A DNA stretch of 64,000 bases, taken from positions 124,001 to 188,000 of the forward strand of contig JAQFWX010000064.1 in the NCBI GenBank assembly GCA_027605045.1, given 5' to 3'. This document shows positions 1 through 64,000 of this stretch, one piece after another. The translations under genes and the position numbers were made by a program. This DNA is from Phallus indusiatus. Its lineage: Eukaryota; Basidiomycota; Agaricomycetes; Phallales; Phallaceae. The notes beneath the pieces were generated by a model. It was not told the origin of the DNA and did not search any database. It saw nothing but the letters and a program-made list of their open reading frames with translations. Numbering within the stretch: the stretch's first letter is position 1; each line of letters starts with the position of its first letter.

Positions 1-83
1 CGTACTTGGGGGGAGATAACGGATCACGGGGTATGACTTACGTAAAGCTCCGGGAAAGGTCACGGGGCACGCCAGGCGTGACA
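1..83. repeat. 3' end of an LTR (family LTR-B), cut by window edge
   Basis: The segment ends in GGCGTGACA and closely matches the last 80 bp of the complete LTR-B copy at 28760-30066 (same ...GGGGCACGCC-GGCGTGACA ending). Gypsy reverse-transcriptase coding sequence starts directly after it, so this is an LTR inserted into, or recombined next to, that element. The left end lies outside the window. Confidence 0.6.
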
Positions 84-960
84 GTAGCCCTAACAAGGAC
101 TCCACGCACGTATAATGATGTCCAGAAATTTCTAGGACTTGTACAATACGTAGCGGCATACCTTCCAGGGGTAGCTGCATATACCACACCCCTATCAGGG
201 TGTACATACAACAACAGACCGTTCATATGGACGCTGTTGTTGAACAAGTGCTTTGACTCGATCAAAGCATTGACGTGAAAGGCTCCAATATTGAAGCCTA
301 TCGATGCTGACAACCCAGATCCAATTTGGGTTGTAACCGACGGCTCTAAATGTGGCGTTGGTGCCTACTACATATGGGCAAGGGACTATATGGCAAACAT
401 GTAGGCCAGCAGGGTTTCTCTCGAAGAAGTTCACCCCTGCTCAATACAACTACCGCACCCATGAGCATGAGCTCATTGCAGTACTTGAAGCCTTCCTCAA
501 GTGGGAAGACAAACTACTAGGGTGTAGATTCACCCTAGTAACGGACAACGAGGCCATGGTCCATTTCAAGACTCAGCCTCGCATGTCACCACGCCAAGCA
601 CAGTGGTATGAATACCTGTCTTGTTTTGATTACGAGACGATTCATGTCAAGGGTGTCACTAACAATGTCGCCGATGGCCTCTCTTGTTATTACGAAGAGG
701 ACTCTCCGGATGAGATACATCCCCCGGAGGTATATATCAATGCTGATGTACAACTTGATCCCGAAGAGGATCATCTTCCCATCGAAAGAAGGGACGAAGT
801 GAGAGTGAACGTTATTACACGTTCACAAGTATGAGAGGAACCTCAAGTAGAAGGTCCCTCAAATACTACACCTTCTGATATTACAGAAGCACAATCCGAT
901 GAGGATATACTTGCCCTAAGTGCAGAGCAAGACAGCAAGCTTCTTAAAGCCAAGATTGAG
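84..960 (+). pseudogene. Ty3/gypsy reverse transcriptase end and RNase H relic
   Basis: Around 110-190 the translation contains a motif like VQKFLGLVQYVAAYLP, the sequence following the RT thumb in Ty3/gypsy pol (usually [12 protein letters not shown]). The RNase H stretch follows: a VTDGSK..GVGA motif near 330-365 and, in another frame, THEHELIAVLEAFLKWE and TDNEAM motifs up to about 560, then a QARW-like segment. The protein is spread over at least two frames with stop codons, so it is inactive. It joins the integrase part at 1478 once the LTR-B insertion is ignored (reading ..KIEG-LDLADIL..). Confidence 0.75.
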
Positions 961-966
961 GGCTTT

Positions 967-1477
967 TGTCACGCGCCGTGTGCCGGGCGTCTAGATGGAA
1001 GTCCGGGGGGTTCAGACTATGGGACAGAAGGGACTTGGCTTCAGCTTATGTGCTGCGCCGGCTCAATCGACCCTGGATATCCCTTAATTTCAGACTAGAA
1101 GTCCGAGACAGCCCGGACGTAGTCCGGACAGGTCCGGACAAGTACTGGGAGCAGACTTTAAGCGAGGTAGATAAGAATAGAATTGATTATAAAGAGACTG
1201 GCTGAGGATAGACTCGAAATGAACTTAATATTCAGACTGGGGAGCCCCAGACGAAGTCTGGGGACTTTAAATACAAAAAGCTAGACTACTAGAACTAAAG
1301 GAGATATAACTAAAAGGAGACTAGTTACACAGCACCAGAAACATATCTGGCACTTGATTTCTAATGCTCTGCACAGAATGTCCCCATGGAAATGTCCTAG
1401 TCCGGACGAAATCCGGACCTCGGACGTACCGGACGTGGACAGAATAACGGACTACGCACTGTTGGACAAGTACTGAC
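967..1477. repeat. Solo LTR (family LTR-B, diverged) inside gypsy pol
   Basis: Begins TGTCACGCGCC and ends CTGAC (canonical TGACA less one base). The flanks GCTTT (962-966) and GCTTG (1478-1482) form an imperfect 5-bp target duplication. A central segment (GGGACTTGGCTTCAGCTT..., about 1032-1095) matches the LTR-B copy near 28857. The sequence is rich in TCCGGAC motifs. Removing it joins RNase H and integrase in one frame. Confidence 0.6.
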
Positions 1478-2554
1478 GCTTGGACTTGGCAGATATACTA
1501 AATATGGACGGGGATTGGGCGCTGGACCTCGGAGAGGTCCAGATTAGGATCGGGTGGCACGAGGGTCGTGACAGCTTTGCTGAATTCACCTCACTGCTAC
1601 AGCAAGGTTATCATAAGGACCCAGTATTCAAACTGGTCCTTGCCAACCTGAACGCTCACAAGGCGTTTGGAATTAAAGATCAACTGATCTTTACTAAGAA
1701 TCAGTTCCTCCGCGACATATCATGCGTCCCTCATAACACATTTTACAAGGGGAGGAGAATCACTGAGATCATTATCAGTGAAGCCCATCAAATTGTTGGG
1801 CACTTTGGACGTTACAAAACATCTCAGTATGTTAGACAAGCATACTGGTGGAAAGCGATGATTGAAGACATCGATACGTTCTGCAGATCCTGCGGAACGT
1901 GCCAGACCAATAAAGGGGAGAATAATCACCCCAGTGGTCTGCTAAAACAACTCCCGATTCCCAACAGACCTTGGGAATCAGTGGGAATGGACTTCGTCAG
2001 TCCATTACCCGTCTCAAATGGTCACGACTTTTTATTTGTCGTGATTGACAGACTGACCTCAATGGTTCGTCTGATGCCAACTACCACCAAGCTGACCACC
2101 AAGGGCACAGCTTGGCTATACCTCAGTGAAGTCATAAGACTCCACGGTGTCCCTGACTCAATTGTGAGCAACAGGGATGCACAATTTACTGCCAAGTTCT
2201 GGCAGGAACTACAATGCCTAATGGGGACACGATTGCTCATGTCCACGGCGTTCCATCCGCAAATGGATGGATCTACCGAGCGAGCCAATCGCTCAATTGG
2301 TCAAATACTTCATTCCGTGATACAGAACAATCAAAAAGATTGGGCCAAAGGGATCCCAATGGTGGAGTTTGCTATTAATAGCAGCACCAGCGAAACCACT
2401 GGTTTCGTGCCGTTTGAACTCAATTACGGCTACCTTCTCAGTTTGGGAAGGAAAATTGAGACGAACACCAAGTTCAAAGGTGTTCAACACTTTGCTCAAC
2501 AGGCAAAGTGGAATTTAATGATAGCGCATGACGCTATCATAGCCAATCGCGTTA

Positions 2555-2931
2555 CTGCTGTTATAGCATTGTAAGGCACAAGCATTTTTGAATGTCAAAA
2601 AAATCATTCCAATAAAATTGTCATATCTCAGTCTGTGATGCATATTTTGACTTGATTTTTGCTGTATCTTGTTCAGAAAAAAATCTAGTTTTATTTTTAT
2701 ATAAGTACATGTATTTATTGTTGATTTCAAAATTACATAAAATTACACTTGAATTTTGAAAACAATAATAAATACATGTACTTATTAAAAAATAAAACTA
2801 GATTTTTTTCTGAATAAGATGCAGCAAAAATCAAGTCAAAATATGCATCACAGACTGAGATATGACAATTTTATTGGAATGATTTTTTTAACATTCAAAA
2901 ATGCTTGTGCCTTACAATGCTATAACAGCAG
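2555..2931. mobile_element. Palindromic MITE with TA target duplication (copy 1)
   Basis: Nearly the whole 377 bp is one inverted repeat: the left arm starts CTGCTGTTATAGCATTGTAA and the right arm ends in its reverse complement. TA dinucleotides flank both ends (2553-2554 and 2932-2933), as for Tc1/mariner-type MITEs. Deleting it with one TA joins the integrase frame. It has no coding capacity. A shorter relative lies at 8890-9220. Confidence 0.85.
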
Positions 2932-3042
2932 TAAACAGGCTCACTACACGAACAACTCTTGGTGAGATGCACCGGAGTATAAAGAGGGTGACCTTGTCTA
3001 TCTCTCGATGAGGAATCTCAACCTCCCCAAGGGGAGAGTTAA

Positions 3043-3385
3043 TGTTAGGGCAACTCAGGGCACACATCTAGAGGAGGGAAAACCTAAGATCTATTGAGGG
3101 ACAACGACTAACTACTCACCTAGAGGAGGGAAAACCTAAGAGAACAAGCTTAGGTATCCCCCTCTAGGGAAAACGCATATAAGTACCGAATATGAGGCGC
3201 CCGACTGATCTCCATGGGATCCGAGGAGATACAAACAGAAATCGAAAGAAATCGAAGAGATCGAGAAAACGAGGGAACTAATGGAAACGGCAAAGTACGG
3301 GAAATGAAGGAAATCGTAATACGAAATGAAACCGAAAGAAATCGAAAAGATCGAATAATCGACGAGGCGCTAGCGTACTGTAACA
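3043..3385 (-). repeat. Solo LTR (family LTR-A) in gypsy integrase
   Basis: Starts TGTTAGGGC and ends GTACTGTAACA, 343 bp, with a perfect 5-bp target duplication GTTAA at 3038-3042 and 3386-3390. It is homologous to the LTRs of the young element at 32615 and 46659 but carries an extra ~45-bp segment with a second copy of the CACCTAGAGGAGGG motif. Removing it restores the integrase frame (..PKGRVKKLIPRYVGPY..). Strand is given relative to the coding sense of the young element. Confidence 0.9.
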
Positions 3386-4877
3386 GTTAAGAAGTTGATC
3401 CCGCGTTATGTGGGACCATACAAAATATTGTCCGTTAAGGACAATATCACAGTGAAACTTGAGCTCTCTGAAGAGCTCAAGCAATGTCGCATAAATCCCG
3501 TATTTCATGTGGATTTGATTAAACCTCACATCGCCAATGACAATGAGAGATTTCCGTGCCATGATACACTCACGGCGTATGATTTTGGACAGCCAGACGA
3601 TGCTGAATGGCATGTCAAGGAACTCCTAGCTCATCGCTGGAGTGGAACTCGCGAGAAAGATCTCGAGTTCCTAGTCCAGTGGACCCTTGGGGATACCACT
3701 TGGGAACCTTACAGTAACTGTAAGGACTTGCAAGCTCTAGACGAGTATTTGCAATTACGAGGCGTAAATGAGCCTCGGCAGCTGCCACAACTATCCAATC
3801 ATGGAGAGTCGCGGACCAGCAACAAGCACCCAGATCCCACTCGGGGATCTGCTTGAAGATCCCGCCCACAGGGATCCACTGGCACTTCACCGCTACACGG
3901 TGAGGTAATTTTCACCTTGGGCGTTCCCAGTGACCGCCCAAGTATATAACTCAAAAGTCCGTCCACGGCCTTTTCTCCCTCATCACCCCCATGCCTGACA
4001 GCAAGGGAAAGCAGCGCAAACACTCATGCTCACAGTCACCTACGCCGCAACCTATTAGTAGGTTCAAAAAAGCAGAGGCTCAATTGGCTCTGCAGAGGTC
4101 CAAATGGACCTTAGATGCAATGGACGGATGCATATCTGTCTATCATAACAACAATAGTTGCACGGTGTGCAACGACTTTGCCAACCATTTGGCAGGCCCT
4201 GCTGGTAGCGGGGCAATCATCCTTGACCATCAAATGGTCAAAAAGACCGTATATAGGGCCTTTCCCTTTATGTATAGGGACTACTGTCATCTAGATGAAC
4301 GTCTAGATGAATCAGAAAGGGACATCAAGGAATTGACGGACCATCTCGACGAGGCCAATCGTCGAGTATGCGAGCTGGAGGCTCGCATCGCTGAACTTGA
4401 ACATTCAGCAGTGACGGTCGGACCGTCAATCACTCCATCAACCTCCAAGAAGAGGTCCCAAGATCAGGCAGATAACGTGCCTGATAAGACCCAGGCAAAG
4501 CCAATGCCTGATGTATTCAATGACATGTTGTCTGACGACGACATGGAAGACGTAGTCGATGATAACGACTATGATGATGACGCATCCATTGCGTCGTCCA
4601 CCAAATGCAAGCCTCAGCGTACCTACGCTGATGCAACCAAGGCATCGGGCTCTCGCGATACTGCCACGGTTTCTCCAAGGAAACCCTCTGGTCTGTACCC
4701 ACGGACCAAGCCAGGATGGGACTCCAATAGGGACCCATGGCCCTTCTTTGTAACGGGCTTCGACCCCACTGTTAGTGGGGATCATTCTCTGGTGCCTGGC
4801 ACCCCCAACCCCACTGCATGGTATAACACCTGCAGCCTCGACGAACTATTGTTCGTCGAGATTGGAACCTGGGTTTG

Positions 4878-5769
4878 TGTAATGTATTCTTATAGTTTGC
4901 CTACTGGGGTGCTACCAGAATAAGAATAGTTACAATTACTTGCTGAGAGTTTGCTTAGGCACTGGCTTCACAACAAAAGCCTGTTGCTGAAGAATGAGAT
5001 CCAAGGGGTCTACTCTTGTTATATGCTGTTTTAAATGCAGTAGACACAACTGATAGTGTGTTCTGCAAGTGATAGAGATAGCTGAAGACTTGTAAACAAG
5101 TCTTATAGTAAGAGAAAGATAAGAGGAGATTGAGAGATAGAAAGAAAAGGGCCTTTAAGGCTATATTCAATTGTACTGAGTACAAGACAAGTGGGTAGTT
5201 AAGCAGTGATGATCAAAAGTGGGGAAAACAGGTCTAATTTATAAACTTTTCTCTGGGAAAAGATTAGACTGATAAGGAAAGATTGATTAGAAAGAAAAAG
5301 GGGAAGATAGGAACAGATTAAAGATTAGAAAGATAAAAGATAACAAAGCGCAGGGTCAAAGGTGCACATGTGTCATCTGGTGAGAATAAAATCCAAGATC
5401 CAGGGAGATTAGATCTAAATCTATGGAGATTAGATCCAAGATCCAGGAGTTATAGATCTGGTGGGAAATAAAGGATAAAAGAATAGCATATAAGGAGAAA
5501 CCATGGAGAAATGAAGGAGATATTAATAAACAAGGGAAACATGGCAAAACAAGAGTCCAGAGTCCATTCTTGATGACCAAGCAATGAACTCAGAAAATAC
5601 TTGACTTCTGAGAGTGTTTTGACCATAACTCCATGAGTTATTTACCAAATCCCTTGGAATGACTTGGGTTTTATAGAGTTTTAAATTGTTTTTGACTTTG
5701 AATGCTCTAGGCCTTGAGCCTGTCTTCAGGAAGGGGGTATTTAGGTCAAAATGACCTTGATACATGACA
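4878..5769. repeat. Solo LTR (family LTR-L, 892 bp)
   Basis: Starts TGTAATGTATTC and ends GATACATGACA, with a perfect target duplication GTTTG at 4873-4877 and 5770-5774. A relative with the same ends lies at 29229-29857. Removing it keeps the third ORF in frame (..GTWVWTDPPV..). Confidence 0.85.
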
Positions 5770-5867
5770 GTTTGGACCGACCCCCCAGTGTTCACGTACC
5801 CCAACGACAGAGGGGTTCACATGCGTATTTTATATGCATGGACTCGCTGGCGCAGATCCATGAAGGA

Positions 5868-6702
5868 CACTGGAGACATTGTAGGGTTTAGCCAAAAAAA
5901 GGATCCTAAGAAAATTATAGTTCGAGGTATAGACTATTGATGATTTACCAAATTGCACAATTATATTATAATTAATACTCAGATTAAGGGATTCTGGTTT
6001 GGAAAATTGTCAGTATACTGCTATAATATCTTGGTTGAATTATGTAATAATTCTTTATCATATAAGCCCATGATCAATGTTATCCATTCAGTAAAATAAT
6101 AAACAGAATGAAACTTACATTATCATCATCCATATTGAAGAATGTTCTGAAAATGTTGTTTATATTTATTGTGAGAATATATTTCTATTATAATTTAGAT
6201 GCATGGGAAAACCCTAATTTTAAGCATGAGAATACTCTTTGTAATATTAGAGTTTTGCTGGGAAAACCTTAATAATACATGGATTCCTAGAAAATGTTGA
6301 GAAAACTCTAATATCACAAATTGTGACCTTAAGTTTTAATTACATAGAAACTCAATATTTATCACACCCTCAAAATTATGATAAAATACTTTATTGACAA
6401 ATAATTATATCAACTTGAATATATAATTTTCCACTATAGTTAATAATAATATATGTTTTAGTTTGTATACTGTTTGACTGAATAGAGAAAGTTATTCATA
6501 GTGTTATATAAGTAAAAATTATTACAGAATTTAACTAAGATAATAATAGCAGCATACTGACAATTTTGCAAGCCAGAATCCCTTAATCTGTATATTAGTT
6601 ATAATATGATTGTGCAATTTGGTAAATCATCAATAGTCTATGCCTCGAACTATAATTTTTTTAAGATCCTTTTTTTGGCTAAACCCTACAATGTCTCCAG
6701 TG
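5868..6702. mobile_element. Non-coding DNA transposon with ~125-bp terminal inverted repeats
   Basis: The left end CACTGGAGACATTGTAGGG... is repeated in reverse complement at the right end (...CCCTACAATGTCTCCAGTG). The inverted repeats extend about 125 bp on each side (5868-5995 and 6575-6702). The centre is very AT-rich and has no convincing coding sequence. Flanking bases are GGA and AGA; no clean target duplication is visible. It sits inside the third ORF, which reads on in frame on both sides. The CACTG start could suggest a CACTA-like or hAT-like origin, but I cannot assign a family. Confidence 0.75.
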
Positions 6703-7109
6703 AGACTCGATTGGGACCACTATTCGAGTGGTGGCAATCACACGTCAACAGCAACACAATCACCGTGAAATGGCGAGAATCCCAACCAACTGTTTCGTCG
6801 CTGCTGCCAGGACGCCAGTATCACAGACGACGTCACAACAATCATTGGGGCACCACCCCTTCAGCTCCCACTGCTGGACCTTCAATGGAGGTTCCCTATG
6901 TGGAGTCCACCACTAATTCGCCCCCTCCGGCAAACACACCACTCCCAGTGGATATTGCTGAGAAAGAACTCGTGATCGACCCCAATCAATATGAAGTCCT
7001 GGACAAACCAGGAACTGGCCCTCAAGGCAATATTGAGATGGCCATGGATTATAATGCGAAAGACTGAAACTTATTCATCGTGCCTGAGTTTGACTTGACG
7101 CTCAAGTCA

Positions 7110-7120
7110 GCGGGGGAGGA
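7110..7120 (+). other. Polypurine tract of the gypsy element
   Basis: GCGGGGGAGGA lies immediately before the 3' LTR start (TGTAACAG at 7121), where plus-strand DNA priming takes place in LTR retrotransposons. A perfect hairpin (TGACTTG / CAAGTCA, about 7092-7110) abuts it. Confidence 0.75.
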
Positions 7121-7868
7121 TGTAACAGTTCCGCTACATGCAGCGGACTAGGGTGCAGGTTTGGCTTTTAAAAGCACGGGTACCCATGGGAAAAACTTGC
7201 GAGGGTGCGGGTCTGGGTCTGAGTAACCAAGGGTACCTGAAAACAGGTACCCAAACCCATGGGTTGGCACCCGTGAACAGCCTTAGTTTTGCCAATGCTA
7301 TGTTTCTTGAAAGGTATAAATACTGCATGTAAATACTTGTAACAGCAGCAATTCTACCGATACAAGTTGTCTCACAGTTTAAGTCTCAGTTTAAGTCTCA
7401 TTAAGTCAAGCTCAGTTCAAGTTCAAGCCCAGTGTTTCGCCTCTAGTCTTACTTCTACACTCACATCTATATCTTTGGATTAACTCTGAGTGAGGTCTCA
7501 AAGTATAAACTAGCGATTTGTTTCTATTTAGTCGCTTCACTAACGTTTACAGAAATCATCAACATCATTGATTTCAAGTCCTCCCCCTAGTTGCATTTGT
7601 TCAAGCTCACTGCCGACTTCGTTCATTACTCACACTTTGTATACGATCACTTTTAGTCATTGCAGTTGGTGTTAGAGTTTGTTTGTGTTAGTTTGATATC
7701 GACACATACATCTCCCCCCCTATTCCCACCCACACACATCCTCTCCCTCATTGAATCCAGCACCAGGACATGCTCCATGGAAGACTAAACGACCTCAACA
7801 TAAAAATCTTTGTAGTTTTCTGATCATTTATAGCCAACACATAAAGCTATATACTTCAGAATGTTACA
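7121..7868 (+). repeat. 3' LTR of the gypsy element (family LTR-H)
   Basis: Starts TGTAACAGTTCC right after the polypurine tract and ends AGAATGTTACA. It holds a TATA box (GGTATAAATA near 7313) and a hAT-type MITE near its start. A partial relative lies at 27298-27867. A 5' partner is not in the window, so the boundaries rest on the TG...CA ends and the polypurine tract. Confidence 0.7.
7149..7286. repeat. hAT-type terminal-repeat MITE inside LTR-H
   Basis: A run of GGTACC-rich palindromic words between GGGTGCAGG and GAACAGCC. The same sequence appears in inverse orientation at about 8604-8750 (AAGGCTGTTCAC...) and diverged at 24855-24985. The ends resemble hAT-type non-autonomous elements. 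I could not identify an 8-bp target duplication with certainty. Confidence 0.5.
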
Positions 7869-7949
7869 ACACAAATTCAAGACTGTTTTAAGGTATGTTT
7901 TCTTATGATTATGTATTTCTATGTGTTGATAAGATATTAGATGTACACT

Positions 7950-8604
7950 GGAAAAGTACACATTGGGTTGGATGGATGGACCTCTCCAAAAGTCTTTTCA
8001 TATCTTGGTATCACACTCCACTTCATGGACCATGGCAAGATGAAGACCATGATCCTTGACTTTGTCAAACTGTTCATACCTTGCTGAAAAATTACACGAA
8101 TGTCTTATTACTTACAACCTTGATGATAAGGTGATTGTCATTTCATTTGTATTGGTTAATAGTTATTAGCTCAATATTTGTAGCTCCTTGGCTTGGTTTG
8201 CGATAATGCCAGTAACAACAACACCTTGGTTGAATCTTTGGAGACCCAGATCCCATCATGGGGCAGCGCCTCAATACACACAAGATGTTTTGCACACATA
8301 CTAAACTTGGTTGTTAAGGTATGTTTATTTCTATTATACGACCTTGAAGTTGGTATCCATTCTAAATCATGAATAGAGTATTCTTTCTGTGTTCACGGTA
8401 AAAAGGAAGCAATCAGCTAATGGGCAACAAGTGTACGAAGACCCCGGTCTTGCCGACAATGCCGAGCTTCTGAAAGATATTTCGGATGAGCCTGATGAGG
8501 AAGATGATCTTGTGCACTGTGAGGATGAAGATGACGGTAGAGCCACTTTTGATGAAGCAATAATCGATGAGGTTGAAGAAGAGATGGAGTCTGATTCAGA
8601 GTAA
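7950..8604 (+). pseudogene. hAT transposase relic 1
   Basis: Translated fragments match the order of fungal hAT transposases: LDGWTSPKVFSYLGIT (about 7962-8010), a DFVK segment, CDNASNN (about 8197-8220), TRCFAHILNLVVK (8281-8318), then after an intron-like gap an acidic hinge (8389-8604; EPDEEDDLVHCEDEDDG) that ends at a stop. The N-terminal BED finger and the C-terminal dimerisation domain are missing. A hAT-type repeat (8604 onward) truncates it. The reading frame switches at intron-like junctions and the copy is inactive. Confidence 0.75.
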
Positions 8605-8830
8605 GGCTGTTCACAGGTGCCAACCCACAGGTTTGGGTACCTGTTTTCAGGTACCCTTGGTTACTCAGACCCAGACCCACACCCTTGCGGGTTTTTCCCA
8701 TGGGGACCCATGCTTTTAAAAGCCAAACCCACACCCTAGGGTTTTTTACCTCTCAAAACCCGGGTGTTTACCCAGGTTTACCTGAGGGTCTACTCAGGTA
8801 TGCAGGTACCCATGGGTACCTGCGGGTAAG
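8604..8830. repeat. hAT-type terminal repeat, inverse of the 7149 copy, plus GGTACC-rich tail
   Basis: Starts TAAGGCTGTTCAC and runs through GGTTTGGGTACCTG...; the first ~150 bp are the reverse complement of 7149-7286 with few differences. The rest is low-complexity GGTACC/GGGTA-rich sequence. No ORF. Confidence 0.55.
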
Positions 8831-8889
8831 TACTTAGCACCCACTTATGTAAACAAAAATTGAAAATGTAGATATCAAAAAATTACTTA

Positions 8890-9220
8890 CTGCTGTTATA
8901 GCATTGTAAGGCACATGCATTTTTGAATGTAAAAAAATTCATCTCAATAAAATTGTCATATCTATTTTTGCTGCATCTTGTTCAGAAAAAAATCTAGTTT
9001 TATTTTTTAATAAGTATATGTATTTATTGTTGTTTTCAAAATTTCAAAATTCAAGTGTAATTTTGAAATTTTGAAAACAACAATAAATACATATACTTAT
9101 TAAAAAATAAAACTAGATTTTTTTCTGAACAAGATGCAGCAAAAATAGATATGACAATTTTATTGAGATGAATTTTTTTACATTCAAAAATGCACATGCC
9201 TTACAATACTATAACAGCAG
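8890..9220. mobile_element. Palindromic MITE with TA target duplication (copy 2)
   Basis: Shares both ends (CTGCTGTTATAGCATTGTAA and its complement) and most of the arm sequence with 2555-2931, but lacks a segment near each arm's middle (331 bp in all). TA flanks at 8888-8889 and 9221-9222. A 22-bp remnant of a further end lies at 9292-9313 (ACTATAACAGTAGTAAGG). Confidence 0.85.
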
Positions 9221-11353
9221 TAAGCTTTTTGTGTCATAATGTTTTCATTTAGAACTCGTTTTCATAGCTAAATTTAAAATATGTCGTATAGTAGAATACT
9301 ATAACAGTAGTAAGGAGCATCAAGACGAATACTTGAATGCATGTCAGAAGAATAATTGGGAGCCTAAAGGCAAAGCCGCAAAAACCCTTACAGGCCAAAC
9401 CAAGACCAAAGTGTGTCAGATTCCATTTACCAAGAGTAGATTCAGGTGATTGTTAGTTGAATGGATGGTTGGATATGATGAGGTATGTTGAACATTTCAC
9501 AGTTGGCTTATAATAATGATCTTTCATAGAGTATCAACCTTGTCGAATACCCACCATTTTGAAACTTCATCTTATTCCTCCAAGACACTTTGGAAGACAA
9601 GGACATACCACACTGAACTACTATCAGATGGTTGATATCAACTATTCATGAACAATATTTCAAAAAACTCAAATCACAATTACAGGTGTTTATTATTTAT
9701 TATTTCTGAGTATATATCTAATCAAATTAGGGATCAAAGGGAATGATTTCCTTGACCATTGATAGTTGGGACAATAAAGTGGGCCTACCTAGGTGTTATG
9801 GCTCATTATCTGGAACAGACAAATGAAACATTGTCTCATGGCAAGCTTGAGCTTGAGCTGAAATCGGCATTGATTACCTTTCTCCCCACACCTGGTTGCC
9901 ATACCAGTCAAGTGCTCGCGAAAGCACTACTCAAAATTACAGATAGAGCTGGCATTACAGAAAAGGTAAGTTAATTAAAATCTATTTGTTCTTGTATTCA
10001 CCCATCATCATAGGTCCGTAGTATTAGCACAGACAGAGCCGCCAATATGGTGGCAATGGTGCAATATTGTGAACATCTACTCAAATCTTATGATATTGAA
10101 TTTGATGCACTTCATTCACAAGTGATGTAAGGTTTTTTCTTGTGAATTTTTCTGGGTAATTCAACTCATTATATGGATGTTTTCTGCATACTCTTCACCT
10201 GGCTGTGAATGCAATGATCGATGCATTAACTGCCCCTAGAGCACAACAAAACCCCACAGCAAGGTTCCACTCCAAATTTGATGATCCTAATTATCTTCTC
10301 TCACAGGATCTTGAAGACGCCCTGAAAAGAGATCCCATTGCAATTGCACATGAAATTATCAATCTCATTCGTATGTCTCAGGTTTACCACACAGAGTTTT
10401 TATCTCTAATTGAGTATGAGAATCAGGCGCAAAAATGGGTTGACAAAACTAATGGTCAAGGAAGTATTGTTATGCTACCAAAACTGACTCCAATTTGGGA
10501 CATGCCCACTCACTGGGGTTCAGCATATCTCAGCATTTCATGCATGCGCCTTTTGAAACAGGTATGTACTATGTACTACATGTGTTAGTTGATCAATTAT
10601 CTCACTATCTTCAGCCGCTCGAGATCTATATGTCCAATCACTCTGATATTTTCAGACACACTAAGTTAATGGTGTCAGAGTGGACTGTTTTAGATCACAT
10701 TGATGATATTCTTGAGGTATTTTCTGATTTATATCAGTGGAATTATCTGACACAAATATCAGTATCCATATATTCTGCAAGAGATGATGTCTCATGAATC
10801 AACTCCAATGTTGGCCTGTTCATTTCCCGCATATGAAAGTGTTTTAGTGTCATTCAAAGAGGCAGTCGTATATGAAACATGCCATCCAAGCCGGAATTGA
10901 TAATATGCAAAAGAATTACAATGAGCATGTCTTCTCAAAATTGTTCATCCTTGCAATTGGTGTGTTTAATGTTATCTTTTATTGGTGAATATTATAAAAC
11001 TCATCCATTCTAGCTATCCATCTGTCAATGTGAATGAGATGATTTGAATGTAAATGGTCTAAAAATGGTGTCAATTATGGTTGTAATGTGATTTATGAAG
11101 AGGTTTAAGTCATTTATGTTTACTAGTAAGGATTGAGTCATACTGTTGACACATTTATATAGCTTTACAAGTATCAATCCAAATTGTCGCCATCCACACC
11201 ATCTGTCCCTTCTTACCAAAGCTCCCAAAAGGATACAAGATTCAAACTTTATAGTGATTTTCTCGATGACCCAAACAGTACTTCCACAAGACAAATATCT
11301 GCCTGCCCTATCAAAAAGGAGTTTGAGTGGTACTTCGGCCCTAATGCTCTAGA

Positions 11354-11597
11354 TATTAAAATTGGTATAGAGACGATGTTATATCAACCTCAACAACACT
11401 GGAGACAGATGGTGAATACTCTGTATATATTATTTTATGAATTATGAACATACCTGGAGACAGATGGTGAATACTCTGTATAAAGAGTATTCCCATCACT
11501 CCAGGCTTACCTATACCGCATCTGGGCGCCTATTAGGCGCCCATAGCGCTGGTATAATCTAATCTACCTAGAGAGATGTACAGATCATATTCTAACA
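11354..11597 (-). repeat. Solo LTR (family LTR-C) in hAT relic
   Basis: The complement starts TGTTAGAATATG and ends CCAATTTTAATA. A perfect target duplication CTAGA flanks it (11349-11353, 11598-11602). Deletion restores ..PNAL-DPYPSPNN.. of the hAT dimerisation region. 244 bp, with an internal hairpin formed by CTGGAGACAGATGGTGAATA-type words. Confidence 0.92.
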
Positions 11598-11978
11598 CTA
11601 GACCCCTATCCAAGTCCGAATAACATTGATATTATTGAGTGGTGGGACGTAAGTTCATAATTATTTCCAAATATTACTATATTTATTTATCCATTGGAGA
11701 AATTTGGATCGATACCCCACTTTATTTCACATTGCATTGGACATCCTTCCGGTACAAGCATCATCTGTTGCAGCAGAGTGAGCATTCTCATCTGCTGCTG
11801 AAACAGACACTCTGAAGCAAAACCAAATCAAACCTGCATTGATGGAGGAACTTCAACTTTTGAAGTATATTAAAAAAATTTAACTTCACACAGCATTGGC
11901 ATTGTACGGAAGCCCTGGCCAAAGAGGAAAATGATTATCAAGGGTAGAAGCCTGCTGAGGAGGATGAGTCAGATTTGG

Positions 11979-12222
11979 TGTTAGAATATGATCTGTACAT
12001 CTCTCTAGGTAGATTAGATTATACCAGCGCTATGGGCGCCTAATAGGCGCCCAGATGCGGTATAGGTAAGCCTGGAGTGATGGGAATACTCTTTATACAG
12101 AGTATTCACCATCTGTCTCCAGGTATGTTCATAATTCATAAAATAATATATACAGAGTATTCACCATCTGTCTCCAGTGTTGTTGAGGTTAATATAACAT
12201 TGTCTCTATACCAATTCTAATA
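11979..12222 (+). repeat. Solo LTR (family LTR-C), opposite orientation
   Basis: Starts TGTTAGAATATG and ends CCAATTCTAATA, with a perfect target duplication TTTGG (11974-11978, 12223-12227). Deletion restores ..DESDLEDLSE.. of the hAT C-terminus. It lies 381 bp from the other insertion in the same gene. Confidence 0.92.
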
Positions 12223-12482
12223 TTTGGAGGATCTCAGTGAGAGTGACGAGTCATGGGAAAGTGATAGTACTTCAACTGGGTACTAAACCGGCTTCAAGCC
12301 AAGCTGAACTGATATAATCGGCTCATAGTAGCTGAGCTATATAAGCCAGCAGCCATATAATTGGCTGGCTAGTCAGCTGTAGCCAACCATGGGCAACACT
12401 ATCCCTGTCCATGTTGTCCACATCCTTGTGCACATTGAACTCATGCACACTGCCCTCATGCACATCATCCTCATGCATATTT

Positions 12483-12757
12483 TGTAACGGATTTAAGGGT
12501 CCATTAAGGCCTTAGTGCCACTGCAGTGCCTTTGGCACTGTTGCTTTATTATTTGCACATCACAGTGTGACGCTTAAGCGCCCATCATACCCTTACAGTG
12601 GTGTGACAAGTAGTTACATTAGTTAATCTTAATCTTTCCTGCTACTACTGCATGTAATTCCCTATTAGCCTTATTGAGCAATAGACAGGAATTCTATGCA
12701 CTTGTGGGAAAATAAGAAAACCCTTCATCAGGCCCCCTTGTGGATTTGCCTCAGGTT
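12483..12757. repeat. Dispersed repeat (copy 1), LTR- or MITE-like
   Basis: Starts TGTAACGGATTT and runs to about AGGCCCCCTTGTGG. The reverse complement of a close relative is at about 24300-24586. Shared blocks include the GTGCCTTTGGCACTG hairpin, a CATGTAATTCCC segment and TGGGAAAATAAGAAAACCC. The right boundary and the target duplication are not certain. Confidence 0.6.
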
Positions 12758-13855
12758 GGTTGTCATTTGCACCACTATGTTTGTCTTCCTCACATGTATC
12801 TATTAAGGGATTAGACAGGGATAAATGGCACAAAAGAACATAAGTGTTTTTGTAAACACCTCCTGAGAAGCACTAGTTGAAATTGCAGTGTCATTTGGTA
12901 TAGCATGCGATCTAGCATCTGCTTGGGAAAATTGAGCAGCCTAAATAACTAGATCTCATCTCACTGACATTTTGCCTTGAGTCATATATAAAGTACGGGT
13001 TTATGGCTTTGACTATATGATTGCAGCATGTAGCACTTTACTCCATCATGCTGGTTATGCCTGAGTGAATATTTGACTGGGGATTCCAAAACTCATCAGG
13101 ATTTACAGGAAAGATATGTGCTACAGCAGAATCTCTCAATGGCCCAGTTTCTGGATACTCCACAACTGCATTCACATGATGTAATGCAATCGATCATATG
13201 AACCAAACTAGAACTTTTACGGGTGACTTGACCTTTGTTTCTCATAATTTCTTCTGCAGACAAGACTTCCATTGGACTGGGGATGAATGTGATCACAGGT
13301 GTTTCAATGGGAGTTGACAGCAACTGGGGAAGTGAAGATGAATTATTTTCAATTAAATCCTTGAAATTCAAACCAAGCATCTGACAAAAGCTGTTTAGCT
13401 TGTTGCAGAACCTCGAGCTGCCTTGCTGTATGAGTCTCCATCATGTTCTGTGAGGTCTGCTGTGTGTGCAGAAGTTTTTTTCACAACATAAAACTAGACT
13501 ATTTTTTTTCCATCTCCCAAAATCACATACAAAAAACAGCAGAATATTTCATTGACCCTCTTTCATTTCATCATCCAATGATGTCATGTCCTGTTCATGG
13601 ACTCATCCCTTGCATCGCTTTTCATTCATTGCTAGGGAGAGAATAGTTAATAAAATATATTCCGAGTCAGATCTTAAGATTTTTGATTTGTTGCAATAGA
13701 TACCCTCGCTTGCAAATGATGCTCCAGCATTGGAGAACGCTCTGATCACACAGTAAGCTTGACACTTAAGTTTTGACTCAGGATGATCCAATTTTTGTAT
13801 GTTTCAGATCACCATAGTTCAATAAGTGTTTATTAAAAAAATCTACTCCAGTACA
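12758..13855. other. Unassigned, repeat-derived sequence
   Basis: AT-rich sequence with no gene I can support. Short open frames occur (for example 13096-13380, minus strand) but show no recognised motif. The surroundings suggest old transposon debris. Confidence 0.3.
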
Positions 13856-14084
13856 TGTTAGAATATGATCTATACATCTCTCTAGGTAGATTAGATTGTT
13901 ATGAACATACCTGGAGACAGATGAATACTCTGTATAAAGAGTATTCCCATCACTCCAGGCTGACCTATACTGTGTCTGGGCACCCATAGCGCTGGTACAA
14001 TGAAATAACATATACAGAGTATTCACCATCTGTCTCCAGTGTTGTTGAGTTTAATATAATATCGTCTCTATACCAATTCTAATA
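13856..14084 (+). repeat. Solo LTR (family LTR-C), internal deletion, no target duplication
   Basis: Both LTR-C ends are present (TGTTAGAATATG, CCAATTCTAATA), but the flanks (GTACA and TGTTG) do not match, so a deletion or recombination followed insertion. The right end abuts the copia integrase relic. Confidence 0.75.
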
Positions 14085-14795
14085 TGTTGCTCTTCAATGT
14101 CATTTTGCTGTGGAGTGTGGTGCACTGTCCTTCGATGGTTTATCCTTCTGCTCTGGAAGAAAGCCTGGGCATCATTAGTATCATTACTGATATATTCCAA
14201 ACCATTATCAGACTGAAGATTGCAGATTTCCTTGTCATGTTGAACTTGGCACCATTCAACGAAAGCCTTTATCTTGTTGAGGGCTTTGGACTTGCATGCC
14301 ATCAAATAAATGTGAGTTTCTTATGTAGCATCATTGGTGAAAGAAATAAAATATTTCTTCCCTCCTCTAGTTTCACCATCAGCTGGTCCCTGTTAGGGCT
14401 ACTCAGGAAGGGAATCCTAAGCAATACGTTGAGAATAAACTATACTACTCATCTAGAGGGAGGGAATTCTAAGAGAACAAGCTTAAGGACCCTCACTCTA
14501 GGTACTATATACATAAAACGACAATGTGGTGTGTTGACATGACTAAGTGCCAGATGCCCGAACTGAACCTAAGTGATGTGATGTCACAGGCATCATGCTA
14601 GGTATGTGCACATGAGTAAAGAAAGTGAAATAGAGACAGAACAAATGAAGTCTAATAAACAGAAGATAGAGATAATGCATGGGAATACAAGATAAAATAT
14701 AAAGGAATAGAATCCAATGATAATAAGTAGGACAGTAGCATACCCTGACAGTCCCCAAATGTCATATAGACAAGTTTGGCGAATTCTTTTGAGCA
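14085..14795 (-). pseudogene. Ty1/copia integrase relic
   Basis: On the minus strand a continuous copia integrase core is seen once LTR-F (14392-14750) is removed: a YDIWGPADGETRGGKKYFIS stretch (start of the catalytic core), FVEWCQVQHDKEICNLQSDN (second catalytic D in SDNGLEYIS) and HHTPQQND (the usual TPQQNGVAER motif). The catalytic E region is lost where LTR-C begins at 14084. Only about 120 codons survive. It could be the source family of some copia-like LTRs here, but no LTR is placed to prove it. Confidence 0.8.
14392..14750 (+). repeat. Solo LTR (family LTR-F) in copia relic
   Basis: Starts TGTTAGGGCTACTC and ends TACCCTGACA, 359 bp, perfect target duplication GTCCC (14387-14391, 14751-14755). 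Contains the AGAACAAGCTT core also found in LTR-A. It splits the DIWGP-ADGETR motif of the copia relic. Confidence 0.9.
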
Positions 14796-15129
14796 TTTTC
14801 CTTAATTATTATTGTCGGCTTTATTTCAATTCCATTCCATTCATTATTCCCATACATTACTTTTATCTTCTGTTCATTTTTTCTGTCTCTATTTCACTTC
14901 CTTTACTCACACATGCTGTGTGCTCGTACCCAACATGATGCCCATGGGCATCATGTCGCTTAGGTTTGGCTTGAGCATCTGGCACTTATGTATATAGTAG
15001 CTGTACCTAGAGTGAGGGGCCCTAAGCTTGTTCTCTTAGAATCCCCTCCCTCTAGATGAGTAGTATAGTTTATTCTCAATGTATTGCTTAGGATCCCCTT
15101 CCTCTAGCCTGAGCTGAGTAGCCCTAACA
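14790..15129 (-). repeat. Partial LTR (family LTR-F), opposite orientation
   Basis: Ends GAGCTGAGTAGCCCTAACA like the complete inverse copy at 27908-28305 and shares the ATTTTCCTTA...TCGGC and CTAAGCTTGTTCTCTTAG blocks. The first ~20 bp of the repeat are missing or diverged. With 14392-14750 it forms an inverted pair only ~40 bp apart. Confidence 0.75.
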
Positions 15130-15287
15130 GTAGAACAGGGCTTCTACTCACAGACTGGCTGTTTTTATTGACATTTGTTATCGAGAAATCACACTTGACA
15201 CCGACTATCACAGTTTCCTACAAATCCCATCCATAATTGACCCCTCTGCCCCTCTTCATTAACCATTTCTTCCCTCTCTTTTCTCTC

Positions 15288-15466
15288 ATGGATATTCCAC
15301 CCACTCCTCCTCCCATCACCCTCAACGATGTTGTGACTATAATGATGCAGTGATTTGTGGATTTGGACACCTATATGGCGAGTGAAGAAAACCATACCTC
15401 ACAAATAGAAGAGGCTCTGCAGGCTATCCAGGATTCAGCCACTGCTGCTCCAATCCAAAACCCCCC
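15288..15466 (+). pseudogene. N-terminal gag fragment of an LTR element
   Basis: An ATG at 15288 starts MDIPPTPPPITLNDVVTI.., a proline-rich start followed by an in-frame TGA and then FVDLDTYMASEENHTSQIEE. The style resembles gypsy gag N-termini, but no zinc knuckle or capsid motif is left, because an LTR-A fragment begins at 15467. Assignment is by resemblance only. Confidence 0.4.
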
Positions 15467-15700
15467 TGTTACGGTATGCTAGCTCTTACCTAGCTTTCGA
15501 TTTATTTGATTTCTTTCAGTTTCATTTTGCACCTCGATTTCCTTCACTTCCCACACTTTGCCTCTCAGCATCCTCTGTTTCATTTTCTCATTTTTTTGAT
15601 TTCCTTGATTTCTTTGATTTCTGTTTGTATCATCATGAATTCCATGGAGATCAGTTGGGCACTTCAAGTCATGTACTTATATGTTTTTCCCTAGATGTTA
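15467..15700 (+). repeat. Truncated LTR (family LTR-A)
   Basis: Starts TGTTACGGTATGCTAGC, the reverse-complement start of LTR-A, and follows it to CTTATATGTTTTTCCCTAGATG, where homology stops. The promoter core and the far end are lost. Confidence 0.7.
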
Positions 15701-16110
15701 AGTACTGCTATAGATACTAGAATATACTTTAGTTGCTGAATAAAACACTATCAACTGTCACCCTTGGTTGATGAGAGTCAGGACTTGGCCTCAACCTGAG
15801 TGGGTTGTGTTGTGACAGTCTTCTTCAAGATTTGTCCTGATGTTCGAAGTGTTTGTCGAGTTCGTCTAGGAATTGTCTAAGGGCCACGTTCCGAACCTCT
15901 AGTTCCACTAACTCAATCTCTTGATGAATGAGGTCAATCTTGGCGAGGATGAAAAGTAGTTCAAGGTATGACTCGCGGCAATGATGGATGGCTTCCATCA
16001 TCACGCTTGTCAATGAATGAACCCAACATGCAATGATAAAGAGAGTAAGAGAAAGAGGTTTATAGAGATATCAAATGTAGTTCGATATTAAGTCTACCCA
16101 AATTGTTCAT
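15701..16110. other. Unassigned sequence
   Basis: Contains an open frame on the minus strand (15825-16013, 62 codons, acidic/leucine-rich) without recognised motifs, and a GTGACAG end at about 15810-15820 that resembles an LTR terminus. I cannot assign it. Confidence 0.25.
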
Positions 16111-16528
16111 GGCTCCTTCAATGGAAATAGTTTCAAGATTTTCCTTGGAGGGCTACTCAGTTGCATGAACCCATACCCTGCCCATAATAGTGTCCTAGTG
16201 ATGGATAATTTCAAGATTCACCATGTTGAGGGTGTTCAGGAGATGTGTGATGCTGCGTATGTCTGTTCTTTTTGCTCATGCTGAATGTATTTCGATTTAT
16301 TCTTGTTGTCCACAGCAGTGTAAAGCTCATTTACCTACCCCCATATTTGCCTGATTTTAACCCAATAGAAGAATGTTTTTCTTTTCTGAAGTCATATATA
16401 AGGAGACACAGCACACGTTTTCAAGCATATGTAGACAGTGGTGATGCACACAAACCATTCTTATTCTTATATGAGGCCTTGGACAAGGTGACAGAAGAAC
16501 ATATAAAAGGATGATACCATCATTCAAA
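16111..16528 (+). pseudogene. Tc1/mariner-type (IS630 superfamily) transposase, C-terminal fragment
   Basis: Reads GSFNGNSFKIFL, then MNPYPAHNSVLVMDNFKIHH (the second catalytic D lies in VLVMDN) and, after a frame change, VKLIYLPPYLPDFNPIEECF (third acidic residue in the DFNPIEE motif) and FLKSYIRRHS. This order is diagnostic for DDE transposases of fungal Tc1/mariner elements. The N-terminal helix-turn-helix half is missing here. A minus-strand copy at 21890-22625 has that half, but the two are 5 kb apart and need not come from one element. Confidence 0.82.
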
Positions 16529-16911
16529 TTACATTTAGAACTAGTACATTGCTTGTTTGTATCAAATAAATAAACCATGTAAAAAATCATGTGAAACATA
16601 AAAAAACAGCAGGAATGCATGAACTGACAAAGAGTCGGCGAAGAACCTATCTGATATTTCAAAGAGAGGCAGAGTACACACCAGCTATAGCACTCAATTA
16701 GCATAATAAGCTCCTTCTGATGCCATCTCCAAAGCATGTCTGCGAAAAATAAATAGGTGATGTTGGTTGCAAGAAGTGTACACTAGCAGCAGGGTATATC
16801 AGTGTGCTCCTTGGCAAATGAGTGGACAATCAACAAAAGAAACATTACCATGCACTAGAGGATCAGTTGGGGTGTTTCTCATCATAAAATGAAAGGTATT
16901 CAAGAAGTTTG
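16529..16911. other. Unassigned sequence
   Basis: No gene or repeat boundary could be supported. The sequence between the mariner fragment and the next LTR-C probably belongs to old transposons. Confidence 0.25.
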
Positions 16912-17084
16912 TGTTAGAATATGATCTGTACATCTCTCTAGGTAGATTAGATTATACCAGTGCTATGGGTGCCCAGATGCAGTATAGGTAAGCCTGGAGT
17001 GATGGGAATACTCTTTATGCAGAGTATTCACCATCTGTCTCCAGTGTTGTTGAGGATAACATCGTCTCTATACCAATTCTATTA
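16912..17084 (+). repeat. Solo LTR (family LTR-C), internally deleted
   Basis: Starts TGTTAGAATATG, ends CCAATTCTATTA, 173 bp, perfect target duplication GTTTG (16907-16911, 17085-17089). About 70 bp of the 244-bp full form are missing. Confidence 0.9.
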
Positions 17085-17239
17085 GTTTGAGGTGTGCTGG
17101 TGTTCAAGAGAGGAGGATGTGGGCACAAAAATCATATACTAGAAGACTTTGTTTCATTTTAGCTGCAATGTGAGATGTCTACAGGTATGTGCCCTTGGCA
17201 CTTGGTGGGTGTGAAGCTTCATCTAGATTGCCATGAAAT

Positions 17240-17311
17240 ATTAAAATTGGTATAGAGATGATGTTATATTAACCTCAATAACAGGAGACAGATGGTGAAT
17301 ACTTCTAACAT
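17240..17311 (-). repeat. 72-bp miniature LTR-C with intact target duplication
   Basis: Both outer ends of LTR-C remain (TATTAAAATTGG... and ...TTCTAACA in plus-strand sense) with a perfect target duplication TGAAA (17235-17239, 17312-17316). The internal ~170 bp are absent. Confidence 0.85.
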
Positions 17312-17356
17312 GAAACAATTTCAGTATGATAAAATGTAATGAGGAAGCTAAGTAAG

Positions 17357-17757
17357 TGTTAGAATACGGTAATTAACTATTATGGTCATTCTATATAGTA
17401 ATCGTCGTGTCATGTTTGATTGTATTTTCTTTATTATGCATAGTAGTTCTAGTGTCCCTCAAGGACGTTAGATGATTCGTGTTAAGTGATGTAAGCGCCC
17501 ATACCAGGTAACAGTCCAAGTCTAATGCGCACGGACCTTACCTTAGCGCTGGTGCACAGATCATCCACTATCATGTATATAATCTTACCTGTTGTAGTCG
17601 TAGTTCCCTCATCAGGTTATAGAGATTTGTTACACTGCTAAACCTTCATAAGCGAACTACCAGTATTAGAGTAGAAATCCTTATGTCTTCCACTCTAATC
17701 GTATCTCACTATACTACTATCCTATAAGCTGATCAACTGCGTTTTCTCACGCTAACA
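17357..17757 (+). repeat. Solo LTR (family LTR-E)
   Basis: Starts TGTTAGAATACGG and ends TCACGCTAACA, 401 bp, perfect target duplication GTAAG (17352-17356, 17758-17762). Copia-like TGTTAGAAT start, no coding sequence. Confidence 0.9.
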
Positions 17758-18363
17758 GTAAGAGTTGTTGTTTTGTCCCCCAATGTTGCACCAGTAAAAC
17801 TTGGAATCACTGTGATCTTGTGCTGGAATATTGGTATGTAGACAGTCACCATCAAAATGTTTCACCATCAAAACATTTTCACCTACAATGACACAACATA
17901 CTTCAAAATTACCTATGTATACTCACTGCCATTATGTCCAGTAACCCCTTTCTTAGCTTTAGTCAAGTGCTAGCTAGTCCCCAGTGACCTCATTGATGGG
18001 GTTCTCATCTCTATAACAGACATAAAGATTTTAATACCATTGTTGAAATATGATCTGTTAGGGTGATGTTGTCACAAGCAATGCATGTGATTGCATAAAG
18101 GAATGGAAATAGCAATGAAACAGACAAACATAAAGAGAAAGCAATGTGTGGGAAATATAAATGAAGTAGAGATAAAATGGAGCTGATGATAATAATTAAG
18201 GAAAAATGAGAAATGGTGGTAGACAGACTGGATTACTGTGTATGAAGTTTGGGGAGAGTATGGAGAAGAACAGGTTGTGTACTTTGAAGAACCCTTTGGA
18301 TTCTGGGCTGTGACTTATGGCATCCTCCATGATGAGTCACCAGGCATGCCAGGTGTGACACCT
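17758..18363. other. Unassigned sequence between two LTR-E copies
   Basis: About 600 bp without a supportable gene. The two LTR-E copies on either side lie in opposite orientation, each with its own target duplication, so this is not the inside of one element. Confidence 0.3.
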
Positions 18364-18755
18364 TGTTAGCATAAGAGAACACAGGTGATCAGCTTATAAG
18401 ATGTTAAGTACGATGAGTACAAATTAGAGTGAGGATATCTACTCTAATACTGGTAGTTCGCTTAGGAAGGTATAGTGTAACAAATCTCTATAACCTGATG
18501 AGGGAACTACAACTACATGAGGTGAGATTATATACATGAGCAAAGGTGATCTGTGCACCAGCACTAAGATAAGGTCCATGCGTAATTGACACGGAGTGTT
18601 ACCTGGCATGGGTGCTTACATCACTTATCAAAACATTATCTAACATCCTTAAGGGACGCTAGAACTACCACGCATAATAAAAGAAAATACAATCAAATGA
18701 GACACGGAGATTACTATCTAGAATGACTGTAATAGTGAATTACCATATTCTAACA
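18364..18755 (-). repeat. Solo LTR (family LTR-E), opposite orientation
   Basis: The complement starts TGTTAGAATATGG and ends TTATGCTAACA, 392 bp, perfect target duplication CACCT (18359-18363, 18756-18760). Confidence 0.9.
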
Positions 18756-19417
18756 CACCTGTGGGTACTACCTGTCATACCTGATACCTGTTGAGACCGT
18801 TCAGCCCAAGAACAGAAACAATAGTCAAGTCTTGGTCCCTTGATGGGGCTTTGTTGTTGTAAAATGTAGAGTATGCAGCATCACTAGTAGGGGAGTAGAT
18901 GAACAGAAAATAATTTCAAAAGATGGCCATGGGAAATCTTCAATGATTCCTTTTCTGAGTCATTTGATCGAGTTGTTGTCATCTGGTTTTTTCCTCCTCA
19001 CTATATAAGGAAGTGGTTGATTGGGAGGTTCAAAAGCAAATCAACATACTGGTCCTGGCCTGTTTCTCTGCATTGATATGTCCAGGATGATTAATTTCGC
19101 TGCACTATCAAGTATGATTCTGAGTGCATACGGCACACATTGAATTGATAGATCAAGCAGCATATAAGCACTCATAACCCAATAGAAGTCATTGAGTGTT
19201 GGATACATGAGAGAGATGGAGCACTGATCAATTTCTTATCACAGATTAGTCATATTCAATAAATCTAAAAATAACTGTATGACAAGAAAATTTGCATAAC
19301 AAGTTATAAATTGGACATACAAGCTGTCAAATCAATAAAGATTAGCTATTTGTCCAATCCATCAGAAATTACAGTGGTTTGCAGACTCATTTGCACCCTG
19401 ACAAGTTGAGTGTTCAT
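18756..19417. other. Unassigned sequence
   Basis: No gene supported; frames are short and stop-rich. Confidence 0.25.
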
Positions 19418-19578
19418 TCTATGTTATATTAACCTTGAAGACAGATGGTGAATACTCTGTATAAAGAGTATTCCCATCACTCCAGGCTTACCTATACCGC
19501 GTCTGGGCGCCTATTAGGCGCCCATAGCGCTGGTACAATCTAATCTACCTAGAGAGATTAGATCATATTTTAACACAT
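19418..19578 (-). repeat. Partial LTR-C
   Basis: Homology to LTR-C begins in a diverged stretch (GTTATATTAACC), follows the GAATACTCTGTATAAAGAGTA and TGGGCGCCTATTAGGCGCCCA palindromic blocks, and ends ATTTTAACA. No target duplication is recognisable. Confidence 0.75.
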
Positions 19579-21889
19579 TCATGTGCTGAAAAATAGGGTT
19601 CAAAATATCAGGTTTTTTTTTCAGCTTAACAGCTGATTGTAAACTCTCATCTCATGTATCTATTTTATGGTAACTTGAAAATACTAAAAATATGAAGTTT
19701 GAACTTAACTCAGTTTTTGAGCAGACAAGTTGTGAGGAAAGGGAGGAGGAGGTGGAAGAGGTAGGTGGTAGAGGAGGAGAAACCAGGTATGTTATTCATG
19801 TAGTTCTGATTACTCTTTGTCGCTGACAAGCAAAGTATGGGATGTACCCTTTCAGATTCCAATTCAATCTGATGCTGTCAACATTGAATACTTCTCAACA
19901 GACTCTGGAATGGCATCCTTCATGGTTTGAATTTCAAAAGTGATGCAGACCCTGTGGGATCAGTTACATTTGACATACAAACTATCATCAGATTCAAAAG
20001 ATGCATTGCTGTGTCCTCTCCACTATGATGAACTGGATTACCTTGATGAAGCATGCTAAGCAAGAATTATCCACACACTGGCCATCAAGACTTCAAGATG
20101 ATCCTTCAAGGGCACTCTCCCCTTCATGAGATGCCCACAGTCAAGCCTATGTATTGTGAAAGGAGCAACTGATTAGGGTGACATGGTTTTGAAGGGAAAG
20201 AAAAAAGTGAGCAAACTCCCAACACAACAGCAAAGCAACCACAGCAGATCTTGCAGCTGACAGAACAACAAACTGGATCAAAAACCTCCAAGCAAAATAT
20301 GACTGTGAAGGCCATAATAAAGACTTGTGCTATGTGTCCTCAAATGGTGTGCATTTGAAAATCACAATGGCTAATCTTAGCCTCTGGGAGGTTATCCTTA
20401 TTGTAGGTTCACTTTTATTCATCAATTGCTATCTAACCTGAATCTGAACAGGAAAATGGACATGCAGATATTGATGAACTTCCAAAGGAATTGACAGGCT
20501 TGAGAAGTTGCATGCAGCAAAACAGGATGATCTGCTCTGCATCTGTGTGTTAGCATACAAAGTACAACAGTGATCAGCTTGTAGGAATAGAAGTGTGGTT
20601 GGCACAGTTAGAGAGATGAGATACAAGGCTATCTACTCTAATACTGGTAGTTCGATTAAGTAAGTACAAGATCAGAAACTAAGATTTATGGCCAACCCTT
20701 TGAAGGCACAGAACACTGAGCTTTTCTCCTGTTATTCCACTTTTTTAGCCAGCTACAAGGAGGTCCCCATGCAGAATGATTGTTCTTGTATACATGTATG
20801 GTGTTGGTTCCTACTAAACTGCCATTTTTGTCAAGAGAGAGCATGTTTAGCATGATGTGCTCCCAAGAATCACTTGGAGATTGGTGGAAACTGTTTCTTC
20901 AGCAGAATAAATCAATGCATGATCTCTATAGTATTGAAATAATACCTACAAGACTTGTAAATGCTTCACCACTATGTATTTTAATTCTGTATTATTCATC
21001 TGAATGAATGTTTGGAGATTCGACATTTGGTGAGAAGATTTTGATATAATATTTGAGAAATAGACAGGAATGCCATTTAAATGTGTGATATACATGAATT
21101 TCATCATGATTTTCAGAGAAAAAGCAGAGGGAATTTACTGGAAGTGAGGAATGGTGAGATAGGAGTGAAGATGGCCAAAGAATGAAATGTCATCAGCTTA
21201 CTTTTTTAACAGTAAAACAAGCTAATTAATAAGTATTTTTCTAACTCTACATTCTATCATACTTTTTTTCAAAACAAATACATAATATACAAGAAATCTT
21301 GCCCATAAACCCCACTAGAAGAGTATGGTAATATGTACAATATTTTATTGTTTGTCAGTGTATTATGATACTTGTGCTTGGGTTTGACCCTTGCTCCTTC
21401 ATCTTTTTTTCAGTTGAACATTTTCTCCAGCACTTTTCTCAATATTTCCCATTGGTCAATAGATACAATCCAATCGAAAGATGGACTAAAAATAAATTAT
21501 TATTAACAACTACTTTATTAAGGTAAATACATAGTTTCGGGGCCATGGGCCTAATTTGGCCCGTGCCTTAAAATATTTAGCCAAGTCATACCAATCCACT
21601 GATCACCACATGATGTTACATGCAGGTAACACACAGGTACCCATGGGTTATCCACAGATAGTACTTTCTAGAATATTTCATGCACATTCCAGCAATTAGA
21701 CCATGGATGACAAGCATAGGTCCATGTATGCATAGCTTTCATCCCTGTGCACCTCATGGTCATTACATGAGAGATCTTACCCTGCATATATCAATGATAC
21801 TTACAAATCTCATGACTTGTTTACAATTCTCAAGTTCAGATTCAATTTCAAACTGAGTTAGAATTAATTATCTGACATATATATAAACC
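19579..21889. other. Unassigned, stop-rich sequence
   Basis: Only short open frames (for example 20124-20315 and 20429-20626 on the minus strand) and a truncated LTR-E. Stretches such as AAGATCTTGCAGCTG may be old coding sequence, but I recognise no family. Confidence 0.3.
20551..20680 (-). repeat. Truncated LTR-E
   Basis: GTGTTAGCATACAAAG... GTGATCAGCTTGTAGG and CTACTCTAATACTGGTAGTT match the first ~130 bp of the inverse LTR-E at 18364. The remainder is missing. Confidence 0.7.
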
Positions 21890-22625
21890 CTAGCAATGAG
21901 TATCTAAATACTGATCAGGGATGAGTACAAACTGATTTCCATGCTGAAAATAACTTTTGACCCTTGCATGTTTACCACTGTAGGCACGACCCATTGTTTG
22001 ATAAGTTGTCAACATACTTACTGAACTCTCATCAGTGAAAACCAAGCACTCCAGAGGTTCCTTCAAATCTCAAACAAGAATTGATATGAGTTTCTTCACA
22101 ACACTCTGCTGCAGCACACGATAGCTATTATAGTTGTATTAGCTAAACAAAATAAAACAAGCAAAAAAAGAATGTACTTTTTTCAAAGTAAGTCCCAATG
22201 ATTTGAGTGTTCTTTGAATAGTTGAAAGTGAAACAAGAATGTTTTTTTGCTCTAAAAGTCGCTGAAAAATTTCATCCAAATATATATCTGGATGCCGTCC
22301 AACCAGAGCTAAAATGAACTAGATAAAGTGTGTGAATAGAATAATGGAGTATAAGTTTTATTACATACCTCGCAGCAATCAAAATCTAATAGACAAGTAT
22401 GACCCAATCCTACATATGTTTTGGGATCTTGCATGACAGTTTCAGTTTCATTCCATACAATATTGGAGAACCTGACGAACTACACAAGGGCTCATGGCAA
22501 GGTTTTTTGCAATGTCAGTGGTGCTATATCCTAGTACTTCACATTGATATACGACTCGTTCTTTCAGATCCTTCGAGTATTGTCTGTGAAGCCTTGCCTT
22601 TGAAAGGTGGGGTGACATGCTGAGA
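21890..22625 (-). pseudogene. Tc1/mariner-type transposase, N-terminal and middle part
   Basis: Reading the minus strand from about 22620: KDLKERVVYQCEVLGYSTTD and IAKNLAMSPCVVRQVLQ form the helix-turn-helix DNA-binding domain. ALVGRHPDIYLDEIFQRLLE and VSLSTIQRTLKSLGLTLKK then form the linker, followed by LECLVFTDESSV with the first catalytic D. Introns or frameshifts interrupt the frame near 22320 and 22170 and there is an internal stop, so it is inactive. Confidence 0.82.
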
Positions 22626-22876
22626 GATTATTTGTGGGAAAAAAATACAGGATAGACAAGAATAGATAAGAAGTTTTATTTAAGATGAAAGTAGGATGGG
22701 TGGACACTGGACAGACCAGATGCTAAATGTCATGTGATCTCTTACATAATATGAACCCACTCCAGATCTGGATGTCCTTTGTTCCTAATATATTCATAAG
22801 TTTTGCATAATCCTTCCCACTCTACACATAAGGAACTAATGCTTTGCACCCTTTTCTGCCCTTTGCACACCCCTTT
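22626..22876. other. Unassigned sequence
   Basis: Short spacer upstream of the mariner relic; no ORF or repeat end supported. Confidence 0.2.
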
Positions 22877-23626
22877 TCAGGGATTCAACAACAAATGAAG
22901 CATTTCCGTGACTGAGGAAGAACTACTCATGAAGTAAGTCTCATCTTTCTTCCTCAGTTCATTGATGTAGTAAAAATTTTCCCAGACAAGATCCTCTCCA
23001 AAAGTATGAAGATTGTGCATAGGATATTTGGCAGCAAGCATACCAAACAACTCCACCACTTCCGGAAAGATTATTCCCTCATTTCCACTAGATTTATCAT
23101 TCTCATCCACAGATTCAATTTCCTTCACTTTTCTCTTTTTAGTCCTGGGTGGATCTGATGTCACTCCCACATCATGTTTGTCAATTTCTGTAAGCATCAC
23201 CTTTGCCATAGCCATTGTAGTCACAAAATTTTCTGTGAAGTAATTTGGAGCAAATACTGATGGAGGAATGAGTGGTGGTGGAGCAGATGTGGGTGGAGCA
23301 GACTGAGCATGTTGATGGAGGGTATTTTGTCTGGTATGAAATTCTTTAAAAAGCTCTCCCCAGGGTGGATTCTCATAGGTAACATCATGGATTTTCAAAG
23401 CCTGAGGTGAGATAAAGGTATATAAATCATAGAATAAATTTTATTATAAATTTTATTATATCTCTTACAAGTGCATGTGCCCATCCATACAATTGTGTTT
23501 GTCAACAAGACATGTGCACCATACATATTGACCTTGCAGAACTGGTTTGGTTGATTATGTACTGGACAATCCGAAAGAAGTCAATTCAGATGCAGGAACT
23601 CTTTCAGGTGAGTTTGGGTGTGCTTG

Positions 23627-23870
23627 TATTAGAATTGGTATAGAGACGATGTTATATTAAGCTCAACAACACTGGAGACAGATGGTGAATACTCTGTATA
23701 TATTATTTCATGAATTATGAACATACCTGGAGACAGATGGTGAATACTCTGTATAAAGAGTATTCCCATCACTCCAGGCTTACCTATACCGCGTCTGGGC
23801 GCCTAATAGGTGTCCATAGCACTGGTATAATCTAATCTACTTAGAGAGATGTACAGATCATATTCTAACA
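23627..23870 (-). repeat. Solo LTR (family LTR-C), full length
   Basis: The complement starts TGTTAGAATATG and ends CCAATTCTAATA, 244 bp, perfect target duplication GCTTG (23622-23626, 23871-23875). Nearly identical to 11354-11597. Confidence 0.92.
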
Positions 23871-24299
23871 GCTTGTCCTCTTCCTGAGGTTCTATTTCAC
23901 CATCAATTGAATCAAGATTGTCCTCCCTTTCCCAATGGTATCCTTTTTGGCATTCATGTTATGATGAGTGCGAATTGTATTCATTTGGATTGATTAGTAA
24001 GTACATAAGAATAATTTGATCAACAAGAATCACCTTTTCATTAGGAACTATCTGAATTGAAATCACCATATCTTTTTTCAGTGTTCATCGAGCTCTCATC
24101 AGCAAATTCTCCCAATCTTGTTCATTTGCCAGGTCTATAGGATCTTTTCCAATGCCTGACATTTTGTAGCCCAGCATAGGTTTCAACATAAGCTCTTGAC
24201 AGCCAATCTCTTTATAGACCCATGACAGAAATGTGTTGTATTTTGAGTTGAATAGCAGCTGCACAGTTTTTAAGGTATTCATAAATGTAATGGTTTTTA

Positions 24300-24586
24300 T
24301 CAGACCACAGGGGGGCCTGATAAAGGGTTTTCTTATTTTCCCACAAGTGCACAGAATTCCTGTCTATTGCTCAGTTAGGCTAATGGGGAATTACATGCAG
24401 TAGTAGTAGGAAAGATTAAGATTAACAAATGTAACTACTAGTCACACCGCTGTGAGGGTGTGACAGGCGCTTAAGCATCACGCTGTGATGCGCAAATACT
24501 ACTGCTGCAGTGCCAAAGGCACTGCATGGGCACTAGGCCCTTAATGGGCCCCAGGGGGGCCCATTCCTATATCCCAAATCTGTTAC
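24300..24586. repeat. Dispersed repeat (copy 2), inverse of 12483-12757
   Basis: Ends AAATCTGTTACA. Shares CTTATTTTCCCACAAGTGCA, the GAATTCCTGTCTATTG block and the GTGCCAAAGGCACTG hairpin with copy 1. Flanks GTAAT/GTAAA could be an imperfect target duplication, which would make it an LTR. Confidence 0.6.
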
Positions 24587-24854
24587 AGTAAATCCAGAAG
24601 GAATTGTGAACAGAAATGCTTTATAAAGGTCAGCATTATTCTTTTCAAGTATTAGAATAACTCACTGGCAATATCCTCAATCTTTGGCTCAGGTGACGAG
24701 GCCCGGAACTTGCCTCATTTTGGATTTTGATTTATTTTTGCCACTTTTGAAATATTCAGATCCTCTATTTCATCATCATCCTGAGAAACCTCTTCCTCTG
24801 ACCCAAAACTACTAATGTACAAAGGATCTTCAACTGTGGCACCAGGTATATTGT

Positions 24855-24985
24855 AAGGCTGTTCATGGGTACCAACCCATGGGTTTGGGTACCTGTTTTC
24901 GGGTACCCTTGATTACTCAAACTAAGGTTCTAAACAGGTTGCAGGTTGTGCAGGTTTTACCCGCAGGTACCTGCTTCTGTACCTG
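24855..24985. repeat. hAT-type terminal repeat fragment
   Basis: AAGGCTGTTCATGGGTACC... and GGTTTGGGTACCTGTTTTCGG match the repeat at 8604 and the inverse of 7149-7286; the homology decays after about 70 bp. Confidence 0.55.
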
Positions 24986-24987
24986 TG

Positions 24988-25587
24988 GGTATGACGACCC
25001 GTTGTCGCGCACCAAAATCTTCCTTATTTGGTAATAGGGAGGGTTCTTCCAAAAGCGGACCTTTAAAATCCACTCTTCTTGAACAACTCACTTCCAGCTC
25101 ATTTGACATCCCAGTTTACCCAAAATCAACAAACAATAAAATGTTCAATCTTCGACTCTCTTCCTCCATTTCTTTCAAACACCCTTCTCCTTCTTCCAAT
25201 TCTCGAGAACCATTCCCAGAAGAAGATGTTTTTCCCCCAATCTTTCGCTATACTCATGATAGTCCTCGCACTCATGATTTGGATATCGAGACGACTCTAT
25301 TCACTTATTATTCGCCCACTCCTATTCTCGAAATGGACTCCAAGACTTTACTCCCAGTATATTCACACAAGGTCCCTCGATCTATCGATAAGTGTAGAAG
25401 TTCAGATATCGTACACCCCTTTCTGGCTTTCAGAAAAGAAGTCTACATCGAGAAGGAACTGAGATGGTTTACAGTCACTCATGTTTATTCTACTCCAGAA
25501 TCAGCCCTACAAGATTCCTATCGTGTTTGGTTAACAGCACAAGTCGGATTAGATTACATGATAATGGTCCTGGATGTTCCCAGCTGA
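24988..25587 (+). CDS. ORF of unknown function, transposon-associated
   Basis: An ATG at 24988 opens about 200 codons to a TGA at 25587. The protein starts basic (TTRCRAPKSSLFG), is serine/proline-rich to residue ~100 (SSSISFKHPSPSSNSREPFP), and then becomes more globular with many aromatic residues (RKEVYIEKELRWFTVTHVYS). No transmembrane segment or known catalytic motif is seen. It lies among LTRs and upstream of a similarly sized unknown ORF (26284). It may belong to a non-autonomous LTR element ending in the LTR-H relative at 27298, but that is inference. Confidence 0.35.
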   Translation, partial: GMTTRCRAPKSSLFGNREGSSKSGPLKSTLLEQLTSSSFDIPVYPKSTNNKMFNLRLSSSISFKHPSPSSNSREPFPEEDVFPPIFRYTHDSPRTHDLDIETTLFTYYSPTPILEMDSKTLLPVYSHKVPRSIDKCRSSDIVHPFLAFRKEVYIEKELRWFTVTHVYSTPESALQDSYRVWLTAQVGLDYMIMVLDVPS

Positions 25588-25856
25588 TGGATCCTATCAG
25601 CATGTAATCACCAACCTGCTCTAGGATTTTATCGATCACCCAATCCCATTCCTAAAGAACCACTAAACCCTTCTTTTCATGATTCCTCCCCTCCTCAATC
25701 TCCAACTACTTCCGAAATGACCATACGACCTCCCCGATATCAACAAACCCTTCGCACTCTTCGACAAGTCTGTTCTGGCTTCCTGGAACGAACCTGATCT
25801 GAATTAGGAGAATAATAAAGGATAAAAGAATACTACAAGAGAAGTTTCGCACCTAT

Positions 25857-26208
25857 TGTTAGGGCGACTCAGGGCACACACCTAGAGGAGGGAAAACCTA
25901 AGATCTATTGGGGGACAACGACTAACTACTCACCTAGAGGAGGGAAAACCTAAGAGAACAAGCTTAGGTATCCCCCTCTAGGGAAATCGCATATAAGTAC
26001 AGGATATGAGGCGCCCGACTGATCCCCATGGGATCCGAGGAGATACAGGCAGAACTCGAAATAAATCGAAAAGATCGAGAAATCGAGAAAACGATGAAAA
26101 TAGTGGAAACGACAAAATACGGGAAATGATGGAAATCGAAGCGTGAAATGAAATCGAAAGAAATCGAAGAAATCGAATAATAGGGCGAGGCGCTAGCGTA
26201 CCATAACA
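25857..26208 (-). repeat. Solo LTR (family LTR-A)
   Basis: Starts TGTTAGGGCGACTC, ends CGTACCATAACA, 352 bp, perfect target duplication CCTAT (25852-25856, 26209-26213). Long variant with the duplicated CACCTAGAGGAGGG segment. Confidence 0.92.
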
Positions 26209-26283
26209 CCTATCCATTCACCTAAAAACATCCTTCTTGTTTCGGAGCTTAAATTCTTTTCAACTTTTGTCTTTTTTACCATT

Positions 26284-26781
26284 ATGTCCATCCAACCTAT
26301 TGGCTATCGCACACTTTCCATCATTCCATTTCCTTTTTATCCCAATTTTAATTCTCCACCTCCATATAGAAGACATGATAACTTTCAGACTATGGTTCGC
26401 GAATATCAATTGGAGAGCGACGAAGTAGAAGTGGAAGAAGATAATCCCTGGCCACGATACGCCAATCCAGTGCTTGAGTTTCGGTATTTTTACGACGATC
26501 TACAATTACCCGATGAAGTCAAAGTAGACGAAAACATTCATATACCAATTATGCAAGCATCGTATACTTTGATCAGGGCCCTCGTATCACATCGCCCTGG
26601 GATTCTCATTTGGTGTCTTATTTTCTATCGAGCTGCCTTATTCCACAATTATGTTCTCTTTCTAGATGCTCCCTGGGATGTTTTTGTAGAACCCCTTCCC
26701 CACCAGCATACAACTCCCTTGCCAGAATATGAAGAACCCGAAGAACCTGCCCCCGATGCCCCTCGACTACGTACTAATTGA
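26284..26781 (+). CDS. ORF of unknown function, transposon-associated
   Basis: An ATG at 26284 opens 165 codons to the TGA at 26779-26781. Composition is proline/tyrosine-rich at the start, acidic in the middle (ESDEVEVEEDNPWPRY) and at the end (PEYEEPEEPAPDAP), with a hydrophobic stretch around residues 100-125 (PGILIWCLIFYRAALFH) that could be a membrane segment. Not recognised. Its neighbours are LTR-A (25857) and LTR-H sequence (27298). Confidence 0.35.
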   Translation: MSIQPIGYRTLSIIPFPFYPNFNSPPPYRRHDNFQTMVREYQLESDEVEVEEDNPWPRYANPVLEFRYFYDDLQLPDEVKVDENIHIPIMQASYTLIRALVSHRPGILIWCLIFYRAALFHNYVLFLDAPWDVFVEPLPHQHTTPLPEYEEPEEPAPDAPRLRTN

Positions 26782-27297
26782 AATCGCATGTGACCTATGC
26801 AAATTATACCAAGACCTAGTCAACGAAGAAGATTAGAATAGTATCTATCGATCAAAACACCATACGATATAACTAAGATCTCCCCCTTGGCCTATGCTGA
26901 GCTCCATGCTGATCTGGTGCGTGATCCGAGGATACTAAGCATAGCCTTAGGATTCATGAATATATCATATTCATGATGAAGACGATCCTATCGATGGATG
27001 ACTGATCAGTAAGAAGATTAGGATGGTAATGATGCGATTCAGGATAAAGAGGCAGCGCGGGAAGAGTCGGGTGCCAGCTCTGACAAAGGCTGTGTCTTAG
27101 GCCGGTTTTGTTCCCTTATTGATTTCTTTTGTTCTTTGGTTTAGGTTTTCATCATTTCTCCTATTGATTTGCGATATCACTCCTTTTGTTGTAATTGTAT
27201 TACTCATTCATCTATCGCCATCCCCCTATCCCATATTTCTTTTGTTCTTTTTGTTTCCTCTGTTTGTCATCCTGGTAGACGATGAATAATTGTCTTA
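26782..27297. other. Unassigned sequence
   Basis: No ORF of note. A purine-rich stretch near 27050-27070 (GAGGCAGCGCGGGAAGAG) might be a decayed polypurine tract preceding the LTR-H sequence, but spacing is poor. Confidence 0.2.
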
Positions 27298-27867
27298 CCA
27301 ATGCTAAGTTTCTTGAAAGGTATAAATACTGCATGTAAATACTTGTAACAGCAGCAATCTACCGAACGGGTTGTCTCACAGTTAAGTTCAGTCAAGTCAA
27401 GTTTAAGTCAAGCTCAAGTCTAGTGTTTCGTCTCACATCTATTTCTACACTCACGTCTTTATCTTTGGAATACTCTGAGTGAGGTCTCGGAGTCTAAACT
27501 AGCGATTTTATTTTCAGTTTATCGCATCACTTACTCGCATAAGGATAACAGTCATCATTGATTGCAGGTCCTCAATTTCAGTCGCATTTCAAGTTCATTG
27601 TCGACTATCAGTTCATTATCTCACTCGCACTCTTGCACACGATCCCGCCTTATTGTTGCAGTTGGTGTTAGTGTTTGTCTGTGTTGGTTTCGCATCAGCG
27701 CATACATCCCCTCCTCCCCATCATCCACACACACACACTTTCTCTTATTCACTGAAATCAGCACCAGGACCCACTCCACGGTAGACTAACTGACCTCAAA
27801 ACAAATATCTCATTGTAGTCCAATCATTTATAGCCGACACATTTAGCTATTCACATCGGATCGTTAC
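27298..27867 (+). repeat. Partial LTR (family LTR-H)
   Basis: Matches 7290-7868 over most of its length, including CTTGAAAGGTATAAATACTG with the TATA box, the GTTGTCTCACAG segment, and the ending ...CGGATCGTTACA. The first ~30 bp of the LTR are absent. Confidence 0.75.
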
Positions 27868-27907
27868 ACCGTGAGTAGATTACCCAGCACCTAAATTACC
27901 CGGGATG

Positions 27908-28305
27908 TGTCAGGGTACGCTACCGCGTCCCCTCATTTTCCTTATTTATTATCATCGGCATATGTTTATTTCTATTTCATTTACATTTCCCGTCCATTAC
28001 TTCCACTTTCCGTTTCCTTGTTCTGCCTCTATTTCACTTTCTTTACTCGCGCGCGTCGCGCGCTCGTACTCAGCGTGATGCCCGTGACATCACGTCGCTT
28101 AGGTTCGGTTCGGGCGCCTAGCACTTAGCTGTGTCAGGGCCGCACGCCGCGTTATCGTTTTTCATGTATATAGTCGCTGTCCCTAGAGTGAGGGTCCCTA
28201 AGCTTGTTCTCTTAGGATCCCCTCCCTCTAGGTGAGTAGTATAGTTATCGTCCAATATAGTACTTAGGATCCCCTCCCTCTAGTGCGAGCTGAGTAGCCC
28301 TAACA
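27908..28305 (-). repeat. Solo LTR (family LTR-F), complete
   Basis: Starts TGTCAGGGTACGCTACC and ends GTAGCCCTAACA, 398 bp, perfect target duplication GGATG (27903-27907, 28306-28310). Contains CTAAGCTTGTTCTCTTAG. Confidence 0.92.
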
Positions 28306-28759
28306 GGATGGGTATGGATACCCAATTTCAAGATGGCAGGTACCTGTTATATCCATCCCATATATTATTAGAAATGTTGTTGCATGTATTATGTGTAACT
28401 AAAAATGATGTTGTTTACAATGATCTGCAGTGTTTAGCCATCATAGACAGTATCTGAATTAGTTGTAACCTGCGAGTCTCTGGTCCTGACTCAGACAGAC
28501 AGCATCACCTCCTGCCACCCAAGCTTGGTATGCCTAGAACCTCGAAGCATCTTCAAAAATCTTCACAAACTGATGGGAATAGTACCCCTGATAACTCGAA
28601 CAACCAAAAAATATCTGGTCTGTTGAATGTCAATACGCCAACTGCCACACCCAGCGGAAGAACCTGTTACGGTATGCTAGCGCCTCGCCCGATTATTCAA
28701 TTTCTTCAATTTATTTCGGTTTCATTTCATGTTACAATTTCCTTCATTTCCTGTACTTT

Positions 28760-30066
28760 TGTCAAGCACCGTGTTCCGAGCCTATCCCGGATAAGTCCGG
28801 TCTAGTACGAAACACGTGCGTGCAGATAAAGAGAGTACGGAGAGTACGGGTGTGAGGGACTTGGCTTCAGCTTGTATGCTGCGCCCACTCGCCCAACTTC
28901 AGATATCCCTCAATTTCAGAGAACGAGAGAAGTACGTAGCTAGTACGCACAAGTCTGACGTCAAGTACGACGATGAACTTAGATTGCCCAAGAGGTCTGA
29001 TGACGACTGGGACTTGGACTACGTACAAGTCCGCAACTAAGTACGAGACGAGTACGCAGAGTACGGGGAAGAACAGAGACGGAAGAGATAAGAGAGAAGA
29101 ATAGATTATATTCTGACTGAGGAATCCCAGCTACAAAACTGGGACTTAAATACAGGAGTTCAAGGTAGCTATACTAAAAGGAGAAATGGATGATAAAGGA
29201 ATGGTGGTCTCCAGGACGGACGAAACGGTGTAATGTATTTGCTCTGGTTCAAGGTATAGCCACCTTGTACTGTTGCAAATAAGAGTTTGTTTAGAGGGAA
29301 CCTAGTCTAGCAACAAAGGTCTTGTTATTGAGGGTGAGACAGAGCTTGCTGCTGCTGTTGTAAGACTTGAGCTGGCTGCTACTGATAGTCTTGAAGTAGA
29401 AATAGAAAAGAGAAAGAAATAGAAAAGAGAAAGACCAATTTAATTGGTAAGCACTTTGGTGCACTAGTATAGATGATAAGGCAGGTTGATATTTACAAGA
29501 GAAATCAGCCCCTATTTATACACTTTGGGGCTGCTACAAATAAAGCAAAATATTAGTAATTAAAAGATAAGGAATTACTTAGAAAGGAAATTAATTAGTA
29601 AAGGTGGAGTAGTAAAAATTATAGTGAAACATTATTAGTGAAACAGAAAAATAAAAGTACCTGGAACTGAGTCATATGACTGTTCCTAGAAAATAAACAA
29701 ATAGAAATACACAAATACAAGCAAGAGCTCAAAAAAGAATAGTAAAAAACTGACATAATGTGGGCTTTTGTTGTTTATATGCTGTTTTTGGATTTAGTGG
29801 CTGTGCCTTTTGACTTGTTTTTGCTGAGCTGGGTAAAAGTGCCCTAGATACATGACAAACGGGCAGAGTCCGGACTAGCCGAACCCCTGGTTGGTCAGGA
29901 GATCGGACGGACAGACTCCATTCGGAAATGACCGGATCGGGGGGCTGTGCACAGAGTACGGGTTGTACGAACAGAGTACGGATTGCGTACTTGGTGTAAC
30001 TGACGGATCATGGAGTATGGCTTATGTAAACCTCGGAAAAGATCATGGGGCACGCCGGGCGTGACA
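28760..30066. repeat. Solo LTR (family LTR-B) split by LTR-L
   Basis: Starts TGTCAAGCACC, ends GGGCGTGACA, perfect target duplication ACTTT (28755-28759, 30067-30071). LTR-L lies inside (29229-29857), so LTR-B proper is about 670 bp. It shares a GGGACTTGGCTTCAGCTT...ATATCCCT block with 967-1477. Confidence 0.9.
29229..29857. repeat. Solo LTR (family LTR-L), innermost of the nest
   Basis: Starts TGTAATGTATTTGC and ends GATACATGACA, 629 bp, perfect target duplication AACGG (29224-29228, 29858-29862). Same ends as the 892-bp copy at 4878. Confidence 0.9.
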
Positions 30067-31052
30067 ACTTTGCTGTTTCCACTATTTTCATCATTTTCCT
30101 GATTTCTCGATTTCTTCAATTTATTTTGATTTCAGTCTGTATCTCCTCAGATCCTATGGAGATCAGTCGGGTGCCTTTTATCCTGTACTTATATGCGTTT
30201 TCCCTAGAGGGAGATACCTAAGCTTGTTCTCTTAGATTTTCCCTCCTCTAGGTGAGTAGTTAGTTGTTGCCCCCAAATAGATCTTAGGTTTTCCCTCCTC
30301 TAGGTGTGTGCCCTGAGTCGCCCTAACAGAACCTCACCTGACAGTGAGAGCTGTTCTTCTACTCCAGAAATTATCAATCCTGGAGAAAACACCATCAAAC
30401 AAAAAGAGGTTACTGGGGATTCTCATGATGATTCTGATGAGGAAGCGATGTGTAGGTCTTTTTTTATCTGTGGGATTGTGATTGAGCATCTTTTAAAGGT
30501 ATGAAGCAAAAGTCCTGGACTTCCAAAGTCTACAAATATTTTGAAAATGTTTCCATCACTCAAGATCATAAGGGCCAGAAGAAATATAGTAACAGTGTAT
30601 TACTTTATGCATTTCAATGTAAAATGTGAGTATTTAATTGATTTGGAAGTGCGGGAATATTGAATACTTACAGAAATGGTTCCATCAAATATCAGAAAGC
30701 GACTGACAACTCGATAGGAAACCTAAAGAAGCACATTGCCACATGCCTTCCTCTCTCAGACACTCCATCTGTCCAAGTGATGCAACAGTTCATGGGCGGA
30801 TACAGTTGCAAACACTTTCGATGGATGATCACTAGGTGGATTGTTAGCAGCAACAGGGCGTTTTTGACAATTGAAGATGAAACATTACATGATATCTTCA
30901 GATTGCTTTGTTCCAAGGCCAACATCCTGTCTGCTGTCACCATCTCTAACGATATCAAAACTATCCATTCACTCATGAGATCAAGGCTGATCTCTCCATT
31001 CAAGGTTTGAGATTAGTTTTCAGTCTTCATTCATTGATATTCTTACACTTAC

Positions 31053-31396
31053 TGTTAGGGCGACTCAGGGCACACACCTAGAGGAGGGAAAACCTAAGAT
31101 CTATTGGGGGGCAGCGGCTAACTACTCACCTAGAGGAGGGAAAACCTAAGAGAACAAGCTTAGGTATCCCCCTCTAGGGAAAACGCATATAAGTACAGAG
31201 TACGAGGCGCTCAACTGATCCCCATGGGATCCGAGGAGATACAAACAGAAATCGGAGCAGATCGAAGAAATCGAGAAATCGATGAAAATTGTGGAAACAG
31301 CAAAATACGGGAAATGAAGGAAATCGAAATGCGAAATGAAATCGAAAGAAATCGAAAAGATCGAAAAATCGGGCGAGGTGCTAGCGTACCGTAACA
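31053..31396 (-). repeat. Solo LTR (family LTR-A), no matching target duplication
   Basis: Starts TGTTAGGGCGACTC and ends GTACCGTAACA. Flanks CTTAC and GATCC differ. The right side continues directly into an LTR-F fragment (GATCCCCTCCC...), so recombination or deletion reshaped the site. Confidence 0.85.
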
Positions 31397-31835
31397 GATC
31401 CCCTCCCTGTCAGGGCATGACTGTTCAGCAATAAGACTTAAGGATCGGACTGCTACTATAACCCAGTAACCCAGTCTATAATAGCGCAAGGAGCTACACA
31501 TGCGCGCACAGTTGTATATATACATGATTACGCTATCTCTAACCAATAGCTATCAGGTGCATTATCTGCCAATAGGAAGAGTCGGCAGTCAAGGGCATAC
31601 AGACGACATAGAGAAGGAGGGAGATGTGACAGAATGGAGCGAACGGAGAAACGGAGAGAGTTCGGGAGAATACACGAGGATAAGTACGGACTGGTATACC
31701 GGGTACCGTATGACCGACGTAGAGCGCGTAGGCATCTAAGTAGGTTATACTATACTACGCTAATATACTAGAATGACCATTAACCTGGGACGTACCCTGA
31801 CACTCCCTCTAGTCTGAGCTGAGTAGCCCTAACAG
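31397..31835 (-). repeat. LTR-F end fragment interrupted by LTR-G
   Basis: GATCCCCTCCC (31397-31407) and TCTAGTCTGAGCTGAGTAGC...CTAACA (to 31835) join into the last ~45 bp of LTR-F when 31408-31802 plus one target copy are removed. Confidence 0.8.
31408..31802. repeat. Solo LTR (family LTR-G)
   Basis: Starts TGTCAGGGCATGAC and ends ACGTACCCTGACA, 395 bp, perfect target duplication CTCCC (31403-31407, 31803-31807). No other copy in the window. Confidence 0.88.
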
Positions 31836-31962
31836 TTGCGGGTATCTTTTTTTTTGTGTGTACCCATTAGTTCTCGGAACCCAAACTCGAAGTCCCAGAA
31901 AGGGATTGGAAAGGAGAAAAGAGGATCAGAACACAAGGAAATGAAGAAATAATGGCACGGAA

Positions 31963-32226
31963 TGTAACGGTTCCGCTATGAGCAGTGGACTACTATTAAC
32001 CATAGTACATATTCGTATATACATACAATTGCATGCAGACGATTGTCGCCTGCACAAGTACCTAGTATTATGTAATGTACATAGGTGCCGTCACACCAGT
32101 AAATACTGCGTAACGGTAAAGGCGCCGGCAGCCTTTCTTACCTGCACTTGCAAATATACAGCTTTATACTGTTTGTTGTGAGTCCGTAAGAACCGGGCTA
32201 ATCGTAAACCGTAACGAAACGTTACA
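31963..32226 (+). repeat. Solo LTR (family LTR-I)
   Basis: Starts TGTAACGGTTCCGC and ends ACGAAACGTTACA, 264 bp, perfect target duplication CGGAA (31958-31962, 32227-32231). The first ~35 bp resemble the start of LTR-H (TGTAACAGTTCCGC). Confidence 0.9.
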
Positions 32227-32248
32227 CGGAACTAGTGTACCCTGACTA

Positions 32249-32394
32249 GGGGTCTTAACAGGTATGGAAAAGAGGTACCTGCACGAGTGTTTAGCCAATC
32301 AGAATGCAGGATTTCTGGGCTTAGGGCAAAATCCTGCATTCTGATTGGCTAAATGCTTGTGCAGGTACCTCTTTTCCATACCTGTTGAGACCCC
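32249..32394. mobile_element. 146-bp foldback MITE with TA flanks
   Basis: Arms of about 65 bp (GGGGTCTTAACAGGTATGG... and its complement ...CCATACCTGTTGAGACCCC) surround a ~15-bp loop. TA at 32247-32248 and 32395-32396. It is non-coding; a Tc1/mariner-type MITE is the simplest reading. Confidence 0.75.
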
Positions 32395-32539
32395 TAACCC
32401 TGACAAGATTGTCATTGATATTCTTCTTGAAGTACTCTACAGTATTTAAATTACTGGACCTTACTTATGCAAGTGTTGGACATTGACATAAAAACCATTA
32501 TGCAAGTCACTGTCATGTAAATTGTGATGGATACATCAC

Positions 32540-32613
32540 AGTAGTTAGTTGTTGCCCCTCAATGGAGCTTAGGTTTTCCCTCCTCTAGATGTGTGCCCTG
32601 AGTCACCCTAACA
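32540..32613 (+). repeat. LTR-A end fragment
   Basis: GTTAGTTGTTGCCCCTCAATG...GAGTCACCCTAACA matches the last ~70 bp of an inverse LTR-A. The young outer gypsy element starts two bases further on. Confidence 0.75.
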
Positions 32614-32614
32614 C

Positions 32615-32914
32615 TGTTAGGGCGACTCAGGGCACACACCTAGAGGAGGGAAAACCTAAGAGAACAAGCTTAGGTATCCCCCTCTAGGGAAAACGCATAT
32701 AAGTACAGGATATGAGGCGCCCGACTGATCCCCATGGGATCCGAGGAGATACAAACAGAAATCGAAAGAAATCGAAGAGATCGGGAAATCGAGAAAACGG
32801 TGAAAATAGTGGAAACGACAAAATACGGGAAATGAAGGAAATCGAAGTGCGAGATGAAATCGAAAGAAATCGAAGAAATCGAATAATAGGGCGAGGCGCT
32901 AGCGTACTGTAACA
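32615..32914 (-). repeat. 3' LTR of the outer gypsy element (LTR-A, 300 bp)
   Basis: TGTTAGGGCGACTC...GTACTGTAACA in plus-strand reading. Identical base for base to 46659-46958 as far as I can compare. In the coding sense it has a TATA-like box (ACTTATATG) about 30 bp before AAGCTTGTTCT, the likely transcript start. It is preceded (coding sense) by the polypurine run AGGGGGGGGGTGG. Confidence 0.93.
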
Positions 32915-32926
32915 CCACCCCCCCCT

Positions 32927-33074
32927 TCAACAAGGCAGCGACCCGACGCCTTTAGGACGCGGAAGGAAAATAAGACCGCCAATCGTTCGAGGCGCGTTCG
33001 GATGAGATCGGTAGAAATCTTGTATGAGATCGTGTGCCGCAACATCTTTCTCTGGGACCCATTGGTCATGCTCT
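32927..33074 (-). CDS. C-terminal end of the outer element's integrase chromodomain (separated)
   Basis: On the minus strand the frame HDQWVPEKDVAAHDLIQDFY followed by RSHPNAPRTIG.. continues the chromodomain that breaks off at 41534, and ends at a TGA at 32927-32929. The W-x-P element and the following helix are the second half of the chromodomain fold. It is separated from its N-terminal part only by the inner element. Confidence 0.85.
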
Positions 33075-33699
33075 TGTTACGCGCCGGGGTCGGGATGACT
33101 AAGCGAGGCTCGGACAGGATCGGACGTAGGTCGGATGTTGGTCGGCTTCAACTTACTCTTGAGTTGCGCCCTCACGGTGCGTCACCAACAATTTCGGGTC
33201 GGGCTGGGTCTCCGATGTACAAGTGACGTCGGGGTTGCTAGGATTGAGACTGAGCTGCGAAGCTGCGATGTCTCGAGGCTGGGTCTAGGGTCGGAGAGAT
33301 GAGGATGAGGTCTGGGAGTGCGCAGCGTGGCTGCGACGTAGGATTGAGGGTCGGAGAGGTTGGTCAGAGGTAGTTGTTGAAGAAGATAGACAGAGCGCCG
33401 CCGACGACGTCGAAGACGTCGTCAACGACGACAGGGGATCTTAGATGAGATTGGATCGAGATGTGAAACGTGTGGGAGATTGGGCGGAATAAGATCTATA
33501 TCAGAACTGGAGAAGTAGTTACAGGAAGCTCGATCTTTAAATAGCTATGAAACTAAATAGAGACCTGAAACGGGTTACAACAAGATAACAAGGACGGAAG
33601 AGGAAATGGATCGGAACGGGGAAACAAAAGAATATAAGCGAGGTACGGAAAAGGAATGAGCGGAGCTCCGTTTAAGCGAGGTGTTACGCGGGCGTGACA
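33075..33699 (-). repeat. 3' LTR of the inner element
   Basis: TGTTACGCGCC...GCGGGCGTGACA. Contains the transcription-start/self-primer word TATATCAGAACTG (33497-33509) and, on the minus strand, a TATA-like TATTTAAAG about 30 bp upstream of it. A purine-rich stretch (minus-strand AAGGGAGATAC, about 33701-33711) lies just before it in the coding sense. Confidence 0.92.
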
Positions 33700-33853
33700 G
33701 TATCTCCCTTAAGGCCGCGACCGCGCGGCCGTTTGCGAGGTTAATGTTTCATCTGAGTTTGAAAACTTCGGGCTGGTTGGATAAAAGACGTGGACTTTGG
33801 AAAAACTTTTCCCAACGTCCTGTCGTTACCCTTTATTCTTGATTCTACGCTCA

Positions 33854-35138
33854 ATGTCTGTCCCTCCAACCATTCGTCAACTCACTCCCGACCCCGACTA
33901 CCCCGATGTCGAGGTCCCTAAAATTGTTCGGGAAAAGAGCGGGAGTTGCAGCGTCAAATCTACAGGAGTCGCTGCGAGGAAGTCGAGGAGGCTCGGAAAG
34001 CAGAAGCTGAAAGGTTGGAGCGCGAACGTCGGGAAAGGGAGGAGAAAGAAGAGAAGGAGCGTAAAGAAAGGGAAGCTCGGGAAGCTCGGGAAAAGGCGCA
34101 GAGGGAGAAAGAAGAGGCTGAGAGGCGTAAGAGGGAGGCTGAGGTTGCCGAGGCCAAAAAATTGTCGGGCAAGCGCGCTCGCGAAGTCATAGATGGTTCG
34201 GTTCTGGATGAAGATGAGGTGCGTGGCATTCGCGACCTCGGCGAATCATTAGCCTCCATGGGATGGGAGGCAGTGAACGTCGCCGCTGTCGGTCCGGCGG
34301 CCCACTTCATGGTGGGTGCGTCGGAAATATTGGAATAAGTACTGACAACGTTTTTTAGGGTATCATTGACAAACCCCCCAAAAAGCGTAGTGGAAAAGCG
34401 ACCACCGACGTAAACAAGATCGGCGGGTTCGAGCTGCCTGTAGAGCAGCGATGCTACTGGTGTGAGCGCGGTGGTCCAGAGGGCAGCAAGGGCAAGGGCT
34501 GGCCTTGCAAGGTTCCAGTCCCAGGCGTAGCGGCTGGCCGATGCTTGACTTGCACGGCTCGGAAGAAAAAGTGTAGTTGGGCGAAGGAAGAGAGCGGCGA
34601 GCCAGCGGCCAAACGTCGGAAGCTGGACGATTCTCCCGAGAAAGCGGCCTTGCGACTCGAGGAGAGGAAGGTGAAGGCGTTGGAGGCGGGTGTGGTCGAG
34701 CTCCGGAAGATAACGGAGATTTTGGGCAACATGTTTGCCACGGGCTTGACACAGACTCGGGCGGTGACGGCAGCCATCAGTGCCGCGGAGAAGGCGGGAT
34801 ACATACAGGTTCCCGACCCCGAAAAATGGTTGAAACCGACGTCTGAAGCAATGAAACTGGCGACGGAGGAAGACGTGGCGGAATTGGTGCGAGCGCGGGA
34901 CAGGCATCGGCTGACGTCGCCGATAGAAGATTTCGACGACGATCGCGGTGAAGGGTCTAGTAAGGTCGGGAAGGAGCCCGTCGAGGACAGTGAGGAAGGC
35001 TCGGATGAAGAAGAGGAGGAAGAAGATCGGGAGGAGGGTGGAGCTGGAATAGAAACGGAGGTCGGGAAGGGGAAAGGAAAGAGGAAAGAGGGAGAAAAAG
35101 AGGTCGTCGAGACCCAAGATACCATGGACATAGAATAA
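33854..35138 (+). CDS. Antisense accessory gene of the inner gypsy element (coiled-coil, Cys-rich, acidic)
   Basis: On the strand opposite to gag-pol, between the chromodomain and the 3' LTR. An ATG at 33854 starts MSVPPTIRQLTPDPDYPDVE.. and, after a one-base frame break in an A run near 33937, a long Glu/Arg/Lys coiled coil (33960-34150), then DEDEVRGIRDLGESLASMGW. A 47-bp intron is likely at 34312-34358 (GTGGGT...CTGAC...TTTTTTAG); without it a stop follows at 34336. Exon 2 has a cysteine cluster (C-Y-W-C, GWPC, CLTC, KKCSW; about 34451-34572) like zinc-binding motifs of fungal DNA-binding or gag-like proteins, a KRRK stretch, and a very acidic C-terminus. A TATA-like GATAAAAG lies about 75 bp upstream of the ATG. 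It converges with pol (stops 35138 and 35244). Function unknown. Confidence 0.6.
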
Positions 35139-35243
35139 TTATTATACTAATAACTTTCTTTTGAATTTTAATTTTCTTTGTTTCTTGTTCTACGAGCGAG
35201 GTGTGATAAAGTTCGGGAAAAAAGAGTAAAAGAGGAAAAATGT

Positions 35244-38200
35244 TCAAGTATCTACTTCGGGAACAGGTTTAAAAAACTTCGGATCAGGGCCAGGTTTGTC
35301 GGGGTAAGCTTCGTGAAACGCTGCCACAACATCGGGAGCGTTGGCTATGTCGGAGGCATTGATCCAGGAAAACTCTTCATCGGTGCCTTCGTAGCCTAGC
35401 CATCGTACGTAGTAGTGGAGCTGTATACGGCAACGTCGGTCCAATTTGGAATCTAAAACCTCGGCGACCTCATACTCCATCACGCTGTCGACTTCGACTG
35501 GTGGTGGGGAGGTTGCACTCGGTTCGGAATGGTGTTCGGGACGTGGGGTTCGAGCATGGATACGTGGAACACGGGGTGGATGGCTCGCATGTGAGGAGGG
35601 AGCTTGAGGGTGTACGACAGGGAGCCTGGTTGGGCAATGATCTCGTAAGGTCCTAGGAACCTTTCGGCGAGCTTCTTAGAGGGTCGGGTTGTCGAGATGA
35701 ACTTGGATTTGACGTAGGCTTTGTCGCCGATCTTGAATGCTGGTGGTTCGGAACGTCGCGAGTCAGCACTATGCTGATAGCGTCGTTGTGCATCGGCGAT
35801 GTGCTGTTTGAGTTCTTCATGGAGTTCTCCGAGGTCAGTGACGAAGGTTCGGGCTGGTTCGGAAGAGAGGATACGGTCTAGGTGGACTTCGAGGTTGGGG
35901 TGGTAGCCCTTGTTGGCAAAGAACGGAGTAATTCCGGTGGTGGCAGAGATGGAGTTGTTGTACGCGAACTCTGCGAGTGGTAAGAGTTCGGACCAGTTAT
36001 CCTGCTGGTAGTTACAGTACACGCGGAGGTACTGTTCCAAGGTCTGGTTCATCCGTTCTGTTTGTCCATCGCCCTCGGGGTGATATCCTGAGGTGAAGTG
36101 GAGCTTCATGTTGAGGGCGGTGCCTAAGGAGCGGAAGAACTTCGATACAAATTCGGAACCACGGTCGGAGGTGACATGGCTCGGGACACCATGTTTCGAG
36201 AAGACATGCATGACGAAGAGCTTGGCGAGCTCGGGGGCGGTGATGGTGTCGACTGTGGGAATGAAGATGACCTGCTTGGTTAGGCGATCTACGATGACGA
36301 GGATGTCAGTGAAACTGTCAGACTCGGGTAACTTCTCGATGAAGTCCATGCTTATCGAGTTCCATGGCTTGTCGGGAATGGGGAGTTGCTTTAGGAACCC
36401 GTAAGGCTTATGACGTTGGGACTTGTTTCGGAGGCATGTGTCGCAGGTCTTGGCGAAATTTTGAACGAAGTCGCGGAGTTCGGGCCAGTAGTATTCACGC
36501 TGTACTAGCTCGAGCGTCTTGTTCTGGCCGAAGTGGCCGGCAAGGATATGGTCGTGTTTGTCTTGCAAAACACGTAGGCGAAGGTCATTCTGGTCGGGAA
36601 CGAAAATCTTGCCTTTGAAACGGAGTAACCCATCGGTCAAGGACCAAGGGTCGGAGGGGATGCGAGGTTGGGAGCGGATAGGGGATCATGAGGGAGGGCT
36701 GCGCGAATGTCTTCATGGAGCTGGGCGATGTCCATAATCTTGGCTCCTCGGAGTGCTAGAGGTAGTAAGTATGTTGCTCTAAGGGACGATGCCAACTGGT
36801 CTTGGGAAAACATGGGTCGGAAGTTGTGAGGATTGACAGTGGCATAGTCGCTACTCCCTCTTTTGCGTAGACGTCCCACCGTCGAGTTAGAGCATCGGGC
36901 TTGGCGCCTTGGCGGCCAGGTCGGAATCGAATGACGAGGTTGAACTGAGAGAGGTACTCAGACCAACGGGCTTGACGGCGGGTTAGCATTTTGGTAGAGG
37001 AGAAATAGACGAGATTCTTATGGTCGGTGATGACATCGATAGGGGTCGCAGATCCCTCGAGGTAGTGACGCCAGCGCTTAAAGGCCTCGAAGATGGCCAA
37101 TAATTCTTTATCGTGGACGTCGTAGTTGAGTTCGGGACTAGTGAAAGTCCTAGAGTGAAAGGCGATAGGGTGGAGGTCACCATTCACATAGATGGAAAGG
37201 ATCGCGGCGAGGGCGTAGTCCGAAGCGTCAGTTTCAATGACAAGGGGTGCATCGGGAATCCAATGGGTGAGGACGGGTGCGGTGGTGAAGGCGGCCTTGA
37301 GAGCATCGAAAGCTCGCTGGCACTCTTCTGTCCAATCCCAGTCAGTACCTTTACGTGTTAAACGTGTTAGTGGCACTGTTATTTTGGAGTAGTCATGGAT
37401 GAAACGACGATAGAAGTTGGCAAACCCGAGGAAGGACTGAATATCCTTGGTCCTACGAGGGGGAGGCCACTTCTGGATTACTTCGACCTTGGAAGGGTCC
37501 ATCGAGAGCCCTTCTGTGCCGAGGACAAAGCCGAGGAATTCGACCTTGTCAGTGTGCCAAACACACTTCTTAGCGGAAGCATAAAGCTTATGGTGGCGGA
37601 GTCTTCGCAAGACTTCGCGCACATGTTGGACATGTTCTTCTAGGCTGTCAGAGTAGACTAATAGATCGTCAATGTAAGCTACAACAGAAGTATCTAAGAG
37701 GTCGGCGAAGACCTCGTTGACAAATCGTTGGAATACTGAGGGGGCGTTAGACAATCCAAAGGGCATCACTAGCCACTCGAACGAGCCATAACGAGTCCTA
37801 AAGGCCGTTTTCCATTCATCACCTTCTGCAACGCGAACAAGATGGAACGCGTGTTGCAAGTCGATCTTGGAGTAGATGCGAGCCTTGCGAGGCGAGTCTA
37901 AGAGGTCGGAGATTAATGGAAGGGGATAACGGTCCTTCTTCGTGATCTTGTTGAGACCACGGAAATCCACACAGAGGCGGAGGGAGCCATCCTTTTCTTG
38001 ACGAAAAGGACGGGTGCGCCATGAGGCGACGTTGAGGGTCGGATGAAACCACTTGCGATGTTTTCATCCAGGAATTCGCGAAGGGCCTCGAGCTCTCTAG
38101 GGGACAGTGAGTAGATGGGCCCTAGAGGGGGTGAGGTACCTTCTTCCAAAACGATTTGAAGGTCGTATTGTCGATGAGGAGGTAACGAGTTGGCCTGTTG

Positions 38201-38992
38201 CTTGGAAAAGACATCGGCGAAGTCGTGGTACTCGGAAGGAACAGAGGAAGGGTCGGGAGATTCCAAAGATGCAGCGAGCGTGGAGCTCAGCGGGCTGGGA
38301 CCTAGGGAAATTGAGTTTAAATGCCGACGAACCTTTAACTTTGCAAGCGCGCATAAAGGAAGTCGCAGTCAGGAAACCAATGTCAATTGGTTGTACGGGA
38401 TATTCGGGACGTGACAGTTCTAGGGAGGGTTGGACGACAGGGTCCACGGTGTGCGTGAGCGAGGCTGCGCGCACATAGGTCGACTTCGGGAAGGTTTCGC
38501 CTTTACTGAGTCTCGGAAGGTTACACTGCTCAATCTCCAGTCAATCAAAGGATTGTAGCGGAGGAGCCAGTCATGCCCAAGTACTACAGCGCAGGTTGAT
38601 TCCAGGGGTGTCACGTAGAAAGGGATCGGGAGTACTTCTCCAGAGGGGAAGCGGACGGGAAGGGAAGCTACACTAGATACATGATTGTTAACAGTACCAT
38701 CGATAAGCATAATGGGGATCGGGTCAATAGGTTCGGTAACTAAGTCGTTTTTCTTAACAAAGTCACTATCTATGAAACAATTAGAGGAACCGGAGTCAAC
38801 AAGACCTCGGAAGGGGTCGGGAAGGATTTCGGACGTTAAGTTCAATATACAAGATTTGGGATCGGAAAGAGCTACGGAATTGAAACGAAGAAATTTAACT
38901 GCTTTTAATGTTTTATAGTCAAGAGAATCGGAATCAAAAGAAACAGAGACAGGAGAAACGGGGACTCGTTCTGTGAGGTCTTTACGACCCAC
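35244..38992 (-). pseudogene. Inner element pol: protease, RT, RNase H, integrase, chromodomain (frame breaks)
   Basis: Domains in order on the minus strand: aspartic protease (LVDSGSSNCF, about 38800); RT with FVKK-DGS (about 38000), FGLSNAPSVFQ and the catalytic AYIDDLLVYS (about 37675); RNase H with ETDASDYA (about 37225) and DHKNLVYF; integrase zinc domain (H..GHFGQNK..C.TC), DDE core with SMDFIEKLP, TSDRGSEF and GQTERMNQ, GPYEI box; chromodomain (YEVAEVLDSK..YYVRWLGY..). Frames change near 38,490, 38,320, 37,990, 36,860, 36,645 and 35,485. Most are resolved by adding one base to a short homopolymer. Without them this would be one chromovirus polyprotein. Confidence 0.88.
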
Positions 38993-39029
38993 AGGACGAG
39001 TTTCTGGTGGGTCGCAGACTAGTTTTTTA

Positions 39030-40858
39030 CCTCTTCGATTGTCGCCTCGGGAATGGACGACAAAGGTTCGGTAGCAGTTGCGGCACGAGCTTTAGCAGGT
39101 TTGTTGTTGCTGCTGCTGCTGTTGTTGTTGCGGGATCGGGGCAATCTCGGGCCATGTGTCCCTTGGTTGCACAGATGAGGCACAAGCCTTCCTGACTCGA
39201 CGGTCCTTCTCGGTAGCTGTAAGCTTACCATCAGGTCCTAGGTGTTCAGGCTTGGGTCCCGGGGTTGTCGAAGTCTTCGGCTTGTTTTTGTTGTTGCCGT
39301 TGTTGCTGTTGTTGCTGTTGCTGTTGTTGCTGCTGTTGCTGTTGGACTTAGATGCAGAGTCGTTCGACGTCGCAGATGGCTTCGCCGAACTAGAGGACGA
39401 GTTGTTCTTCTTGTCGTACTTACTGAACTTGGCTTGCAAGGCTTGATATTCCTTGCGCTCGTTCTCTTCGCGACTCTTCTTGGACCAATATTGGCTATCG
39501 ACCTTAAGAACGGCTTGACGGAGCTGTTCGAAAGTGTCGTCTCGGAGGCCTTGATTGGTGATGGCCGCTCGGATGCGTTCGGGAATGGCTCGGCGGACAA
39601 TGTAACGGAGGGACCGATCGTCAAAGGAGACGCGGTTCTGGTACTCGGCGAACTTGATAAAGTACTCGGTGGCCTTACCATCATTGGGGAAGGCGATGCG
39701 ATGGATGGCGTCTTCATCCTCATCTTCGGGGTTGAAGGAACCGAAGAGGTTGTTGAGTTTGGTGATGAAGGCCTTCCAGTTGTGCAGGAAGTCGTGGGCA
39801 ACGATGACATCGCGAGATGCACCGAAGGTTCGGAAGTAGGACATGGCACTGCCTCGGAGGAAGGAGATGGCGAAAGCCACCTTGGCAGTGTCTTCTTTGA
39901 ACTTCTTGGGCTGGGCCATGAAATAAAGGTCGCACTGGTAGACGAAAATGCGAAGCTTCTCGTCACTGGAACCATCATAGGTGTCGGGATCGCGAGCTTT
40001 GACACCGGACTTGTCCCCGCCGAGTTCCCCAGTACTCTCGGTGATAGCCTTAATCAGTGCCGAGAGATCTTTTGTTCTGATGTAGCCACCAGAAGGGGAT
40101 CGGGAACGGGAACGAGAGCGTCTTGAGCGTCGCGAGCGGTGACCACGTCGGCGACGACGACGACGTGACTCAGAGTCGCTAGACTCATCATCAGGATCAT
40201 CATCATCATCACCAGGGTCGCTGGGAGGTCCACGGGGTGGTTGGAAACGGGGTTGTCTGGGAGGTGGCGGAGGAGGAGGTTCGGAAGCGGGAGGAGTCGG
40301 GTTTCTTCTAGGACCACGACCTGGAGAGTCGACTGGGGTGTGACTGCTGGGAGGTGGGTTCGGAGATGGGTTAGGAGGTGGTTCTGGGGCTTGCCCGGAT
40401 GCACCAGGCTCGGATCTGTGTTGGCGGTGATGGTGGCGACGACGACCGATGCCGTTGTAAGAGTCCTCGGAAGACTCGGAATCGTACTGGTCTTCGGAGG
40501 GGGTTCTAGCGCGGGCCTTGCCTTTGCTTTTCTTCTTTCGAGAAGGACGTGGGGTCGACGCGGCCTCGGAAGATTGTGGAGTCGCGGGAATGATCTCATC
40601 GCCAGAGGGAAGGGGTCGGACAGATGCGATCATGGACTCACGATGCTGACGTTGTTCTTGAGCATCGAAGAACCTCGTCGAGATGGTTTCAGTGGTGTCA
40701 TTGGTGATACCATTGATCTGGTCCTTCTTTGCTTCGCGATTCAAACGTCGGATTGCTCGTTCGTCCGCGGAGGTGGTGGGAATAGGGGCAGGTGATACGG
40801 GATCAGTTCGGATGGGAAAAGGTTGACCCACCCGAGAGATAGTAACGGTTCGGGTCAT
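39030..40858 (-). pseudogene. Inner element gag with CCHC zinc knuckle (one frame break)
   Basis: ATG at 40858 (MTRTVTISRVGQPFPIRTD). The N-terminal half is Arg/Ser/Pro-rich (about 40,580-40,080, including a dense RRRRR/RS stretch that may bind nucleic acid), followed by a capsid-like retrotransposon gag domain (MSYFRTFGAS.., about 39,960-39,480) and an Asn/Ser-rich linker. The zinc knuckle CLICATKGHMARDC (CX2CX4HX4C, about 39,130-39,175) lies in the next frame, reached by one extra G in a GG pair near 39,178. The frame then stops at about 39,030. Gag packages the element RNA. Confidence 0.85.
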
Positions 40859-40895
40859 GGTGGGCAGGAACGGGAGTGAAAACGCACGTGAGTGT

Positions 40896-40908
40896 CAGTT
40901 CTGATATA
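40896..40908 (-). other. Self-priming primer-binding site of the inner element
   Basis: One base inside the 5' LTR boundary, the coding strand reads TATATCAGAACTG. This is perfectly complementary (13 bases) to the coding-strand word CAGTTCTGATATA in the LTR (41331-41343), which sits about 30 bp after a TATA-like box. No tRNA-type TGG.. site is present. The arrangement is that of Tf1, where the RNA 5' end primes its own reverse transcription. Confidence 0.75.
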
Positions 40909-40909
40909 C

Positions 40910-41533
40910 TGTTACGCGCCGGGGTCGGGATGACTAAGCGAGGCTCGGACAGGATCGGACGTAGGTCGGATGTTGGTCGGCTTCAACTTACTCTTGAGTT
41001 GCGCCCTCACGGTGCGTCACCAACAATTTCGGGTCGGGCTGGGTCTCCGATGTACAAGTGACGTCGGGGTTGCTAGGATTGAGACTGAGCTGCGAAGCTG
41101 CGATGTCTCGAGGCTGGGTCTAGGGTCGGAGAGATGAGGATGAGGTCTGGGAGTGCGCAGCGTGGCTGCGACGTAGGATTGAGGGTCGGAGAGGTTGGTC
41201 AGAGGTAGTTGTTGAAGAAGATAGACAGAGCGTCGCCGACGACGTCAAGACGTCGTCAACGACGACAGGGGATCTTAGATGAGATTGGATCGAGATGTGA
41301 AACGTGTGGGAGATTGGGCGGAATAAGATCTATATCAGAACTGGAGAAGTAGTTACAGGAAGCTCGATCTTTAAATAGCTATGAAACTAAATAGAGACCT
41401 GAAACGGGTTACAACAAGATAACAAGGACGGAAGAGGAAATGGATCGGAACGGGGAAACAAAAGAATATAAGCGAGGTACGGAAAAGGAATGAGCGGAGC
41501 TCCGTTTAAGCGAGGTGTTACGCGGGTGTGACA
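40910..41533 (-). repeat. 5' LTR of the inner element
   Basis: TGTTACGCGCC...GCGGGTGTGACA, 624 bp, nearly identical to 33075-33699. On the minus strand TATTTAAAG (about 41369-41377) precedes the self-primer/transcript-start word (41331-41343). Confidence 0.92.
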
Positions 41534-42956
41534 GCTCTGGACCATAGCCCTCCCATCTAACCTTGAACTCCAGACGTCGACGGAAAACACGACTATCCAG
41601 TATTTCTTCAACCACGTAGTGCTCACCATCGTCGCGAATCTCCGGGGGTGGAGGAGGTTTAGAACGACGACCCGGTATGCTGTCTGGTACCATTGGTTTC
41701 AACTTACTGACGTGGAATACAGGGTGAATTCGAGACATCGATTTCGGTAGAACGAGTCGATACGCTCGAGTTCCGATTTTTGCTGCAATGGGAAAGGGGC
41801 CCAGAAAACGATGCGATAACTTGGCCGATGGACGAGTGGTCTTGATGTCGCTAGCATCTAGATAAACCTTGTCTCCAGATTTGTAGTCAGGTGCCGGCAA
41901 ATGTTTACGATCATAGTACTTAGCCATGTCGTCCTTAGCCTTAAGAATCGCAGCATGAGCTTCCTCCCAAGAACGAGACATCCTATCTTTGAAATCATTA
42001 ACCGATTCGATCTTCGATTCAGTCGAACGCGGTTCGAAGCCCATTCGAGGATGGCGACCAGTGTCGAGTTCGAAAGGCGTAGCTTGAGTGGCCGAATGAA
42101 CATGATTGTTATATGCGAATTCAGCCATGGGTAGCAGTCGATCCCAATCGTCTTGGCGTTCGGAGGTAAAGATACGGAGATACTGCTCTACTTCAGCATT
42201 AGCTCGCTCCGTCTGACCATCGGTTTGGGGGTGGTATGCAGTGGAGCGTGCGAGCCGAATACCGAGTAGTCGAGAGAGTTCTTGGGTAAAACGAGACGAG
42301 AACTGAGGTCCGCGATCCGATATGATCTTCTCGGGTAATCCGTGCAATTTCCAGACGTGTTGGAGATACAGAGACGCAAGGCCAGAAGCGTCAACGGTAG
42401 TAAACGTCGGGACGAAGTGAACCCGTTTTGTCAGCGAATCTACTACCGAAAGAATTGCATCATAACCATTCGATTCCGGGAGTTCGACAACGAAATCGAC
42501 CGATATGAATTGCCAAGGTCGATTTGGAGTTTCGGTAGGTTGCAATTCACCATACGGAGCATGTCGAGAAGGTTTCGTACGCATACAAGCGTCACAAGCC
42601 TCTACATACCGCTGTACATATCTAGAGATCCCAGGCCACCAAAAGGTTCGCGATACCAGTTCTAGCGTTTTAAATCGACCTGGGTGACCCGCGAGTTTGG
42701 TGTCATGGTGTCGTTGGAGGATTTCTCGACGCAGATCGTCCACTTCGGGAACATAAATCTTCCCTCGGTAGTAAATGACGTCTTGATCTTCAGCCCATTC
42801 ACTGGTGTGAACCGATCTCCCGCCTATCGCCTTGAGGGATTCGATGGCTTTCGAGACGCTATCTTCTCGTTTGCCTTCTCTGTTCGCTTTCCGTATCTGG
42901 CCTAAGAACTCGTCCTCCTCCTCTAAGGCGGAATGTTTGCATGGCGTTGATCGCAA
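41534..42956 (-). CDS. Outer element integrase (N-terminal zinc domain, DDE core, chromodomain start)
   Basis: On the minus strand: HHCC zinc domain ([18 protein letters not shown]), DDE core with [16 protein letters not shown] and [12 protein letters not shown], a GPF/Y-like LGPFPIAAK box, [11 protein letters not shown], and the first half of a chromodomain ([26 protein letters not shown]) that stops exactly at the inner element's LTR and resumes at 33074. An upstream frame overlap with the RT ORF at 42859-42956 shows one frameshift in or next to a GGAGGAGGA run. Integrase inserts the cDNA; the chromodomain guides site choice in chromoviruses. Confidence 0.9.
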
Positions 42957-45234
42957 ACATTTCGGGTCGGATTAGGGTGATACCTTGATTGTCGAACTTT
43001 CCCGAACCATGATCAGCACGACGCGACAGACCGTCAGGCTTACCCATCGATTTGCCAGGTATATGCCGCAGGGTGAAATCGAAACGAGCGAGATAAACCG
43101 ACCAACGAGCTTGTCTACGATTTAGATTACGAGCCGTCATAAAATACTCCAGGTTTTTGTGATCCGTGCGAATGTCAATCGGATGGGTCGCACCTTCTAA
43201 AAAATGTCGCCATTCCTCCAATGCTCGAATGATGGCCAGCATCTCTTTGTCGTGGATTTCGTAATTTCGCTCCACTGGGCTCAGAGCCTTCGAAAAGAAG
43301 GCTACTGGGTGCCATTTGTTGTCCTCGAGAGAAGGCTGAGACAAAACGGCACCTGTTGCAAAGTCAGAGCTGTCAGCTTCCACTCGGTAAGGTTTCGATG
43401 GATCGGGAATCGCAAGAACCGGTGCAGAGGTCATTGCCGATTTCAGAGAATCGAAAGCTCGTTGACAGGTGTCGGACCAGATAAACGGAACTTCCTTCTT
43501 GGTGAGACCAAACAAGGGGACGGCGACCAGCGAGAAATCTTTGATAAATCGACGATAGAAGTTCGCGAAACCTAAGAACGACTGAACTTCGGTAACGTTC
43601 TTTGGGATTGGCCAATCTCTAACACCCGACACTTTCGCGGGATCCATTTCAACAGTGTTCTCGGAAATGACCAGACCTAAATACTCGATCTTAGTACGGC
43701 AGAATTCGCATTTCTCAGCCTTGAGATAGAGTTTATGCTCCCTTAGTCGTTCCAAGACACGGCGTGTGATGCGATCGTGTTCTTCTTTCGTTCTCGTATA
43801 GATCAGGATATCGTCGATATAAACAGCCACGACCCCTTCCGTGATCATGTCCTCGAAGATCTCGTTCATCATCGTCTGGAAAGTCGCCGGACTATTAGTT
43901 AAGCCAAAGAACATGACCAAGGGCTCGAACAATCCTCGATTTGTGCGAAACGCTGCTTTCCACTCATCGCCTTCTTTAATGCGAACGTTGTTGTATCCCC
44001 ATCTAACATCGAGTTTCGTGAAGTACTTCGCGCCCCTTAATTTGTTCACGAGTTCGGGGATTAAAGGTAATGGGTATCGATTTTTGATGGTCATCGCGTT
44101 GAGAGCCCGATAGTCCTGAATAAGTCGTAGGGAGCCATCCTTCTTCTTGATAAAGAAGACCGGGGAAGCCATGGGTGATTTCGAAGGGCGGATTCGACCC
44201 GAACGAAGATTCTCTTCCAAAAACGCATCGAGTTCTTTCTGTTCGTTAGGCGACAGAGGGTACACCTTGCAAAACTTGGGATCTGAATCGGGTAAGAGCT
44301 CTATTGCATGATCCCATTTCTTTGGAGGAGGCAGGGAATCGAAAGATTCTTTCGCGAAGACGTCTTCGAAATCGTGGAACATTTCGGGAACGATCTCTCG
44401 AAATCCAGATTTGGGTGCATCCCTCGTATTGTTCGCGTGCGCTTGAGCCAACCGCTGTGAGATGGTTTCGGTTGCTCTGATACGGCATTCATCCAGGGGT
44501 TCTGAATTAAGGGAAACCGCGAATAATCGATCACCTTCTTCTGGGTGAAACTCGTCTTCCACATTCACGAGATCTGGCATATCTGGATCAGTGGATTCAG
44601 TTTCGTCCAGGGAAACGGGAGGGATCGCTCGAACTGAACGCAGGAAACGTTTCGGGCCTTTCTTTTCAGTAGAAGGCGGTCTACAAGATCGACATTCGGG
44701 ATTACACCGGGTTAACTCGACCTCTCCAGTCGAGTAGTCGATTACCGGGTTGTGAGCCTTGAACCAGGGTAGTCCCAGCAACACTGGATATTTGCCGAGG
44801 GCGGTGACGGCAAACATGACACGTTCGGAATGGGTTTGATATCGCATCACCAGGTCCACTACATGCGTGATATTTCCCGCCTGATTGGGAGTACCATCAA
44901 CATTGAAAACGGGAATCGGTTTCGGTAATCGAATCTTTGGGAGCCGATTCTTCTCGACAAAGTCCTGATCGAGGAACATCCCACTAGCACCAGTGTCGAG
45001 CATCGCCTTCGAGTGAATGAGATCGCCCGTATCGGTGCTCTGAAGTTCTACATCGATCTCGAGCTTCTGAGTGCCGGCAGTGGCATTGAGACGGTATTCG
45101 CGTGGAATTCGCTTGCGTCTTCCAATCGAAAGGCGACGAGGACCAGGGATCAGAGGGTTCGAGAGAGGAATGGATGCATCAGAGTCAATAGAATTCGAAT
45201 CAGAAATTTCATTGCACTTGTCTTCTACGTACAA
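42859..45234 (-). CDS. Outer element protease, reverse transcriptase and RNase H
   Basis: Open frame of about 790 codons; the track start at 45234 is a TTG, so translation more likely reaches it from gag by frameshift or reinitiation. Aspartic protease [10 protein letters not shown] (about 44,985); RT with [19 protein letters not shown] (about 44,140), [16 protein letters not shown] and catalytic YIDDILIY (about 43,815); [12 protein letters not shown]; RNase H with [13 protein letters not shown] (about 43,370), DKEMLAI and DHKNLEYF. All core catalytic residues are present, so this part looks functional. Confidence 0.92.
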
Positions 45235-45275
45235 TACATCGAATCTATTTGACGTTGGCAGTGAGGGCGCATCCC

Positions 45276-46514
45276 TTACTCGCTGCCGTTCTGAAAATCC
45301 TCTCTAGTTGCAGTGACCGCGATCTCGTTTTCTTCCGTAGCGATCTCGACACGATTCTGTGTTTCCAGCACATCTTGTTGAGCAAATCGTTGCTCGAGGA
45401 TCTCGTCGATTTCATCGGTCTGCATAAATCGAACATCGAATGCGCGTGGGCAGTCCTTAACAAGATGACCTAATTGTCCACATCGGAAACACCGGGCTGT
45501 CTCAGTCTGTATGCGGCGGCGAGCAGCATCAACCTCCATGGCATCATTTCGGGCTGGAGGTGCAACATTAGCAGGGGCAGAAATCGGTGGTCGTATTGGG
45601 TGAGACATGGCGGCAGGGATCGGTGCGCGAGGTGGAGGAAAGGGAGGTGGGGAGTAAATAGGGGGTCCCGTCGTACGTTGGTAGATCGGGAATGGGCTGG
45701 GTCGAGTTCGAGAGATCGGAATCGACGTAAGAGGGGTTGAAGTCGAATTACCGGCAATGACTCGACGTTGGGTGGCATTGAAAGCATCGTTGGTACGGCG
45801 AGCTTGATTGAAGAGTCTAGCAGCTTGAACCCATCCTTCGTAGTCGCTGTAATCGGGTCGATTCTGCATCGTTCCCACTTTACTAGAGATCTCCCGGTCT
45901 AAACCTTGTCGATAATACGTCGTTAGCGCAAGGCCATCATGAATCGTAAATCCAGCGCGATCTACGATTATGCGAAATGCGTCGGTGTAATCGTCTACAT
46001 TTCGACCTCCTTGAGCATAACGTCCCGAAAGAAGGAGATTCAATGCATCCTCGGCTTCGGTTACTGGGAAGAATTCAGAACGAAACTTTTGTCGGAAATC
46101 TTCCCAGGTCTCATAAGGAGCCAATCCCCGGTTGTACTGGGCCTGAACAAGTTCGGCAAAGGCACCAGCGCGTCCACTATTCATGTAGGATAGTACCCAG
46201 ATGACTTTGGTACTGAGATTCGGGAAATCGCCACCGCATACGCTCATGTAGAGTTCGACCGAGTTCCAGAATGTACGGCCATTTTTGCGATCTCCGTCAT
46301 AGGCGAGAGGTACAGCAGGGCGAGTGTTTCGAGACGATCTTGTCTCGTTTTGAGGATTTGGAACTGAGGCTCCAGGATTAGGGGTGTTCGGATTAGCGGG
46401 ATCGGCAGTAGAAGCCTGGGGGGGAAGAAGTCGGTTGAGATGAGTTACAAGCTCTTCCATTCTTTGTTCAATCGCAGTGAGGCGAACGATGGGATCACTC
46501 TCAGGCTGTTCCAT
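45276..46514 (-). CDS. Outer element gag
   Basis: ATG at 46514 (MEQPESDPIVRLTAIEQRME), 412 codons. A coiled-coil-like start is followed by a proline/asparagine linker, the retrotransposon gag capsid domain (FWNSVELYMSVCGGDFP.. to YYRQGLDREISSK), and a CCHC zinc knuckle CFRCGQLGHLVKDC near residue 345. It ends 42 bp before the pol frame, which lies in a different frame. The frame is intact. Confidence 0.92.
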   Translation of the reverse strand: MEQPESDPIVRLTAIEQRMEELVTHLNRLLPPQASTADPANPNTPNPGASVPNPQNETRSSRNTRPAVPLAYDGDRKNGRTFWNSVELYMSVCGGDFPNLSTKVIWVLSYMNSGRAGAFAELVQAQYNRGLAPYETWEDFRQKFRSEFFPVTEAEDALNLLLSGRYAQGGRNVDDYTDAFRIIVDRAGFTIHDGLALTTYYRQGLDREISSKVGTMQNRPDYSDYEGWVQAARLFNQARRTNDAFNATQRRVIAGNSTSTPLTSIPISRTRPSPFPIYQRTTGPPIYSPPPFPPPRAPIPAAMSHPIRPPISAPANVAPPARNDAMEVDAARRRIQTETARCFRCGQLGHLVKDCPRAFDVRFMQTDEIDEILEQRFAQQDVLETQNRVEIATEENEIAVTATREDFQNGSE

Positions 46515-46645
46515 GACGAAAGGAATCGAAGAACGAAGGGCGGAGGGGTCGTTTTATGGGCGAAAAGCGTCGGGAACGTCTGAGACACTGCTGACGAAGA
46601 GTTTCCGAAGGAAAACGACAATAGAAACGACCGGTCCGAAGGTAG

Positions 46646-46656
46646 AAGCTTGTTCT
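46646..46656 (-). other. Self-priming primer-binding site of the outer element
   Basis: Two bases inside the 5' LTR (coding sense) the sequence is AGAACAAGCTT, the exact complement of AAGCTTGTTCT in the LTR (plus-strand positions 46705-46715), about 30 bp downstream of a TATA-like box. This is the same layout as the inner element. Confidence 0.7.
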
Positions 46657-46658
46657 AC

Positions 46659-46958
46659 TGTTAGGGCGACTCAGGGCACACACCTAGAGGAGGGAAAACC
46701 TAAGAGAACAAGCTTAGGTATCCCCCTCTAGGGAAAACGCATATAAGTACAGGATATGAGGCGCCCGACTGATCCCCATGGGATCCGAGGAGATACAAAC
46801 AGAAATCGAAAGAAATCGAAGAGATCGGGAAATCGAGAAAACGGTGAAAATAGTGGAAACGACAAAATACGGGAAATGAAGGAAATCGAAGTGCGAGATG
46901 AAATCGAAAGAAATCGAAGAAATCGAATAATAGGGCGAGGCGCTAGCGTACTGTAACA
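46659..46958 (-). repeat. 5' LTR of the outer element (LTR-A, 300 bp)
   Basis: Identical to 32615-32914, with the target duplication AACAC at 46959-46963. It marks the right-hand limit of the transposon-rich part of the window. Confidence 0.93.
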
Positions 46959-46963
46959 AACAC

Positions 46964-47501
46964 ATACCCCTGACTGCAAACCATAACCCATAGTTACTAA
47001 CCAAATTTGGAAATTCAGGGTCACAAATCTGACAAAAAATCGAGGCTTTGGGCCAAAAAAATCAAATCATTCACCAAAACTTCATAAACTCTTGGCCTAT
47101 CAGGGAAAAATGAGAAATCACATCCAACACATCCAACCATTGTAATCAGTTTCTTTAGGAGGCATAAACCCATACCCATATTCCCTGACGAAAAAGTCGA
47201 AAATTAGTCCACTGATAATAATACAAACATTGCTCTCTATAAATTTAATGCAAAAAAGTGAAGTCTCGAAGAAATGTTGATTTTAGACTACTACACCCCG
47301 TACATAACTGGGCGTCTAATAGACAAACGCCCTGTAAAAATTCCCCGGAAATTCCCGAATCTCCGATCACCGAGGGGTATGTATTATTAGAGGTTCGACT
47401 GAAGCAGCAGTGGCAGGGGACCTCCGTGATAGCCGAAAAGCGCCTTCAAATTGATGGAATCACTCGTAACAATCGACTAGACACCCACTCTCTTTCACAA
47501 G
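46964..47501. other. Spacer between transposons and the first host gene
   Basis: About 540 bp without a supported gene. It probably contains the ACO2 promoter and 5' UTR. An open frame from 47258 overlaps the ACO2 start in another frame and looks accidental. TTTACAG just after the proposed ATG (47502) could be a splice acceptor, so an upstream non-coding or coding exon is possible. Confidence 0.3.
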
Positions 47502-50500
47502 ATGCTTTACAGGGGAGGAAACCATGCTCGCGCATTCGCATCCCAGGCAGCCACGTTATCGAATGTCAAGGATTGGTCACGCATTATTCCCCCATACCCT
47601 GAACTCCTAAAGAAACTTCGTAGAGTCCGGAAACACCTCGACCGACCTCTGACACTGTCCGAAAAAATTCTATATAGTCATCTTGACGACCCAGACGCAC
47701 TCGCCGGCATAAAAAATGTGAGGGGTAATGCCTATTTACAATTGCGCCCCGAACGCGTTGCAATGCAGGATGCGTCCGCGCAGTGAGTCGGGACTTCAAA
47801 TAATACGAAAAGAAACGAAGACAGTGCTAATAATCAACCCGATTTCGTAGGATGGCGTTGTAGGTATCTTTAGTTTTGCAGTAATCAACAGGAAGATAAA
47901 TTCTTCTAGATTACAATTTATGACGTGTGGTCTAGCTCAGACATCTGTCCCCACAAGCATTCACTGTGACCATCTAATCAGAGCCTCCGAAAACGCTAAT
48001 TTGGATCTTGAGGTGAGTTTCAAATGCATATCCTGTCGTTAAACTACATCGTTACATTTGTTATTTATAGAAATCACTCACCTCCAACAAAGAAGTATTT
48101 GACTTCTTAGAAAGTGCTTCTGCCAGATATGGTTCGTGAAATTATGTGGCTTTTAACGAAAAGTTTCTTAAGTATATATGTACACGTAGGCATTGAGTTT
48201 TGGCGTCCAGGATCGGGTATCATTCATCAAGTCGTACTTGAGAATTACGCATCCCCAGGCATGCTTATGTGCGTTTCTGCTTTGCGGATCTCCAGTATCT
48301 GTTTTTCTGATTTACCATAAATTCAGGCTTGGCACGGGTGAGTTGGCCCAGCAATCGTTCTTCGTGATCTAAAATTATAAGTATACTCAAGATTCACACA
48401 CCCCCAATGCTGGTGGATTGGGATCGCTGGCCATTGGGGTCGGAGGGGCGGATGCTGTTGATGCCATGACTGGTACACCATGGGAATTAAAGGCACCTTC
48501 AGTGGTTGGTAAGCGTCGGTTGCTTCATTGAGATTTGTTCAATATCAATATTAATGTTTTTCTTTCTACGCAGGAATCAAGCTGACAGGAAAGCTCGCCG
48601 ACTGGGTAACACCAAAGGACCTTATTCTGTATATATCGGGTCTTTTAACCGTTCGAGTAAGATTAACGTACAGTCATTCTACACACGCGTTCAATCCCTC
48701 ATTTTCATTTTTCGGTAAAGGGAGGGACCGGGAAGATTTTAGAGTACTTTGGTTCTGGAGTCGAATCACAATCGTGCACAGGTAATTGTTTTTTTCCTTG
48801 CAGAAATTTCGGCTCAAACGCATAAATCAGGCTTAGCAACTATTTGCAACATGGGGGCTGAAGTCGGTGGAACCACTTCGGTTTTTCCTTATACTCAATC
48901 TATGCGTGCGTATCTCCATGCGACGGGACGGTATGTATTCTTCTTTTACTCTAATCCAGCCTCCATAAACATCTTATAGGGGCCCCGTTGCTTCTGCTGC
49001 GGACTGGGCTCAGAGTCAAGTTGGCTACTTGATGGCGGATGAAGACGCTGAATACGATCAAGTGATAGAAGTAGATTTATCAAGCATAGAACCTACCTTG
49101 AATGGGCCGTTTACACCGGACTTGTCGACTCCTTTGTCAAAATTTGATACTTTCGTGAAGGAAAAAGGCTGGAAAGACGAAATTTCTGCTGCATTGATCG
49201 GTTCATGTACTAACAGCTCTTATGAAGATATGGTATGGATTTCTACAGCTTGCTCGATTTAGATACCTGACGAGATCGACAGACTCGCGTGGTTGATTTA
49301 GTTCAACAAGCTGATAAGGCTGGGTTAAAGATTAAGGTCCTGGTTCTAATCTTATGACTTGAAAGTCGTTTTGACTCTGTTTTGTTAGGTGCCGTTTTTA
49401 TGCACACCTGGATCTGAACAAATTCGAGCGACCATGGAAAAGGACGGTATAACAAAAACATTGCTTAACGCGGGTGCGGTGGTATTGGCTAATGCTTGCG
49501 GGCCATGTATTGGACAGGTAAGTTTCAATTGAGCTCCCATTTGTCCCAACGCTAAGTGCACCTTAGTGGGATAGAGAAGAAGCCAAAGACAACGGGGAAA
49601 ATGGTGTGTGAAACATATTTTGAAAATTCAGCCATCTTCACATTCGGTGGACCATAGTTATTCTTACATCTTTCAACCGGTATTGGATTTGTCTGTCTTA
49701 TTATCTTTCTCTCCATAGTTGATTGTTTGGGATAGCAACTTCAAAGCGCGCAACGACGGCAACAACCAGACGGTTAGCATTACATCCTATGGACCCTAGC
49801 TCAAGTTCATTTATATTTTAGATGAATTTTTTGGCTTCCCCTATAATTGTAACTGCTCTGGCATACAGTGGACGACTGACGTTTAACCCTCTAACCGATA
49901 GTTTACAAACGCCAAAGGGTACTTCATTCAAGTTTAAGCCGCCAGTTGGTTCGACGCTTCCCTCGAACGGGTTTACTCCTGGTATGGCATGCCATTCAGA
50001 TTTATTGTTTCTAATTATACCTAGGTGAACCATCGTACTATCCTGTTTTCAATCCTGAACCAAATTCCGACGTAAAAGTTACTATCCTTCCTAATTCTTC
50101 ACGCTTGGAAGCTTTAGAACCATTTCGGTCCCATTTTACCCAGGAGTTGGAACTGCCCTTAATGACAACTTTAATGCGTGTTAGAGGAAAATGTACCACC
50201 GATCACATATCAGCAGCGGTAATGAGTCTTGTTCAGCCTTGTTTCACGTCTAATTAGCTTGTAGGGCCCTTGGTTGAAATATAAAGGTCACCTGACTAAT
50301 ATCTCAAAGAACCTATGTAAGATAATGTTCTTTTTACTTGAATTCCTTTCCTTGTGTCTCATTATGTAAACAGTGATCACTGTCTGTACCTAACTGTTCC
50401 TTTAATGCTGCTAATTGATCTTGAATAGGCGATCAACGATGAAGGCGGTGAAATGAACATTGCCCTCGACTATGATTATCTGCCTGGTCAAACGTTTAAA

Positions 50501-51044
50501 GACACTGTCCCAAACGTCGCCCAACGATTTAAATCGCGCGGTACACCGTGGACGCTTATCGCGGATGAGAATTATGGCGAGGGCTCTGCTCGGGAACACG
50601 CAGCGTTACAGCCTCGGTTTTATGGCAAGTTTTGGAACCTGATTTTGCTTATTTATATTTATTATTATTCACCCGAAAACAGGCTGCTGCATGATCGTAG
50701 CCCGATCATTCGCCCGCATACACGAAACAAATCTCAAGGTATGGTGCGCCTGAATGTGAATGTCTTATATTTCCCTGAACTCGTTTCAGAAACAAGGCAT
50801 CTTGCCATTGTGGTTCATCGACGAAATGGATTATTCCCGCATTGACTCCGGAGATAAAGTGAAAACCATTGGTTTAGCAAAGCTATTAACCGGTGAAAAA
50901 AATGTAACCATCATGTTGGAAGTCACGAAGCGCAACGGCGAATCATTTCAAGTTGCAACTAGACACACCATGTCCTCCGATCAACTAAAGTGGTTGCGGC
51001 TAGGTTCCGCCCTAAACTACATTCGCTCATTACAGCAAAATTAG
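47502..51044 (+). CDS. ACO2: Mitochondrial aconitase/homocitrate dehydratase, Aco2-like
   Basis: A [4Fe-4S] hydro-lyase. Yeast Aco2 acts in the homocitrate-to-homoaconitate step of lysine synthesis, besides aconitase activity. The start [20 protein letters not shown] fits a mitochondrial presequence. Family motifs follow across about 18 exons: [58 protein letters not shown] (cluster cysteine), [11 protein letters not shown] (cluster cysteines CGPC), [13 protein letters not shown] sequence, [42 protein letters not shown] (C-terminal swivel domain). PFTPDL and LTFNPLTD favour Aco2 over Aco1. Micro-exons of 9, 11 and 8 nt and one GC-AG intron (50625-50682) are inferred. It ends 18 bp from the MSH1 stop (convergent). 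One junction near 49603-49720 could not be solved. Confidence 0.85.
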
Positions 51045-51062
51045 AGTGCAGCACCGAAGTAT

Positions 51063-54000
51063 TTAGAGACTATCATTAAAATTCGAAATGACGTTTGACG
51101 CCGCTTCGGCATATGACTCTTTGGATGGGGAATGTTTGAACCCTTTCATATATCGCAAGGTGCCTTCAGCGACTGCTAAGGCTGAGGAGGGTATTCCAGC
51201 AAGGGCTGCAACCTTGAGCCCATGACTATCCCGGTTCACACCCGGTCTTAGACGATGTGAGTAAGTAAAGTGTCCGTCCTAAAGAAAATAGGTCACTAGC
51301 GAGGACGACTATAAACAACAACCTACTGCTGTGACATGAACATCTGTACAAAAAAAATCAATTTCACTAAATGATTCAGTTTTAGGCTGTTTTTCAAAGT
51401 AACCCAGCATATCTGCCAGCTCGTGGAAATGTGTCGCGAAAAGCACCCGAGATCGATTAATTCGATATAAATGATAAACTGTTGCGAATGCAATTGCTAG
51501 TCCGTCCTGAACGGTTGTCCCCCTCCCCACTTCATCCATAATAACCTTTAAAAAAAGGATCAGCCAAATATATATCATATGGCCAGTGGCATGGCTTTGC
51601 TTACCAGGCTTCTATCAGTCGCATTTTTTAGTATGTCAGCTGTTTCCGTCATTTCTACCATAAACGTGCTCCTGTCTCGAAAGAGGTCATCTTTGGCGCC
51701 GATCCTAGAGAACAAACGATCCACGATGCCAATGGTCGCCCTGTCAGCGGGAACAAAGGAACCTATTTGAGCCAAAATAGTTATGACAGCGGTTTGACGT
51801 AGAAGGGTTGATTTTCCTGCCATATTAGGCCCAGTAATAATATGTGCTCGACTAGTAGAGGAGAGAGAAACAGTATTTGGGGTGAATACGCGTCCTGAGC
51901 CTAAAAGACCTATTTCGACCGAAGGGTGCCTTCCATTTACCACGTCATAATTTGTACTAGCAATTTCATTAGCATTAGCATTGGAGGTAGACAACTTTGA
52001 GCACCTTTCGTCCAACGTCGGTTTCACGAACTTTAAATCTTCCGCAAGTTGAGCGAAACCAATGATAACATCTAATTCGTCCATGATTCGGGCATTTTTG
52101 CGAAGGTACAGCACATGCGTTTTAACTTCATTTCGTAATACATCAAAAGCATCCTTTTCGGCGCCTAATATTTGTGTGTTAATGTCAATTATCTTGGAGC
52201 CTAGGATATGCCATTCCTAACCCGTATTGTAAGTTTGGATTGCTGAAAGAATTGAAACTCCATACTTGATTGAAAAACATCCGTGAAGATGCAGACGAAC
52301 TAAGGAGAACAAACTGTGAATTGCGCTCGATTTTTTCGGCGTCTCTAATTGGCTTGCTTAGATGTACGTGAACGCCAATTTTGCCGGATAACCGCAGTGT
52401 TAGGGAAGGTGCAGCTGGTTGATGAGAGACTGTCATACCAATTACTATGTAAATGGCTTACCAAAACGCTCTTGGAATTGCATTTCTAGACGTAGTTGCG
52501 CAGCTTGACTATTAGATAATTGCTTATGTAGTGAAACCAGTCTAGGCGAAAAACTAAAAAAATGGAAACTTAGGATATGATTTCTTAGCGAAAACTGTCC
52601 TACCTTGCACGGATCGTGGGTTTGATTTGCCCAGAGGGGTAAACATATTGGCTAAGACCTTCATTGATATCATCCAATCCGGTTATCTCGGAGGCTGGGG
52701 AATTATTGGAACATCCGACTCGAGATTCGACGGCTAGTTCAATTCGCGTTGCAAGGGTAGCTAAATCAGATATGTTATGCAGCAGGTGTCGAAGGGTAGT
52801 GTGCTGCTCTTTCGCGCTTTCTTCGGAATATTCGGTTTCGATCCTCAATTTTATCGTCTTCCACAGATCAATGGTTTCTTTGATTGTTAGAAGATCGTAT
52901 ACGTCTCCTTTCTTCAATAAAAACCGTTGTACTGTACGATAAGTGTCTTCCAGCCGTCTTAGATGTTGTACTATATCGTGTCGAAGATGCGGACGCTCCG
53001 CAAAGAAAGAGACCAAACTCTGACGGTTTTTTATTTCCGAGATAGATGTGCTGGGGGAGCCTGATCGAAACGTAAGAAGCTTGTGAACAGGTGAACTAGG
53101 CTCACTTACACAGCCATCGCGTTAATAAACGAGTTCCGCTATTTGTAACGGTACGTTTTATGACGTTTAAAAGACTACCAGTGGTACCACCTTCTCGTAT
53201 TCCCTCTCGGACCTCCAGTGATTTGAGCGTATGCGAATCTATATGCATTCGATGTAAGTCGTTTCGCCGAGCAGGACACGACAGAGGTGGCATATGCTCT
53301 AATAGGTGATCTCGTAGAAAGGAAGTTAAAAGGCTGACAGCAGATGTTTCATGAATTGACAGCGAAGAGTCTGCATCAGTAAAATCTAAAATGTCGTCTG
53401 TGGCAGGCGTGGCGAAATAACAAGGATTTCCTTGACGCTGAGCGCAAAAAGATATAAAGAAATCTCCCGCAACGGCGGCTTGGTAAACGAAATTATTTGA
53501 GTGATGCTTGACTTCGCAAGGTAAAACTACCTCGCGAGGAGAGATACGGGCCAACTCATCTTTGAATTGCTCCAACCTAGACCTCTGAGTAAAAAGCTCT
53601 CCGGTTGATACATCTATCCATGCTAAGCCAATCACATATTCAGAAGACGATGATAAATTCGACGTGTCGTTGACAGCAAGGAGATAATTGTTTTCATGCG
53701 GATCAAGTACAGATTCTTCAGTTAATGTGCCAGGGGTAAGTATCCTGACAACACGTCGTTCAAATCCTTCCTCCGGAGGGTTTCTTTTAAACTCTTCGCA
53801 CAGCGCGACAAGTCTTTTGTGTTGCCGAACCAAAACCTTCAAATATTTATCAAGGTGAATTATAGGGAAACCACACATGAGAACTTCTTGTTTATCCCAA
53901 GTTCGTTTGGTTAATTTGATGGAAAGAAGATGCGCGACTTCGGAAGCTTGTTCAAAGTATGACTGCAGAGTAAATTAGGTAATCACAAGCGAGCTAATAA

Positions 54001-54770
54001 AATGATAAAGGCACCTCGTAAAAACTGCCTACACGAGTCAAAAGAATACAATGCGGGAATTTGAATAGGTTATCCAATATTTCTCGTGCAAGTTGATTTT
54101 GCGGACGCGTCTGCATTTCAGTCCCATGCGAAAAGGGAGATCTGCATTGTTCAAGAGTTGATAGCTCGCTCTTAATTTCAGCTCCTGCCAGTTATTGTTT
54201 ATAAGTAATACACCATAAGATGAGAATGAAGCTAACGCGATTTAGTTTTGGTGGAAACACGAATTGCAGGAACTGTGTCGCGAATATCAATTAAGACAAT
54301 CATTATAGACACATTTGGTATGACATGCCATCGCTAGTGCTCCCCTCTGTTGTCAACGGGCTAAGCTTGACTTTTGACCGTTTCCGGGGTGTTTTCGAGA
54401 TTTTATTGGAGGGCTTATCTTCTCTGGCTGAAAAAAATATTGCTTGTACCAAACAATATTAAAGATGCACGTAATAATTATATACCATAATCATGTGAAA
54501 TCGTCTTTGTCCCCCGTTCGGCTATTATTGTTGTAATGATCAAGCACATATATGACTATGTGTCTAAGTACACTTACGATTTCTCTTCAGTTCCAACCCG
54601 CCATCCCAGTCTTGTAAGGGTGTTATGCTTGAGCAGTCTGGCAGTTTTGCGTATGCTTTCTGAGATGTAACCCGAGCTGTTTTATTGGTATCGATGATTG
54701 AGTGAGTTTGAGATACATGGAACGCGCGATAAGCAAGTTGAAGAGACTTCCTTCGTGATGCCACGATCAT
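51063..54770 (-). CDS. MSH1: Mitochondrial DNA mismatch repair protein MSH1 (MutS homologue)
   Basis: Reads on the minus strand from ATG 54770: [20 protein letters not shown] is a basic, amphipathic-looking presequence. Next come the MutS mismatch-binding domain with [15 protein letters not shown] (about 54020-54065), the connector and lever regions (53878-52190), and the ATPase: Walker [15 protein letters not shown] (about 51795-51835), then [19 protein letters not shown], Walker [11 protein letters not shown] (about 51515-51545) and ATHFHEL. The last exon reads [20 protein letters not shown] and ends TAA at 51063. The D-D-L and single-P-loop pattern is that of Msh1, which maintains mitochondrial DNA, rather than MSH2-6. 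It has several introns. It shares a 177-bp divergent spacer with the septin gene. Confidence 0.87.
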
Positions 54771-54947
54771 ACCATTAGTCTAAGCTCACTAGCACATGTA
54801 ATGATGGAACATTATTATTATGTAATAGTGTAAATTCAGCATGAATGGCTGCTGGGTTTGAAAATAGGGCGGCGGAAACTGAAAAAATCGAGCAAACACG
54901 AAACCATCACAACCAGTCCTTTCCTTTCCACTTTCATATTTCAATCC
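54771..54947. promoter_or_regulatory. Divergent intergenic region of MSH1 and the septin gene
   Basis: Only 177 bp separate the two start codons, so both promoters must lie here. There are AT-rich stretches (ATTATTATTATGTAATAG around 54810) but no unambiguous TATA box. An in-frame ATG at 54858 would extend the septin by 30 residues; the ATG at 54948 fits septin N-termini better. Confidence 0.5.
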
Positions 54948-56710
54948 ATGGCAGGCAAACGCAGCGGTAAAAGGAATGCTAAAAAGGGCGTACAGTTTAC
55001 GCTCATGGTCGTTGGTTTGTGTTACTTATATATATCTTTGAGTCTTGAACACTCAGTTTTTGAATGGTGCCATCTACAGGCGCATCTGGAACCGGACGCA
55101 CCACTTTCGTGAATACACTTTGTGAATCTGAGGTTTTGAGTCACAAGGTTTGTGATCACCCTGAGACAGCTCATGTCGAGGAAGGTATTAGAATCAAGCC
55201 CGTCAATGTCGGTATGTGTACAATCAAAAGCATACCTCAAAGTTCACTCGAGGTTTATAATTGTGTTCAGAGCTCGAGGAGGACGGCGTTCGCATTGCCT
55301 TGACCATCGTGGATACTCCTGGTTTTGGTGATAACATTGACAATGAATTTGCGTAAGTACTCACTTATTTTCATATTACGGGATAGGCATGACACAAGAC
55401 ACAGTTTCCAGGAAATTGTCGGTTACTTGGAACGTCAATATGACGACATTTTGGCCGAGGAATCCAGGATTAGACGTAATCCGCGTTTCAGAGATAATCG
55501 AGTTCACGCGCTTCTGTACTTTATACCCCCAACAGGCCATGCGTATGTTTCGAGTCAAAGATATTTGTTGCACAACCTGAAACATTGACAGGCTACGTGA
55601 AATGGATATCGAACTGATGCGTCGTCTGTCACCCCGGGTTAATGTCATTCCAGTTGTAGGCAAAGCAGATTCACTTACACCTGGTGAACTGCTGGGCTTT
55701 AAAAAGCGAGTGAGTGAAAAATTGTTTCCTATTATCCCACCGTAAAGCTGTACAAATAATGTTAGATTATGGAAGATATTGAGCACTATAACATTCCTGT
55801 TTACAATTTTCCTTATGACGTAGAAGAGGATGACGAAGATACTATAGAAGACAATAGCGAACTTCGAGTAGGCATTAGAATTTTCATCCTAATCAGAGCG
55901 ATCTTCCTTACTTTTAATCATTCAGGCTCTAATGCCATTTGCCATTATAGGTTCCGAAGACGAGATCGAAGTGGACGGACAGCTCGTTCGTGCAAGAATC
56001 TATCCTTGGGGAGTTGCAGAAGTGGATAATCCTCAACATTCCGACTTCAGTCGTCTCAGAAGCGCTTTACTGAAGTAAGGACGGGTTCAGATCATATTGT
56101 TTCTTAAATTGACATTTGCATAGCTCTCATCTTATGGATCTAAAGGTATTAGTGTATATGCTTGACTCGTTCTTTCATAACCCGTTTTTTCATTAATTCT
56201 GAACTTGACAGTCCTTGACTCATGACGTTCTTTATGTAAGAGTTGACTGATTGACCGTCCTTCAGCACTGACTTCACGTTTTGGACAGGAAACATACCGT
56301 ACGGAGAAACTTTCCAGGACTGTTCATGCTGATCATCTGTACGTCTTCAATCCATTGTTTTTATCATAATACACGCCCAATTGTTCTTACAGCGACTCTT
56401 CTATCTTGCCTGAGGATCTGGCCACCCAAAGTGTCAGATTGAAGGAGGAACAATTGCGCCGAGAAGAAGAAAAGGTAAGATACTCCGATTTCTCATCGAC
56501 ACGTATTGACATCTGCCTAGCTCCGTGAAATTGAGCTGAAGGTTCAGCGCGAAATCAATGAAAAAAGACAGGAGCTCCTGGCCAAAGAGGAATCGCTTAG
56601 GTGAGGGCGCCCAGGAACTCAGGGATGTGAAATGCTTATCCTTACTTATTCACTCCCTTAGGAATTTGGAAAGTCGTCTGGCTGCCCAAGGCTCTCACTC
56701 GGATTTTTAA
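54948..56710 (+). CDS. CDC11: Septin, Cdc11-type
   Basis: A GTP-binding cytoskeletal protein that assembles into hetero-oligomeric filaments at the cell cortex and septum. The start MAGKRSGKRNAKKGVQFTLM includes a basic stretch before the GTPase domain. G1 is GASGTGRTT (Cdc11-like GxGR in place of GKS/T), G3 DTPGFGDN, and G4 VVGKADSLTP. A septin-unique segment RARIYPWGVAEVDNPQHSDF follows, then LTHDVLYETYR. The C-terminus is a coiled coil (LKEEQLRREEEKLREIELK..NEKRQELLAKEESLRNLESR) ending GSHSDF. About nine exons with short introns; start at 54948. The non-canonical P-loop lysine (R in GRTT) is typical of Cdc11 septins, which bind but may not hydrolyse GTP. Orthology to Cdc11 rather than another septin is inferred from these motifs. 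Confidence 0.85.
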
Positions 56711-57126
56711 AATCAGAGTTTCCATTTTAAAGAAAAAGTTCGATCTGCGATTATATTTCATCTCGTTCATGTGTGATCACAACATACCCTTTACTTTCAT
56801 TTTTTTACATTTGTTTGCGAACCCATTTTGGGAGAATTATTCATCTGTCCTAGGACTATAATTGATATCATTTTGTGTTTCGTGTCACTCAAAACATGAC
56901 TTCTGATATACACCATTATCATAAAATATCACACATTTAAGTAGTTCTGGTCATGCAAGCTGAGTTTGAAATTGATTAAAGTTGCTGGTATCCTCCAAGC
57001 CATCTCGTTTGGGCACTTTGTTAAGAAGCCGGTAACGTCAAACATTGAGCCTCAACCGACTACTGAAGGCCTTCGTCATTGCACCAAACCTTGATAAATT
57101 ATCGAGTTCTCGCTGCGGAACACCTA
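56711..57126. other. Intergenic region, septin 3' UTR and next promoter
   Basis: No coding sequence supported. The T-rich first part probably includes the septin polyadenylation region. A TTG-initiated extension of the next ORF (57079) is not used because an ATG follows at 57127. Confidence 0.4.
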
Positions 57127-59681
57127 ATGGTGTCAAATCAAACCGCGACCCGTTTGACGTCAACACGACCCTCGTCGCGAAGGGCATTAACGGCAGCGCT
57201 CGAACTGGCTCAAGAAGCCGTGCGTTTAGATTCAACAAATGACGATCCCATTGGGGCAATTAGGGCCTACAGTAGGAGTGTTGCGTTGCTAAATGAAGTG
57301 ATGGAGAGGGTGATGCACGAAGAAGACGACTCTGGACGAGGACGTCATTTGGGCAGGCCCCGAAGTATGGCGGCGAGAGAGGAAGAAGTTCGACGACTAA
57401 AATCTATTGTGCGCAATTTTCTGACCTTTTGCAAACGGATGTAGAGATTCTTAGTTCTGATTTAGCATGACACATATGCGGACCGTATGATTATTCTAAG
57501 TGATATATACAATATCGATCCATATAACCTACCCACAGTGGATCCTCCCGCTCCTACTTCTGGATTCTCCCCAACGGAGTTTTATTCAAGTGGTTTACCT
57601 TATAATAATTACGATACGGGCTCAGGAATCGCTGAGCCCACAGGAGATACCACGTCCATACCATCCACCCCGGACTCGGCCACAGCCGAAACGAGTCTTA
57701 TAAACTCGTCATTACCAGGTTCTGAGATAGATCATCCCCCTTCCACACTGAATGACAGATATAATAGTATCAGTCTCTCAACTGCTTCCAAGATATCATC
57801 ACGTACTTCCGTTTTGCCTCCTCTGCTACCTCCGCCTTCTGGTCCCTTACCTGGTCGACCGCGGAATGGGTCATTAGTTGCACCCCCGTCGTCTCAACTA
57901 CCTTTACCTAAGACCACACCTTCCTCTGTTCTTATTCCGCGTCCATCAAGCATAAATAGTTGCATTGAAGTTGATGTTCGTTCAAGCCTCATTGTTTCCT
58001 CGTCCACTAAGCCAAAGGGAAATCCTTCAGCTCATCAAAGAGTTAATTCAGACAATAAGCTTGAAGCTCTTCACGAGGAAGAGTTTGACAATGGGTCTAC
58101 GGGGAACGATTCCCCTAATTCTCTTCCGCCCCACGACTCAATCTCACAGCAGGCCGCGGGCGGGGGGGAGACTCCAATATCCACGCCGTCCAAGAATATT
58201 GGTTCCTCACCTCCACTCCCAGCGAAGGATATTCACGTATTGCCTAGTTTGTCTAATTCATTAACTACATATATCTCTTCCCCCCCGCTATCTCCTGCAA
58301 CACCAAGGGGTGGCCCTACTGCTCAAACACCTCAGACAGCGCACGTAAGCCAATCGTCCTCTATTACTCTATCTCGCTCCCGGGGTGTCTCGGCTCCTAC
58401 GCCATGGTCTACTGATCAGCATCCAGCGCCAATCATCAATACAACAACGTTGGCGGGGACTATCTCTCAGCGAAGGACGAAAACTTCGACTGGGACGATT
58501 TCGTCTCAATCCTCCTCTCGCTCTTCCACCCCTGCAACACAATCTAGTCCAACTAATCTGTCTCCCAGCAATCAAACCACACCTGTAGTTCGTTTGCCAG
58601 GTTCTCCCTTACCACCACTTCCTTCTGAAATCCCTGCGGGTCGTCATAGGTCTTCTTCTCAGCCGCCTAGGCCCGGAACGACACTCGTTAATATATCTAT
58701 ATCCGATATGACTGTCAGACCCTCGATCCCTCAAAGCTTGAGTGTCAATACTCAGCTCCCCAGAAAGCCTTCATTTCCTTCTAGACTCAGCTCAGTTCAA
58801 GCTTCAGCATCAATAACACCAACGCCACTTCCTCCCCAGACATGTAGTCATTCTTCTCATGTGCCTTCGTCTCCGTTGCCACTACCACCTCCAATGGACG
58901 CTATTTTAAAACCATATCATTTGATGGCATTGTTATGGACAACTATGACTTCGAAATCTGGGGGATACATAACGCGACGTTTACATGTGCCCAATGAAGT
59001 TTGGTCCCAGGGTGGTGTGAAGTTGTCTAACCTTCCAGAAAAAGTGAAAGTTGTTGAAGTGCTTTCTTCCGCTCTCGAAGAGATTCAAATAGCCAGTCTC
59101 AATTTTGCTTCGAACAGCAACATTTTATTGGCCTCTAATTGTACTCCTGACGACGCGGAACGCTGGCTGAATAAATTGGATGATTGGAATGCTGTTTGTG
59201 ATAGCATAGTGACGACTTTCGGGAGAAAATTAGGAATAAATGAAGGATTCGTTGTAAAAAAGTGGTGGAGTATGTTCCGATTCACTTTTGCCTTAGCAAA
59301 CCTTGACGCAGCCCAAATAGGTACCGTTCTGGAAAGTCGTTCGGTCAATGACAAATGGAAAGAGGTATATTCCAGGATACTTCGTATAACAACATGAGCC
59401 TAACTTCTTATAGTCTGGATTCACCGGCAGCCTATGTAACAGGCCTCGCGAAGCTTTTTCATCTCGCTCAGATACTAGGGGAACACACCAAAGCACTCCT
59501 TTTAACTCAAATGCCCCCTTTATACACATCGGTCCCGACGGAATTGTGCCGAGCTTTAGAATTACGTTTGAGACGTTCATCGGAATTTCTCGCAAGTGTA
59601 GTCCTGACTTTTGTCGTAAAGGATTTATCTCTGTTGTTAGATAAATATGTAAAAAAAGGCGAAAAATGGTTAGCAGAATGA
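57127..59681 (+). CDS. MIT-domain protein of unknown function
   Basis: ATG 57127. Residues ~15-110 form a MIT-like three-helix domain: RRALTAALELAQEAVRLDST, then PIGAIRAYSRSVALLNEVME, then REEEVRRLKSI-HDTYADRMIILS, spanning an intron at about 57412-57466 (GTGCGC...TTTAG). MIT domains bind ESCRT-III tails or microtubule-linked trafficking partners. A Ser/Pro/Thr-rich, probably disordered middle (57540-58890; many PPLLPPP and PLPxxP words that could bind SH3 domains) follows. The conserved-looking C-terminus (KPYHLMALLWTTMTSKSGGY..) contains W- and L-rich helices. A last intron (about 59384-59430, phase-compatible) leads into VTGLAKLFHLAQILGEHTKA and ends at 59681. I do not recognise the C-terminal domain. 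It is convergent with the channel gene. Confidence 0.65.
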
Positions 59682-59903
59682 AATGACATTCGAAAATCCA
59701 TGCTTGATAAAGATACCAACTTTAGACGCTTTGGAAGTGATGTGTCATTTACTTATTCTTTGTTCACGTTTATGATGTACTAGCTAGTTTTCTTTATAAA
59801 TCAATTAATCGAGAGAAAAGACGCAATTCAAACAACTTCATTGGGGACTATAATAACACAATTTTATCAGGAGAATAGTTTTACAGGAGAAGCTGCAGCT
59901 AAA
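59682..59903. other. Convergent 3' intergenic region
   Basis: 222 bp between the stops of the MIT protein and the channel gene. AT-rich, probably containing both polyadenylation sites. Confidence 0.5.
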
Positions 59904-62900
59904 CTACTGTAATTCACTCGCGCTGATATCCAATGTCGTCTGGAGATCATGATAACGGAATAGATCGATTGCTTCGGTCTCTGCTACGCCGGAAAAATCG
60001 TTTGGTAACCATATTACAGGGGGGGGAGCTAAAAGTTCTGGTGTATAAAGGATGCTATGCATTTCTTCCGTATGTGTCATAAACGCTAAGGGAGGTAAGC
60101 GAGGAGGTGCGTCTGGATTTGTTCGAGCAGCTGTTTCTGTGGCTGTAAGGTCGTCTATAGCTTCGGAATAAAGTGGTATAGGACCACGTTTTTTGACGCC
60201 AGGAGGAATTACGGCTAGTGTGATTGACATCATCTCTAGAACACTAGCAACGGAACTCCGAGGTGGAGCAGAAACACCAGGTATCGAAGATCCTTCAGTA
60301 TATGGATATTGATTTGCCTCGGCTTGGGCCCCACGTCTAAAACGATATAACATTTCTTTGGTTATATCAGACAAAGTATCAGGTTGGATTAAGCGCAATC
60401 TGAGTCGCGTATAAAATTCCATGGAAGATAGGAGTAGAATTGAAATCCCGATTAGGACGCCCCCAGTGACCCAAAGACGTCTCGTAAGTATTATCAGACC
60501 TAAAACAAGGGGTTGCAGTATCGTTAGATTGGCCAGACGCTGCAGTAACCATAGTTGAAGCAATCCTCCAGTTTGTGGGCCTTCAATGTAAACATAACCT
60601 ATGAGATATTTGTGTGCTGTGAATTATATCAATTGAGGCATATACCAAAAGGTTAAGCACAATTCACCCATGTTGGCCACGAGTAAGAGCAAGCAGACTG
60701 GAGGGCCCACGACCGGAGAGATAATGCAGAAGGCGGCTGCAAATGTGACCGGTAAGTAGCAGCAGACTAGAACAAAATTCTCATCATATCTGCTCGGATA
60801 TAGGTCTGTCATAGCGTTAATAACGGACACAGCTTGGAGGTGTATTAACATACTTCTGAAGCGCTGACGTGGAGTTAAAATGAACTTTTTTCGTTTGAGT
60901 ATTTGGTTTAAACGCCTCGGTTGAATTATCCACAAGGCCGGAAACATTACAGTCAGCGCGAAGGTCAGAATGGCAACGATGGGTACAGTGTATAAAAGGC
61001 CGTCAGCGATTGCTCGGGTTTTCCGCATTCCATTAGCGAACGATTCTAAAGAGAAAATTATACTCCCGCAGGCCAGTAACCAAAAACAGTATGTTGCGTT
61101 CAGTACAATAAAGGAAGCTTGGAAACCTCTGATGTTGGCCATGGACGCTGAAACAACTCCTGTTGTTCGAGAGGTAACTAATGACAAGAAATGAAAACTT
61201 GATAAAAAAATAGTATAACGTCTCGTTGATACTTACAGCGTATGATTGGAAGCGTGAACCAGAGAAGGAGAAGGATGAATAAAGCTGGTGCCAACGTTGT
61301 TATCAGACCAGCACCAATAATGGGAATGTCGTTTAAACGCCTTAGAACCCTTAAATAATGGGCTACTCCAGGACTTAAACTGACGATAAGGCCAGAAACC
61401 GGAATCACTAGTAATAAGGTTAGGAAGATATGAAACGATCAAAGGGCCAGCGAGCTCACTTACTGATGCCACAAGAAACTAGTATAATTACACAAATAAC
61501 ACACCAAAAAACAATTCGACCAAGACTACCGATATCAACTTCCAGCTGCTCATATAGAATGTCATCTTTTGACCTTCCTTCGATCATCTGAATATGAGGT
61601 AAATGTCTTAAGCCCCGACCAACTAATAGCCACCCTTTGATTCCGTTACCGCTGGCAATCAGATCATAGCAGGACTGTTGTGCCTCAGCTATCTCCCCAT
61701 TAATGAGTTTAAGCCTCGAACGCCACTCTCTAATATTATTGTAAATGATACCAAGCTGTTCATGATCCATTCCCGAAACTGGTCGAACGAACGGTCTTTG
61801 AGATTGCAGCCGTAGGTGAGGTGGCGGTACAGGATCGGTGTCTGGTGCAAAATGATTGGACCTCAGACGCATAGCGAACGTAGAACGTCTATCAAACGAT
61901 GTCCGATCCCGCTCCCGTCTTGGACGTGGACGTGGTTCAGAAATGCATTCGATGGAGTCTCTAGTCGGAGATGGCACAATATTATATTCTTGATTCTCTT
62001 CAGTTACGGGTTTGAGCCATCGGTCATCACTCTCGGGTTCGTCCTGTAGAAGTACTTCGTCTTTGGCAATATTCCCTGACAAAGGCTCATGAGGGCCATG
62101 GCGGAGCTGTTCAGCAGAAAAATGGGCAGGGTTCATAGACCCAAGTCCAGCAATATTCTCGAAACGAGATTCACTTCCCCAGGAAAATACGCGACTTAGG
62201 ATGTGAGTTCCCCGTTGGGCTTCTTGAAATCTAGTCCCGATTATCCGTTGAGAAACGCGAGTAGCGAAATTATCGTCACCCTTTTGTGGAAGTAATTGAC
62301 TGGTTCTTATATCTCGAAGCTTATAAAAGGAAGACGGCGCAAGATATGTTGTAGGCGTGCTCCCTAACGCATGGGGATGTCTCTCATGTGGGGTGTGGCG
62401 TCTCTGCATCGACATCATATCAGTATTGATTACATTTAGGAACATGACCTGATTCAACCAACAATTGAGCCCCTCAATGCTTTGGGCCGACTGATATGGC
62501 GCTTCAGATCCGATGTACCCAGTGGTGGTAATGTCGGGGCCTCGTAATCAGTGATGGAAGGGAAAGGAGTTGATAACTGAAAGGAGTTGATATACTGGAC
62601 TTCCGCAACTTCAAGATTGTTCAGGATAATATCTCGTTCTTGAATCAATTGAGAAAGGTGTGAGGTTTCGCTAGAACACGTAAATTTAGAGTCAGGATTA
62701 GCCGATTAACACACCGTACACGATGGAAAATAGATTCTGAACGTCGATCTCTAAATCTTTCCGTCTGAGCGGTCTCTCCCCCAAAACAAAATCAGAAGCC
62801 ATGGTATTGGATTGATTTGCACCATCGTCTTTAAACCCCTGGCTTAATCCAATTTTAACAAGATAATCTTTGAGGGCATTTTCGTTCCAACCAGCAAATC

Positions 62901-63898
62901 CACGAGCGTCGGCCAAGCTTAGCCAGGCCATCTCGACACCTCCGCATCTTATGTCGAGCCACCGGCGGCGATAAATAACAATTCGATTGAATTCATAAAG
63001 AAATATCGAAGCGGATATGACCACGACTGCTACGGCTAAAGCTCCCACGATGATGATCCTGGTTCGTATATTTGGTGCCGTCGGAACATCATGATCCAAA
63101 AGAACCAGAAGTCTGAACAGACTCAAATCTTGCATAGTGGAAAAACGACCACCCAAAATATCGTTGCCTAAAACATGTGCGACACAAGGTGTCCGCACAA
63201 GATACGCAGGAAGAGCTCCTCCGAGCCCGACAATAGACCAAAAACAAACAAGGACGAAAGTGTGCCATAGCGTCCTTTGAGCAAGCCGTTCATCTGACGG
63301 AAACTGTGCCAAGTCTGAATCAGAGTTTGCATTGTTTGGGACAGCATCCGACGCATCTGGATCATCCCGTCCAGGTGGGACATGAAGTGGAAGCGATAAG
63401 AAGGCCCAAAATGACTTGGACAGAGGCCTGGCTCGGCTCCTACGAAATGAGTAAATCTGCAGAGAATTCGGACAGCCCGACTGACTCACTCGGGTGGTGG
63501 AAACCATTCCCTGACCGCGTACAATTCTCGAAATTTTGGCCTAATGAACGCAAAAGTCAACTATAGTGACAGAAAAATCTGTTAGCATTATTCTTTTGAG
63601 CCTATCATGAGCATATGTTGAAACGCACCCATAGAGAACAACCAATGACCAACAATACAATGATGGAGGCAACCATACCCAGAGCTGTCGAATCTACTCC
63701 TTGACCAATACAAATCAGCCCATGTGCTATAGCTACGTTTGAAGAGGGTACATCGATGATAGCACTTCTGTTATCTTGATTTTGAACATTTGCGGCTGAT
63801 ATAAGGGTAAGAAATGAGAGAATGCAGAGTGTCGACTTGGTTACGGAAAGAGTTTTAGGGGACATTAAGGTCGTCAATAACATTATCGTTCGTATCAT
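59904..63898 (-). CDS. CSC1: CSC1/OSCA/TMEM63-type stress-gated cation channel
   Basis: Minus strand, ATG 63898 (an in-frame ATG at 63865 is an alternative). Order: a signal-peptide-like hydrophobic start (LSVTKSTLCILSFLTLISA), first membrane segment (LGMVASIIVLLVIGCSLWVR), then FAFIRPKFRELYAVREWFPP, which matches the RP..YA.R stretch after TM1 of the family. Two further membrane segments follow (WHTFVLVCFWSIVGLGGAL; IIIVGALAVAVVVISASIFL), then a cytosolic region (WLSLADARGFAGWNENALKD.. to ~61,560) with an Arg-rich insert. The DUF221 channel core has several membrane segments (VFWCVICVIILVSCG; LIVSYLPNLIT; IVAILTFALTVMFPALW; FAAAFCIISPVVGPPVCLLL) and YVYIEGPQTGGL.. before the last helices. 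The C-terminal tail is hydrophilic. At least seven exons. The family forms osmo- or mechanosensitive Ca2+-permeable channels. The cytosolic loop is diverged, so function is inferred. Confidence 0.75.
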
Positions 63899-64000
63899 AA
63901 AGAATGCCTATCGCTCGACGTCCGTGAAAATATTGGTTGGAGAAGCCTCCAAACTTACGTTGAATGGTTCGTGCATTGGATGATGACCTAATCATTGTTC

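Follow-up and report, generated by a model that had tools for sequence, protein, structure and literature searches.

Does the decayed gypsy element at positions 84-7120 of this Phallus indusiatus DNA carry more short perfect hairpins in its coding sequence than chance allows and, if so, what maintains them? All 18 hairpins (18/18) listed in the original prediction were found exactly where it had placed them, and a direct sequence check showed each to be perfectly complementary. On the basis of arms of at least 8 bp with loops of 1-9, positions 84-4877 of the window (the whole stretch of 64,000 nucleotides that was analysed) hold 25 arms, in comparison to a mean of 0.4 and a maximum of 2 in 30 dinucleotide shuffles, and positions 84-7120 hold 27 (shuffle mean, 0.93; maximum, 3). 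The two other gypsy elements of the window had been described as free of the property and serve as controls without excess, with 1 arm at 35244-40858 and 0 at 41534-46514 (0.57 expected for each). Positions 46515-64000 hold 3 such arms (2.2 in shuffles), and 7121-35243 is also enriched (25 versus 5.6); many stems in the latter repeat at similar places within repeated or foldback insertions. An Rfam scan of the window gave no match at the gathering score. Between 1 and 100 shuffles were used per test.

Comparison to L015, another copy of the same family (family A), and to L037, a copy of its sister family B, divided the element as follows.

96..966, + strand: decayed family A copy, coding for the RT end / RNase H; 92% to L015; 4 arms of at least 8 bp
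967..1568, no strand: insertion with listed hairpin 1522-1542; not in L015
1569..2554, + strand: family A, integrase coding; 93% to L015; 6 arms of at least 8 bp (1574-2554)
2555..2931, no strand: foldback insertion; arms of 183 bp at 2552-2734/2752-2934, which reach a few bases into the element
2932..3042, + strand: family A, integrase C-terminal coding; 92% to L015
3043..3384, no strand: insertion, from comparison to L015
3385..4877, + strand: family A, pol end (SH3-like, chromo domain) then ORF3, domains assigned via homology to L015; 90% to L015; 12 arms of at least 8 bp
4878..5769, no strand: insertion, partly like the sequence of locus L003, from sequence comparison
5770..5867, + strand: family A, ORF3 continuation; 94% to L015
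5868..6701, no strand: insertion with inverted arms of 160 bp, from sequence comparison
6702..7150, + strand: element 3' end, nearest family B; 83% to the L037 3' end

Seventeen of the 18 predicted hairpins therefore lie within the element; the one at 1522-1542 is inside an insertion that is also missing from the other copies compared. The stretch at 6702-7150, which had been read as ORF3, is nearest the 3' end of family B and has no match to the family A sequences compared. The element segments hold 22/25 of the arms of at least 8 bp at 84-4877. These hairpins, and one in the family-B-like 3' end, are given below (no strand assigned).

249..269: hairpin, arm 8, loop 5
310..334: hairpin, arm 8, loop 9
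515..540: hairpin, arm 10, loop 6
805..826: hairpin, arm 8, loop 6
1674..1693: hairpin, arm 9, loop 2
1956..1979: hairpin, arm 9, loop 6
1986..2006: hairpin, arm 8, loop 5
2391..2407: hairpin, arm 8, loop 1
2488..2510: hairpin, arm 8, loop 7
2518..2540: hairpin, arm 9, loop 5
3425..3447: hairpin, arm 9, loop 5
3458..3481: hairpin, arm 10, loop 4
3707..3725: hairpin, arm 9, loop 1
3831..3851: hairpin, arm 8, loop 5
4223..4241: hairpin, arm 8, loop 3
4287..4310: hairpin, arm 9, loop 6
4345..4366: hairpin, arm 8, loop 6
4368..4388: hairpin, arm 8, loop 5
4412..4428: hairpin, arm 8, loop 1
4463..4485: hairpin, arm 8, loop 7
4614..4631: hairpin, arm 8, loop 2
4837..4860: hairpin, arm 10, loop 4
7091..7109: hairpin in family-B-like 3' end, arm 8, loop 3

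Hairpin packing is a trait of the whole of family A, of which 40 copies in the host genome, including the window's, match one probe at 93-100%. L015 contains 173 non-overlapping stems of at least 6 bp over 8.9 kb, the longest being 12 bp, and perfect local stems are in large excess in the LTR and in every tested coding stretch except one: in the first gag frame the surplus is of shorter arms only. The stem excess in L015 is limited to loops of approximately 0-16 nt, with none past 20 nt, and direct repeats are barely above chance (3 versus 0-1). Pfam domains of the element comprise a gag zinc knuckle (CCHC), protease, RT, RNase H, H2C2 integrase, a Tf2-1-like SH3 and a chromo-like domain. The gag CCHC, the protease, the RT-RNase H-integrase order and the chromodomain place it among the chromodomain Ty3/gypsy elements (chromoviruses); the Chromo match scores 24.7 bits, just below the cut-off (25.1), and the rve match 29.2, below 32.6. 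The families here differ from that class in their hairpins and in two extra 3' frames, which gave no Pfam match above cut-off, and a search for relatives of the family B ORF3 found none. The LTRs of L037 are 264 bp and 100% identical; for family A, a repeat of L015 1111-1430 stands after the 3' end in L010, most other fetched pieces having ended before that point. L042, considered as a third family, was another B copy (97.9% to L037). No DNA-level relatives were found in the viral contig or genome contig collections searched; related proteins occur in several named basidiomycetes and many other sources. For a MutS-like gene of the host genome, one species name, Serendipita sp. (48%), appeared among at least 120 hits.

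That the stems simply follow from the protein sequence, the codon usage, or the base composition is extremely improbable, since codon-preserving shuffles leave the excess in place. Four frames of L015 have 11, 10, 13, and 5 arms of at least 8 bp versus 0.25, 0.38, 0.47, and 0.22 in such shuffles. In the window copy, four open frames cut back to the element segments have 2, 6, 4, and 8, in comparison to means of 0.06, 0.44, 0.05, and 0.22 and maxima of 1, 2, 1, and 2 in 100 shuffles (20 versus 0.8 when summed). Composition and codon usage were rejected as the cause on the basis of the dinucleotide and codon-preserving shuffles taken together; a slight difference in stem codon phase among three classes speaks weakly for such an origin.

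The folding-energy difference (MFED) was calculated on 350-nt fragments for A copies, the window copy, family B, and the window controls. The predicted folding energy is well under that of dinucleotide-preserving shuffles across the entire L015, in 25/25 fragments (mean MFED over 8.9 kb, 41.9%; minimum, 25.9%). Three A copies gave 41.9, 42.8, and 38.2%, the window copy 37.7%, and family B 17.0%, while the control gypsies of the window gave 7.7 and 2.2% and positions 47000-64000 gave -0.8%. With 300-nt fragments, three further B copies ranged from 17.3 to 19.6% and eight other gypsy copies in the genome from -2.2 to 5.8%; these are not eight families, as L029, L032, and the control at 41534-46514 have identical match figures. 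Under codon shuffles the A pol retains 39% (z -6.2) and the B pol 17%; outside pol, family B is weaker (10-11%).

We examined the maintenance of pairing across 20 A copies, including the window's, with L015 as the reference; the A copies fetched were 20 of the 40 genome matches, picked from the match list. Watson-Crick double changes compensated 22/1248 pairs, in comparison to 6.1 ± 2.3 when partners were permuted; by class, the numbers were 4 versus 0.9 (shared), 11 versus 3.1 (single copy), and 7 versus 2.1 (window copy). Inherited changes avoid stems (p 1e-5): internal and terminal changes numbered 46 and 258 in stems and 237 and 631 elsewhere (Fisher p 1.2e-5), and the ratio of 0.178 in stems compares to 0.298 ± 0.036 in 100 shifted stem sets (minimum, 0.208). 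For third codon positions alone p was 0.059, and none of five genes taken singly was significant. These branch counts draw on 19 fetched copies in addition to L015; the tree also contained the window copy and two B copies. The path of L015 itself, the window branch (given apart), and the branch to the A family are omitted, and the counts include only changes away from L015's base, the stems having been chosen as perfect in L015. Paired sites were less variable on internal branches but not on the window copy's own branch, where transitions in stems were not fewer (0.0156 versus 0.0130 per base). Terminal transitions in stems were likewise not reduced, and terminal transversions were fewer in stems too (14 versus 91), which makes the terminal class an imperfect neutral control. 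The genome apparently contains two haplotypes; allelism may therefore account for some shared changes and would make the contrast less sharp. Within family A, pairing looks maintained.

Between the families, 19/68 A pol stems are nearly whole in B (4.2 ± 1.9 expected) and 15/49 B stems are found in A (4.1 expected), with 23 both-changed pairs versus 15.4 for A stems in B and 14 versus 8.7 for B stems in A. The other 49/68 A pol stems are lost or unaligned in B. The original prediction had named two outcomes that would count against it, no excess over codon-preserving shuffles and family copies without conserved stems; both were checked and neither was observed. Since the majority of stems differ between A and B, the benefit would seem to lie in overall pairing rather than in particular stems.

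Of the two causes originally proposed, selected RNA structure is favored by the codon-shuffle excess, the MFED of 42%, the compensated pairs, the fewer inherited stem changes, and the partial conservation in B. The other, template switching, or a hairpin-templated correction acting during reverse transcription or DNA repair, would make and perfect short inverted repeats from which the element gains nothing. Template switching can create and maintain hairpins, as reported in PMC8794818; perfect stems predominate here, single-copy compensations also exceed expectation (11 versus 3.1), no half-changed state was seen in copies for 9/22 compensated pairs, and among A stems whose arm difference from B is at least 4 the left arm is the more diverged in 5/5. 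However, arm divergence overall is like that of mock stems (a difference of at least 4 in 5/66 stems versus 5.5% of mock stems), the left-minus-right variance is 3.56 in stems versus 3.18 in mock stems, amino-acid identity is not reduced in stems (0.78 versus 0.74 outside), and another copy has the half-changed state at 13/22 compensated pairs. Comparison of A and B arms did not show the general template-switch signature, an arm rewritten to be the reverse complement of its partner. A host process would also have to spare both window controls and the other eight gypsy copies, which do not show the trait. We regard such mutational drive as unlikely.

A target of selection other than the sense RNA, whether the minus strand, single-stranded cDNA, or both strands together, is improbable. 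Interior mismatches of A stems on the plus strand are A.C in 25 cases and G.U in 3 (19/25 A.C being invariant in aligned A copies), and the half-changed state at compensated pairs is A.C in 11 cases versus G.U in 5; as plus-strand RNA should favor G.U and a plus-strand A.C is a wobble pair on the minus strand, this surplus counts against the plus strand, and absolute folding energy is lower on the minus strand. The bias is nonetheless partly compositional, with unpaired plus-strand bases being 41% A and 14% G and stem flanks giving A.C:G.U of 75:42, and on internal branches A-U pairs were lost through 1 T>C change versus 10 A>G changes. MFED is greater on the plus strand, though composition confounds this comparison. 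In family B the mismatch bias is small (8 and 3). In favor of the plus strand, changes forming A.C appear slightly more depleted than those forming G.U (odds ratios 0.42 and 0.61). The minus strand as the structured one is thus weakened by composition and flanks and opposed by the internal-branch changes. Tetraloop motifs (GNRA, UNCG) are too few to favor either strand.

All of the evidence is sequence analysis of one genome and two families, and the best reading of it, to which we give a probability of roughly 0.6, is genome-scale ordered RNA structure (GORS), as in some RNA viruses, within an LTR retrotransposon. By prediction, the codon choice of family A would let its RNA, the likely selected molecule, form considerably more than a hundred short, perfect hairpins. 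Local stems of at most 12 bp in L015 would be in keeping with an RNA that also has to undergo translation. The pairing may shield the transcript from host RNAi or, perhaps, compact the RNA for packaging. A stronger version, doubtful though possible, is that the lineage recoded its whole genome into near-continuous short perfect hairpins that act as a coat against silencing; as tentative is its corollary that RNA ordering rose from 17% MFED in B to 42% in A, beyond any RNA-virus figure found quoted.

The likeness to GORS viruses lies in high coding-sequence MFED, consecutive local stem-loops through the coding regions (seen in L015), pairings poorly kept between relatives, and less change at paired sites. 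The element differs in its MFED of 42%, in comparison to 15% for SARS-CoV-2, 7.5-10.7% for HCV, 12.5% for HPgV, and a vertebrate RNA-virus maximum quoted as 23.4% in a coronavirus paper (PMC7642675), in its largely perfect Watson-Crick stems, and in the conservation of about a quarter of pol stems between families A and B. GORS belongs to positive-strand RNA viruses and is linked to persistence and to the sheltering of RNA from host recognition, whereas this element has RT, RNase H, integrase, and LTRs; it would work like GORS but stay outside the viral group. Ty3/Ty1 genomic RNA is likewise LTR-retrotransposon RNA with stable dispersed motifs, but the well-folded core of Ty3 is approximately 19-20% of the RNA, and the available text of PMC11381356 does not mention a genome-wide perfect-hairpin excess. 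Template-switch hairpins share perfect local inverted repeats and compensatory changes, but as described in PMC8794818 they are single events rewriting runs of bases, and family A shows no general one-arm overwriting. No hairpin-packed or GORS-type retrotransposon was found in the literature searched, which included few subscription journals and no preprints.

If the favored reading is true, genome-scale ordered RNA structure reaches from RNA viruses to retrotransposons, with a family A MFED approximately 2.8 times that of SARS-CoV-2 and 1.8 times the quoted vertebrate RNA-virus maximum, by methods that are similar without being identical. The host genome has matches to a Piwi domain (Argonaute-type) and to RNA-dependent RNA polymerase (RdRP). 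Because structured and unstructured gypsy families share a genome with such RNAi-type genes, the purpose of the structure can be tested by a natural comparison of A, B, and the others in small-RNA load, transcript stability, and copy number.

The 5′ start of the window falls inside a decayed chromodomain Ty3/gypsy element, a copy of family A, for which the original prediction had listed 18 perfect hairpins. All 18 were recovered exactly, and 17 of them lie within the element's own sequence; one does not. Over positions 84-4877 there are 25 perfect stems (arms of at least 8 bp, loops of 1-9), compared to a mean of 0.4 and a maximum of 2 in 30 dinucleotide shuffles, and 22 of the 25 are inside the following segments, which were recognized by comparison with L015, the reference family A copy in the host genome.

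Family A segments of the window copy, with insertions between them
96-966, element segment
1569-2554, element segment
2932-3042, element segment
3385-4877, element segment
5770-5867, element segment

Codon-preserving shuffles (100 for each of four open frames of this copy) gave 0.06, 0.44, 0.05, and 0.22 arms of at least 8 bp, against the observed 2, 6, 4, and 8. As the original prediction had noted, the other two gypsy elements of the window (35244-40858 and 41534-46514) lack the excess, with 1 and 0 stems of the same definition. The stretch at 7121-35243, which holds other insertions, also has an excess of arms of at least 8 bp (25 versus 5.6). Repeated or foldback insertions account for much of this surplus, and many stems of the stretch recur at look-alike places. 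An insertion of ∼600 bp that is not in L015 (967-1568) itself carries three arms of at least 8 bp (1122, 1245, and 1522), and two related foldback insertions are located at 2552-2934 (183-bp arms, within integrase sequence) and 8886-9224 (166-bp arms).

The hairpin excess is a property of the family. In the host genome, basidiomycete to judge from named relatives and totaling 67.2 Mb in 206 contigs, a 601-bp integrase probe had at least 40 matches at 93-100%, the window's among them, and 20 family A copies were retrieved for comparison. Eight stretches of L015 were tested with 60 dinucleotide and 60 codon shuffles, and in seven the number of arms of at least 8 bp was above that of every shuffle of either type (codon-shuffle means 0.07-0.47).

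Organization of L015 and its arms of at least 8 bp per stretch
∼1111 to at least 9991, element with gag, protease, RT-RNase H, integrase, and a chromo-like domain, plus two more frames toward the 3′ end
LTR, 5
Second gag frame, 3
Gag/protease, 5
Pol, 11 and 10
ORF3, 13
ORF4, 3

The first gag frame had no arms of at least 8 bp; its arms of at least 6 bp numbered 7 versus 1.3 and 1.75, tying with the largest codon shuffle. L015 has 173 predicted stems in all; their arms are 6-12 bp long and the excess is local, extending to loops of ∼16 nt with none past 20 nt; direct repeats numbered 3 versus 0-1. The extra 3′ frames (L015 8236-9920, and 7048-7923 in L037, a copy of the sister family B) gave no Pfam match over the cut-off among those scanned; ORF3 gave weak coiled-coil matches only, and no relative was found for the family B ORF3.

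Folding energies were compared with those of shuffled sequences (MFED; 350-nt fragments, 15 dinucleotide shuffles per fragment). The mean MFED was 41.9% for L015 (25 fragments, range 25.9 to 69.6%), 42.8% and 38.2% for two further family A copies, and 37.7% over 7 fragments of the window copy, versus 7.7% and 2.2% for the control gypsy elements and −0.8% for 47000-64000. With codon shuffles, 39% remained in family A pol (z −6.2) and 17% in family B pol. Values given in PMC7642675 are 15% for SARS-CoV-2, 7.5-10.7% for HCV, and 12.5% for HPgV, with a maximum there for vertebrate RNA viruses of 23.4% and one local peak above 50%. In family B, 75% identical to family A in the RT region, L037 had an MFED of 17.0% (range 0.8 to 27.6%; 10-11% in gag and ORF3/4 by dinucleotide shuffles), with 101 arms of at least 6 bp versus 15 expected and only 7 of at least 8 bp versus 1.2. 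A candidate third family, L042, turned out to be another family B copy. Eight other gypsy copies, representing fewer than eight families and 24-44% identical to pol in matched stretches, had MFED values of −2.2 to 5.8%; two of these, L031 and L036, showed a slight stem surplus (4 versus 0.5 and 3 versus 0.2). At 6702-7150, the window copy's 3′ end shows 83% identity to family B and matched none of the family A sequences compared; the copy is perhaps a mosaic of both families, or it may retain an older 3′ end. Window positions 31962-32226 match the family B LTR at 96.6%, with no further family B sequence matched alongside, and are perhaps a solo LTR.

Three tests on aligned copies indicate that the pairing is maintained. 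First, when 20 family A copies (19 fetched plus the window's) were compared with L015, both bases had changed to another Watson-Crick pair in 22 of 1248 stem pairs, versus 6.1 ± 2.3 expected when partners were permuted among like pairs, the kind of compensatory change for which the original prediction had proposed to look; no cell had a double change to a non-Watson-Crick pair, and a half-changed state was present in some copy at 13 of the 22 pairs. Second, in a tree rooted with family B, internal branches, taken as mostly recording active elements, had relatively few changes in stems (46 over 2496 bases, against 237 over the 6385 bases elsewhere), whereas terminal branches showed no overall stem avoidance (258 and 631). 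The contrast is significant (Fisher p 1.2e-5), and the internal-to-terminal ratio was higher in 100 of 100 shifted stem sets. It is strongest for transversions (internal, 1 stem and 49 other), but on terminal branches, too, transversions are scarcer in stems (14 versus 91); third codon positions alone gave p 0.059, and none of five single genes was significant. Stem transitions were not reduced on the window copy's own branch (39 and 83, or 0.0156 versus 0.0130 per base). Third, 19 of 68 family A pol stems persist in family B, missing no more than one pair (4.2 ± 1.9 expected), the other 49 having turned over or being unaligned, and 15 of 49 family B stems persist in family A (4.1 expected); pairs with both bases changed numbered 23 versus 15.4 (z 2.0) and, in the other direction, 14 versus 8.7.

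We consider it unlikely that a mutational correction process, instead of selection, made the stems. Template switching, one of two causes originally proposed, predicts that one arm is overwritten, but the arms diverged equally between the families, much like mock stems (variance of the left-right difference 3.56 versus 3.18); a difference of at least 4 occurred in 5 of 66 stems, matching expectation, though in all five it is the left arm that diverged more. The other cause, selected RNA structure, is favored by the compensation, branch, and A/B tests. Amino-acid identity between the families was 0.78 in stems versus 0.74 outside, and third-position divergence was lower in stems (0.525 versus 0.600). 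Together with the equal arm divergence, these values suggest that the stems were probably built mainly through scattered, largely synonymous changes.

The evidence on which strand is structured points both ways, and selection on minus-strand or cDNA structure appears less likely still. Interior mismatches of family A stems on the plus strand comprise 25 A⋅C and 3 G⋅U (8 and 3 in family B), 19 of the 25 A⋅C being invariant in aligned copies; these would fit G⋅U pairs on the minus strand, and the half-changed states show a similar tilt (11 and 5). Part of the bias is compositional: among unpaired plus-strand bases, A makes up 41% and G 14%, and the flanks of the stems give 75 to 42. On internal branches, A-U pairs changed from T to C in one case and from A to G in ten, a pattern consistent with the plus strand. 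Plus-strand MFED exceeds minus-strand MFED, but the controls are not alike in composition. Outside stems, changes along L015 1111-9991 are strand-asymmetric on internal branches (C>T 83, G>A 37) and likewise on the window branch (46 versus 15), with terminal branches nearer equal (203 versus 163); a possible cause is sense-strand editing or RT error in active elements.

We favor, with a probability of about 0.6, the reading that the hairpins are the product of selection on the RNA of the element, favoring local pairing overall. The nearest known system is the genome-scale ordered RNA structure (GORS) of positive-strand RNA viruses, for which the coronavirus paper states maintenance with turnover (PMC7642675), as seen here between families A and B; the present case is a Ty3/gypsy retrotransposon, analyzed at the sequence level in one genome. 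No retrotransposon with this property appeared among the entries listed in our literature searches, and for Ty3 RNA, which has been probed, PMC11381356 describes a folded core that takes up about one-fifth of the length. The host genome has several Piwi-domain and RdRP matches; a number of them are paired, with similar matches on two contigs, which would suit an assembly that contains two nuclear haplotypes. Given these matches, lower access of small RNAs to the element's RNA would be a reasonable benefit of the pairing, and compact packaging would be an alternative one.
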